Origin: Paenibacillus polysaccharolyticus
GTDB lineage: Bacteria; Bacillota; Bacilli; Paenibacillales; Paenibacillaceae
Direction of reading: 5' to 3'
Assembly (NCBI RefSeq): GCF_900102085.1
Contig: NZ_FMVM01000006.1
Location: 1 to 64,000, forward strand
Length of the DNA stretch: 64,000 nt
The notes beneath the pieces are model-generated. The model was not told the DNA's origin. It saw nothing but the letters and a program-made list of their open reading frames with translations, and searched no databases. Each line of letters begins with the position of its first letter. Position 1 is the first letter of the stretch. Position numbers and translations under genes: made by a program. This document shows, piece by piece, positions 1-64,000 of this stretch.

Positions 1-307
1 TTCTCGCTACCGAAACCAGTTCGTTTCAGCAACTCTTATATAATATCATGTCCGAACCAACTTTGCAAGTTCTTTTTTTAAGTTTCTTTCGAAGCTTGTT
101 TTCAATGGCTTGCCGTGTTTTCTTGGCCGGAATAAGAATATACCACGTATCGGCTCCACTTGTAAAGTTTTATTTATTGAATTTAGTTATCCACTTTTAT
201 CCAAATGAATATCAAGCTAAAGATTAGCACAGTCTATCACTACCCTCACTCTCCACCAACTGTAACCGACCAATCATCATTAGATAATAAAGACACCTAG
301 TCATAGA
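1..307. other. Intergenic, AT-rich, no gene seen
   Basis: No open reading frame with a ribosome-binding site and no clear hairpin is visible here. It may be the downstream flank of a gene lying outside the window. Confidence 0.4.
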
Positions 308-341
308 AAGAAACCCTTTCAAACTAAGCGTCTGAAAGGGC
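308..341 (-). terminator. Rho-independent terminator of the TraB-like gene
   Basis: On the minus strand, arms CCCTTTCA and TGAAAGGG enclose a loop of about 11 nt, followed by TTTCTTTC. It lies about 85 bp past the stop codon of the minus-strand gene that ends at 426. Confidence 0.65.
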
Positions 342-425
342 TCCTACGTGCATTCCTTTTATTGAAACAACTAAGGTGAATCATAATGACTAAACCATCA
401 GATACTTACCTACCTAGTACTCACC

Positions 426-1649
426 TTACTTGCGCTCTACCTTATATCCTTTATCCTCTAGCAACTTCACAACCCCGTGGTCCCCTAAATAGTGTGCTGC
501 TCCAACTACGATAAAGTACTCTTCTCCTTTGCCGTTTTTCAGGTAACCATCGATCTTGTCGGCCATACCGATATTGCGGTCTATCAACATCGCTTTGTTA
601 TACTCTTCATCATCGGAGAAGGTGTTGGTCAACTCCAGCAATTGCTCGTCATTACCTGTTTTCCACATCTCAGCCATCTGATTTGCGGAGTTGTCTAGGA
701 CATCGAAGTTATCGATTGTGGAACGCAATGTTTTTTCCTGTAATTCTTTTGAGAAATTATCGAACATTCCTAATTGAGACTGGTAGGATTCAAGTTCAAT
801 CACAGGGATTTTACGCTCAATCGCTTTTTGAATAAAATACAAATCTACACCGGACGCTGCTTCCAGTCCAGCTGATGACATCTTCAGACTTCCCAGCGTA
901 GTTTCCACCACCCAAGGCTTAAATGCATCCAGCGCATTAGGCTCTAACCCATTTTTCTTCAAAATATCACCAAGCTTGCTGTATGTCTCACTGGAAACAT
1001 GATCCTTCAACGTTGTACCATCCTGATATGAACCCATACTTAACACCAGCTTCTGTTGTTCTTCGTCTGCCGCTTTACTCAGATCTATTTCTACACCAAG
1101 ATAGTCAGCTTCAGCAAACGCCTCTTCAAATTCAGGACGCAATGGGTAAAAACTTTTGTCTGCTACATGCATCGACCCTACCAGATATACGGTATTGCCG
1201 TTATTCTGCACTTCCCACATGAAGCCGCGTCCACCGTTTTGAGCGGTTTCAACCGTGCCGTCACCCTTGGATACGAGCAACACAGTTCTTGTAGCCTTAT
1301 CCCAACGAACCTCATACCCTGCGGCATCGCCAACAATACGAATTGGTGCGTAAGTAACACCATTGATGCGAACAAGTTTGCTTTTCAGCGTTATGGTCTT
1401 GCCATTGACGATTGCTGTGATACTGTCATCGGTTGTACCCGCCAGTTTGGCATCAAGTGCATCCAGCGTTGTACGGAGTGGAACGAGAGTCGTTCCTTTT
1501 TCAACAATTGGTGCACCCGCAGTGTATGTAACAGCTTTATTATCGATTTTAACAGCCGTGTCTTGCGGAGCAGCCATTGCCGGAACTGCTGATGCGAGCA
1601 ATCCTACTGAGACGGTAAGAGATAAGAGTACGCGTTTCCATTGCTTCAT
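426..1649 (-). CDS. Secreted TraB/GumN-family protein with copper-amine-oxidase-like N-terminal domain
   Basis: The 407-residue product starts with a typical signal peptide, with cleavage likely after AMA at residue 26. Residues about 30-130 have the copper-amine-oxidase N-terminal fold that is common in Paenibacillus exported proteins (GTTLVPLRTTLDAL, then APIRIVGDAAGYEVRWD). From about 140 to the end it matches the TraB/GumN (PrgY-like) family: the opening WEVQNNGNTVYLVGSMHVAD and the closing VVGAAHYLGDHGVVKLLED carry the paired GxxH motifs that resemble the Tiki metalloprotease site. Bacterial members have no settled function; a protease-like or peptide-binding role at the cell surface is inference. 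It appears monocistronic. Confidence 0.85.
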   Translation of the reverse strand: MKQWKRVLLSLTVSVGLLASAVPAMAAPQDTAVKIDNKAVTYTAGAPIVEKGTTLVPLRTTLDALDAKLAGTTDDSITAIVNGKTITLKSKLVRINGVTYAPIRIVGDAAGYEVRWDKATRTVLLVSKGDGTVETAQNGGRGFMWEVQNNGNTVYLVGSMHVADKSFYPLRPEFEEAFAEADYLGVEIDLSKAADEEQQKLVLSMGSYQDGTTLKDHVSSETYSKLGDILKKNGLEPNALDAFKPWVVETTLGSLKMSSAGLEAASGVDLYFIQKAIERKIPVIELESYQSQLGMFDNFSKELQEKTLRSTIDNFDVLDNSANQMAEMWKTGNDEQLLELTNTFSDDEEYNKAMLIDRNIGMADKIDGYLKNGKGEEYFIVVGAAHYLGDHGVVKLLEDKGYKVERK

Positions 1650-1798
1650 ATATTATGTATTTCCCTTCTTCTTCTAATTTCTACACTTTTGATGTAGACA
1701 AAGATCAACGAGATCACTTTCACCTTCTATATTACGTTCTAATGTGAAGTTCCGTTCCAGAAAATTTTCCAAATATTCATAGATTACTATAGTTTATA

Positions 1799-1831
1799 AA
1801 AAAGAAACCTGGCTTTAGCCAAGGTTTCGAA
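1799..1831 (-). terminator. Terminator of the DUF421 gene
   Basis: The minus strand reads GAAACCTTGGC, a TAAA loop, GCCAGGTTTC and then TTTTTT. It lies about 20 bp past the stop codon at 1854. Confidence 0.8.
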
Positions 1832-1853
1832 CGGTTTTGTTATGTACCTTTTT

Positions 1854-2717
1854 TCATGACGAATTCGCTTTTTGATAAGCATGCATTGCCGTTTGAAATT
1901 GATCTAACGCCTCCTGATATTTAAGACGATCTTTGTCATTCGCTGCAAGTTGTTTTCTCATAATCAAATCGTCCTGCAATCGTTGTACCAGGTCTTTGAT
2001 CTGATCATTTGGATTTGATTTGGCTGGTTTGGGCAAAGCCTCCGTTCCGGTCTGCACGGTCAGTTCTCCTTTACTATCCACCTGACCGATCGAAACTTGG
2101 CTTAAGGTCAGATCTAGCTTACGCAGTTCTTTTTTGACCCATTCCTCACTCACTGCAGCAGAATTTAAAGTTTCAGGTAGAATGCGACCATCCATAATGA
2201 TCGTTCGCGGTTCTTTTTCCGAAGAAAGACGATACCCCAGCATGTCTGCGGTGAGCGGTTGATATTCCTTTTTTAATAACACACTGATATCTCCGCTCTG
2301 TTCCATTACCGCAAATTCCACATCGGCCACCCGAAAAACATCTTTCTTACGAAGCTGTTCCAGAAACTCATCAATCGTCAGTCGTTCCTTTTTCAGATTT
2401 TTCTGAATAACAGCTCCATTTTCAACAAGGATCGTTGATTTTCCATCCACAATATCTCGGAACTTTTTACTTTTCATCGTTAGGTACTCTGCACCTGCCG
2501 AGAAAGAAACCCACACCAGCACAGCAAGAAAGCCCAAATACCAGCTTGTGTCGGTATCCAAAGAGATGTAACCTACCAGGTTCCCAAGCGTGATACCCGT
2601 TATATATTCAAACAAGGAGAGTTCAGAGATCTGCCGCTTACCTAAAATCTTCGTAATGAGAAACAGCATAGTTACCGCAGAAATCGTTCGTATAATAACT
2701 TCTAACCAATCAGGCAC
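1854..2717 (-). CDS. DUF421 (YetF/YrbG-type) membrane protein
   Basis: The open frame runs up to an ATG at 2771, but the best start is GTG at 2717: it has AAAGGAG 8 nt upstream and gives VPDWLEVIIRT, the usual beginning of the family (287 residues). Three membrane helices fill about residues 5-85, with the family motif LGKRQISELSLFEYITGITLGN. Soluble DUF421 domains follow (KSTILVENG, about 105-200). The C-terminus has a Lys/Gln-rich helix. YetF-type proteins are membrane proteins of unknown biochemistry, some linked to spores in Bacillus. No partner gene is adjacent. Confidence 0.88.
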   Translation of the reverse strand: MPDWLEVIIRTISAVTMLFLITKILGKRQISELSLFEYITGITLGNLVGYISLDTDTSWYLGFLAVLVWVSFSAGAEYLTMKSKKFRDIVDGKSTILVENGAVIQKNLKKERLTIDEFLEQLRKKDVFRVADVEFAVMEQSGDISVLLKKEYQPLTADMLGYRLSSEKEPRTIIMDGRILPETLNSAAVSEEWVKKELRKLDLTLSQVSIGQVDSKGELTVQTGTEALPKPAKSNPNDQIKDLVQRLQDDLIMRKQLAANDKDRLKYQEALDQFQTAMHAYQKANSS

Positions 2718-2857
2718 GTCGCATGCTCCTTTCCGAATGAAGTCCATATTCCTCGGATGACATAACTTCATTATTAAAGGTTATAATTAACATGCGCGTC
2801 AGATTGTATGCATTGGAATGTTCAGTTTTTTGGCAATCTGATAGACCATCTACTTTT

Positions 2858-3607
2858 TTATCTTACTTGTCCAAGATGATATGAAATTTCTTTGGATGTC
2901 TCTAAAATTTTGTCGATCATAACACTCTTCTCTTCCTCTTTATACAGGCTCAACGGGATTGCGAAAATAATGCTTCCAACTACATTGTGCGCGGCATCAA
3001 AGATAGGAGCACCGAATCCGATCGACTCATTTTTACGTTCACTGAACGTATAGGAGTATCCCTCACTTCTGATTCTCTCGATCTCCACCATAATTTGCTT
3101 TGCTTCATCTAATGGCACACCTTCCTGATTTAACACTTCCCTAATCTGTTCATCTTTTAAAAATGCTAAAATTGCTTTCCCGCTGGCTCCAATATGAATG
3201 GGTTGAAGCACTCCGAGCTCCAGGCGATACTGAAGAATGTTTGAACTATGAATACCTAAAATGAATGATAGCTTCTGATACTGCTCTTGATACTGTGCCA
3301 AATACACGGACTGTCCCACTTCATGCGACAAGGTCTTAAGGTAAGGTTCAGCTACGGATTTCAATCCAAAATTAGCACTAATAAATGATGAAAGTCGTAC
3401 CCACTCATTCCCAATCGTGTACTTATTCGTTTCGGGGATAGTCTGTAAAATGTTCTCTTCTTTTAATGTCTTTAAAATACGGTGTATGGAACTAGGTGGA
3501 CTTTCCAGATATCGTGCAAGATCATTGACTCCCCATACCGCTTGTCCATCAATGAAAGCCTTCATAATGGTTAATGTTTTCAAAGTTACGTTAGATTTAT
3601 TGGTCAT
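2858..3607 (-). CDS. IclR-family transcriptional regulator
   Basis: From the ATG at 3607 (GAAAGGTG upstream) the product is 249 residues. An N-terminal winged helix-turn-helix (LKTLTIMKAFIDG, then VNDLARYLESPPSSIHRILKTL) is followed by an IclR effector domain with LGVLQPIHIGASGKAILAFL and a conserved SIGFGAPIFD segment. It is divergent from the MFS-hydrolase pair. The shared region contains palindromes matching what a dimeric regulator would bind, so it very likely controls that pair and itself. The effector is unknown; a substrate or product of the hydrolase is inferred. Confidence 0.9.
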   Translation of the reverse strand: MTNKSNVTLKTLTIMKAFIDGQAVWGVNDLARYLESPPSSIHRILKTLKEENILQTIPETNKYTIGNEWVRLSSFISANFGLKSVAEPYLKTLSHEVGQSVYLAQYQEQYQKLSFILGIHSSNILQYRLELGVLQPIHIGASGKAILAFLKDEQIREVLNQEGVPLDEAKQIMVEIERIRSEGYSYTFSERKNESIGFGAPIFDAAHNVVGSIIFAIPLSLYKEEEKSVMIDKILETSKEISYHLGQVR

Positions 3608-3708
3608 TAATAAGGCACCTTTCATCGTTAATCTTTATCTTGATTATAATGTAAGCGTATGCTACTATTCCAATCATACAACACACCCATTCCACATTCA
3701 AGAACACC

Positions 3709-3775
3709 ATTCCATTATACGGAATGATTATTCAATTATACTTATTAAGTTGAATGATATTCCATATAGTGGAAT
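3709..3775. promoter_or_regulatory. IclR operator cluster
   Basis: Two palindromes, ATTCCATTATACGGAAT (3709-3725) and ATTCCATATAGTGGAAT (3759-3775), have centres exactly 50 bp apart. Between them sits a looser inverted pair ATTCAA...TTGAAT (3729-3754). All lie in the divergent region between the IclR gene and the MFS gene. Symmetry and location support binding by the adjacent regulator; this is inference. Confidence 0.6.
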
Positions 3776-3807
3776 GGTAGAGGTGTGAACACATCAGGGG
3801 GGGCAAT

Positions 3808-5040
3808 ATGAAAATTCACTATGCTTGGGTCATTTTTTTGGGATGCTGTATTATATCCTTCGTTGGTTTCGGATTAACAATCAATACAGCCGGTTTATTC
3901 TGGGGAGGGATGAGCACAGATTTAAATTTGACGCGTGCTGAAATCGCTCTCAACGCAACCTTTGGCGGAATTGCCGGTGCAGTTTCTTTATTATTTGCTG
4001 GTACAGTGTTTAAAAAGGTTAATACCAAATTGCTGCTCAGTCTGTCTTTCGGAATAACCGGCCTTTGTTTTATAGCATGTTCATTCATTCAAAGCGTCAC
4101 TCCTTTCTACGGGATCAAAGTTGTCTTGGGAGTCATGCAGAGTATCTCCATTGTCATCTCCATCCCCATTTTACTAGGTAACTGGTTCGAGAAAAAACTG
4201 GGGATTTTGTTTGGAATTACAGGTGCGCTGACCGCTGTCGGAGGCTCGTTCTTTAATCCGATAATCAGTCATTTAATTCTTGAACACGGATGGAGAACAA
4301 CTTATATCATCGTAGGCATTATATGTCTTGTCGTGCTTTTACCGACGGCCCTTCTGATGAAATTCAAACCTGAAAACGGTTTGCTTCCTTATGGTGCAGA
4401 AACGAACCATACAGTAGCAGAATCAAATCAAGCAGTCAACAATGTGGAAGCGAACGGTCTGTCGATAAAAGAGGCATCCCGCACACCTATCTTTTACAGC
4501 TTTATCATAGCTATTATCTGTTTTCAGGCAGCTGGCTCTCTGGCACAACATGTACCGGCACTTATTCAAAGCTTAAACTTCAGTTTACAAGTAGGTGCAA
4601 GTGTGATGTCCGCCCTGCTTATTGGAGCCGCCATTGGTAAACTGCTTATGGGCTTTATGCTGGATCATGTTAAACCAGTCATCGTCCTTCTAATTTTCAC
4701 GCTCCTTGGAGCTTCTGGATGGTATAGTACAGGCGTATTCAACAATGTAGTCTTTTTGAATGGTTCCGGATTTCTGAGCGGGATGGGACAAGCCATCGTA
4801 CTTACTGCAATCCCTCTATTGATTCGCGGATCTTTCGGAACGAAAGACTATAGTCAAATCCTTTCTATTATTCTCATGTTCGGTGCATTTGCCAATGCTG
4901 TTTCTGTATATATACATGGATCGATGTTTGATCAAACCCATTCCTACTCAGCCTCATTGATTTTGAACGTGGTAGCGTATACAATTGGTTTCCTTTGCCT
5001 TGCATTTGCTATTCAATTCAGAAAAAGAATGACCACATAA
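3808..5040 (+). CDS. MFS transporter, OFA/monocarboxylate-like
   Basis: The 410-residue product has 12 predicted membrane helices split by a cytoplasmic loop (about 190-225). The first helix (HYAWVIFLGCCIISFVGFGL) and the overall layout resemble the oxalate/formate antiporter (OFA) and monocarboxylate porter branches of the major facilitator superfamily. The start ATG follows AGGGGGGGCA. It is the first gene of a probable two-gene operon with the CocE-like hydrolase 25 bp downstream, behind IclR-type operators. It likely imports or exports a small carboxylate or ester linked to the hydrolase; the substrate cannot be read from sequence. Confidence 0.85.
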   Translation: MKIHYAWVIFLGCCIISFVGFGLTINTAGLFWGGMSTDLNLTRAEIALNATFGGIAGAVSLLFAGTVFKKVNTKLLLSLSFGITGLCFIACSFIQSVTPFYGIKVVLGVMQSISIVISIPILLGNWFEKKLGILFGITGALTAVGGSFFNPIISHLILEHGWRTTYIIVGIICLVVLLPTALLMKFKPENGLLPYGAETNHTVAESNQAVNNVEANGLSIKEASRTPIFYSFIIAIICFQAAGSLAQHVPALIQSLNFSLQVGASVMSALLIGAAIGKLLMGFMLDHVKPVIVLLIFTLLGASGWYSTGVFNNVVFLNGSGFLSGMGQAIVLTAIPLLIRGSFGTKDYSQILSIILMFGAFANAVSVYIHGSMFDQTHSYSASLILNVVAYTIGFLCLAFAIQFRKRMTT

Positions 5041-5065
5041 TAAATTCGTTAGAAGGTGTAAAAAA

Positions 5066-6772
5066 ATGAGATCATTCCAAGTAAATCCCCAATGGGAAGG
5101 TTTAACTAAAACGATCGAACAGGAAAACCCACCTTGCAAATATGAAATCCACGGTATGAGTGAAGCCATGGTTTCGATGCGAGATGGCGTTCAGCTTCAT
5201 ACTAGGATTTACCGGCCTAATCAAGGTGATTCTTGGCCATGCATTCTCGTACGTAATCCCTATCCCAATAACCAAGACTTGCTTGAAGCAACCTATACAC
5301 AATTCGTCAGGCATGGTTATGTTCTAGTTATTCAATCCTGTAGAGGAACAGGACTTTCCGAAGGGGAGTGGTCTCCCTTTGTGAATGAACGTGAAGATGG
5401 CATTGATACATTGGAATGGCTAGTCCAGCAATCTTTCCAAAATGGAAACATTGCACTCTTCGGCCAATCGTACTGTTCATTTACAACCTGGATTATCGCT
5501 GATTCGTTGCCTAAAGAAGTCAAAACCGTATTTCTAGATCTTTTTGGAGTGGATCGCTACGGACAGATGTATATGAACGGTATGTTTCGGCATGACATAT
5601 ATACGTCCTGGGCGTTTGCGAATTCTGGAGTGGAAACGACGACCGATGCAGGCGAGCTGTATCAAGACTCTCTCAGCATTCTGCCTCATAACCAAGCAGA
5701 CGAGAAACTTTTGGGCTGTACCCTCCCCTTCTACCAAAGTTATATTTCAGAGACGAGCCGTGAATCAAAATACTGGCAGGAAGGAATATGGGCAGAGCTG
5801 TTAAATATTCCTTCCAAGATCAATATTCCAGTGTTTATGGTGGAGGGATGGTTTGACCATCATCTGAAGGGAGCCTTCAAAGGCTACAACCTGCTTCAAG
5901 ATCATGTAAAACGTAAAAGCAGATTTGTAGTCGGCCCTTGGGATCATGTCGGGAATTCACCAGGTGAACGAACGTATCCTGATGCTAACCTTCTGGGAGC
6001 TTTTCGAATAAAAGCGGCCTTGGAATGGTTTGATATACATCTAAAAGGGAATCCTGGCACATTCAGCCCGATTTCCTTTTATCGTATTGGAGCTTCTCGG
6101 TGGGAAGAACGTCAGTCCATAACGGATCAGGATACAACCTGGCGTTTGTACTTTTCAAATAATCCTGAACAGCAACTAACCGACAAGCCATCGCAACCGT
6201 CAACAGTGAAGTATGTATACGATCCTTCCTCCCCCGTACCTACCCATGGAGGAAGTGCCTTACTCGCATGGATCATGCCTTCGTTTAAGGGTGCACCACA
6301 TGGTAGTTTGGCCCAACCTGACTTTTCTGATCGCCAAGATGTCCTGAGGTTTGACTCTGCTGTACTGGATGAAAATACACAAATAACAGGCGGTATTAAA
6401 GTGTGCTTAGAGGTTAGTACAGATGCGGAGGATACGGCCTTTAGTGTGAAGATCTGCGAGGTATTTCCGGATGGTCAAAGTTTTAATATCGTCGATGGCA
6501 TAACTTCTCTGAGATATCGGAATAACATTGATCAACCCGTTGATTATACACCCAACCAACCTGCACAGGTCATTATAGAGATGTGGCCAACAGCGTGGGA
6601 ACTGCAAAAAGGTTCTTTTATTCGAGCAGAAGTATCTTCTTCTAATTTTCCTGCTTACCATGTACATTCCAATGTGAAAGAACCTTGGGCTTCCACATCC
6701 AAATACAAGATTGCAGCTCAGACCCTATATACAGGCTCTAACTATTGTAGTTACATTGAATTCCCTAAATAG
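5066..6772 (+). CDS. CocE/NonD-family alpha/beta hydrolase (X-Pro dipeptidyl-peptidase S15 fold)
   Basis: The 568-residue product has the CocE/NonD layout. The N-terminal hydrolase domain has DGVQLHTRIYRP and an oxyanion segment VIQSCRGTGLSEG. The nucleophile elbow is FGQSYCSFTTW: the Ser of GQSY is the probable nucleophile. Asp and His follow in FMVEGWFDHHLKG and VGPWDHVG. A C-terminal jelly-roll domain (from about 400) carries the usual strands and ends SNYCSYIEFPK. Family members cleave esters, amides or acyl-amino compounds, for example cocaine esterase. Expression with the MFS carrier under IclR suggests uptake and cleavage of one ester or amide; the substrate is unknown. Confidence 0.85.
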   Translation: MRSFQVNPQWEGLTKTIEQENPPCKYEIHGMSEAMVSMRDGVQLHTRIYRPNQGDSWPCILVRNPYPNNQDLLEATYTQFVRHGYVLVIQSCRGTGLSEGEWSPFVNEREDGIDTLEWLVQQSFQNGNIALFGQSYCSFTTWIIADSLPKEVKTVFLDLFGVDRYGQMYMNGMFRHDIYTSWAFANSGVETTTDAGELYQDSLSILPHNQADEKLLGCTLPFYQSYISETSRESKYWQEGIWAELLNIPSKINIPVFMVEGWFDHHLKGAFKGYNLLQDHVKRKSRFVVGPWDHVGNSPGERTYPDANLLGAFRIKAALEWFDIHLKGNPGTFSPISFYRIGASRWEERQSITDQDTTWRLYFSNNPEQQLTDKPSQPSTVKYVYDPSSPVPTHGGSALLAWIMPSFKGAPHGSLAQPDFSDRQDVLRFDSAVLDENTQITGGIKVCLEVSTDAEDTAFSVKICEVFPDGQSFNIVDGITSLRYRNNIDQPVDYTPNQPAQVIIEMWPTAWELQKGSFIRAEVSSSNFPAYHVHSNVKEPWASTSKYKIAAQTLYTGSNYCSYIEFPK

Positions 6773-6854
6773 ATTGTATTTTTAAAAGGAATGCAGTCTA
6801 GTTAGCAAATCGTGCTTGCTTTAATTGATCGGATCAATTCATCGAATCAAAGAT

Positions 6855-6891
6855 AAATAGGTGCCACTCCATTGCCGAGTGGCACCTATTT
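6855..6891 (+). terminator. Terminator of the MFS-hydrolase operon
   Basis: Perfect arms AAATAGGTGCCACTC and GAGTGGCACCTATTT enclose a short loop, 80 bp after the hydrolase stop. The hairpin is symmetrical with A and T flanks and could also work on the other strand. Confidence 0.75.
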
Positions 6892-7095
6892 CAGTTACAT
6901 GTCCCATCCATTTTGAAAATACATTCACTAATTATGACTCCCAGAATCCCATCATTTGATTTCACCTTATAAAAGGTTATAGTTTATCGTAGGAGATAAA
7001 CGTTGTCAGTGATATTAATTCACGTACTACTATGTAAGATGGTGCTTCTATGTTCTGTCTCACTTTATCATATTACTCGTATGGGGTGACTAACC

Positions 7096-7566
7096 ATGAA
7101 CAAGCAAGAACAGGTTATGCTGAATTTCAGGGACTTATTTAACAAGTTAGTCTGGATTAATAAATCGAAGATGGAAAGCAGTCTTCAAGGGTACAAGCCT
7201 TCTGAAGTCCATTGCATTGAATTTATAGAGAAAAATGTAGATTCCAATGTAACCAAGCTGGCGGAGTCCATGTATATGACCAAGGGCGCTATAAGTAAAT
7301 TAACGAAAAAACTCATTGAAAAAGGCCTGATCAAAGACTATCAGAAAACGAATAACAAGAAAGAAGTCTTTTTTAAACTCACCCAGCAAGGCAGAGTCGT
7401 ATTTGATATTCACGAGAAACTGCATAAAGAGTTTCAGGAAAGAGATGAATCCGTATTCAAGCATGTAACGGAAGAACAATTCGATCACATGCTGGACTTC
7501 ATTGAACTGTACAGTAAACATTTGGACACTGAAATAAAGAAACAAGGTTTAGATATAATGAAGTGA
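7096..7566 (+). CDS. MarR-family transcriptional regulator
   Basis: The 156-residue product has a MarR winged helix: VTKLAESMYMTKGAISKLTKKL is the recognition region and the wing reads NNKKEVFFKLTQQG. The start ATG has GGGGTGAC upstream. It lies directly before a DHA2-type drug exporter, the common arrangement in which a MarR protein represses an efflux pump until a toxic ligand is bound. A terminator separates the two genes, so the pump has its own promoter, which carries repeated motifs that are candidate MarR sites. Confidence 0.9.
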   Translation: MNKQEQVMLNFRDLFNKLVWINKSKMESSLQGYKPSEVHCIEFIEKNVDSNVTKLAESMYMTKGAISKLTKKLIEKGLIKDYQKTNNKKEVFFKLTQQGRVVFDIHEKLHKEFQERDESVFKHVTEEQFDHMLDFIELYSKHLDTEIKKQGLDIMK

Positions 7567-7595
7567 AACAACTATAAATTAAGAATAAAACCAAG

Positions 7596-7631
7596 AGCAA
7601 CCTTCTCTAAAGAGATAAGGATGCTTTTTTT
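7596..7631 (+). terminator. Terminator of the marR-like gene
   Basis: An imperfect hairpin pairs AGCA, CCTT and CTCT with AGAG, AAGG and TGCT, followed by seven T. It starts about 30 bp past the stop codon. Confidence 0.7.
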
Positions 7632-7645
7632 ACACCTTTTTTATT

Positions 7646-7695
7646 GTTGACAAGGAAACAAAATGTAGATAAACTTTTAGTTGAAGAGGAAACAA
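7646..7695 (+). promoter_or_regulatory. Promoter of the exporter gene with two direct repeats
   Basis: TTGACA (7647-7652), 17 bp and TAAACT (7670-7675) form a good sigma-A promoter. GTTGACAAGGAAACAA (7646-7661) and GTTGAAGAGGAAACAA (7680-7695) are near-identical repeats 34 bp apart, one over the -35 box and one just past the -10 box. That is a placement expected for repressor sites of the neighbouring MarR protein (inferred). Confidence 0.6.
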
Positions 7696-7716
7696 TATTG
7701 ATTAAAGGAGTGTAAT

Positions 7717-9135
7717 ATGCGTACAAACAAAGTAAAAGAAACCGGCATACCTAGACATATCCTGATTACCGCTTGGGCCATTGCTCTTGGAGCAATCGCT
7801 CCTATGTTAGATTCTACAATGGTGAATATCGCTGTAAGTCAACTCACAAAAGATTTTCATACCACATTAAGCACCATTCAATGGGCCATTACAGGATATA
7901 TTTTAGCCCTTGCGATTGCAGTTCCGGTATCTGGTTGGCTTATGAATCAATTTAATAGCAAAAAGGTCTTCATTGGAGCGGTCATTGCTTTTGGCGTAAT
8001 CTCTTTACTAATAGGTGTTAGCTGGGATATATCCAGTTTTATCTTCTTCCGTTTGCTTCAGGGATTTAGTGCCGGAGTCATTACCACCCTCATGTTCACC
8101 CTCTTGGTTAAGACAACCGGACAAGAGTACTTAGGCAGAGTCATGGCGATTGTAAGCACTCCTATGATCTTTGGTCCTATTTTGGGACCCATCCTCGGAG
8201 GGTTCATTGTTCAAGTCGCATCTTGGCCGTGGATCTTTTTCATTAACGTGTTCGTTGTATTGATTTCTGCACCATTAATGATCAGAAAGATTCCAAACTA
8301 CGAGCCTTTTAACAAAGAGAGCAAGCTCGATCTATTTGGAATTATCGTTTTATCCATTATGAGCATAGCTTTAATATACGGAATCACCAAAGCAGCGGAT
8401 TATGCCACTTTCAACAATCAGGAGACCATCTTGTGGATAGGGATAGGCCTCGCTTCCGCTCTCTTATATCCCGTTTATAATCGTATTAAAATGAATCAAA
8501 CCGTTCTGCCCCTGAATTTGTTCACCCATAAGAACTTTGCAGCCTCAAGTGCCGGGCTATTCTTCGCGAATATCGCCATCATGGGTCCGTTGTTAATACT
8601 CCCTCTGTTCTTTCAAACCTTTCGACACTTCACAGCCATTGAAACAGCAGTTGCACTCATTCCTCAAGGCGTTGGTATGCTGATTACTCGGCCTTTCATT
8701 GGAAAAATGATCGACAGCATTGGTGCAAAATATGTGCTGATCGTCAGTCTTTTTCTTTCTCTTATTGGATCCATTCCTTTTATCTTCATCACAGATCATA
8801 CAAGTATGATCTGGATTTCAGTAATCTTATTTATTCGCGGTGCCAGCGTTGGGGGCATTAGTCTTCCACTAATGAGCGAAGCCTACAATGGACTGGGCAA
8901 CAAGCAACTTCCGGAGGCGGGTGTTGGAATAAATATCATTGAAAACCTCGGTTCAAGCTTCGGCTCAGCCATTATTGCGACGGCTGTTGCAACAGCTATA
9001 CAAGGTTTGCATCCATCCATTGCAAATCAATTGCAGGCGTACCATATCGGTTTTCTTATAGCCGCGATCATTCTGGCACTGATCTTTATCCCCGGCCTGT
9101 TTCTTACGAATAAAAAGAAGGTGCACCCATTGTAG
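7717..9135 (+). CDS. DHA2-family (EmrB/QacA-type) MFS drug exporter
   Basis: The 472-residue product has about 14 membrane helices. The DHA2 signatures are LDSTMVNIAVSQL in helix 1 and the motif C-like segment IFGPILGPILGGFIV in helix 5. WPWIFFINVFVVLI follows, as in EmrB proteins. The start follows TTAAAGGAGTG. It is probably a proton-driven exporter of hydrophobic toxic compounds, controlled by the MarR protein next to it. No EmrA-like adaptor is present, as is usual in Gram-positives. Confidence 0.9.
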   Translation: MRTNKVKETGIPRHILITAWAIALGAIAPMLDSTMVNIAVSQLTKDFHTTLSTIQWAITGYILALAIAVPVSGWLMNQFNSKKVFIGAVIAFGVISLLIGVSWDISSFIFFRLLQGFSAGVITTLMFTLLVKTTGQEYLGRVMAIVSTPMIFGPILGPILGGFIVQVASWPWIFFINVFVVLISAPLMIRKIPNYEPFNKESKLDLFGIIVLSIMSIALIYGITKAADYATFNNQETILWIGIGLASALLYPVYNRIKMNQTVLPLNLFTHKNFAASSAGLFFANIAIMGPLLILPLFFQTFRHFTAIETAVALIPQGVGMLITRPFIGKMIDSIGAKYVLIVSLFLSLIGSIPFIFITDHTSMIWISVILFIRGASVGGISLPLMSEAYNGLGNKQLPEAGVGINIIENLGSSFGSAIIATAVATAIQGLHPSIANQLQAYHIGFLIAAIILALIFIPGLFLTNKKKVHPL

Positions 9136-9198
9136 AGTAGCACCCATTCTTTTATCCAACGTTAAAACGAATCCAGACCAACAACTCCATCTTTATCC

Positions 9199-9240
9199 GA
9201 AAAAGGAATCATGGCCACCTGAACATCAGGAGGCCATGAT
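9199..9240 (-). terminator. Hairpin with minus-strand T-run, probable original terminator of the ABC operon
   Basis: ATCATGGCC and GGCCATGAT (9208-9240) form a strong stem with an inner CCTG/CAGG pair. On the minus strand it is followed by ATTCCTTTTT. The only minus-strand gene that would have run into it is the ABC permease now ending at 33530, on the far side of the transposon. It may serve the exporter gene in the plus direction too, but no T-run follows there. Confidence 0.6.
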
Positions 9241-9246
9241 CTACTT

Positions 9247-9265
9247 CTAATTATGACAACGCACA
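9247..9265. repeat. Stray copy of the transposon end, inverted, outside the element
   Basis: CTAATTATGACAACGCACA is the exact reverse complement of the first 19 bases of the left end (9275-9293) and is identical to the last 19 bases of the right end (33489-33507). It lies outside the element, 9 bp from the left terminus, and points the opposite way. It is best read as a right-end remnant of an earlier insertion at the same site. Confidence 0.75.
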
Positions 9266-9269
9266 ACAT

Positions 9270-9274
9270 AACAT
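9270..9274. repeat. 5-bp target-site duplication, left copy (AACAT)
   Basis: AACAT directly precedes the TGTGCG terminus. The same five bases follow the right terminus at 33508-33512. A 5-bp duplication is the hallmark of Tn7-family transposition. Confidence 0.85.
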
Positions 9275-9457
9275 TGTGCGTTGTCATAATTAGTGAAAGA
9301 AATTGCTATGCATTTTCATAATTTATGAGAAAAATAACTGCTCGTTATCATAATTAGTGAAAAACCAACGGCATAGAGCCTCATAAATCAAAGAGAATTT
9401 TCACATTTCAGGAGCAAAACGAATTGTGAAAAAGTTGATTTCCACAATTAGTGAAAG
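9275..9457. repeat. Left transposon end with TnsB-type binding repeats
   Basis: After the TGTGCGTTG terminus, the motif TCATAATTAGTGAAA recurs: 9284-9298 and 9348-9362 match it exactly, while 9316-9332, 9381-9397 and 9441-9457 (TCCACAATTAGTGAAAG) are variants. Irregularly spaced repeats of about 15-20 bp of this kind are the TnsB sites of Tn7-family ends. Confidence 0.8.
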
Positions 9458-9915
9458 AAACACAATAATCATTTTGTTTATTTATACATGTTAGTGTATA
9501 TTAACTTCCAGTTAAATACTCTAAAAAATTTCAACATAAAAGACTAATCTCTAACTTTATAAGGTTTTAAAAGAAGCACATATCGGATCAATGTGATAAA
9601 TCAATAGTTTTATTAATTTTATCATTCTCTTTTATATACTCTGTGCAAGTATAAAGCTTTCGAGCTACACTTCATTTTACTCTAATAAGCAATTGCACTT
9701 TGTAAAGTATATTAGAAGTCGATTAACTCTCCCTGCATCCGTAACATTTTAGTATTTAAGACGACTAATTTTTATTAGTTGCCTCCAAAATGTGCTAAGG
9801 TTTGTTTAATTTCAATAAAGTGAAGAACGTTGATAGATAAGAAATCGTACCAACAAAGATAAGTATTCTGTTCTAGGAATAAGAGATATTCATCAAAAAA
9901 ATAATTGTTTTCGTA
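9458..9915. other. AT-rich spacer inside the left end
   Basis: No gene is visible between the left-end repeats and the stop codon of the 1,253-residue protein. The stretch is strongly AT-rich, with no clear hairpin plus T-run. Confidence 0.5.
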
Positions 9916-12900
9916 TTATAAATGATCTAAATCTTCTCTTAATTCAGCACTTATATCTTCTTGTTGAGCCTCTCTGTTATACCTGTTAGCAATGGAACGA
10001 AGTAGCGCAGTTGTTCTTGGCCAACGGACACCAGAAATATTCGCATAGTTATTGTATCTTTCAGCAAGTTTCCTTTCCTGTAACCCTCCCTCATTTACTT
10101 GTTTAGTTACGAATCCCCTTCTGTTGTATACACCACTAGTGAATGCTCTATCGATGCTAGTATTGCTAAATTGTTCTATTACATCTCGGACAGCTTCGTG
10201 AGGCCAACCGCCATCCTCCCCCATAACAGATGCACTTAAGATCTCTCCAATATACATAGCTCCATACTTACCTCGTCCTGAATCAAGAGTTGCTTGAAGC
10301 GATTTATTTACCCAATCAAGTAACTCCCGTTTATCAATACCATTATCTTCTCTTAAACCTGGTAATGTACTCCATGATTTCAAAAGATCCTCGCCTTGAG
10401 ATACACGTTGACGTTCTTCGAAGGTTGGTTCTTTCAACTCGCCACTTTCTGCGTTATACACCATTGATATTACTTCGGCAAAAAAAACAGGATTACGGGA
10501 TAATTCGCGATGAAGAAACTTGGGAGCATGATTATATCGGTCAAGTATAGGGAGGTATGCCCATTCCAAGGAAGCTATTTCTGTCTCCTCAATTTCTTGA
10601 CAATCCTCAAGTTTACTAAACAACTCAGAAATGTGGTAAGGTGACCAGTTAGATGGAAAATTGTCTTTTGTACTTGTAGTGAGTAATTTTGTCAAGACTT
10701 CAGCTATTTGCTTTGGTTTAGCAAAGGATTTTTGTAGAGCCAATAAGTCAATTGCTGAAAGAGTTAATTCATAGTGCAAATACTTATCAACGGCTATTTC
10801 CAAGTCTTCTACGTTTATAGAAATTGGTGAAACTAATGACCAGTACCTTCTTTCAACCTCGTCACCTAATTTTAAAAATAAATCCCAAGTGCTTCTATTA
10901 ACCGGTAGGAAAATTAAAATCTCTGCTTGTTTGTTCGTCCCCCAACCACTTGCGATTTTCAACTTTTCAATCACCCATCCACTCCCAAGACACCTAGTAC
11001 TACCAAATATATATCCACGAGCGAATTGAGCCAGTTTGTTATCAGGAGAGTCTAGATAGTTTTGAAGAAATTCATCCTCTTCCTTAACAGCCAACCGGAG
11101 TTCTCCAAGCGTTGAACCTAAATGATATGGTTGCTCAACATTTTCTAACAGATGCATTATTCCCTTAATTCCTTCTTCCTCATAGATCCTAGACAATGCG
11201 AATGTTCTTACTTCATGAAGTTTTCGCTCACGTTCTTCCCAATCCCCTTTACGCCCTTCTGGCAACTCAGGCCAATTACTAAAGAGCCAACTATAACGAG
11301 AGGATATTTCGAATGGTTCGAATTTTCTGAAGATTTCTTCTAATCGGTCTACTTCACTCTCATTAAGAGCCCAGTCTGCATCTGGAAAAGAACGATGTCT
11401 TGATAATTCTTTTCTGAGTGAGTTCCAAATGAGTGCCTTATCCTTAGAATTAATGTCTGTATCGCCTAATCTATCAAGTTTAATTAATACAATTTCCAAG
11501 TCTTCTAAAGGAAGCATTGCTAAAGATTGAATGATTTCATTCCAACGTTCACCAGAATGGCCTACTTCCGCCAATAAAATGGCCATAATTTCATGAGTCA
11601 CTCTGTCATATTCCGATCTTAGAACACCCCTGGTATGGTCCGGTGCCCACTCTCTCCATTTCGGCTTCGCTGTATTATGCGAAATCCCATGAAACTGTGG
11701 TAGCAACTCACATAGTAATTCCCACGTTACCTGTGGTTCCCTTTGTATAAGCATATTTAGAATTTGAAGACGTTGCTCAATGGAAGCGGTCGTTTGGGGA
11801 TTCCAAGTCAAAAATATTTCACGCAGACTATTTTTAGGTCTATTTTGTAGTTTCCCACCAGGGTCCATTCTACTTAGATTAGCTAATGATAATGAGACCC
11901 TCCCAAGGTATTCTGGGTTCCAAGCAAGAACCTCCAGTGCCCAAAGTAAACCAGTATGTGGAGAAGAACCAAATATAGTATCTTCTTGATCATTGAAAAG
12001 CTTTAAAATTACCTCTTCATTACTAATTTCTTCTTCAATTGCTTGAATAAACTGTTCTGGAGCTGCTTCAGCAAGAAGTGGTAGAACAGGGCATAATGTA
12101 GACCACACTTGCCAACGTCCCTTTGATATACTAAATAATTCATAGATTATATTAGAGGCATGATCTCTTAATGATAGATCAAGATTATCATTGCCCTCTT
12201 TCGCTCCCATGAATGCTAGTGAATCTGCTATATTTTTGATGAAAAGCCCTGAATAATTAGAGGTATAACCGCTCACCTGGGCCAACCACTGTTTTTTATA
12301 AGGCAGTTCAAACTTAGGGTCAGTTGTGCTAAGCACCTTAAGAGCTACAGATTTGAACTTTTCCAAATCTACTGGGGTAACATAGCGTATCAAGAGAGAC
12401 CATGCATCCTCCTTTGAAATTATGTACCATGCATGACCAATATGACGAATAGGAGGGTCGGATTCATTTGCCCATCTTACTAGTACTCCATTAAGTTCAT
12501 CATATGGACATTGCGCTAACTCACTAAGACTCTCTTTATCACCATCCCTTGTTTCGTTCCAAGCACCTGCTAATAAAAGTGGAATTAAGGGTCGCGCTTC
12601 ACCTGGCCGAGCCCATAAAGGCTGCCTAATTTCCGGACTAATTGCTGTTCGTCGACGAAATATAGTAAGTCCTCTTCGAGCTAAAAGTCCAAGGTCACGT
12701 GACTCGTGCTTATTTAATCCCATGTCGATCAGAATGGATGTCACTCTATCACGTGAAAGGCGTGGGATCTGTATAGCGCCTTCCGTAGTGCTATCTGAAC
12801 GTCCCAAAGGTATCATAACGTTATGCCCATTCCTAATTGCACGACTCAAACTTTCAGAGTCAAATGCAGGAATTAATATTAAATTATTTTGAGACGATGA

Positions 12901-13677
12901 AAGATAGGTCCAAGCTTCAATATTATTAACGACTATAGCTTTAGATAGATTGAAATCCTTATCTAATGGGGGAAGCAGACTAATTGAAGCAGCAAATACT
13001 GCTATAGCTTCGTCACGTGTTTCTGCTTGTATTTTTAGTGGAGAATTTGCACTTCGAAGCCACTTCGATATTTCCTCTTTAATATTTTCACGTCCTGCTA
13101 ACACCATTTCTGGTGAGATGGTTGGTTGGGTTTCTTCTGACCAATCTGTCCAATAACTACTTAAATCAATACAATTTTGGGGGTGTTTACCTAAAAGTAC
13201 AGATAGCCACACATGGACAGTAGGATTTTGGCTTAACCAAGTTTCGATATCATCTGCATCATAAACTAGTACATCCTTCCAAACCCCATCCTTCTTCCTT
13301 TCTATAGTCCATGTGTCTTTATCCCTCCATCGCCTCGGTGTGATAAAAATATATGTGGTTTCGTCGGGAGTCATATATAAAGGATTCTGACATCGTTTCA
13401 TATAATCGTCATCTGCTTTCCCTTTGACAGATCTGTTTACACCCATTTCCCACACTGTAGTACCTTTTGGGACGAAACTGTCACCTTCTTCGGCAACAGT
13501 AACCCCATCCCAACCTCCTAGGCTTACGCCTTCACCTGCAGCAAAACTAATTTTTTCAATACGGTCGCTACTTGAGAGTATTAAACTCCGAATAAGCTGA
13601 GGCAGTACAGACTGAGAGTCACGTCTATCTGCCCATTGGACTAGATCAGTTGCATCAACAAGTAATTTAGAGTGCAC
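9916..13677 (-). CDS. 1,253-residue putative defence protein: nuclease-like N-terminus plus alpha-helical repeats
   Basis: I recognise the pattern as a widespread uncharacterised large-protein family, not a named gene. Residues 1-170 contain GGWDG (Asp57), then VPKGTTVWEMG (Glu77), YMKR and FITPRRW, ending DADDIETWL. An Asp, a Glu and a following basic residue in this spacing suggest a PD-(D/E)XK-like nuclease core. Residues about 185-350 (VLAGRENIKEEI, then LKIQAETRDEAIAVFAA) look like a P-loop/STAND-type module that has lost the Walker A lysine. From about 380 to the end is a long helical array, probably HEAT/ARM-like. The gene is last before the left end, with its own start 177 bp past the recombinase-like gene. 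An antiviral sensor-nuclease role is inference. Confidence 0.6.
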   Translation of the reverse strand: MHSKLLVDATDLVQWADRRDSQSVLPQLIRSLILSSSDRIEKISFAAGEGVSLGGWDGVTVAEEGDSFVPKGTTVWEMGVNRSVKGKADDDYMKRCQNPLYMTPDETTYIFITPRRWRDKDTWTIERKKDGVWKDVLVYDADDIETWLSQNPTVHVWLSVLLGKHPQNCIDLSSYWTDWSEETQPTISPEMVLAGRENIKEEISKWLRSANSPLKIQAETRDEAIAVFAASISLLPPLDKDFNLSKAIVVNNIEAWTYLSSSQNNLILIPAFDSESLSRAIRNGHNVMIPLGRSDSTTEGAIQIPRLSRDRVTSILIDMGLNKHESRDLGLLARRGLTIFRRRTAISPEIRQPLWARPGEARPLIPLLLAGAWNETRDGDKESLSELAQCPYDELNGVLVRWANESDPPIRHIGHAWYIISKEDAWSLLIRYVTPVDLEKFKSVALKVLSTTDPKFELPYKKQWLAQVSGYTSNYSGLFIKNIADSLAFMGAKEGNDNLDLSLRDHASNIIYELFSISKGRWQVWSTLCPVLPLLAEAAPEQFIQAIEEEISNEEVILKLFNDQEDTIFGSSPHTGLLWALEVLAWNPEYLGRVSLSLANLSRMDPGGKLQNRPKNSLREIFLTWNPQTTASIEQRLQILNMLIQREPQVTWELLCELLPQFHGISHNTAKPKWREWAPDHTRGVLRSEYDRVTHEIMAILLAEVGHSGERWNEIIQSLAMLPLEDLEIVLIKLDRLGDTDINSKDKALIWNSLRKELSRHRSFPDADWALNESEVDRLEEIFRKFEPFEISSRYSWLFSNWPELPEGRKGDWEERERKLHEVRTFALSRIYEEEGIKGIMHLLENVEQPYHLGSTLGELRLAVKEEDEFLQNYLDSPDNKLAQFARGYIFGSTRCLGSGWVIEKLKIASGWGTNKQAEILIFLPVNRSTWDLFLKLGDEVERRYWSLVSPISINVEDLEIAVDKYLHYELTLSAIDLLALQKSFAKPKQIAEVLTKLLTTSTKDNFPSNWSPYHISELFSKLEDCQEIEETEIASLEWAYLPILDRYNHAPKFLHRELSRNPVFFAEVISMVYNAESGELKEPTFEERQRVSQGEDLLKSWSTLPGLREDNGIDKRELLDWVNKSLQATLDSGRGKYGAMYIGEILSASVMGEDGGWPHEAVRDVIEQFSNTSIDRAFTSGVYNRRGFVTKQVNEGGLQERKLAERYNNYANISGVRWPRTTALLRSIANRYNREAQQEDISAELREDLDHL

Positions 13678-13854
13678 AAATTATTCCTCCTTATGTGTAT
13701 ATACATTCAGCTATCCTTTGCTGTTATTATGCAGAAATATTTTTTGGTCACATCCATCTTCCAATTTTGGCGTTGACCCTTAGTCGTTCCCTCCCGCCGT
13801 AGTATAACTTCTGTCAAGGTATCCTTAAGTACACGAATACACACTCTAATTTTC

Positions 13855-14679
13855 TTATTTCAAGCTACTACTAGAATACAATTTCTCATCTAGCCCTATT
13901 TTTTTTGCATATTCTTTAACAATAAGTGCCACTGCTTTTCCAGTTAGTCTAGAATTAATAATATTTCCACCTTTATTAATTGGGCGAAATAATGCTCCTA
14001 AAAGTATCCCTGAAGTTACTAACCATTCCCTTAGAGCTGATACAGGACAGTTCTCTTTTTGCATCTTCAGAATGACATATTCATTTTTATCATAACCAAA
14101 ACGTTTAATTCCTCCACTTTGCCGTCTATAGCGAATTCTGACGTAATTCTCCTCATTGGAAAAATCAAGATCTTCTACGTTAATTGCGACTATTTCTTCT
14201 CTTAACATCTTGCTATGATATTTTAAAAGCAACAGAGCTTTATCACGAATTCCCTTCAAACTATCAGGTGTTGCGTCTAACATCGAATTGAAGTCTCGTT
14301 TATTCAACTTCTTTTTGCTTGTTCTATCCGTTTTCAGTGCTTCTTTTGATCCATTAATGATGGAATAAATCATTTTAGTATTTGGAACAAGATAGCCTTG
14401 TGCAAGATGAGCATATCTTATAGCAGCAATTTTTCGAATAACAGTACTCGATTTATACCCTTCCAAAATTAGAGTCGCTACATAAACAGCTAATTCTTCC
14501 TCCTTGGAAGGATAGGCGTTATACCCATGAACCATACACCACTCTTGATACATACGATTGTCAGTTTCGTAATATTTATTAGATGAGGCCGACAATTGAT
14601 AAATAACCTTCTTACCTTGTGCATCTGCAATCTGGTTAAGTATTTTATTCAGTTTGTCCATATCTAGATTTGATTTCAT
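13855..14679 (-). CDS. TnsF-like protein: tyrosine-recombinase fold cut off at the catalytic H-x-x-R box
   Basis: The 274-residue product has an N-terminal core-binding (SAM-like) domain (residues about 1-115) and the start of a tyrosine recombinase catalytic domain: RDKALLLLKYHSKMLREE with the first catalytic Arg160. The frame stops right at box II, where H-S-L-R would be expected, and reads YSSSSLK-stop (His to Ser271, Arg to Lys274). The second Arg, the His/Trp and the Tyr nucleophile are all missing. The ATG overlaps the tniQ stop (ATGA), so the two are translationally coupled. TnsF proteins of some Tn7-like elements are inactivated tyrosine recombinases used for target choice; this protein fits that role by structure and position. 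Confidence 0.75.
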   Translation of the reverse strand: MKSNLDMDKLNKILNQIADAQGKKVIYQLSASSNKYYETDNRMYQEWCMVHGYNAYPSKEEELAVYVATLILEGYKSSTVIRKIAAIRYAHLAQGYLVPNTKMIYSIINGSKEALKTDRTSKKKLNKRDFNSMLDATPDSLKGIRDKALLLLKYHSKMLREEIVAINVEDLDFSNEENYVRIRYRRQSGGIKRFGYDKNEYVILKMQKENCPVSALREWLVTSGILLGALFRPINKGGNIINSRLTGKAVALIVKEYAKKIGLDEKLYSSSSLK

Positions 14680-15650
14680 TTTTCTCCCTCCTCTACTCCT
14701 ACTTTACTCATCAAATGAGATGAAGCAATCGAAAATGATTTAGCGATTTTACCTAGAAAGTTAGAATCTTGTAGTTGCCCCTTTTGATTCTTTCCTATTA
14801 GATATAAATCAATCTCATCTCTGATCGAACTGAAACACTCTAATGCAAGTTCGTCTTTTAATTTGATTAGCCTGTCACTAAAAATAGATTTGTCCAACAT
14901 ACCAAGTAATTCATTTAATTTCCCATCTGACTCTGAGAGGGAAGAATACACTTTCTCTAAGGAGAGTCTCAGCGCCTTCTCATTAATGAAATAACTCTTT
15001 ATAAGAGAGGATTGACCCTTATTTTGATAATCTATATTCACCAATTTGAAAAGTAACTCTATGTCTTCATGATTTTGAAACGTCGATAGGATGTTTTTAT
15101 CGTTCCATCCCTTGTTATTTTCATCGAACATCGCCTGAAAGAAAACATTGTGATTCACCTTTGATTGTTCAATCATATCGCGTGGCAACTTGTCCAGTTC
15201 CATATCACATATACATATCCCGGGTCTAGGAGATAAGCATATAATTTTGCGTCCACATAGACACTTAGATTGCATCATACAATTATGAATATGACACGTA
15301 GTGTACCCTGTACATCTCCAGACACATCTATAATACATTTTCTCGTATAAACATTCAGGACAAACTTTTGTATGACACGATGTGAATAAAAATCTTCTTA
15401 GATATTTATTGCTTAGTACCCATTCTATTGTTTCATCATCTCTCCATAATCCTTTTGTAAATGAGGAGGACAACTTTTGTTTTAAGAATTGTTTTTGTGA
15501 GGGATATATCGTCGCTTGGATTCCATCCTTCAGTTTAAACAAAACATTTAGATCACTAACACTTGAATAACAGTTATCTTTTAGTATTCTACTGAGGTAA
15601 CTTTCGAGTGTTTCATTAGTCTCTGGATGAGGTAAGTGCAGTATGCGCAT
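14676..15650 (-). CDS. tniQ: TniQ-family target-selection protein (short form)
   Basis: The 324-residue product opens with the TniQ start LPHPETNETLESYLSRIL. It has a TniQ zinc-finger region: CHTKVCPECL, then WRCTGYTTCHIHNC and SKCLCG (about residues 105-145). It lacks the long C-terminal DNA-binding part of TnsD. It follows tnsC by 13 bp and overlaps the TnsF-like gene by 4 bp. In Tn7-family elements TniQ proteins link a site-recognition factor to the TnsC ATPase. Here the coupled TnsF-like protein is the natural candidate for that factor (inferred). Confidence 0.88.
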   Translation of the reverse strand: MRILHLPHPETNETLESYLSRILKDNCYSSVSDLNVLFKLKDGIQATIYPSQKQFLKQKLSSSFTKGLWRDDETIEWVLSNKYLRRFLFTSCHTKVCPECLYEKMYYRCVWRCTGYTTCHIHNCMMQSKCLCGRKIICLSPRPGICICDMELDKLPRDMIEQSKVNHNVFFQAMFDENNKGWNDKNILSTFQNHEDIELLFKLVNIDYQNKGQSSLIKSYFINEKALRLSLEKVYSSLSESDGKLNELLGMLDKSIFSDRLIKLKDELALECFSSIRDEIDLYLIGKNQKGQLQDSNFLGKIAKSFSIASSHLMSKVGVEEGEK

Positions 15651-15663
15651 AACAACCTCTCCT

Positions 15664-16692
15664 TCATTGTTTCTTTCCCTTTTTTCCCTTCTTCCCCTTC
15701 TCTATGAGTTCTACTTTATATTTCGTTTCAAGATCATCTTCTCGCTTTATAACCGACTCAAGGTCAAACTCCTCGTTTGAAAATGGGTTGCTGACAAAAG
15801 GTCGACCTACTTGCTTTATTTTGGTGAGTGCTTTTGCGAGATCTATTTCACGGATCGAATCTGCTCCATTCAGAGCTGCACTCACCGTGGCTTCTTCCAA
15901 AAGCTTCATCACATAAAATGGGATCCCCTTTGATACATAATATATTTTGCTAGACAGATTTGGATCAGCTAAATTAGATGACTCTGAAAAAGGCAATTCA
16001 CTATCAATCTTCTTTAAAAACGTTCTGAAGTTTAAAATTTCTTCTACTGTTCCATAGGAGAATGGTAGGAGTTCTATTTTGTTGCAGTATCTACGATCTA
16101 ACTGTGGATTAGCTAAAAACACTTTAAAAGATTCTGTGATCCCGCTTAGCACTACCGCAATTCCTACCTCTTCTGTAAAAGTTTTAACCCAATTAGAAGC
16201 CGTTTTAAGGACATGGTCAGTATCTGCATCAATTAAATGTTGCAATTCATCAAGAATTATCATCTTAATTCCTAATTTTTTCACATAGTTATGAATGCGA
16301 CTTGTCAAAAGTGCTTCTGTTCCCTTGTAATGTAGAGGATCTCCCATTTCCTCTAAAATTTTCGATGCTAACGTGCGGTTTGTTGCTTTAGGCGGTACAA
16401 TAACGTATAGCACTGGAATATGCGTAAACTCTCGATTATCCTCTACAATGATTTCTTTTGGATACCTGTCCCTAAATTCTTTAGCCAATGTACTTTTCCC
16501 TACTCCAGTGCTTCCATAGACAAATGCCCCTTCAGGATTCACAGAGTCTTCAGAGAAATACAGCATCATCTCTAATTCATTTAAAATTTCCGAATATTGA
16601 GGGTGATGAATAATAATCTCTTTAGTACGTTCCTTCCTAATGTTTAACTCCCGCATGTCTGCACGCTGTCCCATTAAAGCTTTAAACATCAT
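15664..16692 (-). CDS. tnsC: TnsC: AAA+ transposition regulator
   Basis: The 342-residue AAA+ ATPase has Walker A GSTGVGKST (60-68) and Walker B IILDE (145-149), followed by LQHLID. The sensor region includes VLSGITESF. The C-terminus is a Lys/Gly run (EKGKKGKKGKK). TnsC assembles on target DNA with TniQ/TnsD and activates the TnsAB transposase; it also mediates target immunity. The start ATG (or the one 3 bp on) follows GAGGGGAAG. It lies 79 bp after tnsB and 13 bp before tniQ. Its length is short relative to Tn7 TnsC (about 550), as is common in Firmicute and TniB-like versions. Confidence 0.93.
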   Translation of the reverse strand: MMFKALMGQRADMRELNIRKERTKEIIIHHPQYSEILNELEMMLYFSEDSVNPEGAFVYGSTGVGKSTLAKEFRDRYPKEIIVEDNREFTHIPVLYVIVPPKATNRTLASKILEEMGDPLHYKGTEALLTSRIHNYVKKLGIKMIILDELQHLIDADTDHVLKTASNWVKTFTEEVGIAVVLSGITESFKVFLANPQLDRRYCNKIELLPFSYGTVEEILNFRTFLKKIDSELPFSESSNLADPNLSSKIYYVSKGIPFYVMKLLEEATVSAALNGADSIREIDLAKALTKIKQVGRPFVSNPFSNEEFDLESVIKREDDLETKYKVELIEKGKKGKKGKKQ

Positions 16693-16771
16693 TAACCACT
16701 TCCCCTCACTAAAATAAAATCCCGCCTTTTACGACATATTAATCAACTATAGATCGCGACTTCGATTTGTT

Positions 16772-18859
16772 TCACTGACTCTTGCTTCGTTTACCAATTC
16801 CCCATGTTCTGGCTACCGCCTCTAAATCTATTTCTTCGATGCATAACTCTCCAGGCTTAGGAGGTATAACTGAGTGGTTTTCCATTTCCTCACTATCTGT
16901 TTTCTCTGCGGTCACGCTTTTAGACGGATCATTATCGGAAATATCACTTATGATTGTATTTTCAGGTAACCTTAGATGTTTAGCAGAAACTCCCTTTGAA
17001 GCACTGATCACTAAGTGTTTAGACGCCTCCATTTTCGCCTTTTGCTTTTTAAGGTTACGATTTAACTTTTTATCTTCCTCTTGTATCTCTTCTATTTCAC
17101 GTATAGCTTTACCCACATGCGTATTATCAAAAGCATTCAACTCACTATGATGCTTGTTATCCCAATATTCGAGTACTTCAGGAAGGATGGGGTAATTCTT
17201 ATCAATATTTAATCGCCCCAAGCCTCCATCTTTAATATCAGCCTGAACATAGCGATTGTTCCCTTCGTCCCGAATGTAAATAGTTCTCATATCTGAACCA
17301 AAACGAACCATAACCTTTATACTTTTTCCGTTTTTATCTAAATCTCTTCTTAATTTATTAAGTTCTTCACTGTAAAAAAAATGCCCCATGAGTTTTATTC
17401 CTCTTGGGCTAATCACGCGAATTGCAGTTTTTGTAGAGAACAGCAATTCTAAATACTCCCGGCTATAAGGTATTGACGGATGAATATGATTCTCCAAGAG
17501 CCCTTGTTTCCACAATTGTTCTGGCACTCCCTGGATGTTCTCACCTCGATTAAAATTATTAGCAATTCTATCTACGATGGTGATATGAGCAATATGAAGT
17601 AAACTCGTCAAACTTACCGTTGCTTTTGCTTTGGAATCATACGCTCCCTTTTCTTGGGGATTAGAAAACATACTTCCTGACAGGCCCTGAAATGCCTTAT
17701 GGTTAATATTCCCCAGTGCTTGCTCCACCTTCCCTTTCTGATTACCAGCACCAATGCCTGTATATCTCACGCCTATACCTAAAAAACTACATATTTCTTC
17801 TAAGTTCCTTGATTCATTCACTTTTGCATTATCCAAAACAATAGTTTGTGGTACGCCATATGCTGACCATTCCTTTTGTACTCGAGGGTACAACTCTTTA
17901 AGATAAGTTTTAGGCAGAATACAATTTAACAGCAGTTGCAAAAAATCTCCTACATCAGGCTCCTTCTTCATGATGATATGGAGCCCCATAGGCTCATTCG
18001 TAGCTTGATCTATTCCAAACATCAGTACTGGACGAAACGCTTCATTATTTTCAAAATCTTTAATTAGACAATCAACCGGTGTCCAATCGATTTCAAGTTC
18101 TTCCAGTGGCAACGTTGCCCGTTGTGGGGTCTGAACTCCTTTATGTTTGAGCATGGCATTTGCATGTCCCATGAGTTCTTTATCTCGTAAAAGTGTATTC
18201 ACATGTTGCTTGTAAATTCGTCGGAAAGTAGATTCAGATGACAACTTGAGTTTATCTTTCTCTTCCCTCATCATATTTATATCTTCAACGATACTTTTCA
18301 AATCCATGTACTGATCACGAACAGTGAATGTCTCTGATTTTTTTTCATATTTATTTATAATTTTATATATTTCTGAGAGTTCATCATCATCGATACGTTT
18401 ACTTTTCGGCCCTGTTCTTTTTGGAATTAGATCTATTTTATTATTTCTCTTGGACCATAATTTAGCCCAACGATAGATTGAGGCTTCAGATAACTTTTGA
18501 ATTCGCTTTAATTCAGATGGAAAATTCTCAATATAAGATTTAAAATCAGAATTTTTCAGTTCTCCTTTGATATAGGGTTCAATCGCTTGATAACGTATGT
18601 TCATGATTTTGAGTTCACTCTCTGTATAATCTTCCGGAACATAATCTATGACTAGTTGTTCACTAGTATATTCGGAAAATATCAGTCTTGATTTAGGATC
18701 TTTAGAGTTGTAGGCAACCAATATTTCCTGCATCGGCAGCAGCTCTTTTTCACCAATCGTTATATTTAAAACTTCAACATCACTTTCTCTTTGTGCGAGA
18801 TACTCATACTCTGTTGATCCAATACGAAAACGAGTACCATACGTAAAATGAGTAAACAT
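16772..18859 (-). CDS. tnsB: TnsB: DDE transposase
   Basis: The 695-residue product has an N-terminal DNA-binding region with helix-turn-helix segments (KLSEASIYRWAKLW; SSESTFRRIYK), an RNase-H-fold integrase core (about 250-430) and a Mu-type beta-barrel after about 480. The catalytic triad is readable: Asp258 (ELEIDWT), Asp343 (IVLDNAK) and Glu379 (QKGKVEQ). TnsB binds the repeated end sites and makes the 3' strand cuts and joins. It is 6 bp from tnsA. All catalytic residues are intact, so the element may still be active. Confidence 0.95.
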   Translation of the reverse strand: MFTHFTYGTRFRIGSTEYEYLAQRESDVEVLNITIGEKELLPMQEILVAYNSKDPKSRLIFSEYTSEQLVIDYVPEDYTESELKIMNIRYQAIEPYIKGELKNSDFKSYIENFPSELKRIQKLSEASIYRWAKLWSKRNNKIDLIPKRTGPKSKRIDDDELSEIYKIINKYEKKSETFTVRDQYMDLKSIVEDINMMREEKDKLKLSSESTFRRIYKQHVNTLLRDKELMGHANAMLKHKGVQTPQRATLPLEELEIDWTPVDCLIKDFENNEAFRPVLMFGIDQATNEPMGLHIIMKKEPDVGDFLQLLLNCILPKTYLKELYPRVQKEWSAYGVPQTIVLDNAKVNESRNLEEICSFLGIGVRYTGIGAGNQKGKVEQALGNINHKAFQGLSGSMFSNPQEKGAYDSKAKATVSLTSLLHIAHITIVDRIANNFNRGENIQGVPEQLWKQGLLENHIHPSIPYSREYLELLFSTKTAIRVISPRGIKLMGHFFYSEELNKLRRDLDKNGKSIKVMVRFGSDMRTIYIRDEGNNRYVQADIKDGGLGRLNIDKNYPILPEVLEYWDNKHHSELNAFDNTHVGKAIREIEEIQEEDKKLNRNLKKQKAKMEASKHLVISASKGVSAKHLRLPENTIISDISDNDPSKSVTAEKTDSEEMENHSVIPPKPGELCIEEIDLEAVARTWGIGKRSKSQ

Positions 18860-18865
18860 TCAGGT

Positions 18866-19492
18866 TCACCTCAACAGGGAGTAATCATTTATTATTTCAT
18901 GAATTAAATCGACTTTAATATATTGCTCGTATACCAAGTAGTGTAAATGAAAATAGAAAGAGGTATTCTCTAGTTGATTGCATCGTTCTCTGAAGGAAAT
19001 AAGTTCCATCTCATCGCAACTATTAAATTCGTCTAACAGATATTTGATAATCTCAGAATCTACCTCTTGAAGTTTAACTCGCCTTAATATGGATAAATTT
19101 TGTTGTAGCTCACCAGGTCTAATTTCTCTCTCGGTGAACACTTGATACAACCATCCTTTCTCTTCACAATACTTCCTACCTACTTCGAACTTGATTTGAT
19201 TTTTTGGTTCAGTTAAGAAATCAAATGGCTTGACTTCAATAATTAGTATCTGTCCATTTGTAAGGATCACTTTGAAATCAGGAAAATATCGAAGCTTCTT
19301 TCCGTTTGACATGTAATGTATACAAAGTGGTTGATGATAAATTTCTCGCACATCCACATCAAAATCAGCCAAACGTATATAATCACGCTCTAAAAAGCTA
19401 TCCCAGTGTACCATCAAACCAGAACTAAAGAATGGCTCTTTTCCTCTATATCCTTTAATCTTGGCCTTAATATTCCTAGCCGGAATATACAA
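18866..19492 (-). CDS. tnsA: TnsA: endonuclease subunit of the transposase
   Basis: The 208-residue product has the TnsA nuclease core. Glu35 (WDSFLERDY), Asp72 (RYFPDFKV) and Glu86-Lys88 (IIEVKP) match the type II restriction-like active site that cuts the 5' strands, which makes Tn7 move by cut and paste. The start is TTG at 19492 with AAAGGAGG 9 nt upstream; no ATG fits. The C-terminal domain is shorter than in Tn7 TnsA (273 residues). It is the first gene after a terminator that follows tnsD. Confidence 0.93.
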   Translation of the reverse strand: MYIPARNIKAKIKGYRGKEPFFSSGLMVHWDSFLERDYIRLADFDVDVREIYHQPLCIHYMSNGKKLRYFPDFKVILTNGQILIIEVKPFDFLTEPKNQIKFEVGRKYCEEKGWLYQVFTEREIRPGELQQNLSILRRVKLQEVDSEIIKYLLDEFNSCDEMELISFRERCNQLENTSFYFHLHYLVYEQYIKVDLIHEIINDYSLLR

Positions 19493-19530
19493 TGATCTAT
19501 GCCTCCTTTACTTGTCTCCTGTACAATAAT

Positions 19531-19567
19531 AAAAAAACAGCCAAGGTTGTTAGACTTTCCCCGGCTG
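19531..19567 (-). terminator. Terminator between tnsD and tnsA
   Basis: The minus strand reads CAGCC...GGCTG with inner GG/CC pairs, then TTTTTTT. It overlaps the last codons of tnsD and lies 39 bp before the TTG start of tnsA, so read-through from the tnsD unit would be limited. Confidence 0.7.
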
Positions 19568-21328
19568 CATGTCTCTCGATGTATGAATATTTTTTTCAAT
19601 TCGATCTGTAATGTACCTTGTGATCTCTGGAGCCCAACTACACAAATAAGATTGTTTGACACCAAGATGTTCATAAATATCCTTTGACTTAAGAATTAGA
19701 GTTTTCCTCACAAAGTCTTGGCTTTCAATTAAACGATCTATCTCAGCGATTAATTGTTCTTTACGCTTTTCTAATCTCTTAGTCTTCTGTAAAATCTTCG
19801 CTTTTTCGTACTCCCTATAACCATTTTGCCAGTGCTGGAGTGTAGAGCGAGATATTCCCATATGCTTAGCTAATTTGGTTAGAGTTATCGTCTCATCCTT
19901 ATCCAAAAGTCTCTTGGTGAAAAGAGTCAATTGGGGCAGTTGTGTAAGATAAGCTGATCGTGTGGTAGCTCCTCGCTTCTTCAGATGACAAGTTCTTAAT
20001 ATTTCAAGATGATATCTATATACCAAATAATGATTTACCGATTTCCAGCAATCCCAGCTTTTAATCTGATTTAGCTTGGTGCCTTTTTTTATTGCTTGTA
20101 TAAAACGCTCTAATAAGTCCTCTTCAATCATTGGAGGAGAGTCTTTTACTAACCTTGTTTGAAAATAAGCCCATGCTTTACTAGATATCGAACTTGCTTG
20201 ACCTGGTTTGTGTTCTAACACCTGTTTCAGTTCACATGACCTTATCCATTCAAAGGCTTCTATAAATCCATCCCTTTCAAGCTGATTGAAGTGTTCGTCA
20301 AAGTAATACGTACACCCACATCCATTGCAAAATAAGTAGTTCTTTTGAACAGAACCATTTTTGAGCTTTTTATATTGCGTGCCAGTCCGTTTTAATTCCT
20401 TGTTAAAATTATAGTATTTGCACCAAGATGCTAAGCACACTGCATCGTTGGTGTGCCCCTTAGAGCTGGATAACAAATTCAAACTAAATTGATCAGGGAT
20501 AACAAACGATAGAAAGGACTGCATGTCTATTTCACACTTGTACAATATGTCTAACAGTTTCTTAAGATGAAAGCTCCTTCGATAGTTTAACGTACCACGA
20601 GCCAATTGCAATAACTCTTGATGATTCACTTTATATTCTATACAAGCCTCTCTTAAGACCCGTTGCTTACTGGTGCTCTCAATCCAATAAGCAACTCTAT
20701 GTGCAATATCATTGGGAGTATAATACGTAGTACTCGGTTTCAATAAAAACTCCCATTGTGAAGTCATCCAATCCTGCTGAAGACTTGTTTCCTTATTTTT
20801 TATAATATGGCTTTTTGCTTCACCAAGATACATATGACATAAAGGGCATTGACAATTTGATTGTATCCTATTTACTTCAATAGTGCCACCACAGTAGCCA
20901 CATGTCCCATTTAATTCACAATGATGTTTTGTGCATACGTTAATACCCTCTAATCTCCAAGTTAACCGAACATAATTATCCTTGGATATACAAATTGGAC
21001 AATAGTAAAGTATTCTCCTCGTAAATCCTTTCATGAAACGGGAATAGGATTCTCTTTCACTATGACTAAACTTTGAAAAAGCGTAGTAATATGTCATTTG
21101 TAATAATCGCTCTTCCGTTTGCTGAGTGCGTTCAGCAAGAGCTTTAATATTAAGTGTCACATGAGGGTAAAGATCAATAAGATAAAATCGATCAGTTCTC
21201 AATGTGTATCTTGTATTTTTCACATCCATGGCCAGATCAATCAAAGAAACCTCGTTCGCTTTAGCAGTTCTACTCAAGTAACTCAACAAAGACTCATTGT
21301 GATTTGGCTTTAATCGTATAAGATACAC
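19550..21328 (-). CDS. tnsD: TnsD/TniQ-family site-specific target selector (long form)
   Basis: The 592-residue product begins with the TniQ signature (LKPNHNESLLSYLSRTAK). A zinc-finger cluster (about 130-190: YYCPICI, then CTKHHCELNGTCGYCGG and CQCPLC) follows, with a second cysteine motif in the middle (FCNGCGCTYYF, about 330). The C-terminal part has a helix-turn-helix (LTKLAKHMGISRSTLQHWQNG, about 495) and a basic helical tail. Long TnsD proteins bind a conserved chromosomal sequence, usually the 3' end of a gene, and recruit TnsC. Insertion 17 bp past an ABC permease stop fits this. It is transcribed upstream of, and apart from, tnsABC. Confidence 0.88.
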   Translation of the reverse strand: MYLIRLKPNHNESLLSYLSRTAKANEVSLIDLAMDVKNTRYTLRTDRFYLIDLYPHVTLNIKALAERTQQTEERLLQMTYYYAFSKFSHSERESYSRFMKGFTRRILYYCPICISKDNYVRLTWRLEGINVCTKHHCELNGTCGYCGGTIEVNRIQSNCQCPLCHMYLGEAKSHIIKNKETSLQQDWMTSQWEFLLKPSTTYYTPNDIAHRVAYWIESTSKQRVLREACIEYKVNHQELLQLARGTLNYRRSFHLKKLLDILYKCEIDMQSFLSFVIPDQFSLNLLSSSKGHTNDAVCLASWCKYYNFNKELKRTGTQYKKLKNGSVQKNYLFCNGCGCTYYFDEHFNQLERDGFIEAFEWIRSCELKQVLEHKPGQASSISSKAWAYFQTRLVKDSPPMIEEDLLERFIQAIKKGTKLNQIKSWDCWKSVNHYLVYRYHLEILRTCHLKKRGATTRSAYLTQLPQLTLFTKRLLDKDETITLTKLAKHMGISRSTLQHWQNGYREYEKAKILQKTKRLEKRKEQLIAEIDRLIESQDFVRKTLILKSKDIYEHLGVKQSYLCSWAPEITRYITDRIEKNIHTSRDMQPGKV

Positions 21329-21347
21329 CCACTCACTCCCATCTACA

Positions 21348-22337
21348 TCATTTCGCAGGAATGACTTCAGAAATTAAATCTTGGGCAAGCATTCGAGAGC
21401 CACTTATCCCTTTAAGATACTTTAGTGGACCTTCTGCAGACCATTCTGTATTCTTCATTTTTTTCACACTCTTCTCTATGAAGGCGTAATCCATCTTGCC
21501 CTTTTGTCGGTTAGTAGCTTCCTTCAGAATCTCTGCACCTACAATTGCCAAGGCATTGAGGCAAACAATATGCGTTAAACGATATTCTTTATAACTAAGC
21601 CATTCTGTATTGAATTGTTCTTTTATAGCATTAAAATACATCAGGCTCCACGTTAGTTTAGTTTCTTTATTTACATGAGTTAGAGCTTCTGACTTTGTCA
21701 ATAATTCAATCACTTTATACAGATTCTGGAGGGTGACATGACGACCAGAACTGCGCTTTCCAGTTAGTGTACCTATAAAGTGAAAGGGACTATCTCCACG
21801 CGTTATCAGTTGCGTTGCGATCCAGCTATATTCATCCGTATTTCGATGAAGATACTTGCTTAGTGAAGTTCCTATCCCTTTCGCCATTGTATTGATAATG
21901 TCGAACAAATGGACCTCTTCGTCTTCATCTAGGTAGTGAAAAGCCAAGAATGGAACATTGATTTCAGAGTTCGTATCCTGAGTGTATCGTTTTATTCCGC
22001 CCACTCGATGCTGGCCATCCATTATTGATGCTTTCCCCTTACAAATCAGCCTGCCTAAGTGTGGTCTAGCTTTGTCATATGCGCTGAACTCCCAATGAGA
22101 TTCAGCATTAAGCATGATTGGAGCAAAGAGTGCATCCTCTCCCTTCGAAAGATACAAGGCAAAGTCATTACACCTTTTACTATCTACCGGTCGTTGATAC
22201 CCTTTTCCTGAAGGATGATCAAAAGGTTTTACATACGTGATTTGTAATACAGAAGTAGCAGAAACATTGCCTAAATAGGAAACTTTACCTCGCATTTTAG
22301 ATTGCAGTACATTCTCAATCACATGTTGTTGTGTCAT
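21348..22337 (-). CDS. DGQHR-domain protein (DndB-like)
   Basis: From the ATG at 22337 (AAGGAG 10 nt upstream) the product is 329 residues. It carries the signature MDGQHRVGG (residues about 106-114) that defines the DGQHR/DndB-like superfamily. The family includes DndB, the regulator of phosphorothioate DNA modification, and many uncharacterised island proteins; it is related in fold to ParB/sulfiredoxin-like domains. No dnd genes are nearby. It is 19 bp upstream of tnsD, in the same direction, and divergent from an XRE regulator, so it belongs to the transposition control region. Its job there is unknown. Confidence 0.8.
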   Translation of the reverse strand: MTQQHVIENVLQSKMRGKVSYLGNVSATSVLQITYVKPFDHPSGKGYQRPVDSKRCNDFALYLSKGEDALFAPIMLNAESHWEFSAYDKARPHLGRLICKGKASIMDGQHRVGGIKRYTQDTNSEINVPFLAFHYLDEDEEVHLFDIINTMAKGIGTSLSKYLHRNTDEYSWIATQLITRGDSPFHFIGTLTGKRSSGRHVTLQNLYKVIELLTKSEALTHVNKETKLTWSLMYFNAIKEQFNTEWLSYKEYRLTHIVCLNALAIVGAEILKEATNRQKGKMDYAFIEKSVKKMKNTEWSAEGPLKYLKGISGSRMLAQDLISEVIPAK

Positions 22338-22472
22338 AGATGTTATTCTCCTTATTGTCATATGCTATTTTTATTTTAGGATATATAACACCTATTTTCA
22401 AATGGAATTAAGTAGTTAAACATTCTTCATTCCCATAGCCAAGTTACCTACTCTTGAATAGAGGTGGATTAA

Positions 22473-22817
22473 ATGTCCAACATATTCTTAAGCGTAGGGA
22501 AAAAAATTCGCTTATATCGAAAGGCGAGCAAATTGACCCAGGAAGAATTAGGAGAACAACTACAAATAGATTATTCGTATCTGGGAAGAATTGAACGTGG
22601 GGAAGTTAATATCACATTAGAAACTTTAAGTAAGATAGCTAATGCTCTCCATATTGCACCTTCGCAACTGTTAGAGGATGACAGGTATTATTCGAAGGAT
22701 AAAACTAAAATCGAGATTCTAGAGAAAATCGATACAGCCCTATTCTCCTTATCTAGTAAAGAACTTGAAGTTCTCCATCGTTTAATAAAAGATGCGCTTA
22801 TGTTCAAAAAATTATAA
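22473..22817 (+). CDS. XRE-family regulator of the transposon
   Basis: The 114-residue product has a Cro/CI-type helix-turn-helix (LTQEELGEQLQIDYSYLGRIERGE, residues about 19-43), a linker and a C-terminal helix (LSSKELEVLHRLIKDAL). It is transcribed away from the DGQHR-tnsD unit, and the 110-bp region between probably holds both promoters. It most likely represses the transposition genes. It is the only plus-strand gene I recognise in the element. Confidence 0.88.
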   Translation: MSNIFLSVGKKIRLYRKASKLTQEELGEQLQIDYSYLGRIERGEVNITLETLSKIANALHIAPSQLLEDDRYYSKDKTKIEILEKIDTALFSLSSKELEVLHRLIKDALMFKKL

Positions 22818-22834
22818 ATACATCAACTGAAAAT

Positions 22835-22890
22835 AAAAAAGGCACCTCCACACCTCTTAGAAAAATGGAGGTTAGGGAGATGCTTTTTTT
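22835..22890 (+). terminator. Terminator of the XRE gene, possibly bidirectional
   Basis: A long imperfect stem (GGCACCTCC...GGAG...GATGC) is flanked by AAAAAA on the left and TTTTTTT on the right. It lies 20 bp past the XRE stop and 5 bp before the end of the small minus-strand gene. Confidence 0.8.
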
Positions 22891-22895
22891 ATTTT

Positions 22896-23078
22896 TTAGA
22901 GATCCTCCGATAAGCTTAATGTTCTTTCACAAACATCACATTTCACCTGAATTACAAGGCCAATACCCGTTGGAATAAAAGTATAAGCAAACTTTGCCCC
23001 GGTTACATCAACAGGTTTGCACGAATCCCAATCATTCAATTTTCTAACCATTTCATCTGTTATTCTGAATTTAAGCAC
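22896..23078 (-). CDS. Small uncharacterised protein (60 residues) with a CxxC pair
   Basis: I do not recognise the family with confidence. The product opens LKFRITDEMVRKLNDW and contains FIPTGIGLVIQVKCDVCERTLSLSEDL, so one CxxC near the C-terminus could hold half a zinc site. AAGATGG precedes the ATG, a modest ribosome site. It lies just downstream of the membrane protein gene, 29 bp away, and before a terminator. Confidence 0.55.
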   Translation of the reverse strand: MLKFRITDEMVRKLNDWDSCKPVDVTGAKFAYTFIPTGIGLVIQVKCDVCERTLSLSEDL

Positions 23079-23107
23079 AACCCCACCATCTTCTTATCTC
23101 CAATTCT

Positions 23108-23863
23108 CTAGATATTCATACGATCTTGCATTTGATATAAGACATTTTCTAATGTTTCTATTAAGCCATTCCGCTTTTGTCCATGTTTATCAAAAACTGC
23201 TTTACGCATAGCAGCTTGTACATGATTTATTACAGAGATACTCATAACAAGAATTAAGGACACAATCAAAACAACAAAAAAGATTGAGACATTCAATGTC
23301 AATTTAGCACTTTCTGAATTTTGAACAAAATAGGGCACATTTGCTTCTAAGTTAAAAAAACTATAGATCTGCAAAAGAAGTTGTGTAACGTTGGGGATAG
23401 ATATCGCCAAAATAATACTCGGGGCTACTAACGGTGGTATTTTGGCTTTTTCTTCATCTTTATAAAAGTCGTCTATTAACTTTTCTATTTTCCATCGCTC
23501 ATATAAACCATGTTCTATAAGGTACTCTGTAATTATATGTATTCTAATTTCGAGAGTGTAGTCGTCCCATGTTTTTGGTGTAGAGGAAATACCGTATTGT
23601 TTTTTTAGTATTCTCATTGATTTCACATCAAACATTTTACTAAATAGAATAACAGAACCTACACATACTAGAATTAGAATCCACATAATGATGTAAGAAG
23701 TTAAATTTTGAAGAAGAAAATAAGCGGGTATAACACTGATTAATAATAATATGGTAAAAATGATGTAGCTATAAAAGAATTTGTGATATAGATTCATGTG
23801 CACGTAAATGAGGGCGTAATTTGAAGCACAGTCTTTGTAGTATTTGAATAACTTATTTTTCAC
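23108..23863 (-). CDS. Membrane protein with four helices, unknown function
   Basis: The open frame extends to 23911, but a GTG at 23863 preceded by GGAGGAAACTAT gives the best start (251 residues, VKNKLFKYY). Two helix pairs are visible: about residues 35-60 and 68-90, then about 155-180 and 205-230. Between them is a soluble segment rich in charged residues (WDDYTLEIRIHIITEYLIEHGLYERWKI is part of it). The family is not recognised. Membrane proteins in such islands often serve as effectors, but nothing in the sequence proves it. The upstream region holds decayed coding sequence. Confidence 0.6.
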   Translation of the reverse strand: MKNKLFKYYKDCASNYALIYVHMNLYHKFFYSYIIFTILLLISVIPAYFLLQNLTSYIIMWILILVCVGSVILFSKMFDVKSMRILKKQYGISSTPKTWDDYTLEIRIHIITEYLIEHGLYERWKIEKLIDDFYKDEEKAKIPPLVAPSIILAISIPNVTQLLLQIYSFFNLEANVPYFVQNSESAKLTLNVSIFFVVLIVSLILVMSISVINHVQAAMRKAVFDKHGQKRNGLIETLENVLYQMQDRMNI

Positions 23864-23892
23864 ATAGTTTCCTCCATTGTAGACGTATCTTG

Positions 23893-24395
23893 TTAAATCA
23901 TATAAGAGCATGTTGATAACATAACGATGAGCAATGAGATTATCTCCCTTGCTCTTTCAATATAATTGTCAGATACCAAGATTTCACTAACGGCTTCTTC
24001 TTGCGCATCCAAAGTACATATATGTATAACATTATCAAATTTATCAGAAACTATTATTTGTCCAAGGTAGTCTCAACTTTATAGCTCTCTATGTCATCTA
24101 TAATTTTTCTAAAGTGATCTAAGCCACTTTCATCATCAAAACTGAATGATACATGAGCTGTCCTTTTCATAATAGAAAAAACCTAAGCTCTCGTAATAAA
24201 ATTCATCCACAGTGCTGTTGAGAGAGTTACTTCAACGAAGCCAGCTACATAAGACCCGACTTCGTAAGGAATGAATACATTCACAACTCCCTCATTGTAA
24301 AAATATTTATTGGATCTATTGTTAATGGGAAGATTTAAGAGCTCATATATGTGCTTTTTAATTAATTTAAATTTCGCTAAATTTTGTGATCGAGT
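23893..24395 (-). pseudogene. Decayed coding region between the NADAR gene and the membrane gene
   Basis: Reading on past the NADAR gene's TGA (24396-24398) in the same frame gives 70 open codons to a TAG at 24183-24185 (containing VVNVFIPYEVGSYVAGFVEV). Then come 42 open codons to a TAA at 24054-24056 (containing FSFDDESGLDHFRKIIDD). After a frame change the reading resumes as DYLGQIIVSDKF and EEAVSEILVSDNYIERA, ending at 23893. None of the pieces has a good start. This is consistent with a gene, or a C-terminal extension, broken by two stops and one frameshift. Confidence 0.45.
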
Positions 24396-26231
24396 TCACG
24401 TTTGAAGATACTGCAATTTATACGTTAATTGATTTTCAATTTTAAAAGTAATCTCATTTTTTTCAATACCATTTAATTTAATCTTGTTATTTTCGTACCA
24501 ATATTCGGAAGGGTATTGATGTACCAGTAAATCATTTTTAAATATCATTAAATTTATCGGTTCAGATGTAATTTTAATAAATCTTAGTACAAGTATACTA
24601 GTTGGTATTTCCCACAATTCAGAGAATAGAGAAAGCAAATCTAAATGAATTTTGGTTATCGTTTTTAAAGTTCTTTCTTTTTCTGATCCTTCTGGTATTA
24701 AAATTAGACCTGCAAACTGCTCAATCTCTATATTTATCTTATCAACATGATTGACGACAGAATCATTTATCTCTGAATCAAGCATTAGAAAACGTGCTAT
24801 CTCCCGAGCTAATACAACTTTTTCATGATAAGTCCCATTTTGCTCAACATTTAAAACTATAACTCCCCTATTTGCAGTTTTATTTTTATAAGTAAAGCCC
24901 TCTATGTTAATAGGTAACTCTAAATAAATAACTACGATTCCTAACTCATAACAAAGTTCAAAAGGTTCTTTCATTGCATTAACATCAACCTTTTTACGAA
25001 GTACATCAGTTACTGTCTCTATCGATACCCCAATAAAATCTTTTAATAAGCCATTACTTTCGTAAATGTAAGCTTCAATTAGCTCCATCAAAGTCTCTTG
25101 AGTCATTTCATCAAAAAGCATAGATAAGAAACTACTATATGCATTACGAATAAAGTACTGTTTATATTCAAAGATATAACTTTGATTGGAAGACATCTTT
25201 TTAACTAATGAATAAAAATAATGACCTAATGGATTAGGATTGACCATTGAAGCCTTTATAAAGGTATTTAAATACCTTTTGTACAGTTCGTTTTTGTTAT
25301 GCACTTTGAATAAGAGTATCGTTAAAAAATACTTAGTAGAAATTTTTAACTTAGTATTAATAAGTGCATCTGATATGGTATGAAAAAAAGTGGGAGGAAA
25401 TTCTTTGAAGTCAATTTCCGCACAAATATATTCATTCAAACTTTTTATTGAGGATTTGGTCCATTTACTATCTATCAAATCTTCAACTACCTCAAACGAA
25501 TAGTTAGAATTCTCAGTTGACATTTTCTTCATGACACTTTTTATTTTATTAAAGGATTCAGGAAAATTCTCATCATATTTTTCTTCTATATCTTCTATAT
25601 CATCATTAAATATAGAAAGCTGATGAACTTTTTCACTTTCTAGTGCGACCTCTTGTTTTTTTGTAAGAGTGAATTCAATTGGTAGGATTTCTTCACCATA
25701 CAACAGAAAATTAGGTATATTAGGAGGCATTAGTACAAACTTATCATCTTTTAAAGATACTAACTCCTCTCTAAGTTCCATCAAAAGTCTACCCAGACAA
25801 TTTACCCCTCTTAGCATATCTCCTTCGGGTTTAGCACCCCAAAAAGCATCTTTATTTGATTCTTCAACTATTGGCAGTCTCCCAGTTTCTAAGAGAAGTG
25901 AGCTAAACTTAGCCCAATTTTGAAACAACTTAACTCTTAAACACCATCTCATTATTTGAACTCGAACCTTGTCCCAGTCTTGCCTAGAATTTTTCCTATG
26001 AGGCTTGGATCTCATTTTTCCTGTCATAGGACTTCTTTCACGTATAATCTGCCTTTGGACATCCGGCATATGAGGAAATCTACTTGCTTGATAAAGTGCT
26101 TCAGAAGTAAGTATCTTATGTTCGCCTATAAAAATAGGGTAGCCTCCAGCCATATTGGAGAGACCACCAAACAACTCGTTTGTTTTTTTAAACACTATTG
26201 CATTACGACGTGAATATAGCCTCTCTTTCAT
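24396..26231 (-). CDS. NADAR-domain protein with an inactive ImmA/IrrE-like C-terminal domain
   Basis: The product has 611 residues. Residues 13-155 form a NADAR (YbiA-like) domain: FGGLSNMAGGYPIFIG, SEALYQASRF, then VEESNKDAFWGA and GVNCLGRLLMELRE. NADAR enzymes act on ADP-ribose-type N-glycosidic bonds; some remove ADP-ribose from guanine. A mostly helical middle region (200-400) follows. Residues about 425-560 resemble ImmA/IrrE peptidases, but the HExxH zinc motif reads REIAR (476-480), so both histidines are lost; IEIEQFAGLILIP matches the usual E-x-x-x-x-FA-x-x-LLMP stretch. The start follows GGGGGGA. It sits downstream of the PRTase-CE-like gene, across a hairpin. Confidence 0.78.
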   Translation of the reverse strand: MKERLYSRRNAIVFKKTNELFGGLSNMAGGYPIFIGEHKILTSEALYQASRFPHMPDVQRQIIRERSPMTGKMRSKPHRKNSRQDWDKVRVQIMRWCLRVKLFQNWAKFSSLLLETGRLPIVEESNKDAFWGAKPEGDMLRGVNCLGRLLMELREELVSLKDDKFVLMPPNIPNFLLYGEEILPIEFTLTKKQEVALESEKVHQLSIFNDDIEDIEEKYDENFPESFNKIKSVMKKMSTENSNYSFEVVEDLIDSKWTKSSIKSLNEYICAEIDFKEFPPTFFHTISDALINTKLKISTKYFLTILLFKVHNKNELYKRYLNTFIKASMVNPNPLGHYFYSLVKKMSSNQSYIFEYKQYFIRNAYSSFLSMLFDEMTQETLMELIEAYIYESNGLLKDFIGVSIETVTDVLRKKVDVNAMKEPFELCYELGIVVIYLELPINIEGFTYKNKTANRGVIVLNVEQNGTYHEKVVLAREIARFLMLDSEINDSVVNHVDKINIEIEQFAGLILIPEGSEKERTLKTITKIHLDLLSLFSELWEIPTSILVLRFIKITSEPINLMIFKNDLLVHQYPSEYWYENNKIKLNGIEKNEITFKIENQLTYKLQYLQT

Positions 26232-26275
26232 AAAATCCCCCCATATATGTACTCATATTATTCTATACAAAAAAA

Positions 26276-26298
26276 CAAAAAAAAGGAACTCGCGTTCC
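26276..26298 (-). terminator. Short terminator or attenuator between the PRTase-CE-like and NADAR genes
   Basis: GGAAC and GTTCC (26285-26289/26294-26298) with a 4-nt loop are followed on the minus strand by eight T and a second T-run. It is a compact hairpin, so partial read-through into the NADAR gene is possible. Confidence 0.6.
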
Positions 26299-26309
26299 TA
26301 TTTAATGGG

Positions 26310-27272
26310 TCATTCGTATGTACTTCTAGGAAAGAGTGGTAACCACTGATTGATTGGATAATTTTTATTTGGATCTCCCCACCAAAGCACCAATGGACAA
26401 TTGTTTGGAACGTTGCGATATGTTACAAAAATAGAACCAAAACCTAGATTTAGACTTAAATTATAGCCCATTGGCATAAATTTCTTATTAGGATTTTCTG
26501 ATAGATTAAAAATATGAATCCCTTTTTTCAAGAATGCTTGTTCTACTTTATTTCGAGCTTCCATAGAGCTAAACAAAGTTTCTGTATATGGCTTGTTAGC
26601 GTCTCTGAATAAACTGAACTTACCATAGTTACGTTCGCTTCTCCACTCATTTAGATTTTCCAAAAAAGAGTCAACTTCTGGAGTGGAATGATAGGCTGGC
26701 CAACAGCATTCATATGTCCCTTTTGCATACTTATCCATTATAATCTTCTTGAATTGCGACACCTTTAGTTCAATATTTTTCCCGCTTAAGTATCCTTTTA
26801 ATTGGTTATGTCTAAATTCATAATCTGCACTATGAACACCAAAAAAAATAATGTGGAGTGTAGTTCTTGGATTAGCTTTCTCAACCCATTTTTTAATATC
26901 ATCAGAAACCTTTTTGCCCGTAAAAAAGCAATCATCAATGTATATGTAAGTGTCAACATTATTACTGGTACCACAATCTTCAGTTACGAAACCATATTGT
27001 TCTAATAAAACTTCGTCTAAAAGTTCTAATAACTCTCTTTGACTTTGTCCTCCTTCTTGTATATTTAAGAATTGTACTTTTTTATAATTCAATTCAAAGT
27101 CCTTAACTACATGCTCTTGTTGATTAACATTAAAAAAACTTACCAAATACTGTTTGGCATCATCTTTTGAAACATAATTTTTTTGCAAAATTGATGCCAT
27201 TTCTGAAAGAATTACTTCATGATCTTCAGGATCGAACTGGTTAATCCATTGCAAGATTCTCTCTGGAGTCAT
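26310..27272 (-). CDS. PRTase-CE-like (phosphoribosyltransferase-fold) protein
   Basis: The open frame extends to 27392, but ATG 27272 has CAAGGAGGAGG just upstream, and a promoter -10 box lies at 27383-27388. The product is 320 residues. An N-terminal helical part (TPERILQWINQFDPEDHEVI) is followed by the signature VDTYIYIDDCFFTGKKVSD, with Asp113-Asp114 and a Thr-Gly that match the PRPP-binding loop of phosphoribosyltransferases. The C-terminal half (WWGDPNKNYPINQWLPLFPR at the end) fits PRTase-CE, a variant predicted from genome context in prokaryotic conflict systems. It precedes the NADAR gene in the same direction. Nucleotide or base chemistry is inferred. Confidence 0.7.
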   Translation of the reverse strand: MTPERILQWINQFDPEDHEVILSEMASILQKNYVSKDDAKQYLVSFFNVNQQEHVVKDFELNYKKVQFLNIQEGGQSQRELLELLDEVLLEQYGFVTEDCGTSNNVDTYIYIDDCFFTGKKVSDDIKKWVEKANPRTTLHIIFFGVHSADYEFRHNQLKGYLSGKNIELKVSQFKKIIMDKYAKGTYECCWPAYHSTPEVDSFLENLNEWRSERNYGKFSLFRDANKPYTETLFSSMEARNKVEQAFLKKGIHIFNLSENPNKKFMPMGYNLSLNLGFGSIFVTYRNVPNNCPLVLWWGDPNKNYPINQWLPLFPRSTYE

Positions 27273-27382
27273 AATACCTCCTCCTTGATAATCCGCAACC
27301 TTATTTGCGATTAGTTGCACATATAAACTATTCGTCGATATGTTCATAAGACCTAAGACCTCCGATCTATTGATTCGCTCAT

Positions 27383-27412
27383 AATATACCATGATATTAC
27401 ATATAAATACAA
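27383..27412 (-). promoter_or_regulatory. Promoter of the PRTase-CE-like gene
   Basis: On the minus strand, TTGTAT (27407-27412) and TATATT (27383-27388) are separated by 18 bp. Transcription would begin inside the long open frame, which supports the downstream ATG at 27272. Confidence 0.45.
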
Positions 27413-27812
27413 TATATTCTACTAGGTTGTATCTTAAAACCTCGGTCTGAAAGTTGAAGTACGGGAGAACTGAGCGCTAATGAACTTGTGACTTGTTATT
27501 CATGTTTTTAAGCAACCGAAGAAGGATATAGAATCTGCTTCCCCCAGTTCCGGAATAAGGGTGTTTGTTTGTAACCTTTTAATCACTCCCTATATTTCTT
27601 AGAATTCTTCAATTTTCTCACTTTTTGTTACAATTTAATCATCTTTGTGTTTAGCATCCTTTAGGACAAAGATTTCCTATGAATGAAGACATGCTCTGGC
27701 TACACTCTAGTTTATAAATATTCAATTTATACTCTATGTAATCTTTCATTGCGACAATGCAAGCATCCATACCACTTCTCTGGATCATCGTTAACAACTC
27801 ACTGCGCACTCA
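27413..27812. other. Non-coding stretch between the two defence modules
   Basis: I see no open frame with a ribosome site here. Parts are less AT-rich than the rest of the cargo (for example 27450-27560), so older inserted or decayed DNA is possible, but nothing can be named. Confidence 0.35.
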
Positions 27813-27882
27813 ACGGTCACTATCGAAACTTGTTATGATTCGATTTTCATTAAGTCGAAAAAGAAAATAACGAAGTGACCGT
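27813..27882 (-). other. 70-nt nested hairpin downstream of the ABC-3C operon
   Basis: Three nested pairings occur in register: ACGGTCACT/AGTGACCGT (27813-27821/27874-27882), GTTAT/ATAAC, and TTCGA/TCGAA. It starts 20 bp past the stop of the ABC ATPase gene. No T-run follows on either strand, so it is not a plain terminator. Confidence 0.5.
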
Positions 27883-27902
27883 ATTATGCATTCACTATGA
27901 AA

Positions 27903-29888
27903 TCAATGTCCTCGATAATATTGAATTAGAGGAGGATTAAGTGGATCATCAGGTGTCATATGCTTTACGAAAAGGCTTTTCTCATCATCAAATTGTGAAC
28001 TGTACTCTGTATTTATTGGACTATAAAATTCTTTATCAACAATAATTAGTTGTTTACCGGATAACTCGCCAGAATATAATTTATAAATGAGGTTATAGAA
28101 CCCAGCAAAAATATCTATATTTTCTCTTTCACTAATGTTTTTCATAGGCGTATCAATCATCAGAAATGAGGGGATTTCTATTCCTTTTCTAGCAGCTAGT
28201 CGATGTATTGCTAATACATAACAACACTTGAAAATAGTTTTTTTACCTCCACTACCTAAGTTAGCAAACTCTGTTGTGAATAACTCATTATTACCGTATC
28301 TCGTTAACCTAGGTATGAAGTCAGTAGTATTTATTTCAATAAAATCATTCGGAGCAATGCCAGGGAATCCAACAATTGAAAGATTCTCAACAAATAGTTT
28401 TTTTAATTCTTCGAGATTTGATGCATCCATTTCTGCATTTCGACGTGCTTCAAGTAGTTGTATCTTTAACTTCGTTTCTTCACTTTCTAGTATCTGAACC
28501 TCTAGACGAACTTGTTCAACTTTCCTTGGTAAAGGAAGTAAATTTTTTAATTCACTTTTTCTACCTTCATATTCTCCTATATTTCTTTCTAATTCTCTAG
28601 CTTTTGCTAAAAATGCAGAGTCATATTCCTTCTCTAGTTCTAAGATTCGTTGGTCTAGTTTGAATTTGCTTTCTGTAAGCACCCCTTTTTCTCTCTCCAC
28701 TGCAGTGAGCTGCCTCTCAAGCCTTTGAAGAGATTCATTTAATTCCGATTGTCTTACTCTCAAATCAGCTTTTAGTATTTCAACTTCGTCAATATTAGCA
28801 TTTTCGTTTACTGACTGAAGACAAAGGGGACATGCATTTTCAAGTCCGACTCTCTCCTCTAGGTCTTGACCACACTGCGGGCAGCTACAAAAATTGATTC
28901 CATTCAAGAGTTGACGGGAAATATTAGAGCGGCTAACCTTCACTGAGGCGACATTGTATTCATTTTGCAGCTTTTGGCGTCGGTTCACCTGATATTGTAG
29001 ATCTTTAATTATATTTGTAAACTCATCAATACTCCTCATATAATCTCTTGCTTGTAGTTTATACTTATCAAGTATGTGCCCATTATCAGAAGTATATGTT
29101 TCTTTCAGATTTTTAACTTCCGTTTTTTTATTGTGAATTTCTTCTGATATAGCAACCAATTCCAATTCAATTTCTAAGGTATTAGCTATATTGTTTTCAC
29201 TAAGGAATCTTTCTATTTGTATAGCTGTTTCAAGCAATGTATGTCTTCTTTGTCTTGTTTCATATAGTTTACTCTCAAGTAGCGCTACCTGTTCCTGATG
29301 AAATCCTAAAATTAATCTCATAACATCTCGGCTCTTAAGCCGCTTAAAATCATGTTCGTCTCTCCCTAGGTAAAAAAATGAACTATCTATTTCGTCTTGG
29401 TCTAAATAGCAGTACCACATTAGATCCCTGAAACTCAATCTGATCAATTCTGTATCTTCCTTTAATTTGCTCTTCCTAACTTTCGGTGGCTCCAAATCAG
29501 CTAAAAAGAAAATCAAATCGGATAAGCTTTGAACCTTAGTACCTGGAATTAAGGTGGAAGAATCATTAGCAGGTTTAGTTGGAGCTACAACGCTAAATGC
29601 CTCATCTGCATTAACAATCCAACTAACATTTACTTGATTAGATCCTTTATCTCGAGAAACTCCCACTTGTTTTCCATTAATGTATAAGGTCAAATCAGCA
29701 CCTAAAAATTCCTGCTGCAGAGCTGGAGTTTCAATAAGTTCATTCCCTAAACAAAAATCAATAAGATGAAGTATTGTAGATTTACCAGCTCCCATTTTCC
29801 CATAAAAATATGTAATTTTTTCCGAAAAATAATTACTATAGACTCCTTTACGACACCGGACAGTCAAAGTTGATATTTGAATATTCAC
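27903..29888 (-). CDS. ABC-3C system SMC-like ATPase
   Basis: The 661-residue product has Walker A GKMGAGKST at residues 30-38. Two long coiled-coil arms (about 190-300 and 370-520) flank a zinc-hook-like module with CSCPQCGQDLEER and CPLCLQS. The C-terminal half carries the signature NLGSGGKKTIFKCC and Walker B PSFLMIDTPM. This is the layout of Rad50/SMC-like ABC ATPases. It is the third gene of an operon with a middle component and a nuclease-type effector, which matches the ABC-three-component (ABC-3C) conflict systems. It probably senses foreign nucleic acid and gates the effector. Confidence 0.85.
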   Translation of the reverse strand: MNIQISTLTVRCRKGVYSNYFSEKITYFYGKMGAGKSTILHLIDFCLGNELIETPALQQEFLGADLTLYINGKQVGVSRDKGSNQVNVSWIVNADEAFSVVAPTKPANDSSTLIPGTKVQSLSDLIFFLADLEPPKVRKSKLKEDTELIRLSFRDLMWYCYLDQDEIDSSFFYLGRDEHDFKRLKSRDVMRLILGFHQEQVALLESKLYETRQRRHTLLETAIQIERFLSENNIANTLEIELELVAISEEIHNKKTEVKNLKETYTSDNGHILDKYKLQARDYMRSIDEFTNIIKDLQYQVNRRQKLQNEYNVASVKVSRSNISRQLLNGINFCSCPQCGQDLEERVGLENACPLCLQSVNENANIDEVEILKADLRVRQSELNESLQRLERQLTAVEREKGVLTESKFKLDQRILELEKEYDSAFLAKARELERNIGEYEGRKSELKNLLPLPRKVEQVRLEVQILESEETKLKIQLLEARRNAEMDASNLEELKKLFVENLSIVGFPGIAPNDFIEINTTDFIPRLTRYGNNELFTTEFANLGSGGKKTIFKCCYVLAIHRLAARKGIEIPSFLMIDTPMKNISERENIDIFAGFYNLIYKLYSGELSGKQLIIVDKEFYSPINTEYSSQFDDEKSLFVKHMTPDDPLNPPLIQYYRGH

Positions 29889-29900
29889 GTGATCACTTCC

Positions 29901-30437
29901 TTACAAATGTTTATATAAATTTATGGGATTAAGGATTTCGGATAAAACCGAATCTAGTTTAAGCATCGACAGTTTAGAAAAATTGGTTTTGATGCTCTTA
30001 CTTTGCTGAATAATTTCACTAAACTCCTGGTATCTTATAATTTTATTGTAGAAATCTTCTCCTTGCTTCGTTAAGCTCAGTTCAATACTATTTCCTTTGC
30101 TACTCCAACTTATAAGCGAACGCGATGTTAGCAACACTAACAATCGTCTGAAATCCGAACTCCATGGGCTATAGTTAAAAGCAAGCATCTCAGACTCTAT
30201 GTTATTCTTTTCAGATTCAGTAATTAGAGCATCCTTTAAACCATTCACAAAATCTAATGCCTTATATAAGGCAGCTGGATACCTAAGAATAAAATCTAAT
30301 TTCGCCAATTTTGTGATTTGGATGGTTGTCTCTCGTTTTTTCCCAACAATTGTGCTTATCAAAACCAGAAGTCTTACCGTATGTAATTCATCATGGTTTT
30401 CGAGGCTTATGACTTTCTCAATTAGAGACATTGACAT
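29901..30437 (-). CDS. ABC-3C system middle component
   Basis: The product has about 178 residues from ATG 30437, which has TTGGAGGAT upstream, inside the end of the preceding gene; a TTG-initiated longer form is unlikely. It opens MSMSLIEKVISLENHDELHTVRLLVLIS and contains a winged-helix-like arrangement. ABC-3C middle components are small helix-turn-helix-like adaptors between effector and ATPase. It overlaps the effector gene by 20 bp and is 12 bp from the ATPase gene, so the three are tightly coupled. Confidence 0.75.
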   Translation of the reverse strand: MSMSLIEKVISLENHDELHTVRLLVLISTIVGKKRETTIQITKLAKLDFILRYPAALYKALDFVNGLKDALITESEKNNIESEMLAFNYSPWSSDFRRLLVLLTSRSLISWSSKGNSIELSLTKQGEDFYNKIIRYQEFSEIIQQSKSIKTNFSKLSMLKLDSVLSEILNPINLYKHL

Positions 30438-31692
30438 TTTCAATCCATCCTCCAAGCGGTTCTTTACTAAACGAAATCTTGCAATCGTTCGTCAAAATGC
30501 CAACTAACCCTTTTAAAATCTCGTATGGGCATTCGAAAACATCATTCGGTCTGTATCGAGTAATGTCTCTTAACCTATCCTCAATTTCATGAAGCATCTC
30601 CGTACCATAAGGGGTGTTCTCTTTTTTCAACCTAGATTTTGCCTCTCTAGATTCATTAATTACAATCCTTTTTATTTGATTAAACTCTTTTAAATATGTG
30701 CTTCGATCACTAACCTTATAACTATTTCCTATAAAAAACTCTTCAGCGTCTACTCTTAAATCATCTACCATCTCAATATCTTCTACATCAATAAAACCAG
30801 ATGCCATTTTATACCTCATCAACTGACTAGAATGCGCTTGGGGAATGTCAGAAAAGTCTGTGCGGGAGCTCAAAAACAAATTAGAGTTGATATTTTCAGA
30901 AACTAGCTTCTCTATCATTTGTTTAGTAATTCTTTTGGAGTTAATTTCTTCAGCTACGAGGCTTGGGATTCCACCAGCTAATGCAACGTAATCCTCTACC
31001 GCGTTTTCCAATAATTTTGAAGAGGCTTGATGCATTTTCTCACAAAGTCGTCGATGTATAATTCTTAGTTTTTCGATACCAGTACCATGACATTCGGGTA
31101 ATTTACCCAAATGTTCATCAATAACCTTTGAATCAATGTCATTTAAACCAGGTCCATTCATAAATTCTGTTTTATGAAGAACTTCTAATATAAATTCAAC
31201 TTCAACATCCTTTTCTGTTGCCATTAGCTGTATGTAATTACTTAGTTCCCTTGGACTAAAGTTTTCTTTTGTCCCATTTTTTACTTGTTTCAATAAATTG
31301 ATTAAGCTTTTTCCAGTAGAGTCATCTCTACATGGACAATTAGAAATAATTACAAATCTCGAAAAAGAGCCAGGGAACTTTTTGCTGTGATCTACAAATC
31401 TTAGTAAACTGCCTTTAATAGCTGCATCATTTAAATCAAAGGCTCCATCCTTCAACTGCTTAGTTTTAATTTGAATTCCGTGGTATGTTCCATCCTCCGC
31501 AACAGCGAGAATATCTTCATGATGTTCACAGTATAACTCCTTGTAAGGTAAACGTCCGGCGTACATATTTATTGCAATCAATGTTGTGAATGTATGTTGG
31601 TATCGAAATCTTCGTTGGGTTTCATCGCCTGGATCATTTGAAAGATCAGTTACTGGCGTAGACTCTCTAATGTTCCCATCATTATTAATCAA
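30418..31692 (-). CDS. ABC-3C effector with DUF4297/Cap4-type nuclease domain
   Basis: The product has 424 residues. Residues 18-210 match the DUF4297 (Cap4-like) double-strand DNase: DETQRRFRYQHTFTTLIAI, then a PD-(D/E)XK-type site with Asp60 (HEDIL) and Gln74-Ile-Lys76 (GIQIKTK). SRFVIISNCPC follows. The rest (about 215-424) is a helical domain ending CKISFSKEPLGGWIEN, as expected of the ABC-3C C-terminal domain that contacts the middle component. It is first in the operon. The likely role is DNA degradation once the ATPase is triggered, either of invader or host DNA. Confidence 0.8.
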   Translation of the reverse strand: MINNDGNIRESTPVTDLSNDPGDETQRRFRYQHTFTTLIAINMYAGRLPYKELYCEHHEDILAVAEDGTYHGIQIKTKQLKDGAFDLNDAAIKGSLLRFVDHSKKFPGSFSRFVIISNCPCRDDSTGKSLINLLKQVKNGTKENFSPRELSNYIQLMATEKDVEVEFILEVLHKTEFMNGPGLNDIDSKVIDEHLGKLPECHGTGIEKLRIIHRRLCEKMHQASSKLLENAVEDYVALAGGIPSLVAEEINSKRITKQMIEKLVSENINSNLFLSSRTDFSDIPQAHSSQLMRYKMASGFIDVEDIEMVDDLRVDAEEFFIGNSYKVSDRSTYLKEFNQIKRIVINESREAKSRLKKENTPYGTEMLHEIEDRLRDITRYRPNDVFECPYEILKGLVGILTNDCKISFSKEPLGGWIENVNVSN

Positions 31693-31922
31693 AGTAATTC
31701 CCCCAAATCTTATCTACTTTAATAATTTACAACACTTGATACTACAAACTAGATCATAAAAAGAAGAGATTTTGAGAAATAAGCATAAATACAATCAGTT
31801 ATCTTATTATTTCGCTTTAATTTATTTTCATTTGATTATTTCTACAAATAAGAAACATGGTAATTAGGAATATTGTACCATAAATGAGAAGCTTATTAGC
31901 CAATAGAATCTGCATTATACTC
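31693..31922. promoter_or_regulatory. AT-rich upstream region of the ABC-3C operon
   Basis: No gene is visible. The position makes it the promoter region of the ABC-3C operon, but I cannot single out a convincing -35/-10 pair. Confidence 0.35.
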
Positions 31923-32105
31923 TTAGTAGATTTTTATTTTGTATGTTCTTGTGAATAGGGGGAGGAACCTTGCTTTCAACATTTTGAATGATCTCTGGAA
32001 ATTTCTATTTTCTATTAAATCACTTACCTCAACTTTTTTTCGGATGAGTTCGTTGTCTATTTCACTTGAGTGTGCTAAAATCTTATCCCTGATATTATTT
32101 CAATA
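31923..32105 (-). pseudogene. Possible coding remnant
   Basis: A stretch of about 58 open codons on the minus strand reads like protein (ILAHSSEIDNELIRKKVEV, then ENRNFQRSFKMLKARFLPLF) and ends TAA at 31923. It has no start codon or ribosome site and is preceded by stops. It may be the tail of a lost gene. Confidence 0.25.
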
Positions 32106-32175
32106 TTTGGAAATTCTAATTATTACTCTTCACTATGCATTCATAATTTGTGGAACAAACTTTTTCATAAAATGC

Positions 32176-32211
32176 AACAACCGTTTCTTCTATATTGAAG
32201 AAACGGTTGTT
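32176..32211. terminator. Strong hairpin, probable bidirectional terminator
   Basis: Perfect 15-bp arms AACAACCGTTTCTTC and GAAGAAACGGTTGTT enclose a 6-nt loop. Only short T-runs follow on each strand. It lies past the end of the HEPN-like gene (minus strand). Confidence 0.65.
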
Positions 32212-32279
32212 GTTTCATTACTTTTAAAAACTGACTAGCTGGCAATAACACCTAGCCACATATTTTAATCAATTAATTA

Positions 32280-33401
32280 TTATGTTTCGGTCAAAACATC
32301 TTCAAATCTCCATAAAATGTCGCAATCAACACCATGAGACTGTGGCTCTCCAATATCAGGCGAGATTTTCAGTGAGCAATTCAGACACTCAGCACCAATA
32401 GATCTGATCCATATACTTACAGGTGCTCCCTCTTTGTCTGTATTAAAGTCAGTTTCTGTACTGACAAGAAGGGTTTCCTTGTTGCAAACAAAGCAAGTAG
32501 TAACATCCAGATCATCTAAAGCCGTTATGATAGCATTTGCCCTAGCTTCGATTTGGTCCAAGTCAAAATTCCAGATAGGTATGGTGTAACATGCAAGCCC
32601 ATAAGCTTTGAAAAAAGCAATACGCTCGTAATCGATTTGGTTTTGACCGGATTTAATTATTTCATTTATCGGGTCTAATGTAGATTTTTTATATTTCCAA
32701 TAGGATTCAAGTTTATTGTAATCACTGAATTCTAAGCACTTAATTACTAAGGGAAATACATTTTGGGAAATAAACTGATCCAACTCATTTAAACGTAGGA
32801 GATACACGCCTTTATGCCAGACACGATTCCTTAACTGGTTTAGATCTACCAAGGTCTGCTTATTATCATTAATAATTTTTGATATGACAGGTATACTGCT
32901 GGTGTCACCTTCAAGTTTCATTAAGCTGATTACTCTATTCAGTGAAGTCATAAATTCAGCAGTATTATCACTTGTTAAGTCATGAGGTCTTTTGTTCAAG
33001 AGAATATCAAGAATAGTAGCTGAGTTGTCCCCATTTAAGTTTACCTTATAGGCCAGCTTGGGATGAACACTTACTAGTATATCTTTTAATAGTAGCTCAA
33101 AAAAATGGTGGAAATGGAATACACATTGCAGATACACTTCCTGGTAATCTGTATTTTCACAGAATAGATCGATACGTTCCTTTGAGTATTCATAAAAGGG
33201 ATGCTCGTTCTCAACACACATGTCCTTAACTACATGTTTATCCGAGGCTACTTGATATGTTTTAAAATATGACTTAACTGCTATTCTCAACGAAGCAAGT
33301 GCCGATTTAGTAACATTCTCTTTGTTCTTGATTTTTCCAATCGTAAGCCCACGTTCTCCAGTCAGTTTAAAGATCGTTATCTCCCCCTCAGGTGCATGCA
33401 A
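32280..33401 (-). CDS. HEPN-like protein with C-terminal zinc motif
   Basis: I do not recognise a named family for this 373-residue product. Helical residues 85-225 include HFHHFFELLLKDIL and LNQLRNRVWHKGV, where Arg191-x4-His196 is the R-x4-H motif of HEPN RNases and the preceding helix fits the HEPN four-helix bundle. The C-terminus has CFVCNKE and ECLNCSLK, a likely Cys4 zinc site. It is alone in its transcription unit, only about 105 bp inside the right end, so its promoter overlaps the end repeats. A role as RNase toxin or RNA-sensing effector is inferred. Confidence 0.5.
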   Translation of the reverse strand: MHAPEGEITIFKLTGERGLTIGKIKNKENVTKSALASLRIAVKSYFKTYQVASDKHVVKDMCVENEHPFYEYSKERIDLFCENTDYQEVYLQCVFHFHHFFELLLKDILVSVHPKLAYKVNLNGDNSATILDILLNKRPHDLTSDNTAEFMTSLNRVISLMKLEGDTSSIPVISKIINDNKQTLVDLNQLRNRVWHKGVYLLRLNELDQFISQNVFPLVIKCLEFSDYNKLESYWKYKKSTLDPINEIIKSGQNQIDYERIAFFKAYGLACYTIPIWNFDLDQIEARANAIITALDDLDVTTCFVCNKETLLVSTETDFNTDKEGAPVSIWIRSIGAECLNCSLKISPDIGEPQSHGVDCDILWRFEDVLTET

Positions 33402-33437
33402 AATAGACTCAATAGCATATTCACGAATAAATATACA

Positions 33438-33507
33438 TTTCTCACTAATTATGAAAAAGTTTTCTCATAAATTTTGAAAACATTCTCACTAATTATGACA
33501 ACGCACA
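33438..33507. repeat. Right transposon end with three TnsB-type repeats
   Basis: TTTCTCACTAATTATGA (33438-33454), TTTCTCATAAATTTTGA (33461-33477) and ATTCTCACTAATTATGA (33482-33498) are spaced 23 and 21 bp apart. The last runs into the CAACGCACA terminus. They are the inverted equivalent of the left-end sites. Three close repeats here and five spread ones at the other end recall the asymmetric ends of Tn7. Confidence 0.85.
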
Positions 33508-33512
33508 AACAT
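33508..33512. repeat. 5-bp target-site duplication, right copy (AACAT)
   Basis: Identical to 9270-9274 and directly adjacent to the ACA terminus. It lies 17 bp from the stop codon of the ABC permease gene (33530-33532 on the minus strand). Confidence 0.85.
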
Positions 33513-33529
33513 AATCGTCGTTTGAAATA

Positions 33530-34837
33530 TTAAATCTTGTACGCCTTCATCGCTTTAAACAACTCTTTGAAGGTTGGACGTTTGCCGTACATCAGTACGC
33601 CCGTGCGATAGATTTTAGCTGCGAGCCAGCCAAAGACCAGAATGGATACAGCCAGAATGGCAAGAGACGTCAGAATCTCCCAGGTCGGTGCAACGCCTGC
33701 CCCAATCCGTACAAGAATCGCTGTTGGTGATGTGAACGGAATGAAGCTTGCAACTTTGAGCAATAAAATATTCGGTGCAGAGATGCTGAAGAGTGCAATA
33801 TAGAATGATACCAGGGACAGCATCGTGATTGGCAGAACTGCCTGCCCCAGCTCTTCCGTACGGCTGACCATTGAACCAACGGCTGCGAACAGCACTGCGT
33901 ACAGGAAGTAACCCAGGATATAGAAGATCAATCCATATACAATTACAGCGATATTAATGTCGCTAACACTCAAATTGAAATCATCCAGTACTGCGCGGTT
34001 GTGCGGTAATAGAATATTCCCCGCAATAACTGCGCCGAAGATTCCGATCTGTAACATACCTACCATGAAGATACCGATGATTTTACCAAACATCTGACTG
34101 AGCGGAGATACACTCGTGATCAGAATCTCCATAATGCGCGAGCTTTTCTCAGCTGTGATCTCGGAAGCAATCATATTACCTGTCATCATCGTAGATGTGA
34201 ACAGCAAGATGATTAACAAGTACACAACGATATAGTTGATCGGACTCATTGATTTTTCCGCACCAGCTCCAGCCTCACCATCATCAGCGCTTAGACTCTC
34301 TGCAGTCAGCTTCACAGGTGTTGTAATCAACGCCTTCTGTTCAGGTGTCAGTACATCCTTGACTACGACATCCAGCTTCACACTTTGCAGAGCAGATTCA
34401 ATAGCCGTAGTGATCTGAGGTGAAATGTCATCTGTGGAATATAAAACAGGCTTCGGGAACTCCTGTCCTGCTACCGTTTCAAGTTTCAAATAACCATCAA
34501 TCAGGCCTGCCTTCGCATCTTCCTGTAATGCAGCTTCGTCCTTATCCCCACTCACGATGAAACGATACGCCTGATTTCCCTGAGCAGACGAGAAGTCTTC
34601 CAGCTTCTGTGCTACATCCTGCTGTTCCGTTGTCAGAAGACCGATGTTGACAGGATTTTTACCGGAAGCTCCGCCGCCAATTGGTCCGCCATTGAATAAA
34701 GTAATGAAATATGGAACATTGAGTCCAATCGAAATTAAAAGTGCAAGTACAATGGTAGTAACCATAAATGACTTCGTTTTTACTTTGTTTTTGAACGTGA
34801 AACCTGTAATTGTGCCCATTTTATTCATTCGACTCAC
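33530..34837 (-). CDS. ABC-2 type transporter permease (NatB/YhaP-like)
   Basis: The 435-residue product has one N-terminal helix, a large extracellular domain (about 55-200; LKLETVAGQEFPKPVLYSTD) and five or six C-terminal helices with ITAEKSSRIMEILITSVSP, the conserved cytosolic coupling segment of NatB-type ABC-2 permeases. Its start overlaps the end of the ATPase gene by 17 bp. With the ATPase it probably exports sodium, an antibiotic or another small compound. The transposon lies 17 bp past its stop, leaving the reading frame whole. Confidence 0.88.
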   Translation of the reverse strand: MSRMNKMGTITGFTFKNKVKTKSFMVTTIVLALLISIGLNVPYFITLFNGGPIGGGASGKNPVNIGLLTTEQQDVAQKLEDFSSAQGNQAYRFIVSGDKDEAALQEDAKAGLIDGYLKLETVAGQEFPKPVLYSTDDISPQITTAIESALQSVKLDVVVKDVLTPEQKALITTPVKLTAESLSADDGEAGAGAEKSMSPINYIVVYLLIILLFTSTMMTGNMIASEITAEKSSRIMEILITSVSPLSQMFGKIIGIFMVGMLQIGIFGAVIAGNILLPHNRAVLDDFNLSVSDINIAVIVYGLIFYILGYFLYAVLFAAVGSMVSRTEELGQAVLPITMLSLVSFYIALFSISAPNILLLKVASFIPFTSPTAILVRIGAGVAPTWEILTSLAILAVSILVFGWLAAKIYRTGVLMYGKRPTFKELFKAMKAYKI

Positions 34838-35723
34838 CTACCTCACGAATAAAGATTTGGTTAAGCGTTGGTTCCTTGATCTCAAAATGCTCCACGGTGG
34901 TCTGTGCCATTGCCGTTTTCAAAATCTCCTGAGCGGCTGCAACCTCACTGACCTGAATCTGATATCCACGTTCGTTTTGCTCCACTCGTTTCACACCTGC
35001 CAGCTGCTCAAGTCCTTCTACCTGTCCAAGAGTACTGAGGTAAACTTGCTCACGCGGATAACGGCTCTTAATCTCCTTAATCTCACCTTGCACTACCGTG
35101 TTAGAACGATGAAGTATCGTGATCTGACGACACAACTCCTCGACATGTTCCATCCGGTGTGTAGAGAACAAGATGGCTGTACCTTCATCACGCAATTCTT
35201 TAACCGTTGATTTAAGCAACTCTACGTTAACTGGATCAAGTCCACTAAAGGCTTCATCCAGAATGAGAATCTGCGGTCTATGTACCACCGCGGCTATAAA
35301 GCCCATTTTCTGCTGGTTTCCTTTGGATAATTCCTCGATTTTTTTATCATAATACTCCGGCACTTCGAAACGCTTCAGCCAGTACTTCAGACTCTCATCG
35401 GCATCCTTGGCTTTCATTCCGCGAAGGCGTGCCAGGTAATTAATCTGTTCGCTAACTTTTACCTTGGGATACAATCCGCGTTCTTCGGGCAAATATCCCA
35501 TAATCTGTTGCAACTCTGTATTATATGGCTTCCCGTTGTACAGAATGTTACCACCATCCGGGTGGATTAGACCGAGCACCATGCGCATCGTTGTTGTTTT
35601 ACCGGCGCCGTTCGCTCCAAGCAATCCGTAAATCTCGCCCTCTTTTACATTAAGCGTAACTCCATTGACAGCTGTTTTGTCTGCGTACTGTTTGACGACT
35701 TGCTTTAGTTCCAATCGGTTCAT
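34821..35723 (-). CDS. ABC transporter ATPase (NatA/YhaQ-like)
   Basis: The 300-residue product has Walker A LLGANGAGKTT (about 32-42), signature LSKGNQQKMGF and Walker B ILILDEAFSGLDP, with a switch His in STHRMEHVEE. A C-terminal domain of about 80 residues is typical of NatA/DrrA-type exporters. It overlaps the permease gene and follows the YtrB-like ATPase by 20 bp in the same direction. Confidence 0.92.
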   Translation of the reverse strand: MNRLELKQVVKQYADKTAVNGVTLNVKEGEIYGLLGANGAGKTTTMRMVLGLIHPDGGNILYNGKPYNTELQQIMGYLPEERGLYPKVKVSEQINYLARLRGMKAKDADESLKYWLKRFEVPEYYDKKIEELSKGNQQKMGFIAAVVHRPQILILDEAFSGLDPVNVELLKSTVKELRDEGTAILFSTHRMEHVEELCRQITILHRSNTVVQGEIKEIKSRYPREQVYLSTLGQVEGLEQLAGVKRVEQNERGYQIQVSEVAAAQEILKTAMAQTTVEHFEIKEPTLNQIFIREVGESNE

Positions 35724-35743
35724 TCAGAATCGTCTCCCTTCGG

Positions 35744-36646
35744 TTATCTCCACTGTACGGGTGCATACCCGGCAATCCAATATTCAAGCACTTCTCCCAG
35801 TTCCAAATTGCGAATTTTGAGTACCCGGTGATTGGATAACTCCAACCTCTCCTGCGCTTCGCTCACCCGGGTTGTAATCACACGGATCAGACCATTCTCT
35901 TCCTGAAAAGATTCAACTACACCAGGAATATTCTCGGGCCGCAAATCCCCTTCGTACCAGATCTCCTTCCACTGCTCAAGCACTAGGTCTTTCTCTGCCA
36001 TACCCAGAACCTGCCCGCGGTGCATAAGTACGATGTAATCTGCCAGCCGCTTCACTTCATCTGCAATATGCGTGGCAATGAGAATGGTTGTGTCTCCACC
36101 TTCCATATAATCACGGAACTGCTCCACCATTACCTTCCAAGCAAAAGGATCAAGACCGGACGAAGGTTCATCCAGAAGAAGCAGTTTAGGACGAGCAGCA
36201 AGTGCTGCGGCTATTTCAAACTTCCTCCGTTCTCCCTTGGACATCTTGGTCAGCTTCACATCACTTGGCACGTCCATGTCTGTTATAAGCTTTTTGAACA
36301 GCTTCATATCCCACCTTGGGTACCAATGTGATCTGAAATCAGCTGCCTCCTGCGGCGTCATCCGATTCTCTTCAATACCACTGTTATCTGCCACAAAGCC
36401 AATCTGTTGTCTCAGCTCAATCGGAAGTATCCCCGAATGCTTCTCCTGTCCAAACCATATGATCTCACCATTATCCGGTAGTACAATTTGTTGCAACATG
36501 TTAAGCAATGTGCTTTTGCCAGAGCCGTTATGCCCCAGAATGGCAACCACATATCCTTCCGGAATCGTGAGATCAATCGGCCCAATAACCCTGCGTTTAC
36601 GCATCTTGGATACACCATTTAATTGAACGGCTATAGGTTCCACCAT
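35744..36646 (-). CDS. ABC transporter ATPase (YtrB-like)
   Basis: The 300-residue product has Walker A ILGHNGSGKST, a signature that reads MSKGERRKFEI, and Walker B LLLLDEPSSGLDP. The switch His is in IATHIADEVK. It follows a YtrA-type GntR regulator by 12 bp, as in the ytr (acetoin-use or cell-envelope-antibiotic responsive) operons of Bacillus. The likely membrane partner is the 37,141-37,854 membrane protein, since the NatA/NatB pair follows separately. Confidence 0.88.
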   Translation of the reverse strand: MVEPIAVQLNGVSKMRKRRVIGPIDLTIPEGYVVAILGHNGSGKSTLLNMLQQIVLPDNGEIIWFGQEKHSGILPIELRQQIGFVADNSGIEENRMTPQEAADFRSHWYPRWDMKLFKKLITDMDVPSDVKLTKMSKGERRKFEIAAALAARPKLLLLDEPSSGLDPFAWKVMVEQFRDYMEGGDTTILIATHIADEVKRLADYIVLMHRGQVLGMAEKDLVLEQWKEIWYEGDLRPENIPGVVESFQEENGLIRVITTRVSEAQERLELSNHRVLKIRNLELGEVLEYWIAGYAPVQWR

Positions 36647-36658
36647 ACCTCCCCCTCC

Positions 36659-37057
36659 TTACTTCGAATAATTTGCTCTTAGGGCCTCCCGGAACAAAAC
36701 TTCCATTTCCTCTTCTGTACACCCTACAGCTTTGCCCGACTGCACCGCAGCTTGCATCGCTTCCTCCGCTGCCTTCAGCCTGTAGTTCTCTCGTTCTCCC
36801 GCCTCAACCTGGGCCACAAATGTTCCTGTCCCCTGCTTCGTACGAAGCAGACCTTCATTCTCCAGATCCTGATAGACCCGTCTAACCGTAATTACACTGC
36901 AATTCAGTGCTCCGGCAAATTCACGAATGGACGGCAAATGTGTCCCCTCCCCCAGTTGACCCGTTATAATTAACGACCTTAATTGATTCTCAATCTGGTG
37001 ATACAAAGGTTCAGCGCTATTCTCATTTATTTGAATGGGTATCTTCACATCTTGCAC
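36659..37057 (-). CDS. GntR-family regulator (YtrA subfamily)
   Basis: The 132-residue product has an N-terminal GntR winged helix: PLYHQIENQLRSLIITGQL, HLPSIREFAGALNCSVITVRRVYQDLENEGLL and a wing ending GTGTFVA. The short C-terminal tail (two helices, AAEEAMQAAVQ and EEEMEVLFREALR) marks the YtrA subfamily, which has no large ligand domain and often sits in ABC transporter operons. A likely operator is the palindrome at 37,929-37,946. Confidence 0.92.
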   Translation of the reverse strand: MQDVKIPIQINENSAEPLYHQIENQLRSLIITGQLGEGTHLPSIREFAGALNCSVITVRRVYQDLENEGLLRTKQGTGTFVAQVEAGERENYRLKAAEEAMQAAVQSGKAVGCTEEEMEVLFREALRANYSK

Positions 37058-37140
37058 CTCGCCCTCCGGTACACTTCATTCACTTACCTGAACGTGCCGG
37101 TTTCATCCTATATTCTTTTTATCAATAATTCTGCTGCCTT

Positions 37141-37854
37141 CTAACTCAGATCTCTCACAGCAAGCTTCTTCAACGTCAATCGACTGAATCCCCATAATGT
37201 TGCCAAACCTGCTACCACCGCAATCCACATGATCGGAGATAGCAAGCCCCACAGTTTACTGTAGTGTATTACATACCAGAATCCATAATTACCCGAGAGG
37301 CGGATCAGAACAGCTATCACAACGGCCATCGGTAAGAACATGGAGCTAAGCATCAAATATTTTTTACCACTGAAGAGAAACTCTCCGTAAATATATAATC
37401 CCGTAATCAGGAGTCCATATCCTGTGCAACTCAGCGCAAAGGCTAAATACTGATCCCATGTGAAACCTTCCGTGTGTAATCTGACTGCATATAATGATCC
37501 GTAAAAGAAAAAACCATTATATGCGAATGCAATCAGAGATTGTTGCAGTCTTGACCACATCACAGTTTCATTCGGAATCGGGAGCCTTCGATAAAAGGCA
37601 AGCAACTGTGTGTAGGAATCTTCTTGTATGTAGCGGAAGGAACGTCTGCTGAAAAGAAATCCTAGGAACGGAAGCATAATGAGAAAAAACGCATCTACTA
37701 CCGGGTTAATAAAATTACTCTGTTGCTGCCCAATCAGCATCACGCCGCTCATACTGCCTGTGTAGATCATAAATATGGCAGACCATAACCACTGCAGCTT
37801 ATCCTTACTATAATCGTTACGGGTTAGCCACCACGCTTGCTTCCATGCATCCAT
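37141..37854 (-). CDS. Membrane protein of the ytr-like operon (ABC-2 permease-like)
   Basis: From ATG 37854 (AAAGGCAGG upstream) the product is 238 residues, opening MDAWKQAWWLTRNDYSKDK; a TTG 60 bp earlier is a poorer start. Six membrane helices are predicted. The opening amphipathic helix (WWLTRNDYSKDKLQWLW) is typical of small ABC-2 permease subunits. It is first in the unit, 83 bp before the GntR gene, and is preceded by a promoter with a palindromic operator. It is the probable transmembrane partner of the YtrB-like ATPase. Confidence 0.75.
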   Translation of the reverse strand: MDAWKQAWWLTRNDYSKDKLQWLWSAIFMIYTGSMSGVMLIGQQQSNFINPVVDAFFLIMLPFLGFLFSRRSFRYIQEDSYTQLLAFYRRLPIPNETVMWSRLQQSLIAFAYNGFFFYGSLYAVRLHTEGFTWDQYLAFALSCTGYGLLITGLYIYGEFLFSGKKYLMLSSMFLPMAVVIAVLIRLSGNYGFWYVIHYSKLWGLLSPIMWIAVVAGLATLWGFSRLTLKKLAVRDLS

Positions 37855-37928
37855 ATATCTGTGCCTGCCTTTCAACTGTCTTCCTTCATCTGGTTGACTG
37901 TGCTTTTGTTTCAATCACTGTGTTTAGT

Positions 37929-37976
37929 GTGTATATCAATATACACAGTATACAGACCTATTGCATGTCCCGTCAA
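37929..37976 (-). promoter_or_regulatory. Promoter and GntR operator of the ytr-like operon
   Basis: On the minus strand, TTGACG (37971-37976) and TATACT (37947-37952) are 18 bp apart. Directly downstream lies a palindrome of 18 bp, GTGTATATCAATATACAC (37929-37946), well placed for repression by the YtrA-type GntR protein of the operon. Confidence 0.65.
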
Positions 37977-38073
37977 CCCCTTTTTTTCCTGAATCAGGAA
38001 AGCAGGATAGGAAAAGAATCCATTCTGCGATAAGATATACACAGCGATTTTAGTTGAGAGGAATGATCACCCT

Positions 38074-38433
38074 ATGGGATGGCTTATTGAGCCCATACTT
38101 GTATTTGGTTTTATCCTTGCGATGATCTGGCTCATCATTCGAAGTGAGCCAGGTCGGGTTAAGAGCAAAAGTGACAGCAAAAGGCATTCCAGACAGTCCA
38201 GACAGCATCATCATTCGTCTAGCTCGGCTACGTCTTCTTCTATGATGACCTCTGACTTTTCGACGGACTCGCATACCAGGCCCACTCACGACCACCGACT
38301 CCATCACGATCACAAACATCACGATATAGATTCTTCTTCGGGCTCTCATCATCATTCGAGCAGTGATCACGGAAGCAGCGACAGCGGTGGGGATAGTGGC
38401 GGAGGTGGAGATAGCGGTGGCGGCGGAGACTAA
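38074..38433 (+). CDS. Small membrane protein with a His/Ser/Asp-rich and Gly-rich tail
   Basis: The 119-residue product has one N-terminal membrane helix (IEPILVFGFILAMIWLII) followed by a low-complexity tail: repeated HHHSSSS, HDHRLHHDHKHHD, then GGDSGGGGDSGGGGD at the end. AGAGAGG-like sequence (GAGAGGAATG) precedes the start. The tail could chelate metal ions (Zn, Ni or Cu) by its histidines. The family is unknown. A strong terminator follows, supporting a real gene. Confidence 0.7.
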   Translation: MGWLIEPILVFGFILAMIWLIIRSEPGRVKSKSDSKRHSRQSRQHHHSSSSATSSSMMTSDFSTDSHTRPTHDHRLHHDHKHHDIDSSSGSHHHSSSDHGSSDSGGDSGGGGDSGGGGD

Positions 38434-38456
38434 CAATTCCTGCTCTGTCTCATTAG

Positions 38457-38519
38457 AAAAAGAGCTGTACCCGGCACTGTGAATCAATCACAGAAGGGCA
38501 CAGCTCTTTTCTTTTTTTC
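38457..38519 (+). terminator. Terminator of the His-rich protein gene
   Basis: AAAAGAGCTGT and ACAGCTCTTTT enclose an inner hairpin (CTGTGA/TCACAG), followed by a long T-rich run. It can also act on the minus strand, for the crystallin-like gene. Confidence 0.85.
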
Positions 38520-38561
38520 TTTTTCTTTTCCGGTCACCTGATAGCAGAAGAGGCTCATGTC

Positions 38562-38933
38562 TTACACGAGGTTGTAGCCTGTTGGCAAGCTGCGGTTTCT
38601 ACGGATGGCGCGAATCTCAGCCAGAGTGAGACGCTGATTGGTGGAGATCAACGACTCTACATCTTCGCCGCGGATCAAGTCATCCAAATCTCTCAGATTG
38701 GTGTTCCCGCGATAGACACGGAAGCCTCCCTGGAAGTTTGGCCGTGTAAACAGCACAAGTGTTGCATTCGAACTCGTTGAAAAGAAGCGCAGGCTCTCAA
38801 CCCCGTCCAAAATATTGTCCAGGTTGCGAAGTCCAGTGTTACCACGATAAATGCGGCTTCTTCCTCTGTAGTTCTCTTCGGAATACACGGTAAGACGAGG
38901 ATACGTCTGACTGATGCTGACTGTTTTTTTCAT
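38562..38933 (-). CDS. Beta-gamma-crystallin-like protein
   Basis: The 123-residue product has two Greek-key-like repeats: TVYSEENYRGRSRIYRGNTGLRN (about 16-38) and LFTRPNFQGGFRVYRGNTNLRD (about 61-83), each followed by a LDD/LDN loop and a VESL strand. Such microbial proteins often bind calcium. No signal peptide is visible. It is a single gene with a strong ribosome site (GAGGGAACC). Confidence 0.75.
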   Translation of the reverse strand: MKKTVSISQTYPRLTVYSEENYRGRSRIYRGNTGLRNLDNILDGVESLRFFSTSSNATLVLFTRPNFQGGFRVYRGNTNLRDLDDLIRGEDVESLISTNQRLTLAEIRAIRRNRSLPTGYNLV

Positions 38934-39013
38934 TTTGGTTCCCTCCTCTCAAACTCATTCTATGAATGAATAAGAGAGATGGTATGGACTAATCATCTGC
39001 GAGATTCATCCAT

Positions 39014-39478
39014 TTAAGCGCCGAGGATAACTTCCCATACCGGACTTGTGTGTCCCCCCGGATAGAGCAGATATAACAACACATATACCACCGTACCTGT
39101 CAGTGCAGAGCCAAACCAGATGATGGAGGTAAATTTCCCCCAGCGGCGATGTTTTCCAAAATTCTTTTTGAAGCCAAGTACCAGTGTCGAGATACCAAAT
39201 ACAGCGGCAACCGTGGCCAGAATAATATGAAAGATCAGAAAGATGCGGTAAAAGATCTCCATATCCGGGTCTCCGCCCCAAGCCGTATTACCAACAAATA
39301 CAGTGCGGGACATGTAGATTACAAAAAAGATTAGAGCTGCGATCGCTCCCGCTACCATAGCAGACTGGTGTGCCTCACGTTTACCACGAATAATTAAAGC
39401 CCAGCCAATCGCCACAAGTATCGCACTAAGCACAATGAACGAAGTACTGATTGTAGGCAGCCAAAAATACATATCCAT
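39014..39478 (-). CDS. DUF420 (CtaM/YozB-like) membrane protein
   Basis: The 154-residue product has four or five helices with the DUF420 signature: LPTISTSFIVLSAILVAIGW, then HQSAM and FHIILATVAAVFG. DUF420 proteins (CtaM in Staphylococcus) help mature heme-copper oxidases. It lies 32 bp downstream of ctaG at the end of the caa3 oxidase cluster. Confidence 0.85.
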   Translation of the reverse strand: MDMYFWLPTISTSFIVLSAILVAIGWALIIRGKREAHQSAMVAGAIAALIFFVIYMSRTVFVGNTAWGGDPDMEIFYRIFLIFHIILATVAAVFGISTLVLGFKKNFGKHRRWGKFTSIIWFGSALTGTVVYVLLYLLYPGGHTSPVWEVILGA

Positions 39479-39510
39479 CGTGTGTTCCCCCTTTTGTCGT
39501 CACATTAAAC

Positions 39511-40443
39511 TCACGATTTGGCGGCCGGATTGAGCGGCCCCTGCTCTTTACCGCCACCAGCAGGCGAGAGATCATCATCCTCTTCCTGTCTCTCTTTCCG
39601 ATACCATTGAGAAAACACATAAGCCAGCATAGACACAAAGATGCCCTCCTGGATAAACTTCATAAGAATCCCACCCACCTGCTGATCCTCCTTCGTGGAA
39701 GACAGAACATTAAAGAACGCCGGCCCTCCGAAAGAACGGAGAATCGCAGAAGAGTCGCCCGTTACGCAATACCTCATCGCTTCAGCCCATACAGCCGGAT
39801 TGCTATAAGTCTGATACAACGGTTCGGAAGCAAAAATGATTAATCCACATGCAGGCGTTAACAGCACCATGTTCAAAAAGATAAATCCAACCTTTGACAA
39901 GCCTGAAGCTTGTCTACCCTCTGGCAGAGGGTTAAGTAAAGTCCACCACATCAGCATGGATGTGATAAAAAGTACGATATAGTACAACCGGTGAACGGTA
40001 AAATTCAACATGACATAATCATGCACAACGGGCAGATGATACAAGGAAAACAGTCCGTTGAACAACACTGCCGCTACAATGGGATGCGCCAGGAAGGAAA
40101 GCTTGCGAGTAGGCAGCCAGCGCACAATACCGCGCCATACCCAAGTCGGCAAACCTTTCATCATCAATGGCGGAGCAACAAGGTAGGATAATGCCATGCT
40201 CACCATGTGGAAGCTGAACATTACATGACCCAGTAGATTGAAGGGACCCGCTTGTGCCAGATATAGAGCGAACAGACCTGCGAGAAACATGATTTTCTGT
40301 CCGGTAGTTGCTGGCTCTGCGCCCTGTACTTTCTCGCTGAACGGACCCACTAATACGAGATAAGCTGCCGCAATAATCAAAAATAAAGCAAGAATAAGCG
40401 GACTCCATAAGTCGTCAAAACTAAAATATTGCAACCCGAGCAT
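39511..40443 (-). CDS. ctaG: CtaG, caa3 oxidase assembly factor
   Basis: From ATG 40443 (GGGGAGG 8 nt upstream) the product is 310 residues, opening MLGLQYFSFDDLWSP. Seven helices are predicted, with conserved HMVSMALSYLVAPPLMMKGLP and DYVMLNFTVHRLYYIVLF segments. CtaG of Bacillus is needed for active caa3 oxidase, probably in CuA/CuB maturation. The tail (EEDDDLSPAGGGKEQ) is acidic and soluble. It is part of the cta cluster, 170 bp after ctaF. Confidence 0.92.
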   Translation of the reverse strand: MLGLQYFSFDDLWSPLILALFLIIAAAYLVLVGPFSEKVQGAEPATTGQKIMFLAGLFALYLAQAGPFNLLGHVMFSFHMVSMALSYLVAPPLMMKGLPTWVWRGIVRWLPTRKLSFLAHPIVAAVLFNGLFSLYHLPVVHDYVMLNFTVHRLYYIVLFITSMLMWWTLLNPLPEGRQASGLSKVGFIFLNMVLLTPACGLIIFASEPLYQTYSNPAVWAEAMRYCVTGDSSAILRSFGGPAFFNVLSSTKEDQQVGGILMKFIQEGIFVSMLAYVFSQWYRKERQEEDDDLSPAGGGKEQGPLNPAAKS

Positions 40444-40614
40444 ACGGGAAACCTCCCCGTGACCTGTTTTGGTGAACATTTATTTCACTTACCACGATGT
40501 CATACTCTCTTGATGACAGTACATTGGAACGATCCAGAGATGCAAACCTCCATCATTCATCATTCACTCGTATAAAAGGGGAAAAGACGGCGGCATTCGC
40601 CGCCGCCATCTCTC

Positions 40615-40935
40615 TTACCACCAGACCCAGAAGAGGGCCATAATAATACATGTAAAGGCTACAAAAAATCCAAAGGCCATAAATAGTATTGGCATCAAGT
40701 GGCCTTTGTCCTTCAAGTGCATCCAGTAACCAAGTTGCACAAATACCTGCAGAATGGCCATGACAACCATAATAATAATGGTGAAGGTTGTGTTAACCCC
40801 TCCGGCTGCAGCAGCTGCAAAGGCAATCAACGTGAGTATAATGGAGAAAATAAACACGACGACATGCTTCGAAGGCCCTTCCGCACGGTGACGGTGCTTC
40901 ACCGGCTGTTGATCACTTTGATCCTGAGCGGACAT
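40615..40935 (-). CDS. ctaF: Cytochrome c oxidase subunit IV (CtaF)
   Basis: The 106-residue product has three helices and the family segment HVVVFIFSIILTLIAFAAAA, then VFVQLGYWMHLKDKGH. It is a small structural subunit of the heme-copper oxidase. It is 3 bp from ctaE. Confidence 0.92.
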   Translation of the reverse strand: MSAQDQSDQQPVKHRHRAEGPSKHVVVFIFSIILTLIAFAAAAAGGVNTTFTIIIMVVMAILQVFVQLGYWMHLKDKGHLMPILFMAFGFFVAFTCIIMALFWVWW

Positions 40936-40938
40936 GTG

Positions 40939-41565
40939 TTACCCCACCTTTCCGAGCAGGTACACGACCGTAAAGATGAACACCCACACAACGTCGATGA
41001 AGTGCCAGTACATGGCTGAGACATAGACTTTCGGTGCGGTTACGACCGTTAATCCTTTTTTGAACAGTTGCCCGATAATGATTCCGATCCACACAATACC
41101 GAATGCAACGTGGGCTCCGTGGAACCCGACCAGCGTGTAGAATGCCGAACTGAAGGCGCTCGTGGTCATGCCAAACTCTTTATGTTTCACGTACTCGTAG
41201 AACTCGTAAATCTCCAGACCAAGGAATCCCAGACCTAGAACAACTGTGATCCCCAGCCACAAAGCCAGTGAATTTCGGTTCCCTTTGTGCATCGCCTGAA
41301 TGGCGAATACACTCGTCAAGCTGCTGACTAAGAGGATGAAGGTTGCTGCTGCCACAAGCGGCAGATGGAACAGTTCGTTCGCTGTAGGTCCATCATTGGT
41401 CTGCCCGCGAAGTGCGAGGAAGGTCGCGAAGAGTGTACCAAACAGTACCGTCTCACCGCCAAGGAACAGCCAGAAGCCAATCAGCTTGTTGCGTCCTTCC
41501 AGCGTTGCCTTCTCTGGTTCGTGCGGCAGTTTGCCGTTTACCGGCTCGGCATGTGAGGTTGTCAT
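40939..41565 (-). CDS. ctaE: Cytochrome c oxidase subunit III (CtaE)
   Basis: The 208-residue product has five helices, as in Bacillus caa3 subunit III (the Bacillus type lacks two helices of the mitochondrial one). NKLIGFWLFLGGETVLFGTLFATFLALR and FYTLVGFHGAHVAFG are typical. Its ATG overlaps the ctaD stop (ATGA-type overlap at 41562-41565). Confidence 0.94.
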   Translation of the reverse strand: MTTSHAEPVNGKLPHEPEKATLEGRNKLIGFWLFLGGETVLFGTLFATFLALRGQTNDGPTANELFHLPLVAAATFILLVSSLTSVFAIQAMHKGNRNSLALWLGITVVLGLGFLGLEIYEFYEYVKHKEFGMTTSAFSSAFYTLVGFHGAHVAFGIVWIGIIIGQLFKKGLTVVTAPKVYVSAMYWHFIDVVWVFIFTVVYLLGKVG

Positions 41566-43451
41566 GTTCTCGCCCCCTTCTCGTCCTGATCCTCGGGTTC
41601 AATGTGCCAGCCGTGATCGTCATATAATGAGCGCAGTGCCATCGCACCAAATGTAATGAGAAGACCGATAATAAGCACAATATAATTATTGAAAATGAAA
41701 TTCATGAATTCCATTTCGAATTTGTCTTTGCTGAACATTAATCCAAGTCCGGCGATAAAAATACCTACCGACATAACAAACGGCAATGGTGTAGCAGATG
41801 GCATATGAATGGAACCTACCGGCTCCGCCGGAGTCATCTCCTTGTTGCCTGCCATCTTCTCTTTCCAATATGCATCGATACCACGCACCAGTGGTGTTTG
41901 TTTGAAGTTGTACTCTGGCGGCGGCGATGGAATCGTCCACTCCAGTGTACGGCCGTCTTCCCACGGATCGTTCGGTGCATCGATTGGTTTCTTTGTCGTG
42001 ATGACGATGTTCACCAGGAAGATAATGACCCCTACGCCCATAAGGAACGCCCCGATGGAGCTAACCAGGTTAAGCAGGTCAAAATCCTGATTCGGCAAGT
42101 ATGTAACAATCCGGCGTTGCATCCCCATCAGACCGAGGAAATGCTGTACGAAGAAGGTCAGCTGGAACCCGATCATAAATGTCCAGAATGTCCACTTCCC
42201 GAGTGACTCACTTAGAATACGACCAAACATCTTCGGCCACCAGTAATGAAGTCCGGAGAATAATCCGAGTACCAGTCCGCCCACAATAACATAGTGGAAG
42301 TGAGCTACAACAAAGTACGTGTCATGGAACTGGAAGTCTGCCGGTGCAGAAGCCAGCATGACACCGGTAACCCCACCCATGACGAAGGTTGGTACAAATC
42401 CGACAGCAAAGAGATTGGCCGCCGTAAAGCGAATCTGTCCGCCCCACATCGTAAAGAGCCAGTTGAAGATTTTGATCCCTGTTGGTACAGCAATCAGCAT
42501 CGTTGAGATCGAGAATAACGCGTTGGCCACGTTACCCAGACCTGTCGTAAACATGTGATGCGCCCATACCATGAAGCCCAAGAAGGCAATCAGAATGGTG
42601 GCAAATACCATGGAGCTATATCCAAACAACCGCTTACGCGAGAAGGTTGGAATAACCTCCGAGATAATGCCGAATGCCGGCAAGATCAGAATGTAAACTT
42701 CCGGGTGTCCGAAAATCCAGAAGATATGTTGCCAGAGCACGGGGTTACCGCCACCTGCAACATCGAAGAAATTCGCACCGAGAATACGGTCAAACGTCAA
42801 TAATACAAGGCCCACCGTGATGGCAGGAAAAGCAAACAGGATAATGGCTGATGTAATAAACGTGGTCCAGGTAAACATCGGCATCCGCATATAAGACATG
42901 CCTGGCGCACGCATGGTGATAATGGTAGCCAGGAAGTTAATGCCCCCGATGAGTGTACCCAGACCGGCGATCTGAAGACCGATCGTATAGAAGTCTACAC
43001 CGTGTGTTCCGCTATACTCCGAACCGGAGAGAGGTGTATATGATGTCCAGCCTGCGTCCGGCGCGCCTCCCATGATCCAGCTCAGATTAAGTAACACACC
43101 ACCGAACAAAAATGTCCAGAAGCCCAGAGCGTTAACAAAAGGGAACGCTACGTCACGTGCCCCGATCTGCAAAGGGACCACCGCATTCATAATGGCGAAA
43201 ATAATCGGCATCACGCCAAGGAAAATCATCGTAGTTCCGTGCATCGTAATCAATTCATTAAACACTTGCGCCGATACAAAATCGTTCATCGGCTTCATCA
43301 GTTGAATCCGGATCAAAATGGCTTCAATTCCGCCAATGCCGAAGAAAAGTCCGCCTGCAATCAAGTAAAGAACGGCGATTTTTTTGTGATCGACGGTGGT
43401 GATCCAGTCCATCAAGCCCTTGTACCGCTTGACGCTATGCGCATGAGCCAA
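41562..43451 (-). CDS. ctaD: Cytochrome c oxidase subunit I (CtaD)
   Basis: The 629-residue catalytic subunit has all key residues. The low-spin heme ligand is in ITMHGTTMIF. CuB and the Tyr-His crosslink are in WIFGHPEVYILILPAFG, with further CuB histidines in WAHHMF. The heme ligand pair is in FHDTYFVVAHFHYVIVGG. It has 13-14 helices. It reduces oxygen to water and pumps protons. It lies 32 bp after ctaC. Confidence 0.96.
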   Translation of the reverse strand: MAHAHSVKRYKGLMDWITTVDHKKIAVLYLIAGGLFFGIGGIEAILIRIQLMKPMNDFVSAQVFNELITMHGTTMIFLGVMPIIFAIMNAVVPLQIGARDVAFPFVNALGFWTFLFGGVLLNLSWIMGGAPDAGWTSYTPLSGSEYSGTHGVDFYTIGLQIAGLGTLIGGINFLATIITMRAPGMSYMRMPMFTWTTFITSAIILFAFPAITVGLVLLTFDRILGANFFDVAGGGNPVLWQHIFWIFGHPEVYILILPAFGIISEVIPTFSRKRLFGYSSMVFATILIAFLGFMVWAHHMFTTGLGNVANALFSISTMLIAVPTGIKIFNWLFTMWGGQIRFTAANLFAVGFVPTFVMGGVTGVMLASAPADFQFHDTYFVVAHFHYVIVGGLVLGLFSGLHYWWPKMFGRILSESLGKWTFWTFMIGFQLTFFVQHFLGLMGMQRRIVTYLPNQDFDLLNLVSSIGAFLMGVGVIIFLVNIVITTKKPIDAPNDPWEDGRTLEWTIPSPPPEYNFKQTPLVRGIDAYWKEKMAGNKEMTPAEPVGSIHMPSATPLPFVMSVGIFIAGLGLMFSKDKFEMEFMNFIFNNYIVLIIGLLITFGAMALRSLYDDHGWHIEPEDQDEKGART

Positions 43452-43483
43452 GGTTGTGTACCCCCTTCTTCATCCTTGCTGTT

Positions 43484-44536
43484 CTATTCGTAGTCCAATT
43501 TGTAATTGGCCAAATATTCGGCAATTCCGTCGATTTCTTCATCCGTCAGTCCCAGACTCTTCGGACTTGGCATCGTATTGCCCGGCTTCACAGCTTGTGG
43601 ATCATGAAGCCACTCTTTCATGTTATCCAGTACCGGTTTACCTTCTTCCTGACCTTCACGTTGATTCAGCAAAATACCTGCAACGGATTCCTTGCCACCA
43701 ATACCTGTAAGGTTAGGTGCAACAGGTCCGCCCTGATCGCCTACAGCGTGGCAAGACAGGCAGTTCGTTTTGAATTTCTCAGCAAGCTGTGTGTCCTCAG
43801 GAAGCACAGCTGGCGCTTTCATCGCGTTAACCCAGCGGTCAAAGGACTCCTGGCTAACAGCCTTAACTTTGAATTCCATGAAAGCATGAGATCTACCGCA
43901 TAACTCGGCACATTTACCACGGTAAACGCCTTCATTTGGAGCAGAGAAGCTGAATTTGTTCAGTGTTCCATCCGGGTTTGTGTCCATTTTGCCCGCAAGT
44001 GACGGCACCCAGAAGGAATGAAGCACGTCCGCGGTTTTCAATTCGAATGCAATTTTCTTTCCGGTCGGGATGATGAGGTCTTGAGCGGTGGTTATGTCAT
44101 ACTGAGGATAAGTGAATTCCCACCAATACTGATGTGAGGTTACCTGGACCTTAACTGCGTTTTTGTCGTTGGACAAATCTTCACCTTGGGCAAAAATCGT
44201 CTGAACTGTTGGTACAGCCAAAATAATGACCAGCAATAGAGGAATGGCTGTCCATATTACTTCCAGCTTGAAATTGCCTTCAACCTGTTCGGGTACTTCA
44301 TTCTGCCCGGCTCGTCTGCGAAACTTAATCAGGACATAGGCAGCAATTGCAAATACAATGATGAGCACCACGATCATAATCGCAATAGACAGCTTCATCA
44401 GATCATATTGGCCTTGCGCCACAGGACCCTGAGGTTTCATTACTGACAAGTCTTCCCGCCCGCATGCGGATAGCAGCAAAGAGAACACCGCCAGCAAGGG
44501 GAGAATTCGCTTTGCAACCTGCCACTGTTTCATCAT
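43484..44536 (-). CDS. ctaC: Cytochrome c oxidase subunit II fused to cytochrome c (CtaC, caa3 type)
   Basis: The open frame runs to 44713 but contains the untranslated leader. The real start is ATG 44536 (or 44533), giving MMKQWQVAKRILPLLAVFSLLLSACG, a lipoprotein signal peptide. Two helices anchor the protein. The CuA site is YRGKCAELCGRSHAFMEF, and the C-terminal cytochrome c domain has CLSCHAVG with Met in NTMPSPKSLG. The fused cytochrome c is what makes this a caa3 oxidase. It is first in the operon. Confidence 0.95.
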   Translation of the reverse strand: MMKQWQVAKRILPLLAVFSLLLSACGREDLSVMKPQGPVAQGQYDLMKLSIAIMIVVLIIVFAIAAYVLIKFRRRAGQNEVPEQVEGNFKLEVIWTAIPLLLVIILAVPTVQTIFAQGEDLSNDKNAVKVQVTSHQYWWEFTYPQYDITTAQDLIIPTGKKIAFELKTADVLHSFWVPSLAGKMDTNPDGTLNKFSFSAPNEGVYRGKCAELCGRSHAFMEFKVKAVSQESFDRWVNAMKAPAVLPEDTQLAEKFKTNCLSCHAVGDQGGPVAPNLTGIGGKESVAGILLNQREGQEEGKPVLDNMKEWLHDPQAVKPGNTMPSPKSLGLTDEEIDGIAEYLANYKLDYE

Positions 44537-44742
44537 TGATCTACCCCACTTTTTTACGTTTTCGTAGATTACGTTGTCGTCGGTACAAAAGCAACACATG
44601 TACGTTTCAGCACGATACACATAATCCTCTTCATCATATAGGATGCTTACAAAAATAACGCTTCCAGTACTCCCGTCATTTCCTGTCCAGGGCATGTCTG
44701 CGCATTCTTCCAATTCATTCTATATGCTTCAATCACTTATTA

Positions 44743-44771
44743 AATATAAGTTGAGGGTATGATTTTGTCAA
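44743..44771 (-). promoter_or_regulatory. Sigma-A promoter of the cta operon
   Basis: On the minus strand, TTGACA (44766-44771), 17 bp and TATATT (44743-44748) form a near-consensus promoter. It leaves a leader of about 200 nt before ctaC. Confidence 0.7.
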
Positions 44772-45102
44772 TCTTTGGACACATGTTCACAAATTGTTCA
44801 CTTTATGTATAAAACCGCATCACAACTTGGTTTGCAAACGATTTCACTTAAAAGTATTACAATTAACCACTGAAAAATTTTGCCAAATTTCGGTGATGAT
44901 ATCAGATTTCTTGGCGACTTTTATCACAATAAAAACATGCAAGATTATGCAAAAAGATTCTTCGCCTTTTCAGGAAACTATTACCACACCAACTGGAAAT
45001 GGACGATTCTGCCCCATGGATCTTCAAGTCGATATTTGCATGGAGCATTCACGCCAGCTTTACAGCATTTCAATTATTCAATTATAGAGGGAAAATTTTC
45101 GT
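44772..45102. other. Intergenic between cta promoter and map
   Basis: This holds AT-rich sequence with short inverted pieces, and plus-strand open frames without ribosome sites. I see no convincing gene or terminator. Confidence 0.4.
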
Positions 45103-45858
45103 TTAAGTTCCATCCGTTAGGATCAACGGCCCATCCTTGGTAATGGCTACGGTATGTTCATACTGCACGCCCCAGCTTTCATCCAGCGTTCGGACTGTCC
45201 AGCCATCCTCATCCCACACCACAGCCCCGGAGCTACCCTTCGTGAATATGGGTTCAATGGTTATGACCATACCTTCAGTAAGCATCATTCCTGTTTTTCG
45301 TTTTCCATAAGGCAGTACATTCGGTGGCTCATGGATATATTGCCCTATGCCATGGCCGATAAGCGGTTTAACGATTCCATATCGGTACAATCGTGCCGTT
45401 CGTTCAATTGCGCTACCAATGTCTCCAAGTGTATTCCCTGGAACGGCCTGTGCTATCGCCTTATAAAGCGCCTTCTCCGTACGTTTCATAAGCCGACGAA
45501 TAGATCTGCTCGGTTCATCTATGGCATATGTCCAGGCCGAATCAGCAAGCCAACCGTCTTTGTTTACTACCATATCAATCGTCACGACATCTCCACTTGC
45601 AAGTGCCTGGCTCCCAGGAAACCCATGACAGACCACATCGTTGACGGAAGCACATGTAGCATAGGGATAACCTTTATACCCTTTCTGCTCAGGTGTGGCT
45701 CCATGATCCGCGAGAAAGGCTTCAACGTGCTCGTTAATCTCCGCTGTTGTGGTGCCTGGAACCATGTACTGTTCAATATGTTGATGGCATTCCTTTAATA
45801 TCCGTCCCGCTTCTCGCATGTAGCCAATCTCTTCTCTGGTTTTCAATATAGGGTCCAC
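45103..45858 (-). CDS. map: Type I methionine aminopeptidase
   Basis: The 251-residue product has the five metal ligands in their usual motifs: Asp in VVTIDMVV, Asp in WLADSAW, His in IGHGIGQYIHE, Glu in ITIEPIF and Glu in VQYEHTV. A catalytic His is in VNDVVCHGFPG. It removes the start methionine of new proteins. It is a single gene away from the ribosomal cluster, so it is probably a second copy like Bacillus YflG/MapB. The start ATG follows GAAGGATGAAG. Confidence 0.93.
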   Translation of the reverse strand: MDPILKTREEIGYMREAGRILKECHQHIEQYMVPGTTTAEINEHVEAFLADHGATPEQKGYKGYPYATCASVNDVVCHGFPGSQALASGDVVTIDMVVNKDGWLADSAWTYAIDEPSRSIRRLMKRTEKALYKAIAQAVPGNTLGDIGSAIERTARLYRYGIVKPLIGHGIGQYIHEPPNVLPYGKRKTGMMLTEGMVITIEPIFTKGSSGAVVWDEDGWTVRTLDESWGVQYEHTVAITKDGPLILTDGT

Positions 45859-45981
45859 ATGCCTTCATCCTTCCTGCTGTAGGTATACTTCCATGTATAT
45901 GCAGGCAATTCAGAACAAAGCCCCTAAAGTGACACTAAATCCAAGATAATATAGATACATGCTAACTGACTCCACAAACGC

Positions 45982-46022
45982 AAAAAAAACCGTCTGCCGG
46001 AGCCAAGGCCCGAGAGACGGTT
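45982..46022 (-). terminator. Terminator of the small minus-strand gene
   Basis: On the minus strand, ACCGTCTCTCGGGCC and GGCTCCGGCAGACGGT form an imperfect long stem followed by TTTTTTTT. Confidence 0.85.
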
Positions 46023-46063
46023 CTATTCATATTGGAACAGTATAATCAGAAGTTGGTGTTGTT

Positions 46064-46252
46064 TCAGGATACGGAAGAATCCATCTTGACAAGTTCATGC
46101 TCAACGACAGAAGTCAATTCTTCCTCATATCCACCCGTAATCCGGTATTTTCTCACATACTCCTTCACGAATTTTTTTGGATCTTTAGGACGGAAAATCC
46201 GAGTCATTTCCCTCAAACTTTCTTTGACCTCATTGTGACCTTTCGTTGCCAT
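46064..46252 (-). CDS. Small uncharacterised charged protein (62 residues)
   Basis: The product opens MATKGHNEVKESLREMTRIF and contains RPKDPKKFVKEYVRKYRITGGYEEELTSVVEHEL. It is mostly helical and highly charged. The ribosome site is strong (TTTTGGGAGGGAA). It is monocistronic with its own terminator. The function is unknown. Confidence 0.75.
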   Translation of the reverse strand: MATKGHNEVKESLREMTRIFRPKDPKKFVKEYVRKYRITGGYEEELTSVVEHELVKMDSSVS

Positions 46253-46647
46253 TGTAATTCCCTCCCAAAACGTTGAAAGTGAATGCTCCGTTTAGAGAAC
46301 GCCGAATAAGTCTTAAATGCCATTCATGAAGTTGTGTGCGCGGCTTAAAGCAAGCTTTAGGTCGGGAACCTCGCCGAATAGCAAGTACCTGACACTATAA
46401 ATACCCGATATGATTCAGGTTGAATCATAATCTTATTGTATCATATTCGGAACCTCGTTACGACTTGACGATTTTTCCTAATATATATAACGGTTTTACT
46501 GCCCAAAAAGTTTAATTCCGAATCATATTTTATAAAATGTTTATTCTATACGGATTAATCTATCCAGCATAACCCGCAACTATTCGGGGGATATTATCTT
46601 GGATCACCAAATCAGTTAACTATATGGAATTAAAAGGAGGACCTGTT
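46253..46647. other. Intergenic region, possible structured leader
   Basis: Upstream of the small minus-strand gene lie GCCGAATA twice (46302 and 46373), a TAAAGC/GCTTTA hairpin and a GGTCGGGAACCTCGCC block. The GC content and repeated short motifs hint at an RNA leader of about 180 nt, but I cannot assign it to a known class. The rest, from 46440, is AT-rich. Confidence 0.3.
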
Positions 46648-46920
46648 ATGGAACGAAAAGAACAGGATATGTTACCCCTTTCGCATGAAAAGGTTGAGGT
46701 CGACGGCGTTTATGTCAATGAAGCCGGGCAGGAAGAGCACCTTCACCGGGGGCAAGAGTTTCCTGCCGACCTCGTACTCGGCAAGACCGAATGGAAGCTG
46801 ACAGAGTATGCATTTGATAATCATCATGAAGGAAAAACAGATGAGCGTCTGGTGCCCAAGGAAGATGATGAAGATAAAAAAGGGAAAATAACCAGTCCTC
46901 GCAGACAGATTCAAACTTAA
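46648..46920 (+). CDS. Small uncharacterised soluble protein (90 residues)
   Basis: The start at 46648 follows AAAAGGAGG; an earlier in-frame ATG overlaps that site and is rejected. The product reads SHEKVEVDGVYVNEAGQEEH, GQEFPADLVLGKTEW and a charged tail (KEDDEDKKGK). The central DGVYVNEAG...H...G..FP.....G...W pattern resembles small YjzC-like proteins of Bacilli, a guess only. The function is unknown. Confidence 0.7.
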   Translation: MERKEQDMLPLSHEKVEVDGVYVNEAGQEEHLHRGQEFPADLVLGKTEWKLTEYAFDNHHEGKTDERLVPKEDDEDKKGKITSPRRQIQT

Positions 46921-46991
46921 TCCATTCATCGGTTCAGTTCTGTCCACCTCCTACATAGCCTATATAAAAAGGACAAAGGAGGCTGGGCCGA

Positions 46992-47330
46992 ATGTCTCCC
47001 ATGAAATCGTCCAGCGGTCTGGATGAAAATATAGCCGGCATGTTGTGTTATTTATTCACGTTTGTAGGCGGCATCATCTTTCTAGCCGTGGAGAAGCGCA
47101 GCCGATTTGTGTTGTTCCATGCCCTTCAATCCGTGACGGTTTTCGGACTGATTATGGTTGGGCATGTACTGTCGGCCTTTCTCCCACTGTTTGGTCCACT
47201 TGTAGCTTCACTGTTATCCCTGTTAGGTGTAATCGTATGGCTCCTGACCGTCGTTACAAGTCTGCAAGGAAAATGGCTTAAGCTACCTTGGGTTGGTGAT
47301 TTTGCCGAGAAGCAGATGCGGCACCTATAA
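46992..47330 (+). CDS. DUF4870-family membrane protein
   Basis: The 112-residue product has three helices. NIAGMLCYLFTFVGGIIFLAVEKRSRFVLFHALQS is the family signature (GLxxYLxxFxxGIIFLLxEKxNxFVRFHAxQS). Members are Tic20-like small membrane proteins of unknown role. AAAGGAGGCTGG precedes the start. Confidence 0.88.
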   Translation: MSPMKSSSGLDENIAGMLCYLFTFVGGIIFLAVEKRSRFVLFHALQSVTVFGLIMVGHVLSAFLPLFGPLVASLLSLLGVIVWLLTVVTSLQGKWLKLPWVGDFAEKQMRHL

Positions 47331-47353
47331 TATCGTATCGTGCAATAACAAGA

Positions 47354-47399
47354 AAACACCGAAACAATGGTTTGTGCTGAACCCATTGTTTCGGTGTTT
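47354..47399 (+). terminator. Terminator hairpin of the DUF4870 gene
   Basis: Arms AAACACCGAAACAATGG and CCATTGTTTCGGTGTTT form a perfect long stem. The T-run is short. It lies about 24 bp past the stop. Confidence 0.7.
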
Positions 47400-47537
47400 G
47401 CTGTGCGTAAATTATGTTAACTGTCCAAAATAAAGGTTAACTTATACTTCATCGCATTGATATTTTATAACGTGAATAATATAAGAAATAAATCATTTAT
47501 ATGCTGAGTCAACATGCTTTATGACGTGAATCATTCA

Positions 47538-47639
47538 TCATGTACGCTTTACATAATAACCCTTCTGACCAAGCATCAGGCTAAAAGGAACAGCGATTCC
47601 GGCCAGTTTATGAAGGGATAGAATCCCACTCCAAGCCAT
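47538..47639 (-). CDS. Possible 33-residue membrane peptide downstream of pbuX
   Basis: The open frame MAWSGILSLHKLAGIAVPF followed by SLMLGQKGYYVKRT is protein-like and amphipathic to hydrophobic. The ribosome site is poor (TAGGATT) and no family is known. It could be a short real gene in the pbuX transcript or chance. Confidence 0.25.
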   Translation of the reverse strand: MAWSGILSLHKLAGIAVPFSLMLGQKGYYVKRT

Positions 47640-47676
47640 AATCCTATCCAGCCTTACATTACTCCTTACCTCACCT

Positions 47677-49038
47677 TTATGCAGTCTTGCTGTTCTCCTG
47701 AGCCATCTCATCTGTATGCTGTGCAGCCAGTTGGGCAGCTGTTTCTTTACTGCCGAGGCCATTAAACAACAAATTCATAAAGATTGCTGTAAAGCTACCT
47801 GCAATAATGCCATTGCCCAGCATAATCTGAGCCCAGGCTGGTGCACCTGCGAACAACTGCGGTACCACCGTCACCCCTAGTCCCATGCCAATAGAACATG
47901 CAATGATGAACAGGTTCTCATGACGGTTCAGGTCCACCTGAGTGCCAATGATGCGAATACCCGACGAAATCACCATACCGAACAACGCCACCATGGCACC
48001 GCCAAGCACTGATCCGGGAACAAGCTGAGCTAGAGCAGCAATTTTTGGTACAAAGCCAATAACGATCAGCAAACCGCCTGCAACAACGATGACATCACGT
48101 GTCTTCACACGAGTCATCTGTACAAGCCCTACATTTTGCGAATACGTTGTATAAGGGAACGAGTTAAAAATCCCCCCAAGCACAATAGCCAGTCCCTCTG
48201 CACGATATCCACGCGCCAAATCCTTGGAGGTCAGATCCTTGTCCAACATTTTGCCCAGAGCCATAAATACGCCCGTAGATTCGGCTACACTGACAATCGC
48301 GACCAGAATCATCGTCAGAATAGGAACAATCTCAAAGGTCGGTCTTCCGAAATAAAATGGCTGAACCATATGGAACCAGCTTGCATCAAGAACGGGAGCA
48401 AACTTCACCTCACCCATGAAGCCAGCAGCCACTGTGCCAACGAACAGACCGATTAATACAGAGATAGAGCGTACAAAACCTGTAGTGAAACGAGTCATTA
48501 ATATGATAAAAATGAATACACCGAAACCGAGCAACAGATGTACACCGCTGCCAAAGTCCGCCGCATTCTGACCCCCACCCAAATCGGTAAATGCTACCGG
48601 AATCAGGGTCAGACCAATAATGGTGACCACGGAACCTGTAACCACTGGCGGAAAGAGCCGAATGAGTTTGCCAAACAAACCCGAGAAAATGAGAACGAAC
48701 AGACCGGAGGCAATAATGGCACCGTAAATGGCAGATACGCCGCTACTCTTCCCGATCATAATCATCGGAGATACGGCCTGGAAGGCGCAGCCCAGCATAA
48801 CTGGCAGGCCAACGCCGAAATATTTATTGCCCCAGACCTGAAGCAGTGTAGCTACACCGCAAGCAAGCAGGTCGATCGCAATCAAATAGGTAAGTTGCTC
48901 CTGTGTGAATCCAAGTGCGCTACTAACAATAAGCGGGACAATGACAGCTCCTGCATACATCGCAAGTACGTGCTGCAAGCCAAGTGAGAAGGTTTTGGCC
49001 GGATGCCGGTGACGTTGAAAAATACGTTCGCGTGCCAT
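47677..49038 (-). CDS. pbuX: Xanthine permease (NCS2/UraA family)
   Basis: From ATG 49038, right after the xpt stop and behind GGAGGG, the product is 453 residues; the upstream in-frame ATG at 49065 includes the ribosome site. It has 14 helices with NCS2 signatures (GLQHVLAMYAGAVIVPLIV; VTIIGLTLIPVAF; ATVVPQLFAGAP-like region). It follows xpt as in Bacillus subtilis. It imports xanthine with protons and is probably controlled by the guanine riboswitch upstream of xpt. Confidence 0.93.
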   Translation of the reverse strand: MARERIFQRHRHPAKTFSLGLQHVLAMYAGAVIVPLIVSSALGFTQEQLTYLIAIDLLACGVATLLQVWGNKYFGVGLPVMLGCAFQAVSPMIMIGKSSGVSAIYGAIIASGLFVLIFSGLFGKLIRLFPPVVTGSVVTIIGLTLIPVAFTDLGGGQNAADFGSGVHLLLGFGVFIFIILMTRFTTGFVRSISVLIGLFVGTVAAGFMGEVKFAPVLDASWFHMVQPFYFGRPTFEIVPILTMILVAIVSVAESTGVFMALGKMLDKDLTSKDLARGYRAEGLAIVLGGIFNSFPYTTYSQNVGLVQMTRVKTRDVIVVAGGLLIVIGFVPKIAALAQLVPGSVLGGAMVALFGMVISSGIRIIGTQVDLNRHENLFIIACSIGMGLGVTVVPQLFAGAPAWAQIMLGNGIIAGSFTAIFMNLLFNGLGSKETAAQLAAQHTDEMAQENSKTA

Positions 49039-49039
49039 A

Positions 49040-49672
<633 letters not shown>

Positions 49673-49698
49673 CTACAATATCTCTCCCGTGTAAAAAA

Positions 49699-49755
49699 CA
49701 AAAAGCCCGCCTGTCCACACCTGCGGCATGAACCGGAGACGGGAAAGACGGACTT
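49699..49755 (-). terminator. Riboswitch-controlled terminator before xpt
   Basis: On the minus strand, AAGTCCGTCT (49746-49755) pairs over all ten positions (with G-U pairs) with AGGCGGGCTT (49703-49712), followed by a T-run. It stands between the guanine aptamer and xpt, so it is the likely off-switch. Confidence 0.75.
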
Positions 49756-49872
49756 GTTCCTGTACGGACACAAGCCGCTCGAACACTGCATACGCCACAG
49801 GCTGAGGCTCAGGAAGCCATACCTATGTATTTAGGCAGACCTGACCTTAACCCACGCAGAGCGTAGAAGCAT

Positions 49873-49945
49873 CCTTCCCGTAGTCCAATCATTCCGGTGA
49901 TCGGGTAGAGACATGCAGGCCTATTCCTGCACATATACGAGTAAC
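49873..49945 (-). promoter_or_regulatory. Guanine-type purine riboswitch aptamer
   Basis: The minus strand shows the purine riboswitch core in order: ACTCGTATATG, GGAATAGGCC, GTCTCTACCCG, ACCGGA and GGACTACGGG. P1 forms from CTCG and CGGG. The specificity base in GACTA is C, which selects guanine-like ligands, not adenine (GATTA). It lies upstream of xpt-pbuX with a terminator between, so ligand should switch the operon off. Confidence 0.92.
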
Positions 49946-50223
49946 GGCTATTCAATTCATTTTGGCTTCACGATTCGTATCCATGTATAATTGCGAACCT
50001 GAATGTAAAAGTGTAATCTCACTGACAATGTTAGAAGTATACCGAATTGGCGGCTTGAAATAAAGAGGTATTTTCATGGAATTTGCGGAAACGATGTTTC
50101 TTTTGCATAATGGGGGATGATTGATTTTCATTTTTTATGTACAATATGAGAACAAAAGCGTATCCTGACGGGACTTACCTTGGAGGATGCGTTCCGAATC
50201 TAGTCGTTAAAGGAGATTGTTAC

Positions 50224-50718
50224 ATGAAAGGCATACTGAAAGAATTTAAGGAGTTTGCTGTTCGCGGCAACGTCATTGATCTGGCGGTCGGTGTAATTAT
50301 CGGAGCTGCTTTTGGAAAAATCGTTACCTCCCTTGTGAATGATATCATCATGCCACCGGTTGGGAAACTGCTCGGCGGGATCGATTTCAGCCAAAAAATC
50401 ATTAACCTTGATCCTGACGTAAAGACAGCCGGTGGACAAGACATCACGACACTGGCTCAAGCCAACGAAGCCGGTGCCACCGTCATTGCTTACGGTCAAT
50501 TTATCAATGTGATGATTGATTTCATTATCGTAGCGTTCTGTATCTTCATGCTGGTTAAAGGCATTAACTATCTGAAGCGCAAAGAGCATGCCAAGCCTGA
50601 ACCGAAAAAAACAACGAAAGCCTGCAAGTACTGCCTGTCTGAAATTCCGGCTGCAGCTACTCGTTGTTCCCAATGCACTTCCCAGCTCGAGGCTGAAGGA
50701 AGCAACGCTCCGGCATAA
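50224..50718 (+). CDS. mscL: Large-conductance mechanosensitive channel MscL with zinc-ribbon tail
   Basis: The 164-residue product from ATG 50224 (AAAGGAGATTG upstream) opens [20 protein letters not shown]. The first helix [24 protein letters not shown] and second helix are as in all MscL proteins. A C-terminal addition, [18 protein letters not shown], gives two CxxC pairs for a zinc ribbon. It releases solutes on osmotic downshock. Confidence 0.95.
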
Positions 50719-50766
50719 GGGTCTGATCTATTATTGTGTAGAGCATACAATTAAATAAAGCAAAAC

Positions 50767-50964
50767 GCAGGTTTGATTCTTGATACAGCAATGACATCTA
50801 AGCCAATGTACGCTTATGTAATGATTATTGTCTGCATCTATAGAGCATTTAAGCATACTCATTCTTGTTTGATCGAAAACTATTTTAGCTATGCATACGC
50901 GTATAAAGTACATCAAACCTGCAAATGTTCAGGTTCCACCTTAGCGGTGGGACCTTTTTTTATT
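50767..50964 (+). ncRNA. Candidate structured RNA ending in a terminator
   Basis: GCAGGTTTGAT (50767-50777) and ATCAAACCTGC (50912-50922) are perfect 11-bp arms 134 bp apart. Eight bases on, AGGTTCCACC/GGTGGGACCT forms a terminator with a T-run (50931-50964). No plus-strand gene follows within 400 bp. This could be a small RNA, or the end of the mscL transcript. The class is unknown. Confidence 0.4.
50931..50964 (+). terminator. Rho-independent terminator
   Basis: A 10-bp stem with one G-U pair and loop TTAGC is followed by TTTTTTTATTT. It ends the candidate RNA or mscL transcript. Confidence 0.85.
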
Positions 50965-51001
50965 TACTGTGATTGCTGTATGCTGGTCATGCGTCTCTTA
51001 T

Positions 51002-51304
51002 TTAGAAACGTTTTGGCAGCAAGTGTTCCAGAATCGATTTGAGATCTTTGTCTTCCTTGTAGACCTCTTCCCCGGTATCCAGTTCAGTAACCCGAATGTA
51101 TTCAAAATTGGCGCTGGCATCCGTCGGTTTAAACAACAACTGTGCTTCGTCTTCCAAACGAACATGAAATCCCATGTCTTTGAACATCGTCGTAAGCTGA
51201 CTCGTGGCCGGCTCCTGACCTTGCCCTACAAAGATAAGTCCCCTAAGCGCTTTACGCTCCTGAGGTTGCGGATAAATCACCTGAAAGTGTACAATGCATT
51301 CCAT
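51002..51304 (-). CDS. Uncharacterised 100-residue protein
   Basis: The product reads MECIVHFQVIYPQPQERKAL, then GLIFVGQGQEPATSQLTTMFKDMGFHVRLEDEAQLLFKP. Mixed alpha/beta, no signal peptide or membrane segment. The ribosome site is good (AAAGGGGAACG). It ends 40 bp from the candidate RNA terminator. I do not recognise the family. Confidence 0.65.
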   Translation of the reverse strand: MECIVHFQVIYPQPQERKALRGLIFVGQGQEPATSQLTTMFKDMGFHVRLEDEAQLLFKPTDASANFEYIRVTELDTGEEVYKEDKDLKSILEHLLPKRF

Positions 51305-51383
51305 ACAATCGTTCCCCTTTCGTTAAAAAGATACTTTGTGAAATTTTGAACTTTAAATTCTGCTATATAAGGAGATACGTTTC

Positions 51384-52181
51384 ATGACCCCAGAACGTTT
51401 CGACATTTATGACGATCAGCAACAATGGATCGGTACAGCACCCCGAAATGAGGTTCATGCCAAAGGATATTGGCATCGTTCCTTTCATTGCTGGATCGTG
51501 CGTGACGAAGGCGACAAGCGCATGGTTCTGTTTCAGCGAAGACGGGATATTAAAGATACTTTTCCCGGATATTATGATATCACAGCGGCAGGCCACCTCG
51601 TAGCCGGTGAACAGCTACAGGATGCACATCGTGAACTCGAAGAAGAGCTCGGTGTGCATACCTCATTCGATGCGCTGACTTATTTGTTCACGGCTACGCA
51701 ACAACTACAGGGTGAGGTGCGCGGCATTCCGTTTCTGGATCGGGAATTCAGTGCTGTCTACGGTCTGTGCCTGAACCAGCCACTGGAGTCCTATGTTCTC
51801 CAGGCTAGTGAGGTGGACAGTCTCTATGAGGCGCCACTAGATGACTTGCTCGCCCTGTTCCGCCAAGAGAAGGATACCGTTCAAGCATCCGGTGTGCGTG
51901 CACAACAACGGACATTTGTGCAAGAAGGTAAAGCGTTATCTACACCATCACTGGATAACACACCCTTAACCGCATCCCTACGAACTGGTGAGTCACTGTC
52001 TGAGTGCACCCAAGAAATCACAATGACATCAACCGACCTTTCGTCCAATCATGGCGATTATGAGCATTCCGCCAGTGCTGCACGCCTCATATGCGAAGTA
52101 AGCACGGCGGATTTTGTGCCGCATGGCTCCACGTATTATATCGACGTACTCGAAGCTTTGAAACGAGTACACGGGGTCTAA
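51384..52181 (+). CDS. NUDIX hydrolase (isopentenyl-diphosphate-isomerase-like branch)
   Basis: The 265-residue product opens with FDIYDDQQQWIGTAPRNEVHAKGYWHRSFHCWIV, as in YfcD/IDI-like NUDIX proteins. The box region is AGHLVAGEQLQDAHRELEEELGV. Relative to the canonical pattern one residue is missing between the first Glu and the REL core; the catalytic REL-EEL is present. The C-terminal 90 residues are low in conservation and rich in Ser/Thr. It hydrolyses a nucleoside-diphosphate-linked or related substrate; the actual one is unknown. AGGAGATACG precedes the start. Confidence 0.85.
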   Translation: MTPERFDIYDDQQQWIGTAPRNEVHAKGYWHRSFHCWIVRDEGDKRMVLFQRRRDIKDTFPGYYDITAAGHLVAGEQLQDAHRELEEELGVHTSFDALTYLFTATQQLQGEVRGIPFLDREFSAVYGLCLNQPLESYVLQASEVDSLYEAPLDDLLALFRQEKDTVQASGVRAQQRTFVQEGKALSTPSLDNTPLTASLRTGESLSECTQEITMTSTDLSSNHGDYEHSASAARLICEVSTADFVPHGSTYYIDVLEALKRVHGV

Positions 52182-52416
52182 CTTCATTTTCTCAAAAATA
52201 GCATCACTTCATACGTTTGACTTATCCCTAGACGATTACCTTCATTATTCCAATCACATTACCCTTCCCTTTAGGTATTCCAGGAGCATTCCTTTACTAT
52301 CAACCGGATGGCAAACCAATGCTGTAACAAGCATCACTGCATTGTGGTTCTGAATTGTATCGTTGTACTCACGAACCACCTAAAGCGAATGTACGCGAGC
52401 TTGGGCTCATAAAATT
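52182..52416. other. Intergenic, nothing recognised
   Basis: No open frame or hairpin with a T-run is visible. It borders the repeat array. Confidence 0.4.
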
Positions 52417-52611
52417 CTAACGATCACAGGGAACGTTATTTTCCCCATTTCGGGGTCTCGTGAAATGTAACGATCACCAGAGACGTTATTTAGGCATAAT
52501 TGGCTCTATTGGCGGCGAATAGATGATTTTTGGACGAAATAGCATTCCTGAGGATCGTTAGAATCTGAAAGAGGTCGATTTCGCCAAAATAAGGCTTGTG
52601 GTGATCGTTAG
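52417..52611. repeat. Four-unit intergenic repeat (two direct, two inverted)
   Basis: Units of about 25 bp share TAACGATCA at one end and TTATTT at the other: 52417-52442 and 52467-52491 point right, 52537-52562 and 52587-52611 are the reverse complement. Within each pair the spacing is exactly 50 bp, giving a symmetrical block of about 195 bp. It resembles a dispersed palindromic intergenic element. Confidence 0.7.
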
Positions 52612-52689
52612 CGCTCAAGCCGTAGGTTTTCGAGTATGTGCTAGACAAAGAGGCTATAAGGTGCCACGATCAGTAACACAGAACAACAC

Positions 52690-52739
52690 AAAAAGAACGA
52701 AGCCGCAACGAACCCTTCTGTTCGCGCCTCGTCCTTTTT
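52690..52739. terminator. Terminator between the NUDIX and TrmB-type genes
   Basis: AAAAAGAACGAAGCC and the facing GCCTCGTCCTTTTT pair with an inner CGAAC/GTTCG stem. A- and T-runs on both sides suggest it works in both directions; it is best placed for the minus-strand TrmB-type gene. Confidence 0.8.
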
Positions 52740-52784
52740 GGTATTTCTTATTTCTCCCGTAAGAGCTCTCCTGCTAATGTAGTG

Positions 52785-53588
52785 TTACTGTTCATGATCT
52801 GGTGCAGGGGTAGACCAGTACCGTGCAGCAATGTCTGCGTACCGACGTCCGTAGCGATCCTCCAACTCCTCGCCGATATCCTGCTCCAGTTCATACAGCA
52901 CCAGTTCTTGTGCAAAATGATTCAATAGCAATCCGGTCATTACCGGATGAGCTGTGACCACGGCCTGCGTAGGACATGACTCCCCACGCATGCCCAGCAT
53001 GCACCAGCGGCGATCTACAACGAGCGAGAACTTACGCCCGTTACCCATGCCATGTGAGGGCAATCCCGGCAAAGGAAGCGGCTGATCTACCATACCTTCC
53101 CCACCTTCACAGGACCACAATAAGCGTACACCCCGAGCCTCAGCCTGTTGCAACTCCTCTCGAAGCAGTTCTGCTTCCTCGCGCCACACATCCACTACAA
53201 TCTCGTGCTGCGCTGCGGCAAGTTCACGACTCAGATTCTCCAGAACATTTTTGTCGCCTTCGACATTGTAAAACACAGGTTTCTCCGGTTCGCTCTTCGG
53301 CATGCTTCGCTCGACGTAATCCAGAGAAGTATGCATCTGATCAGAGATCATGCGTGTCATCTCTTCCGGTTTCAACATGCTGTACTTCGCAGGTTCTCCC
53401 GGACTGCACCGGAGAAATCCTCTTGATTCCAGTCGTTGCAAGGTTGCATATACATTGGAACGGGACACACCCAGCCGTTTGGCTACCTCATATCCAGAGG
53501 CTGATCCCTGGCGGGCTAATTCCACCATAATTTTAGATTCCATCTCGGTGAACCCGAGATGACGTAGATGATGCAGCAGTTGGTCCAT
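52785..53588 (-). CDS. TrmB-family transcriptional regulator
   Basis: From ATG 53588 (GGGGGGACAG upstream) the product is 267 residues. The N-terminal TrmB winged helix is typical: LLHHLRHLGFTEMESKIMVELA and SGYEVAKRLGVSRSNVYATLQRLESRGFL. A C-terminal phospholipase-D-like ligand domain (about 105-240) follows, as in sugar-sensing TrmB proteins. It is 61 bp after the zinc-ribbon gene, same strand. The regulated genes are not evident. Confidence 0.88.
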   Translation of the reverse strand: MDQLLHHLRHLGFTEMESKIMVELARQGSASGYEVAKRLGVSRSNVYATLQRLESRGFLRCSPGEPAKYSMLKPEEMTRMISDQMHTSLDYVERSMPKSEPEKPVFYNVEGDKNVLENLSRELAAAQHEIVVDVWREEAELLREELQQAEARGVRLLWSCEGGEGMVDQPLPLPGLPSHGMGNGRKFSLVVDRRWCMLGMRGESCPTQAVVTAHPVMTGLLLNHFAQELVLYELEQDIGEELEDRYGRRYADIAARYWSTPAPDHEQ

Positions 53589-53648
53589 ATTTCTGTCCCC
53601 CCATGCTGTCAGCAACCAGCACTGCCTGACGGCAGCACGTCTACTGCA

Positions 53649-54470
53649 TCAAATCTGCTCGGCTCCGCAACGCGGGCACCACTTCGAGCCTTTTGGCAAT
53701 TCGGATGCACAAATCTGACACTTCACCATTTCACGTGGCACTTCCGTCTGCACATCTACGGTGTTCACGATCGGATTGTTTTCTTTCCAATAACGAATAC
53801 GCTCATCCAGCTCCTGCTGACGCTCACGTTCCCGCTGCATTTCCTCTTCTCTGCGGCGTTCCCACTCTGCATCGAACGCTTCCTTCTCTTCCAGCGTAAA
53901 CTCGGTGCTGTTATATCCCGGTTCCGTATCCAGATCCGCAATCGAAGGGATAACCGTATGATACGGCTCGGTCTCTTCATGTTCTTCCACAGCCGGCGGT
54001 GCATCAAAAATAGACTGCTCCGCGACCGGGTTCTGTGCAGCTGCCGTCTCATGATTTGCCGTTTTGCCAACCCCTGCGACTCCGGCCGTTCCCGATGCAG
54101 CTGCACCCGGTTTGGATTCGCCCAATTTGCGTCCACACTTCGGACAGAAATTGGCATCCAGTGATGCAACGTGTCCACACTCACACAGACGTTCATTTTT
54201 CAACTCGGCAATCTTGCTGCGCAGAGCGTCGATCTCATCCTGTAACTCGTCACACAGATTAGACAGATCTACCATTTCCTTTTCAGCGAGCGTCATATCC
54301 TGTGCACGATAACCTTCATAGAAGATGCGGCCCATATCGGTAAAATGGACTTCCTGTTCCTGTTGCAAGCCCACAATCTGATTGTTCAGTTTGCCAATCT
54401 CAACGGCGTGCTGTGCACGCTCTGTTGCTTTGTTTGCTCCGTTTTTGATGCGCTGAAGCAGTTTCATCAC
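53649..54470 (-). CDS. Zinc-ribbon and coiled-coil protein
   Basis: The product has 273 residues. An N-terminal coiled coil (residues 5-95; VEIGKLNNQIVGLQQEQEV, ELQDEIDALRSKIAELK) is followed by CECGHVASLDANFCPKCG (first zinc ribbon), an acidic low-complexity linker, a second coiled segment (WERRREEEMQRERERQQEL) and a C-terminal ribbon CQICASELPKGSKWCPRCG. No signal peptide. It is a likely scaffold or adaptor of unknown role. Confidence 0.75.
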   Translation of the reverse strand: MMKLLQRIKNGANKATERAQHAVEIGKLNNQIVGLQQEQEVHFTDMGRIFYEGYRAQDMTLAEKEMVDLSNLCDELQDEIDALRSKIAELKNERLCECGHVASLDANFCPKCGRKLGESKPGAAASGTAGVAGVGKTANHETAAAQNPVAEQSIFDAPPAVEEHEETEPYHTVIPSIADLDTEPGYNSTEFTLEEKEAFDAEWERRREEEMQRERERQQELDERIRYWKENNPIVNTVDVQTEVPREMVKCQICASELPKGSKWCPRCGAEQI

Positions 54471-54822
54471 AATTCCTCCTCTGTCCCGTCAAAACAATAT
54501 CATTATTATTCTTCATTAGTTAGTAGGTGAGCAATTCGCAACATGCGAGATGCTCTGGATATATAACTTATACGATATGAAGCCAAAAAGTTGCGAAAAA
54601 TCGCGCTGGAACCCCATTTTATGCGGATATTGGATCAAAACAGGGGCTTTCGTCAAGACCATACGTTCGGTATAATGGAACTTTGACTCCATATGAATGG
54701 AACACGCAGGATTCGCAACTTACTCTATCTTACCAATTTACAATGCGATTGTGAAAAGGGCAAATTCTTTACTCTTGAACGGGATTATTCAATCCCTGAA
54801 TGTATACAGAGGTGGATGAAAC
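54471..54822 (+). promoter_or_regulatory. Upstream region of the helicase gene with a promoter
   Basis: TATAAT at 54671-54676 with TTTCGT 17 bp upstream (54648-54653) is the best promoter and gives a leader of about 140 nt. Nothing else is recognised in this stretch. Confidence 0.4.
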
Positions 54823-57528
54823 ATGTTAAGTCCGAACTCAACGTTCTACCCCCGTCCGCTCGGGGTGACCCCCGCGTCCTCCTTGCCTCAATCTCCCTCG
54901 GCGCCGCTGGAAACCAGCCGGCAGCTTGTGGGTGATGATCAGCAGGACGCCTATTATTTCCGCTCGCTTGAAGAAGCGGGCATTAAACTCAATGGTCCGC
55001 AAATCTCGGCTGTTCGTCATGGCAGAGGGCCTATTCTCACCCTCGCCGGTGCTGGCTGTGGCAAAACAACCGTGCTGGCTGCAAGGGCAGGCTACTTGAT
55101 GGAAGTCAGCGGTGTACACGCGGGCAGCATTCTGCTCGTAACGTTTACCAACAAAGCCGCTGCAGAGATGAAGGACCGGATTGCTGCTTTGCCAGGGATT
55201 AGACCTGCTGCAGCAAGAGCGGTACAGGCCCGCACATTTCACTCGTTTGCGCTGACTTTGCTACGCCATTACGGGGTACAGGAAGACATTTTTGGTGAGT
55301 CGCGGGCCCAGCATACGGTGCTGAAAATGCTTCTTCGCCAAAATGGCATGAGCGAGGCGTTTCAGCCGGAGAGTCTGCTGGCGATGCTGTCCGCCTGGAA
55401 GATGCAAGGTTCAGACACGGCAGACTTGCCGGAGAAAACGCAAGATGAGCGCGATGCCAAGCGTGTATTGCTCGGATACGAAAGCTGGAAACAGGATCGT
55501 GGCAAAATGGACTTTGATGATATCCTGCTGCGCGCGGCTGCGCTACTTCGGGATCCGGCGGTGTTAAAGCCGCTGCAGCGGCGTTTTCAATACATTATGG
55601 TTGATGAATTTCAGGATACAAACCGGCTGCAATACGAGATTGTACAGATGCTCGCTGGAGCACACCGCAATCTGATGGTTGTTGGAGACGATGACCAGAC
55701 GATCTATACGTTCAACGGCGCACGGCAGGAATCGATTTTGGAATTCGATAAAGTATACCCAGGTGCACGCATCGTGACGCTGGATATTAATTACCGCAGT
55801 GATGCGCGTATTCTGGGACTTGGAAGCGAGCTGGTCGCACGCAACAAACGCAGACGTGACAAACGGCTGCGTGCGGCAGGACAACGCGGGGATGCGCCCC
55901 GGTTCGCTACACCATCTAACGCCGAGGAAGAAGCCGCCTGGGTCGTGAATCAGATCTGTGAGCAGGTGGAGGAAGGACAGTTTCCATATCGGGACATTGC
56001 TATTTTGCACCGGACCGCCAGTAGCAGCCGGGCGGTATTTGAGCAATTGGTGCTGAAGGATGTGCCCTTTGTACAACACGGAGCCGCTCCGGTCTTCTAT
56101 GATCAGTCACTGATCAAGCCGTTAATGGATCATATGCGCCTGTCTTTGAACCCACGAGCGATGGATGCTCTGCCAAGCGCACTCGGTCCGCTGTATGTGT
56201 CCCGTGATGCAGGACTGGAGTATATCCAGCGCTGTGAGCAGGAGCAAGCCAAAAAATATCCGCTGATTCATCTGAGCAAATGGGACAAGTTGAAGCCTTT
56301 TCAACAGGAGCAGGTCAAGGAACGCATCAAGCTGATCAAATCTCTGCACAAGCTGAAGCCGATTATCGCGATTCAGGAGATGCGCCGCCAGTTCTACGAT
56401 AAGTATATGGAGAGCGGCGACCCGACTATTTTTACCCATTATAAGGAAACGATGCTGGAAACACTGGATGAATTCGAAGCGGCTGTCAAAAAGTTCGAAA
56501 CCGTGGAGGAATTCGTGCAATTCGCAGACGAGCTGTCCCGCAGACACCGCGAGATGGAATCATTGCGCCGGGCGCAGGATAGTGATGCCGTACAGCTCAT
56601 GACCATTCACCGGGCCAAAGGACTGGAGTTCCCATGTGTGTACTGGATCGGAGCCAGCGAAGGCATTGTGCCGCATAGTACCGCCTTGCGTCAGGATATT
56701 CCGGAAGATCAGAAGGCAGCACTCACCGTGCAGCAGACGGATGCTGAATTGGATATGGCTTTGGAGGAAGAACGCAGACTGGCTTATGTGGCGATCACTC
56801 GTGCGAAGCAGCACTTATATGTGACATCACCTGCAAGCCATCACGGCAAACCTGCTGATGTGTCGCGTTTCCTGCTTGAAGCTTTTGGCATGGAGGTCCC
56901 GGACAAACGTAAAACACGGGAAGAAGCCCGTAGTGGCAGCCCGTCTTCATACGGGAATCATGGACACGCAAGCTTCAACAGGAACAACAACGGAAATAGC
57001 AACAACCGAAGCAGCAACGGAAACTGGAAAAGCATCGGTAACGCTAAAGATGCCGACAGACGTGAAAATGGTAAGGGTGGTACTGCACAACAAACTTCAT
57101 CTTATGTGCAGCACGATCGGCAGCGTAGTGCAATTAACCATAAGGATCATCGGGAGATGGAAATGCTGGATGAGCGGGATGAGGATCGCCTCAGCGAGAA
57201 ACGCGGCAGCGGAATTATTAGAGATCATACAGCATTTAGTACACCCGGACTACATCCGAAGGCTACCAGTACAACCATGACTTCGAGTACTTCCCGAAAT
57301 ACTGATTCCTCTCGAGCAGGTTCGAACAAAGCCGAGCGGACAGAAACGGTGGCCGTCTGGAAATGTAGTTCTGTTACATGCAAAGCATGGTTGAGGCAGA
57401 AACCGGCTGTAGCGTCCGGTAAAACGTCGAAAAAGGCCACCTCCGGCCCTCCCGTCTGTCCACTATGTTCAGGAACGATGATCGCCGGCACCCGGCAGGT
57501 TCCATTGACAAATCGATTTGGAAAATAG
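54823..57528 (+). CDS. UvrD/PcrA-like superfamily 1 DNA helicase
   Basis: The product has 901 residues. An N-terminal extension of about 45 residues is followed by the Q-motif region LNGPQISAVRHGRGP, Walker A LAGAGCGKTT (about 74-83), TFTNKAAAEMK (motif Ia), VDEFQDTN (motif II), VVGDDDQTIYTFNGA (motif III), LDINYRSD (IV), LMTIHRAKGLEFPCVYW (V) and RRLAYVAITRAKQHLYVTSP (VI). From about 700 a Ser/Asn/Gly-rich linker follows, then WKCSSVTCKAW and CPLCSGTMIAG, a C-terminal Cys4 site. 3'-5' helicase in DNA repair; not the house PcrA by its tail. Confidence 0.93.
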   Translation: MLSPNSTFYPRPLGVTPASSLPQSPSAPLETSRQLVGDDQQDAYYFRSLEEAGIKLNGPQISAVRHGRGPILTLAGAGCGKTTVLAARAGYLMEVSGVHAGSILLVTFTNKAAAEMKDRIAALPGIRPAAARAVQARTFHSFALTLLRHYGVQEDIFGESRAQHTVLKMLLRQNGMSEAFQPESLLAMLSAWKMQGSDTADLPEKTQDERDAKRVLLGYESWKQDRGKMDFDDILLRAAALLRDPAVLKPLQRRFQYIMVDEFQDTNRLQYEIVQMLAGAHRNLMVVGDDDQTIYTFNGARQESILEFDKVYPGARIVTLDINYRSDARILGLGSELVARNKRRRDKRLRAAGQRGDAPRFATPSNAEEEAAWVVNQICEQVEEGQFPYRDIAILHRTASSSRAVFEQLVLKDVPFVQHGAAPVFYDQSLIKPLMDHMRLSLNPRAMDALPSALGPLYVSRDAGLEYIQRCEQEQAKKYPLIHLSKWDKLKPFQQEQVKERIKLIKSLHKLKPIIAIQEMRRQFYDKYMESGDPTIFTHYKETMLETLDEFEAAVKKFETVEEFVQFADELSRRHREMESLRRAQDSDAVQLMTIHRAKGLEFPCVYWIGASEGIVPHSTALRQDIPEDQKAALTVQQTDAELDMALEEERRLAYVAITRAKQHLYVTSPASHHGKPADVSRFLLEAFGMEVPDKRKTREEARSGSPSSYGNHGHASFNRNNNGNSNNRSSNGNWKSIGNAKDADRRENGKGGTAQQTSSYVQHDRQRSAINHKDHREMEMLDERDEDRLSEKRGSGIIRDHTAFSTPGLHPKATSTTMTSSTSRNTDSSRAGSNKAERTETVAVWKCSSVTCKAWLRQKPAVASGKTSKKATSGPPVCPLCSGTMIAGTRQVPLTNRFGK

Positions 57529-57550
57529 AGAAGCATCTTCTTCGTTTCAG

Positions 57551-57591
57551 GGCGCTTGCTGCTGTTTATTAACAGTAGAAGCGTCTTTTTT
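57551..57591 (+). terminator. Terminator of the helicase gene
   Basis: GGCGCTTGCTGCTGTT and AACAGTAGAAGCGTC form an imperfect stem with loop TATT, followed by TTTTTT, 23 bp past the stop. Confidence 0.85.
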
Positions 57592-57644
57592 CCAATTCAA
57601 CAGTAAAATGGTCTTTTTTTCAATATTGAAATGGGGGTTGGATT

Positions 57645-58013
57645 ATGCAGGAAGGCAAACAACATCTGTATGTGTCGGTAACTCATAACCTTATTGAACG
57701 AACGAGAAACGAATCTACTCCATTCGAAGTCCTTGTGGATGATGGACAATTGGCAACATTGCAAGATCTGATGAAAGTGCTTGAGGAGGGGGACGACTAC
57801 TCGTTACAGCGGGCCCCCGTACCTTACAAATCGGCAGACCACGACGATGGAAATGAACGATTAACAGACGGCGTGACGATGTTGTACACCTTCCTCTACG
57901 ATCATGGTACAACGGAGACCAGACAGGCTATAGAGGACATGGACGTGCTTCCAAAACTTCAGAATACGGACTACGATGACCCGGGATATGAAAACTCACC
58001 GATGAATAAATGA
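57645..58013 (+). CDS. Uncharacterised 122-residue protein
   Basis: The product reads MQEGKQHLYVSVTHNLIERT and LVDDGQLATLQDLMKVLEEGDDYSLQRAPVPY, followed by an acidic tail. Soluble, mixed alpha/beta. TGGGGGTTGG precedes the ATG. It lies between two terminators and is probably a single gene. The family is not recognised. Confidence 0.7.
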   Translation: MQEGKQHLYVSVTHNLIERTRNESTPFEVLVDDGQLATLQDLMKVLEEGDDYSLQRAPVPYKSADHDDGNERLTDGVTMLYTFLYDHGTTETRQAIEDMDVLPKLQNTDYDDPGYENSPMNK

Positions 58014-58042
58014 TGAAATGCAACCATCCTATAACCAAAGCA

Positions 58043-58086
58043 ATAACCCTCCTTCTGCTCCATTTACCATTTAGAAGGAGGGTTAT
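58043..58086. terminator. Terminator hairpin
   Basis: ATAACCCTCCTTCT and AGAAGGAGGGTTAT are perfect 14-bp arms with a 16-nt loop. No long T-run follows; it may act on both strands. Confidence 0.6.
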
Positions 58087-58178
58087 TCTGTCAGCGGAAT
58101 TTCCCGCGAGAATAGTCATGATTTAACTTTCCGTTATTATTTATTTTTTATATTCGTTATATTCTATATTATCAACGT

Positions 58179-59249
58179 CTAATCCAGCCTGATCTCCTGC
58201 CCTTTTTCGGCAGACTCGTAGATGGCACACAGCATGCGCGTGGAGGTCACCCCATCCGCAATCGGGCTGATGGGCGGCGTACCGTTCAGGCAACATTCTA
58301 CAAAGTGATCGATCTGATTCTGGAATGCACCGTGAATATCCAGACCGGAATGATCTGTCTGAGGTTCAATGTTCATGATGGTGTCATGTTTCTCGGTGAC
58401 AATCAGTGTTTTGGGCTCCAGTTCAAATCCACCGCGCTCACCGTACAGCTTAACAAAGGATTCATCCTCACGGGCATGGAGGGTAAAGCTTACATCTACC
58501 GCCAAGGAAGCACCATTTTCAAAACGAATCAGGGCATTCGCCATATCTTCGACGTTATTGATCGCAGCGCTATAGTCTGCCGCTTTGTAAAATGAGAGAT
58601 GTTCCACATTCGCACGATTGCCGAGTTTACGATACGTATTCCCGCTGACGGATACAGGCTTCGGTCTACCCATCAGATACCAGCACTGGTCGATGATATG
58701 TACACCCAGGTCAATTAATGGGCCGCCGCCGGAGCGAGCCTTGTCCGCAAACCAGCCACCCGGGTTACCCAGACGCCGCAGAATCGATGCTTTTGCATAA
58801 TACAGCTCGCCAAACTCGCCGGCATCAATGAATCTGCGCAGCATCTGCATGTTGTTATCATACCGGCGTACAAAACCCACAACAAAGGTACGCCCGCTTT
58901 TTTTCACCGCTTCCTCAATTCGCAGTGCGTCTTCCACATTCGTAGCCACCGGCTTTTCCAGCAACACATGTTTGCCAGCCTCCAATGCCGCAATGGCAAA
59001 TTCCGCATGCGTATTATTCCATGTACAGATACTGACCGCATCGACATGCGGGTCTTCTAGCATCTCACGATAGTTCGTATACACGGACTGAGCGTCGTAT
59101 TTCTGTGCAGCTGCTTTGGCCCGTTCCTCGTTCAGATCACAGATGGCATAGATGACGGCATCCTCATTTTTGGCATAACACCTCATATGAAGATCCGAGA
59201 TGGAACCTGTACCAATCATACCGATATGCAGCATTTGCTTGGTGCTCAT
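58179..59249 (-). CDS. Gfo/Idh/MocA-family oxidoreductase
   Basis: From ATG 59249 (GGGAGGGAGGACGAAG upstream) the product is 356 residues. A Rossmann fold opens LHIGMIGTGSISDLHMRCYA, and EKPVATNVEDALRIEEA is the signature helix. The catalytic region has DLGVHIIDQCWYLMG. It oxidises or reduces a sugar or inositol-like substrate with NAD(P). No sugar operon surrounds it, so the substrate is open. Confidence 0.9.
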   Translation of the reverse strand: MSTKQMLHIGMIGTGSISDLHMRCYAKNEDAVIYAICDLNEERAKAAAQKYDAQSVYTNYREMLEDPHVDAVSICTWNNTHAEFAIAALEAGKHVLLEKPVATNVEDALRIEEAVKKSGRTFVVGFVRRYDNNMQMLRRFIDAGEFGELYYAKASILRRLGNPGGWFADKARSGGGPLIDLGVHIIDQCWYLMGRPKPVSVSGNTYRKLGNRANVEHLSFYKAADYSAAINNVEDMANALIRFENGASLAVDVSFTLHAREDESFVKLYGERGGFELEPKTLIVTEKHDTIMNIEPQTDHSGLDIHGAFQNQIDHFVECCLNGTPPISPIADGVTSTRMLCAIYESAEKGQEIRLD

Positions 59250-59287
59250 CTTCGTCCTCCCTCCCTTTTCCAAAACTTCGTTAACGT

Positions 59288-59764
59288 CTAGTCTGCCCGC
59301 AGCATGCCTTCGTAAATACCTGGTGTTGAATTTTCAATCTCCACTGCGCCTAGCGTTCGTTTGTAGAAGTCCATCGGCCCGGCCGATCCGATAATCGCGT
59401 AACCGTAGCCATCTGCTCTCATCGCATGCATACAAGCTAATAGCAAGGCAGTCCCTACACCTTTTCCACGGGCATCCGGGCTTACTCCAGTAGGGCCAAA
59501 GAAATTACGGCAGGTCGCTTCATAACAGGCAAAACCAATCATTCTTCCATGCTCCAGCGCAATATAACAGGTCACAGGCTGACGCGCAAAAGCGACATCA
59601 CATTCATCTACCCAATGCTGGTTAAAATGGGTTATCACCCAGTTCAGCACCTGCTGTTTCTCCGGAGCAATGGCTCTGCGAACCACAATGGATGCCGCCT
59701 TCAGTTTCTCCAGCCCGCCGTGTTGCTCAGGCAAACGATAAAGCGCGACCAACATATCACTCAT
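59288..59764 (-). CDS. GNAT-family N-acetyltransferase
   Basis: The 158-residue product has the acetyl-CoA motif GVSPDARGKGVGTALLLACM and a C-terminal DFYKRTLGAVEIENSTPGIYEG. An N-terminal strand-helix layout is typical. The acceptor is unknown. It is 14 bp upstream of the end of the coding gap before the oxidoreductase, same strand, so they may form a short operon. Confidence 0.85.
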   Translation of the reverse strand: MSDMLVALYRLPEQHGGLEKLKAASIVVRRAIAPEKQQVLNWVITHFNQHWVDECDVAFARQPVTCYIALEHGRMIGFACYEATCRNFFGPTGVSPDARGKGVGTALLLACMHAMRADGYGYAIIGSAGPMDFYKRTLGAVEIENSTPGIYEGMLRAD

Positions 59765-60002
59765 CGGTTCGTTTCCTCCTCATCTGGCACGGAATGATCC
59801 GCACACTTTGAAATTAACCTAATCCTACTGCTGATAACCTGCTTCTTACGCAATATTCCGAATTGAAACGAACATACGGCGCTTACAGTGTTTATATCCT
59901 ACTGCAACACTGAGACAGGTTATCCCGTCAGTAAAGATGAGATGCGGTGATCTGTATAAAAGTTTACCGCGACACAACGCAGATGAGAAGGGATGATTGC
60001 GA

Positions 60003-61076
60003 ATGAAAAACAACATGAAAAAGGTAAGCACCATCATGGCTCTATCAATGGCACTAAGCGGCGGGGCTGCTTATGCTGCTTCAGTAGATAACACGGTACA
60101 ACCTATGCAGGAAACCGTCACTTCTGCCCCGAGCAGTACTACAGGAGTTGTACATGTATCCGTCAATGGTGCAGCGGTTGCTAACGGATATTGGACTCAA
60201 GACGATAAGGCAGCCATGATCCCGCTTCGAGCGCTAACCGAAGCTCTCGGAATCGAATTGAAATGGCATAAGGAAGACAAGTCCGCAGAGCTGACTCGCG
60301 GCGCCTTGTGGACTCAGGTTTTTGCGGGTAAAGATCGTTACTCTGTAAACAAAATGCTGCTGACCCTCGGTACAGCACCTGAAATCAAGGACGGAACACT
60401 TTACGTACCTGCTGTTTTTGCGGAGAAAGTCCTACATGCCCAAGTAAGTACAACGGGAAATCAGGTGGAGATTAGAAGTGAGGAGGACATCAAAACGGTT
60501 ACAGAACGCGGTGTGATTACCCGGATTTCAAATCAGGATAAATATCAATCCACTCAGATTGGTGGTGCGGGGCCGGATGGTATCGTGTTGAACCTGAGCA
60601 AGGATACCCAGCTCATTTCGGCGGAGGGAAAAGAGATTCAAATGGCTGACCTGTCCATCGGTATGATGGTAGAAGCCGAACACTCCTTAATGATGACCAA
60701 AAGTCTGCCTCCACAAACACCAACATATAAAGTAACCGTACTGGATACAGCAGCTGAAACAACAGCACAACCAAAAGAAACTTTTGGAACCGCAGGCACG
60801 ATCGAAGATGTCATTGCCAAAGACGGCATCGTGTCCCAGATTGAGATTAAAGGTACACGTCTGGCTGAGACTGCACCAGATCATGTTGTTTTGAATATCA
60901 ACAAAGAAACTTCGCTAGTGGACCAGCAAGGCGAAGCCGTGAAATCTGAACAACTGACCAAAGGTGCGAAAGTCATCGGATTCTATAGCCCTATGCTGAC
61001 TCGCAGCCTGCCTCCGATCGGCACAGCATGGAAGGTGGTTGTGGAGCTTCCGAAAGTGCAGCCCAAAGCCGAGTAA
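60003..61076 (+). CDS. Secreted protein with copper-amine-oxidase-like N-terminal domain
   Basis: From ATG 60003 (GAAGGGATGATTGCGA upstream) the product is 357 residues with a signal peptide (ALSMALSGGAAYAA, cleavage near 25). Residues about 50-160 are the copper-amine-oxidase N-terminal-like domain (AAMIPLRALTEALGIELKWH). Two beta-repeats of about 70 residues follow (VITRISNQ...LNLSKDTQLISAEGKEI; DVIAKDGIVSQIEIKGT...LNINKETSLVDQQGE). It is a common Paenibacillus surface-protein design; the ligand is unknown. Confidence 0.82.
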   Translation: MKNNMKKVSTIMALSMALSGGAAYAASVDNTVQPMQETVTSAPSSTTGVVHVSVNGAAVANGYWTQDDKAAMIPLRALTEALGIELKWHKEDKSAELTRGALWTQVFAGKDRYSVNKMLLTLGTAPEIKDGTLYVPAVFAEKVLHAQVSTTGNQVEIRSEEDIKTVTERGVITRISNQDKYQSTQIGGAGPDGIVLNLSKDTQLISAEGKEIQMADLSIGMMVEAEHSLMMTKSLPPQTPTYKVTVLDTAAETTAQPKETFGTAGTIEDVIAKDGIVSQIEIKGTRLAETAPDHVVLNINKETSLVDQQGEAVKSEQLTKGAKVIGFYSPMLTRSLPPIGTAWKVVVELPKVQPKAE

Positions 61077-61170
61077 AGGCGGCAGGATGTACCCGATAGG
61101 AAGTTAGAATTAGCCTACAGGCAAGTAAAGTAGAGTACATGTGGAATGACGCGTAAAGGCTAGAAAAGCT

Positions 61171-61219
61171 AAAAACCTTTCCCTCCTGTCTTCTGACAGG
61201 GCGTGGAAAGGTTTTTTTT
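61171..61219 (+). terminator. Terminator of the 60,003 gene
   Basis: AAAAACCTTTCC and GGAAAGGTTTTTTTT with an inner CTGTC/GACAG stem. Confidence 0.85.
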
Positions 61220-61302
61220 CATAAATGAGTCCATATCAAAACTTGTAAGGTAAGTATCTGGTATCCGTTTTCTGTATAAAAGATGTTTGATCAAGCCTCG
61301 TC

Positions 61303-61689
61303 CTAAGATTCTATGATTGCTTCAGCTTCAATCTCTACCATCAGCAAGGGGTCAATGAGCGCACTGACTTCGACCATCGTAGCTACAGGTTGAATCTGTC
61401 CGAAGAATTCGCCATGTGCTTTGCCAACCTCTTCCCACTTCGAAATATCCGTGACAAACATACGTGTTCTAACCACATCGGTCAAGTCTGCACCAAGCTC
61501 TTTCAGCGCTTTTTCGATCGTCTCCAAAATAAATCTGGTCTGCACATACGGGTCACCCGCACCTACAACGACGCCATCCTGCATTGCTGTTGTCCCGGCA
61601 ACCTCAATCCGGTTACCCACACGAATTGCACGACAATACCCAACCAGTGGTTCCCAAGGGGAGCCCGTAAATACCTGCTGTCTGCTCAT
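61303..61689 (-). CDS. RidA-family protein
   Basis: The 128-residue product matches the RidA/YjgF fold: YCRAIRVGNRIEVAGTTAM, ALKELGADLTDVVRTRMFVTD with the conserved Arg, and the ending LIDPLLMVEIEAEAI. RidA proteins hydrolyse reactive imines made by pyridoxal enzymes; this is a YjgH-like subgroup by its short N-terminus. It is a single gene. Confidence 0.9.
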   Translation of the reverse strand: MSRQQVFTGSPWEPLVGYCRAIRVGNRIEVAGTTAMQDGVVVGAGDPYVQTRFILETIEKALKELGADLTDVVRTRMFVTDISKWEEVGKAHGEFFGQIQPVATMVEVSALIDPLLMVEIEAEAIIES

Positions 61690-61810
61690 TTTCCTAACCT
61701 CGCTTTATGTCATTTCGTTATTGGATTAAAGATGAATTATATCAGTCCGTACTCATCTCAATCAACGATTAAAACTTGATTTCAACTTTATTGCCTTTCC
61801 TCAAACTCAA

Positions 61811-61862
61811 AAATCCCCTGAACACTTTCACCTTAAGTAAGGTTAAGTGTTCAGGGGGATTT
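61811..61862. terminator. Bidirectional terminator between the RidA and VanY-type genes
   Basis: AAATCCCCTGAACACTT and AAGTGTTCAGGGGGATT enclose an inner ACCTTA/TAAGGT hairpin, with T-runs on each side. It best ends the VanY-type gene on the minus strand. Confidence 0.85.
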
Positions 61863-61881
61863 GCTTAACGTACAAAGAAAA

Positions 61882-62856
61882 TTAAAGTTTAATATTAGCC
61901 TCGTCGAAGTAATCTTCCAAAGTTAAACCACTCTTTACGACATCGGGTGCAATATCTGCACCAACATAACGAATGTGCCAAGGCTCATACACATAACCCG
62001 TCTTGCTCTCTTGGCCTTTCGGATAACGAATGATAAAGCCATATTCGGCAGCATGTTCATCCAGCCATTTGCCTTCTTTGGATGAGCCGAACACCTCTTC
62101 CAGCACATTGCCCACGCTTGGACTGGATACATCTATGGCAAGACCTGTCTGGTGTTCACTGCGGCCTGGAACGGCACTTACACGGGAAGCATACTCTTCC
62201 CCTTTGGTTTTCACATTATTGTTGTAGATAGATACCTGACGCTTGTAAGACCGGTATCCAGACACGGCACGAAGCTCAATCCCGTCTGCTTTGGCACCGG
62301 CAAACAGTTTCTCCAACGCTTCCGCAGCTTCTTTGCGCATATGACGTTTCTCATGTGGCCCCTCGAATGAGAACGGCACGTCAGGCTCGACCAAATCACT
62401 CGGCTCATAACCTTCCGGCAGACTACGCTGTTTGTTGACAATGACCGTCATGGCCTCCGCATTAGTAACCACCGATTGGGAGTCAATCGTGGTCTGCAGA
62501 GCGCTAATGCTGCGTTTCTCCATGAGCGGATCTTCTGCTGTTGCACCACCACTTCCATTGTCCGCAGAACCCTGCCCTTCTCCGGTAGATGCGCTGCCTG
62601 AGCCGTTATCTGTTGCTTCATCGCTACCCGAATTGGTTGTGTTATTGCCCTCCGCATTACCTTTGCCATCTGAGCCAGATTCATCGGTCAAATGCACGGT
62701 TGTGCCATCCGTTCCCTGCTCCGTGTTAGGTGTTCCGTTCGCGTTCTGATTCTCGTTCGCACCGGAACCGCACGCAGCCAGCAAGGCTCCACATATCATA
62801 AGTGAGGACAGCAGAACCACGATTCGGCGCTGTCTTCCTGTTCCTGATTTCATCAT
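61882..62856 (-). CDS. VanY-type D-alanyl-D-alanine carboxypeptidase, lipoprotein
   Basis: The product has 324 residues. A lipoprotein signal ends LLAACGSG. A Ser/Gly/Asn/Glu-rich linker (25-110) precedes a peptidase M15B domain: RAVSGYRSYKRQVSIYNN, SEHQTGLAIDVSSP (zinc His and Asp), WLDEHAAEYGFIIRYPKG and EPWHIRYVG (catalytic/zinc His). It trims D-Ala from peptidoglycan precursors. There is no van cluster nearby, so it is a housekeeping or stress enzyme and not evidence of vancomycin resistance. Confidence 0.92.
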   Translation of the reverse strand: MMKSGTGRQRRIVVLLSSLMICGALLAACGSGANENQNANGTPNTEQGTDGTTVHLTDESGSDGKGNAEGNNTTNSGSDEATDNGSGSASTGEGQGSADNGSGGATAEDPLMEKRSISALQTTIDSQSVVTNAEAMTVIVNKQRSLPEGYEPSDLVEPDVPFSFEGPHEKRHMRKEAAEALEKLFAGAKADGIELRAVSGYRSYKRQVSIYNNNVKTKGEEYASRVSAVPGRSEHQTGLAIDVSSPSVGNVLEEVFGSSKEGKWLDEHAAEYGFIIRYPKGQESKTGYVYEPWHIRYVGADIAPDVVKSGLTLEDYFDEANIKL

Positions 62857-63153
62857 AAAACTCCTATCACCTTAGTAGAATGAATATCTTTTTTACGTTT
62901 TCTCATGGTTACTATGATGTTCCCTGCGACAGTATACCTTAAATGTACGATAAGCTCCACCAGTAAAGAGTTCCTTCTCCCAGTCTCTATGCAAAGATAT
63001 ACCCTTTATACAGCTCGTAGCCTTTATTTCTGTACATTTAATGCAACATCCCAATCTTAGATAACTTCAGATGGAAACTGGAAATGAAAGCTAAGCTCCA
63101 CAAAAAAAGCAGGGGCGATCTGGTGATCTCCCCCGCTGTACTTGTGTGAGGCC

Positions 63154-63966
63154 TCATTTGGTTGCCGGACTGTCCTTGTGTTTCTGGACAGCCTGCCACA
63201 TCCGCGCAGCCACGCGCTCGCGGATGAGATCCAGACCGGCTGCGGCGGGCACACCCGGCAGCAGCGCGGTCAGCTCGGGCAGCGCAGGCGGTTTGCCCGG
63301 CTGCGCGAGCCGCACCTCCACGGCCCCGAAGCCCGGCCCCGGCTGGTGCATGGCGCCGTCTGCGGCTGCCTCGGCGATCCACTCGCCGACGGCCGCGCCG
63401 CCTTCGCCAGCCCGCGCCTGCGGGCGGCCCGCCGTTTCCGCTGCGCGGCCCGGGCCGCTGGGATCATGGGCAAGTTCTTCTGCCCATGATCCCAGCACGC
63501 CGGCGAGCAGCGCTTCGCGCGGCAGGCCGGCGTGCGCCAGCTGCAGCAGCGGCTCCGCCGCGAGGCGCGCAGCAACGGCGCGCTCCGCCGCCGCGGCATG
63601 CGCGCAGCCCGCGCGGCCGCAGGTGCACACCGCTGCAGGCGCAGCGCCGAACGCGGCCTCGCCTGGCGAGCCGGCAGGCCCCGCCGCGGGCAACAGCCCG
63701 GCGAGCTCCTCTGGCGTCGGGCCACCGCGCAGCAGGGCGTACAGCGCCAGCGGGCGCTTGCGCAGCTGCGCCAGCACGGCCTCGCGCTGCGCCTCGCTTA
63801 GCTGCGGCAGCGTGCCTGTGACCGTGAACACGCCGGATGCGGCTGTTCCGGTCTGATCTGTATCAGCCGACCCAGGCACAGTCTCTCCCGAATCCGCCAC
63901 TGCATTCACCTCTGCTGTCCACACCCCGGGGGACATATGCAGCTCGATGTTCCATTTTTCGCTCAT
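63154..63966 (-). CDS. GC-rich protein with a SWIM-like zinc motif
   Basis: From ATG 63966 (GGGAGGGGGATGATG upstream; three ATGs in a row make the exact start uncertain) the product has about 270 residues. It opens SEKWNIELHMSPGVWTAEV, and later VCTCGRAGCAHAAAAERAVA fits CxCxnCxH, the SWIM motif. The rest is Ala/Gly/Pro-rich. Paenibacillus SWIM proteins often sit next to a SNF2-type helicase; the upstream gene lies beyond the window. Codon use is far more GC-rich than its neighbours. Confidence 0.6.
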   Translation of the reverse strand: MSEKWNIELHMSPGVWTAEVNAVADSGETVPGSADTDQTGTAASGVFTVTGTLPQLSEAQREAVLAQLRKRPLALYALLRGGPTPEELAGLLPAAGPAGSPGEAAFGAAPAAVCTCGRAGCAHAAAAERAVAARLAAEPLLQLAHAGLPREALLAGVLGSWAEELAHDPSGPGRAAETAGRPQARAGEGGAAVGEWIAEAAADGAMHQPGPGFGAVEVRLAQPGKPPALPELTALLPGVPAAAGLDLIRERVAARMWQAVQKHKDSPATK

Positions 63967-64000
63967 CATCATCCCCCTCCCTTCATTGATCATGCAAACC

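Follow-up and report, generated by a model that had tools for sequence, protein, structure and literature searches.

In a Tn7-like transposon of Paenibacillus polysaccharolyticus, a gene for a protein that resembles tyrosine recombinases (hereafter YR) ends where the catalytic box of these enzymes should lie, which raises the question of what such a protein does in a transposition operon. The window in which this locus was studied is a stretch of 64,000 nucleotides (assembly GCF_900102085.1, contig NZ_FMVM01000006.1, positions 1 to 64,000). As judged from the sequence, YR is a real and selected but dead Cre-like protein paired with TniQ, and it most likely reads DNA for a second targeting pathway. 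A Tn7-like transposon in which a short TniQ is paired with a disarmed tyrosine recombinase was known in Tn6022, and the element described here appears to be another case, of independent origin.

The transposon and its operon

The element extends from 9275 to 33507 (24,233 bp) and is flanked on both sides by AACAT, a 5-bp target-site duplication (9270..9274 on the right and 33508..33512 on the left). Its right end (9275..9456, TGTGCGTTGTCATAATTAGTGAAA) carries four repeats that resemble TnsB sites, and repeated motifs of the same kind were found in the left end (33440..33507). The attachment site is the 3′ end of an ABC-2-type permease gene (33530..34837, minus strand), which was named from its sequence and from the ABC ATPase gene behind it; 17 bp separate the duplication from the stop codon. 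The operon lies on the minus strand and begins with a DndB/DGQHR-domain protein (21348..22361), which is followed by TnsD1, a TniQ-family protein with C-terminal HTH matches (19550..21328; 592 aa), the TnsA endonuclease (18866..19492; 208 aa), the TnsB transposase (16772..18859; 695 aa), which has a weak Mu-transposase C-terminal match and a syntenic homologue in the related genome G123, TnsC of the TniB/AAA type (15664..16692; 342 aa), the short TniQ (14676..15650; 324 aa; PF06527 at 1.5e-9) and YR (13855..14679; 274 aa). An XRE-type regulator is encoded divergently at the operon head (22473..22817, plus strand). The element is thus Tn7-like in its genes (TnsA, TnsB, TnsC and TniQ-family proteins) as well as in its 5-bp duplication, the multiple TnsB-type sites at its ends and its att site. 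The structure model of TniQ had a pLDDT of 38.

The cargo at 27903-31692 and 24396-27392 includes genes that resemble a Lamassu defence system (LmuA with a Cap4 nuclease domain, LmuB and LmuC) as well as genes for NADAR/M78 and PRTase-CE proteins. A further cargo gene between YR and the right end (9916-13677) encodes a 1253-aa protein that matched neither Pfam nor NCBIfam at E 0.01 and had only a weak PADLOC match. Immediately beyond the right end, 19 bp (9248-9266) repeat the sequence of the left end, facing away from the element, perhaps as a scar left by another element that had used this attachment site before.

The YR gene and its product

The initial annotation had described a recombinase-like gene that overlaps tniQ by four bases and ends YSSSSLK-stop at the HxxR box with both residues changed, and both observations were confirmed. 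The overlap between 13855-14679 and 14676-15650 (both on the minus strand) is ATGA, the YR start is preceded by the Shine-Dalgarno sequence GGAGG, and the C-terminus, ...GLDEKLYSSSSLK*, aligns with the GHSLR (HxxR) box of the relatives with H replaced by S and R by K. The protein, which contains two cysteines in total and is encoded once in the genome, matched PF00589 over residues 125-265 (E 4.1e-5; 23.9 bits against the Pfam cut-off of 27.1) and the NCBIfam XerD model at 3e-10, far under the cut-off of that model.

The structure prediction that had been proposed gave an AlphaFold model of the 274 residues with a mean pLDDT of 90, which was Cre-like. Its input was a 58-row alignment of the window copy, the copy from G123 and 56 relatives from viral contigs, which were picked from 80 loci with near-copies and partial ones omitted. 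The YR profile matched Cre at E 2.3e-36, and the model superposed on Cre with a Z of 19.2 and an rmsd of 4.8 over 251 residues. In this superposition, residue 14 aligned with Cre 19 and the last residue, 274, with Cre 292, which is the second catalytic arginine, in agreement with the profile alignment. A single helical region (residues 7-114) precedes the catalytic fold and aligns as a whole with that of Cre. Based on these profile and structure alignments, YR is Cre-like in fold and ancestry, and its sequence ends at the position of the second catalytic arginine.

Loss of the catalytic set

Pairs of a short TniQ and YR were found in three elements, those of the window, of G123 and of G433, a genome of another family. 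The G123 YR is 41% identical to that of the window and is cut off after SSSSL; it ends YSSSSLRNRVKTHKKS*, with a nine-residue tail and an IS3-type remnant just downstream. The G433 YR has its complete length (325 aa) and is disarmed.

Among unlinked relatives, the catalytic set is strikingly constant. Arg1, Lys, His-II, Arg2 and Tyr were invariant in all 56 viral relatives, with 54 His and two Trp at the His-III position, and the same five residues were present in 119 of the 119 distinct relatives, His-III being found in 117. Of these, 71 came from viral contigs, and Bacilli genomes and plasmid records supplied the other 48. Not counted were the three TniQ-YR copies, G005, G020, the XerC-like outgroup rows L017 and L018, L056 and five viral rows (the second ORF of L194, the partial L213, L227 and L230, and L228, which is degraded and has ASSLR). 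In the order Arg1, Lys, His-II, Arg2, His-III and Tyr, the window copy has L, R, S, K, nothing and nothing, so that none of the six is kept (R159 to L at Arg1 and K186 to R at Lys). G123 has N, R, S, R, nothing and nothing (one of six); the residue in its His-III column is an alignment artefact owing to its tail and was counted as absent. With R, N, Q, R, Y and Y, G433 keeps three of six and has lost Lys, His-II and His-III. The change of the His/Arg box that had been reported was correct, but the losses had been undercounted, as Arg1 and Lys are gone too. With no catalytic position left, YR cannot recombine DNA, as had been claimed.

The nucleophile half is indeed missing. A search for the C-terminus with a 49-column profile detected no remnant in six frames over 780 bp downstream of the window YR (best score −1.5 bits, against 91 and 62 bits for the controls). 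To the question of whether homologues also end before the tyrosine, the answer is divided: the G123 copy does, but that of G433 is full length and the tyrosine is present in all 119 relatives. Sister copies at full length with an intact set would have made the window copy a simple truncation; instead, G123 ends at the box and G433 has lost three of the six residues.

The part of the protein that precedes the catalytic fold fared differently. Of eight core-binding-domain positions that are conserved in at least 95% of the relatives, six are kept in the window copy and all eight in both G123 and G433; over the whole protein, the window YR keeps 17 of 31 family-invariant positions. From these counts, the cutting part was lost and the DNA-binding part largely kept. 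Several altered positions of the window YR lie in what we take, from Cre, to be the recognition helices, which speaks for a changed specificity. Degenerate copies also exist without tns genes, as shown by the viral L228 and by L056 (G511; 286 aa), which ends YSGDSLKSGYVKSNL and had no tns match in the 33 kb around it.

Relatives and the linkage to TniQ

YR matches were found in 18 of 394 genomes of the family, 18 of 392 in a draw from the order and 39 of 398 in a draw from the class, where the sets overlap and the E-value limits differ between them. At the matches listed, the YR open frames were shorter than 314 aa only in the window, G123, G511 and two fragments from G674. A TniQ like that of the window lay beside YR at three of 150 YR loci, namely those of the window, G123 and G433; the 150 loci came from the family, order, class and viral scans with flanks of up to 2 kb, and 22 places matched in the class search had no locus and fall outside this number. 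When the TniQ profile was run over the 392 order genomes, the same three were obtained at E < 1e-150 and the next best match at 1.7e-20. Among 104 genomes of the family of G433, only G433 reached that level, and YR was beside TniQ at none of the 19 other loci fetched. A scan of genome contigs with the TnsC alignment, in which the query consisted of two short N-terminal patterns, gave one locus, the G123 record, and with so short a query the lack of others carries no weight; the TnsC search returned no phage record. Viral contigs scanned with a two-row YR alignment and with the TniQ alignment yielded no relative, and TniQ compared with 72,556 plasmid records gave no close relative and two remote matches.

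Weaker TniQ-family matches were found near YR, on the opposite strand, in G005 and G020. At these loci (L023, 6.6-12.1 kb, and L024, 8.2-12.5 kb), the strand opposite the TniQ-family genes holds a Cre-like YR of full length and an XRE gene; this YR lacks the catalytic Lys with the other five positions present. In L030 (1534-1770; G080) and L029 (G079), a short remnant that resembles the C-terminus of TniQ adjoins an unrelated conserved gene, perhaps as the trace of a lost element of the window's group. Additionally, L135 and L136 in G433 (4023-4045 kb) hold two distinct TnsABC sets in a stretch of about 20 kb, as would be expected of a pair of neighbouring Tn7-like elements.

In a 70-row tree, the YR of the window, G123 and G433 formed one clade (99/91) with long branches inside the Paenibacillales recombinases. 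Without the window, G123 and G433 stayed together (100/92), with a warning by the program of long branches meeting, and without G123, the window and G433 were united in 37% of 200 bootstrap trees. On sequence grounds, the single origin of the three copies would therefore rest partly on G123; the shared partner TniQ lends it separate support.

In all three pairs, YR stands directly behind the short TniQ on the same strand, and the pair follows TnsC in two elements and precedes TnsA in the third. This arrangement bears on the possibility that the dead YR regulates transcription in the element, which we consider unlikely. Structural matches of the YR model included, according to the entry descriptions, the prophage master regulator MrpR and the phage repressor SroF. 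MrpR is a protein with a tyrosine-recombinase fold without recombinase function and the master repressor of prophage SPbeta (PMC10516654). As described there, it has lost recombination and works by binding DNA, which by analogy would be expected of YR, whose gene lies in an operon; however, MrpR represses transcription in a prophage. The element already has an XRE regulator, and a regulator need not be coupled to TniQ or move with it relative to tnsABC, as YR does. Moreover, no inverted repeat with 12-bp arms and a spacer of 7-10 lay within 3 kb of the YR genes of the window or G433, and the one such repeat in G123, 2.1 kb downstream, has AT-rich ends and is terminator-like.

The attachment site and two proposed selectors

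The 3′ end of the permease gene is a hot spot that holds elements in the window, G123, G114 and G117. The G123 element (115942-148959) is flanked by the duplication CTCAC, which by subtraction likewise lies 17 bp from the permease stop. A clear 5-bp duplication was seen in the window and in G123, the flanks in G117 are T runs, and the right end in G114 was not found. The hot spot also bears end-like sites, with no tns genes, in G145 (two of them 2 kb apart), G094 and G115. For the G433 element, no permease homologue was recognised by eye among the ORFs of the surrounding 35 kb, and the other end and a target duplication were not found.

XRE, DndB, TnsD1, TnsA, TnsB and TnsC are common to all four elements at the permease site. 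The DndB/DGQHR gene, which adjoins TnsD1 in four of four, sits in each between XRE and TnsD1, and among the seven operon genes compared it shows the highest conservation (80% identity between the window and G123). The TnsD1 proteins are 37-43% identical among the four elements, and the TnsD of G433 is 21-28% identical to them. Instead of the TniQ-YR pair, G117 has a second TniQ-family protein of 569 aa behind TnsC and G114 one of 536 aa before TnsA. This comparison of four elements shows that TnsD1 goes with the permease site and that TniQ-YR (324 and 274 aa) replaces a long second TnsD. From this association, we infer that TnsD1 chooses the permease site. Since TnsD1 is thus the better candidate for the current site, YR would serve a second pathway, and TniQ with the dead YR would constitute an independent second selector. 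Such a two-pathway lifestyle is described as near-universal among Tn7-like elements (PMC11406308). No insertion could be attributed to TniQ-YR among the three pairs, two of which are at the TnsD1 site.

The assignment could also be reversed, with TniQ-YR having chosen the permease site and TnsD1 serving the other pathway, in so far as both elements with a truncated YR share one site. We regard this as improbable, given that the elements of G114 and G117 carry TnsD1 at that site and no YR in the stretches read; the family search gave no YR match in G117, and its sole YR match in G114 was full length, 33% identical and located on a different contig.

Age and selection

Between the window and G123, YR is 41% identical, TniQ 35%, TnsD1 40% and TnsC 70%. 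The differences at codon positions 1, 2 and 3 were 0.47/0.32/0.67 for YR, similar to 0.49/0.35/0.63 for TniQ and 0.48/0.37/0.63 for TnsD1; no dN/dS is given because synonymous sites were saturated. The YR frame is open across 270 aligned codons, and its third positions differ twice as often as the second, a codon-position bias that shows continued selection and agrees with the earlier statement that YR is kept in the tns operon. The copies of the window and G123 share the SSSSL ending, the K-to-R change and the lost His. Because the losses of His and Lys are common to both, most of their divergence probably arose in an already dead protein, and since G123 is likewise truncated and G433 disarmed, the inactivation is old.

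A sequencing error or a fresh truncation of the window YR was ruled out: there is no remnant downstream, the sister element has the SSSSL end, which by itself speaks against a sequencing slip, and a full-length cousin is disarmed. The IS3-type remnant beside the G123 YR was rejected as the cause of the shared truncation because the window copy has none; an insertion sequence may have had a role in the exact end of the G123 copy with its nine-residue tail, and the two copies may have been truncated separately.

It is quite improbable that YR is a decaying, functionless remnant of a recombinase captured as cargo. Its truncation, the loss of all catalytic residues, the long branches in the tree, the IS3-type remnant directly downstream of the G123 copy and the degenerate unlinked relatives L056 and L228 would be expected of such a remnant. 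However, they stand against a frame that has stayed open at 41% identity with the above bias, a Shine-Dalgarno sequence and a 4-bp overlap with tniQ, core-binding-domain positions that were kept, and losses of His and Lys that are common to the window and G123.

Comparison with known systems

In Tn6022-like elements, TnsF is an inactivated recombinase fold encoded behind a short TniQ; it was found bound to TniQ and was needed for transposition (Faure et al. 2023, PMC10293859). According to the same paper, it targets comM and is built of a zinc-finger part of about 199 residues, two CB domains and some 70 pCAT residues. The initial annotation had called YR a TnsF-like selector. As an analogy this stands: in both cases a Tn7-like element encodes, immediately after a short TniQ and overlapping it, an inactivated protein of the tyrosine-recombinase fold with a partial catalytic domain. 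However, YR has neither the N-terminal zinc-finger region nor the second CB domain, and it was rejected as a TnsF orthologue on these grounds. It retains about 150 residues of the catalytic domain and ends at HxxR, a later cut than the one described for TnsF. Moreover, the window element is accompanied by a separate TnsD1 and sits 3′ of an ABC permease gene rather than in comM, a difference that bears on this insertion only. As a yardstick we used the TnsF of pAB3 (Tn6021), which was identified by gene order, has 476 aa and overlaps its tniQ by 8 bp. There was no sequence match of YR to this one TnsF (best blastp E 4.1; hhalign probability 0.2%), which is a weak test as TnsF was a single sequence and not a profile; the TniQ of the window matched that of pAB3 with a probability of 91%. 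YR should not be filed as TnsF, and it is TnsF-like only by working analogy.

With P1 Cre and the Cre-like recombinases Nigri and Panto (PMC4957104), YR shares the fold and the sequence profile, and some of its unlinked relatives have lox-like sites. In contrast to them, it has none of the R-K-H-R-H/W-Y set, nothing past the residue aligned with Cre 292 and no lox-like site of its own. A precedent for a second target of TniQ-YR is offered by the 'res site hunters' of the Tn5053 family, in which transposition towards plasmid resolution sites depends on TniQ (PMC11406308). As described in that source, these elements have a single TniQ and no TnsA, and no recombinase-fold partner of TniQ is named there, whereas the window element has TnsA and a built-in dead recombinase. 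In searches of one open-licence library, judged on listings and the beginnings of abstracts, no description of a Cre-like partner of TniQ was seen, and the main text of PMC10293859 mentions neither 'Firmicutes' nor 'Paenibacillus'.

Proposed role

We propose, with a probability of about 70%, that YR is a domesticated, dead, Cre-like protein that supplies the sequence-specific DNA binding in a target selector of two proteins, TniQ and YR, which serves a second pathway. A target would be bound, and perhaps bent, by the core-binding domain together with what is left of the catalytic domain. In Cre, the helices after the truncation point build the recombining tetramer; by analogy, a protein that has lost its catalytic residues and ends at the HxxR box would be unable to cleave and would lack the helices for tetramer building. 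The co-translated short TniQ would contact YR and bridge it to TnsC, which would bring in TnsA and TnsB. In this scheme, the 3′ end of the ABC-permease gene would be the target of TnsD1, and TniQ-YR would lead the element elsewhere, most plausibly to mobile DNA.

The stages of such a conversion appear to be preserved, from unlinked relatives with an intact set through the full-length, disarmed copy of G433 to the truncated copies of the window and G123, so it can be asked how an enzyme turns into a subunit for targeting and whether TniQ has taken on DNA-binding partners time and again. As Cre is among the best-studied DNA-binding enzymes, a Cre-fold partner of TniQ would be a practical protein-only system for the study of targeted insertion.

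lox-like sites and the possible second target

Some unlinked YR relatives have an upstream inverted repeat with arms of 12-13 bp and a 9-bp spacer (consensus TAACTTCCGATA-N9-TATCGGAAGTTA), which we take to resemble loxP. A 12-bp-arm repeat of any sequence was found within 800 bp upstream of 18 of 48 Bacilli relatives and 7 of 75 viral ones, compared with 5 of 615 shuffles; one of the 18 Bacilli repeats is a run of N and ten are, by eye, of the consensus type. One repeat was found on an Alicyclobacillus plasmid, where it precedes the gene of a relative; ParA and phage terminase genes are on the same plasmid. The window YR gene has no 12-bp-arm repeat within 3 kb, and in a lox-like scan of the window the highest score was 19, which is chance compared with 17-19 in ten shuffles. 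At up to three mismatches, lox-like sites were absent from the window's own genome (G000) and from G123 and G433; among five genomes scanned, only G114 had one. That YR is an active cointegrate resolvase or a recombinase for plasmid-dimer resolution, as its relatives with an intact set and, in some cases, lox-like sites might suggest, was rejected with near certainty because it has no catalytic residue, no nucleophile and no lox-like site above chance nearby, and with TnsA present cointegrates are not expected as the main product.

As no lox-like site stands out from chance near the TniQ-YR genes and none was found in their genomes at up to three mismatches, the YR gene was probably taken without its site. 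Its source was probably a plasmid-type Cre-like recombinase, recruited separately from TnsF. More tentatively, and with doubt outweighing belief, the element might be a self-sufficient 'lox-site hunter', in which a dead Cre-like protein captured from plasmids or phage-plasmids reads incoming lox-like sites and TniQ directs insertion there. If so, it would be a built-in version of the res-site hunting of Tn5053, with TnsD1 keeping the element in a safe chromosomal site and the dead Cre moving it between cells. The lox-like modules themselves (arms TAACTTCCGATA, 9-bp spacer) lie upstream of YR in L003, L005, L019, L040, L008, L047, L057, L059, L071, L033 and L249. They occur in Paenibacillales and their relatives, some on plasmid or phage-plasmid-like records, and are candidates for new recombinase/site pairs.
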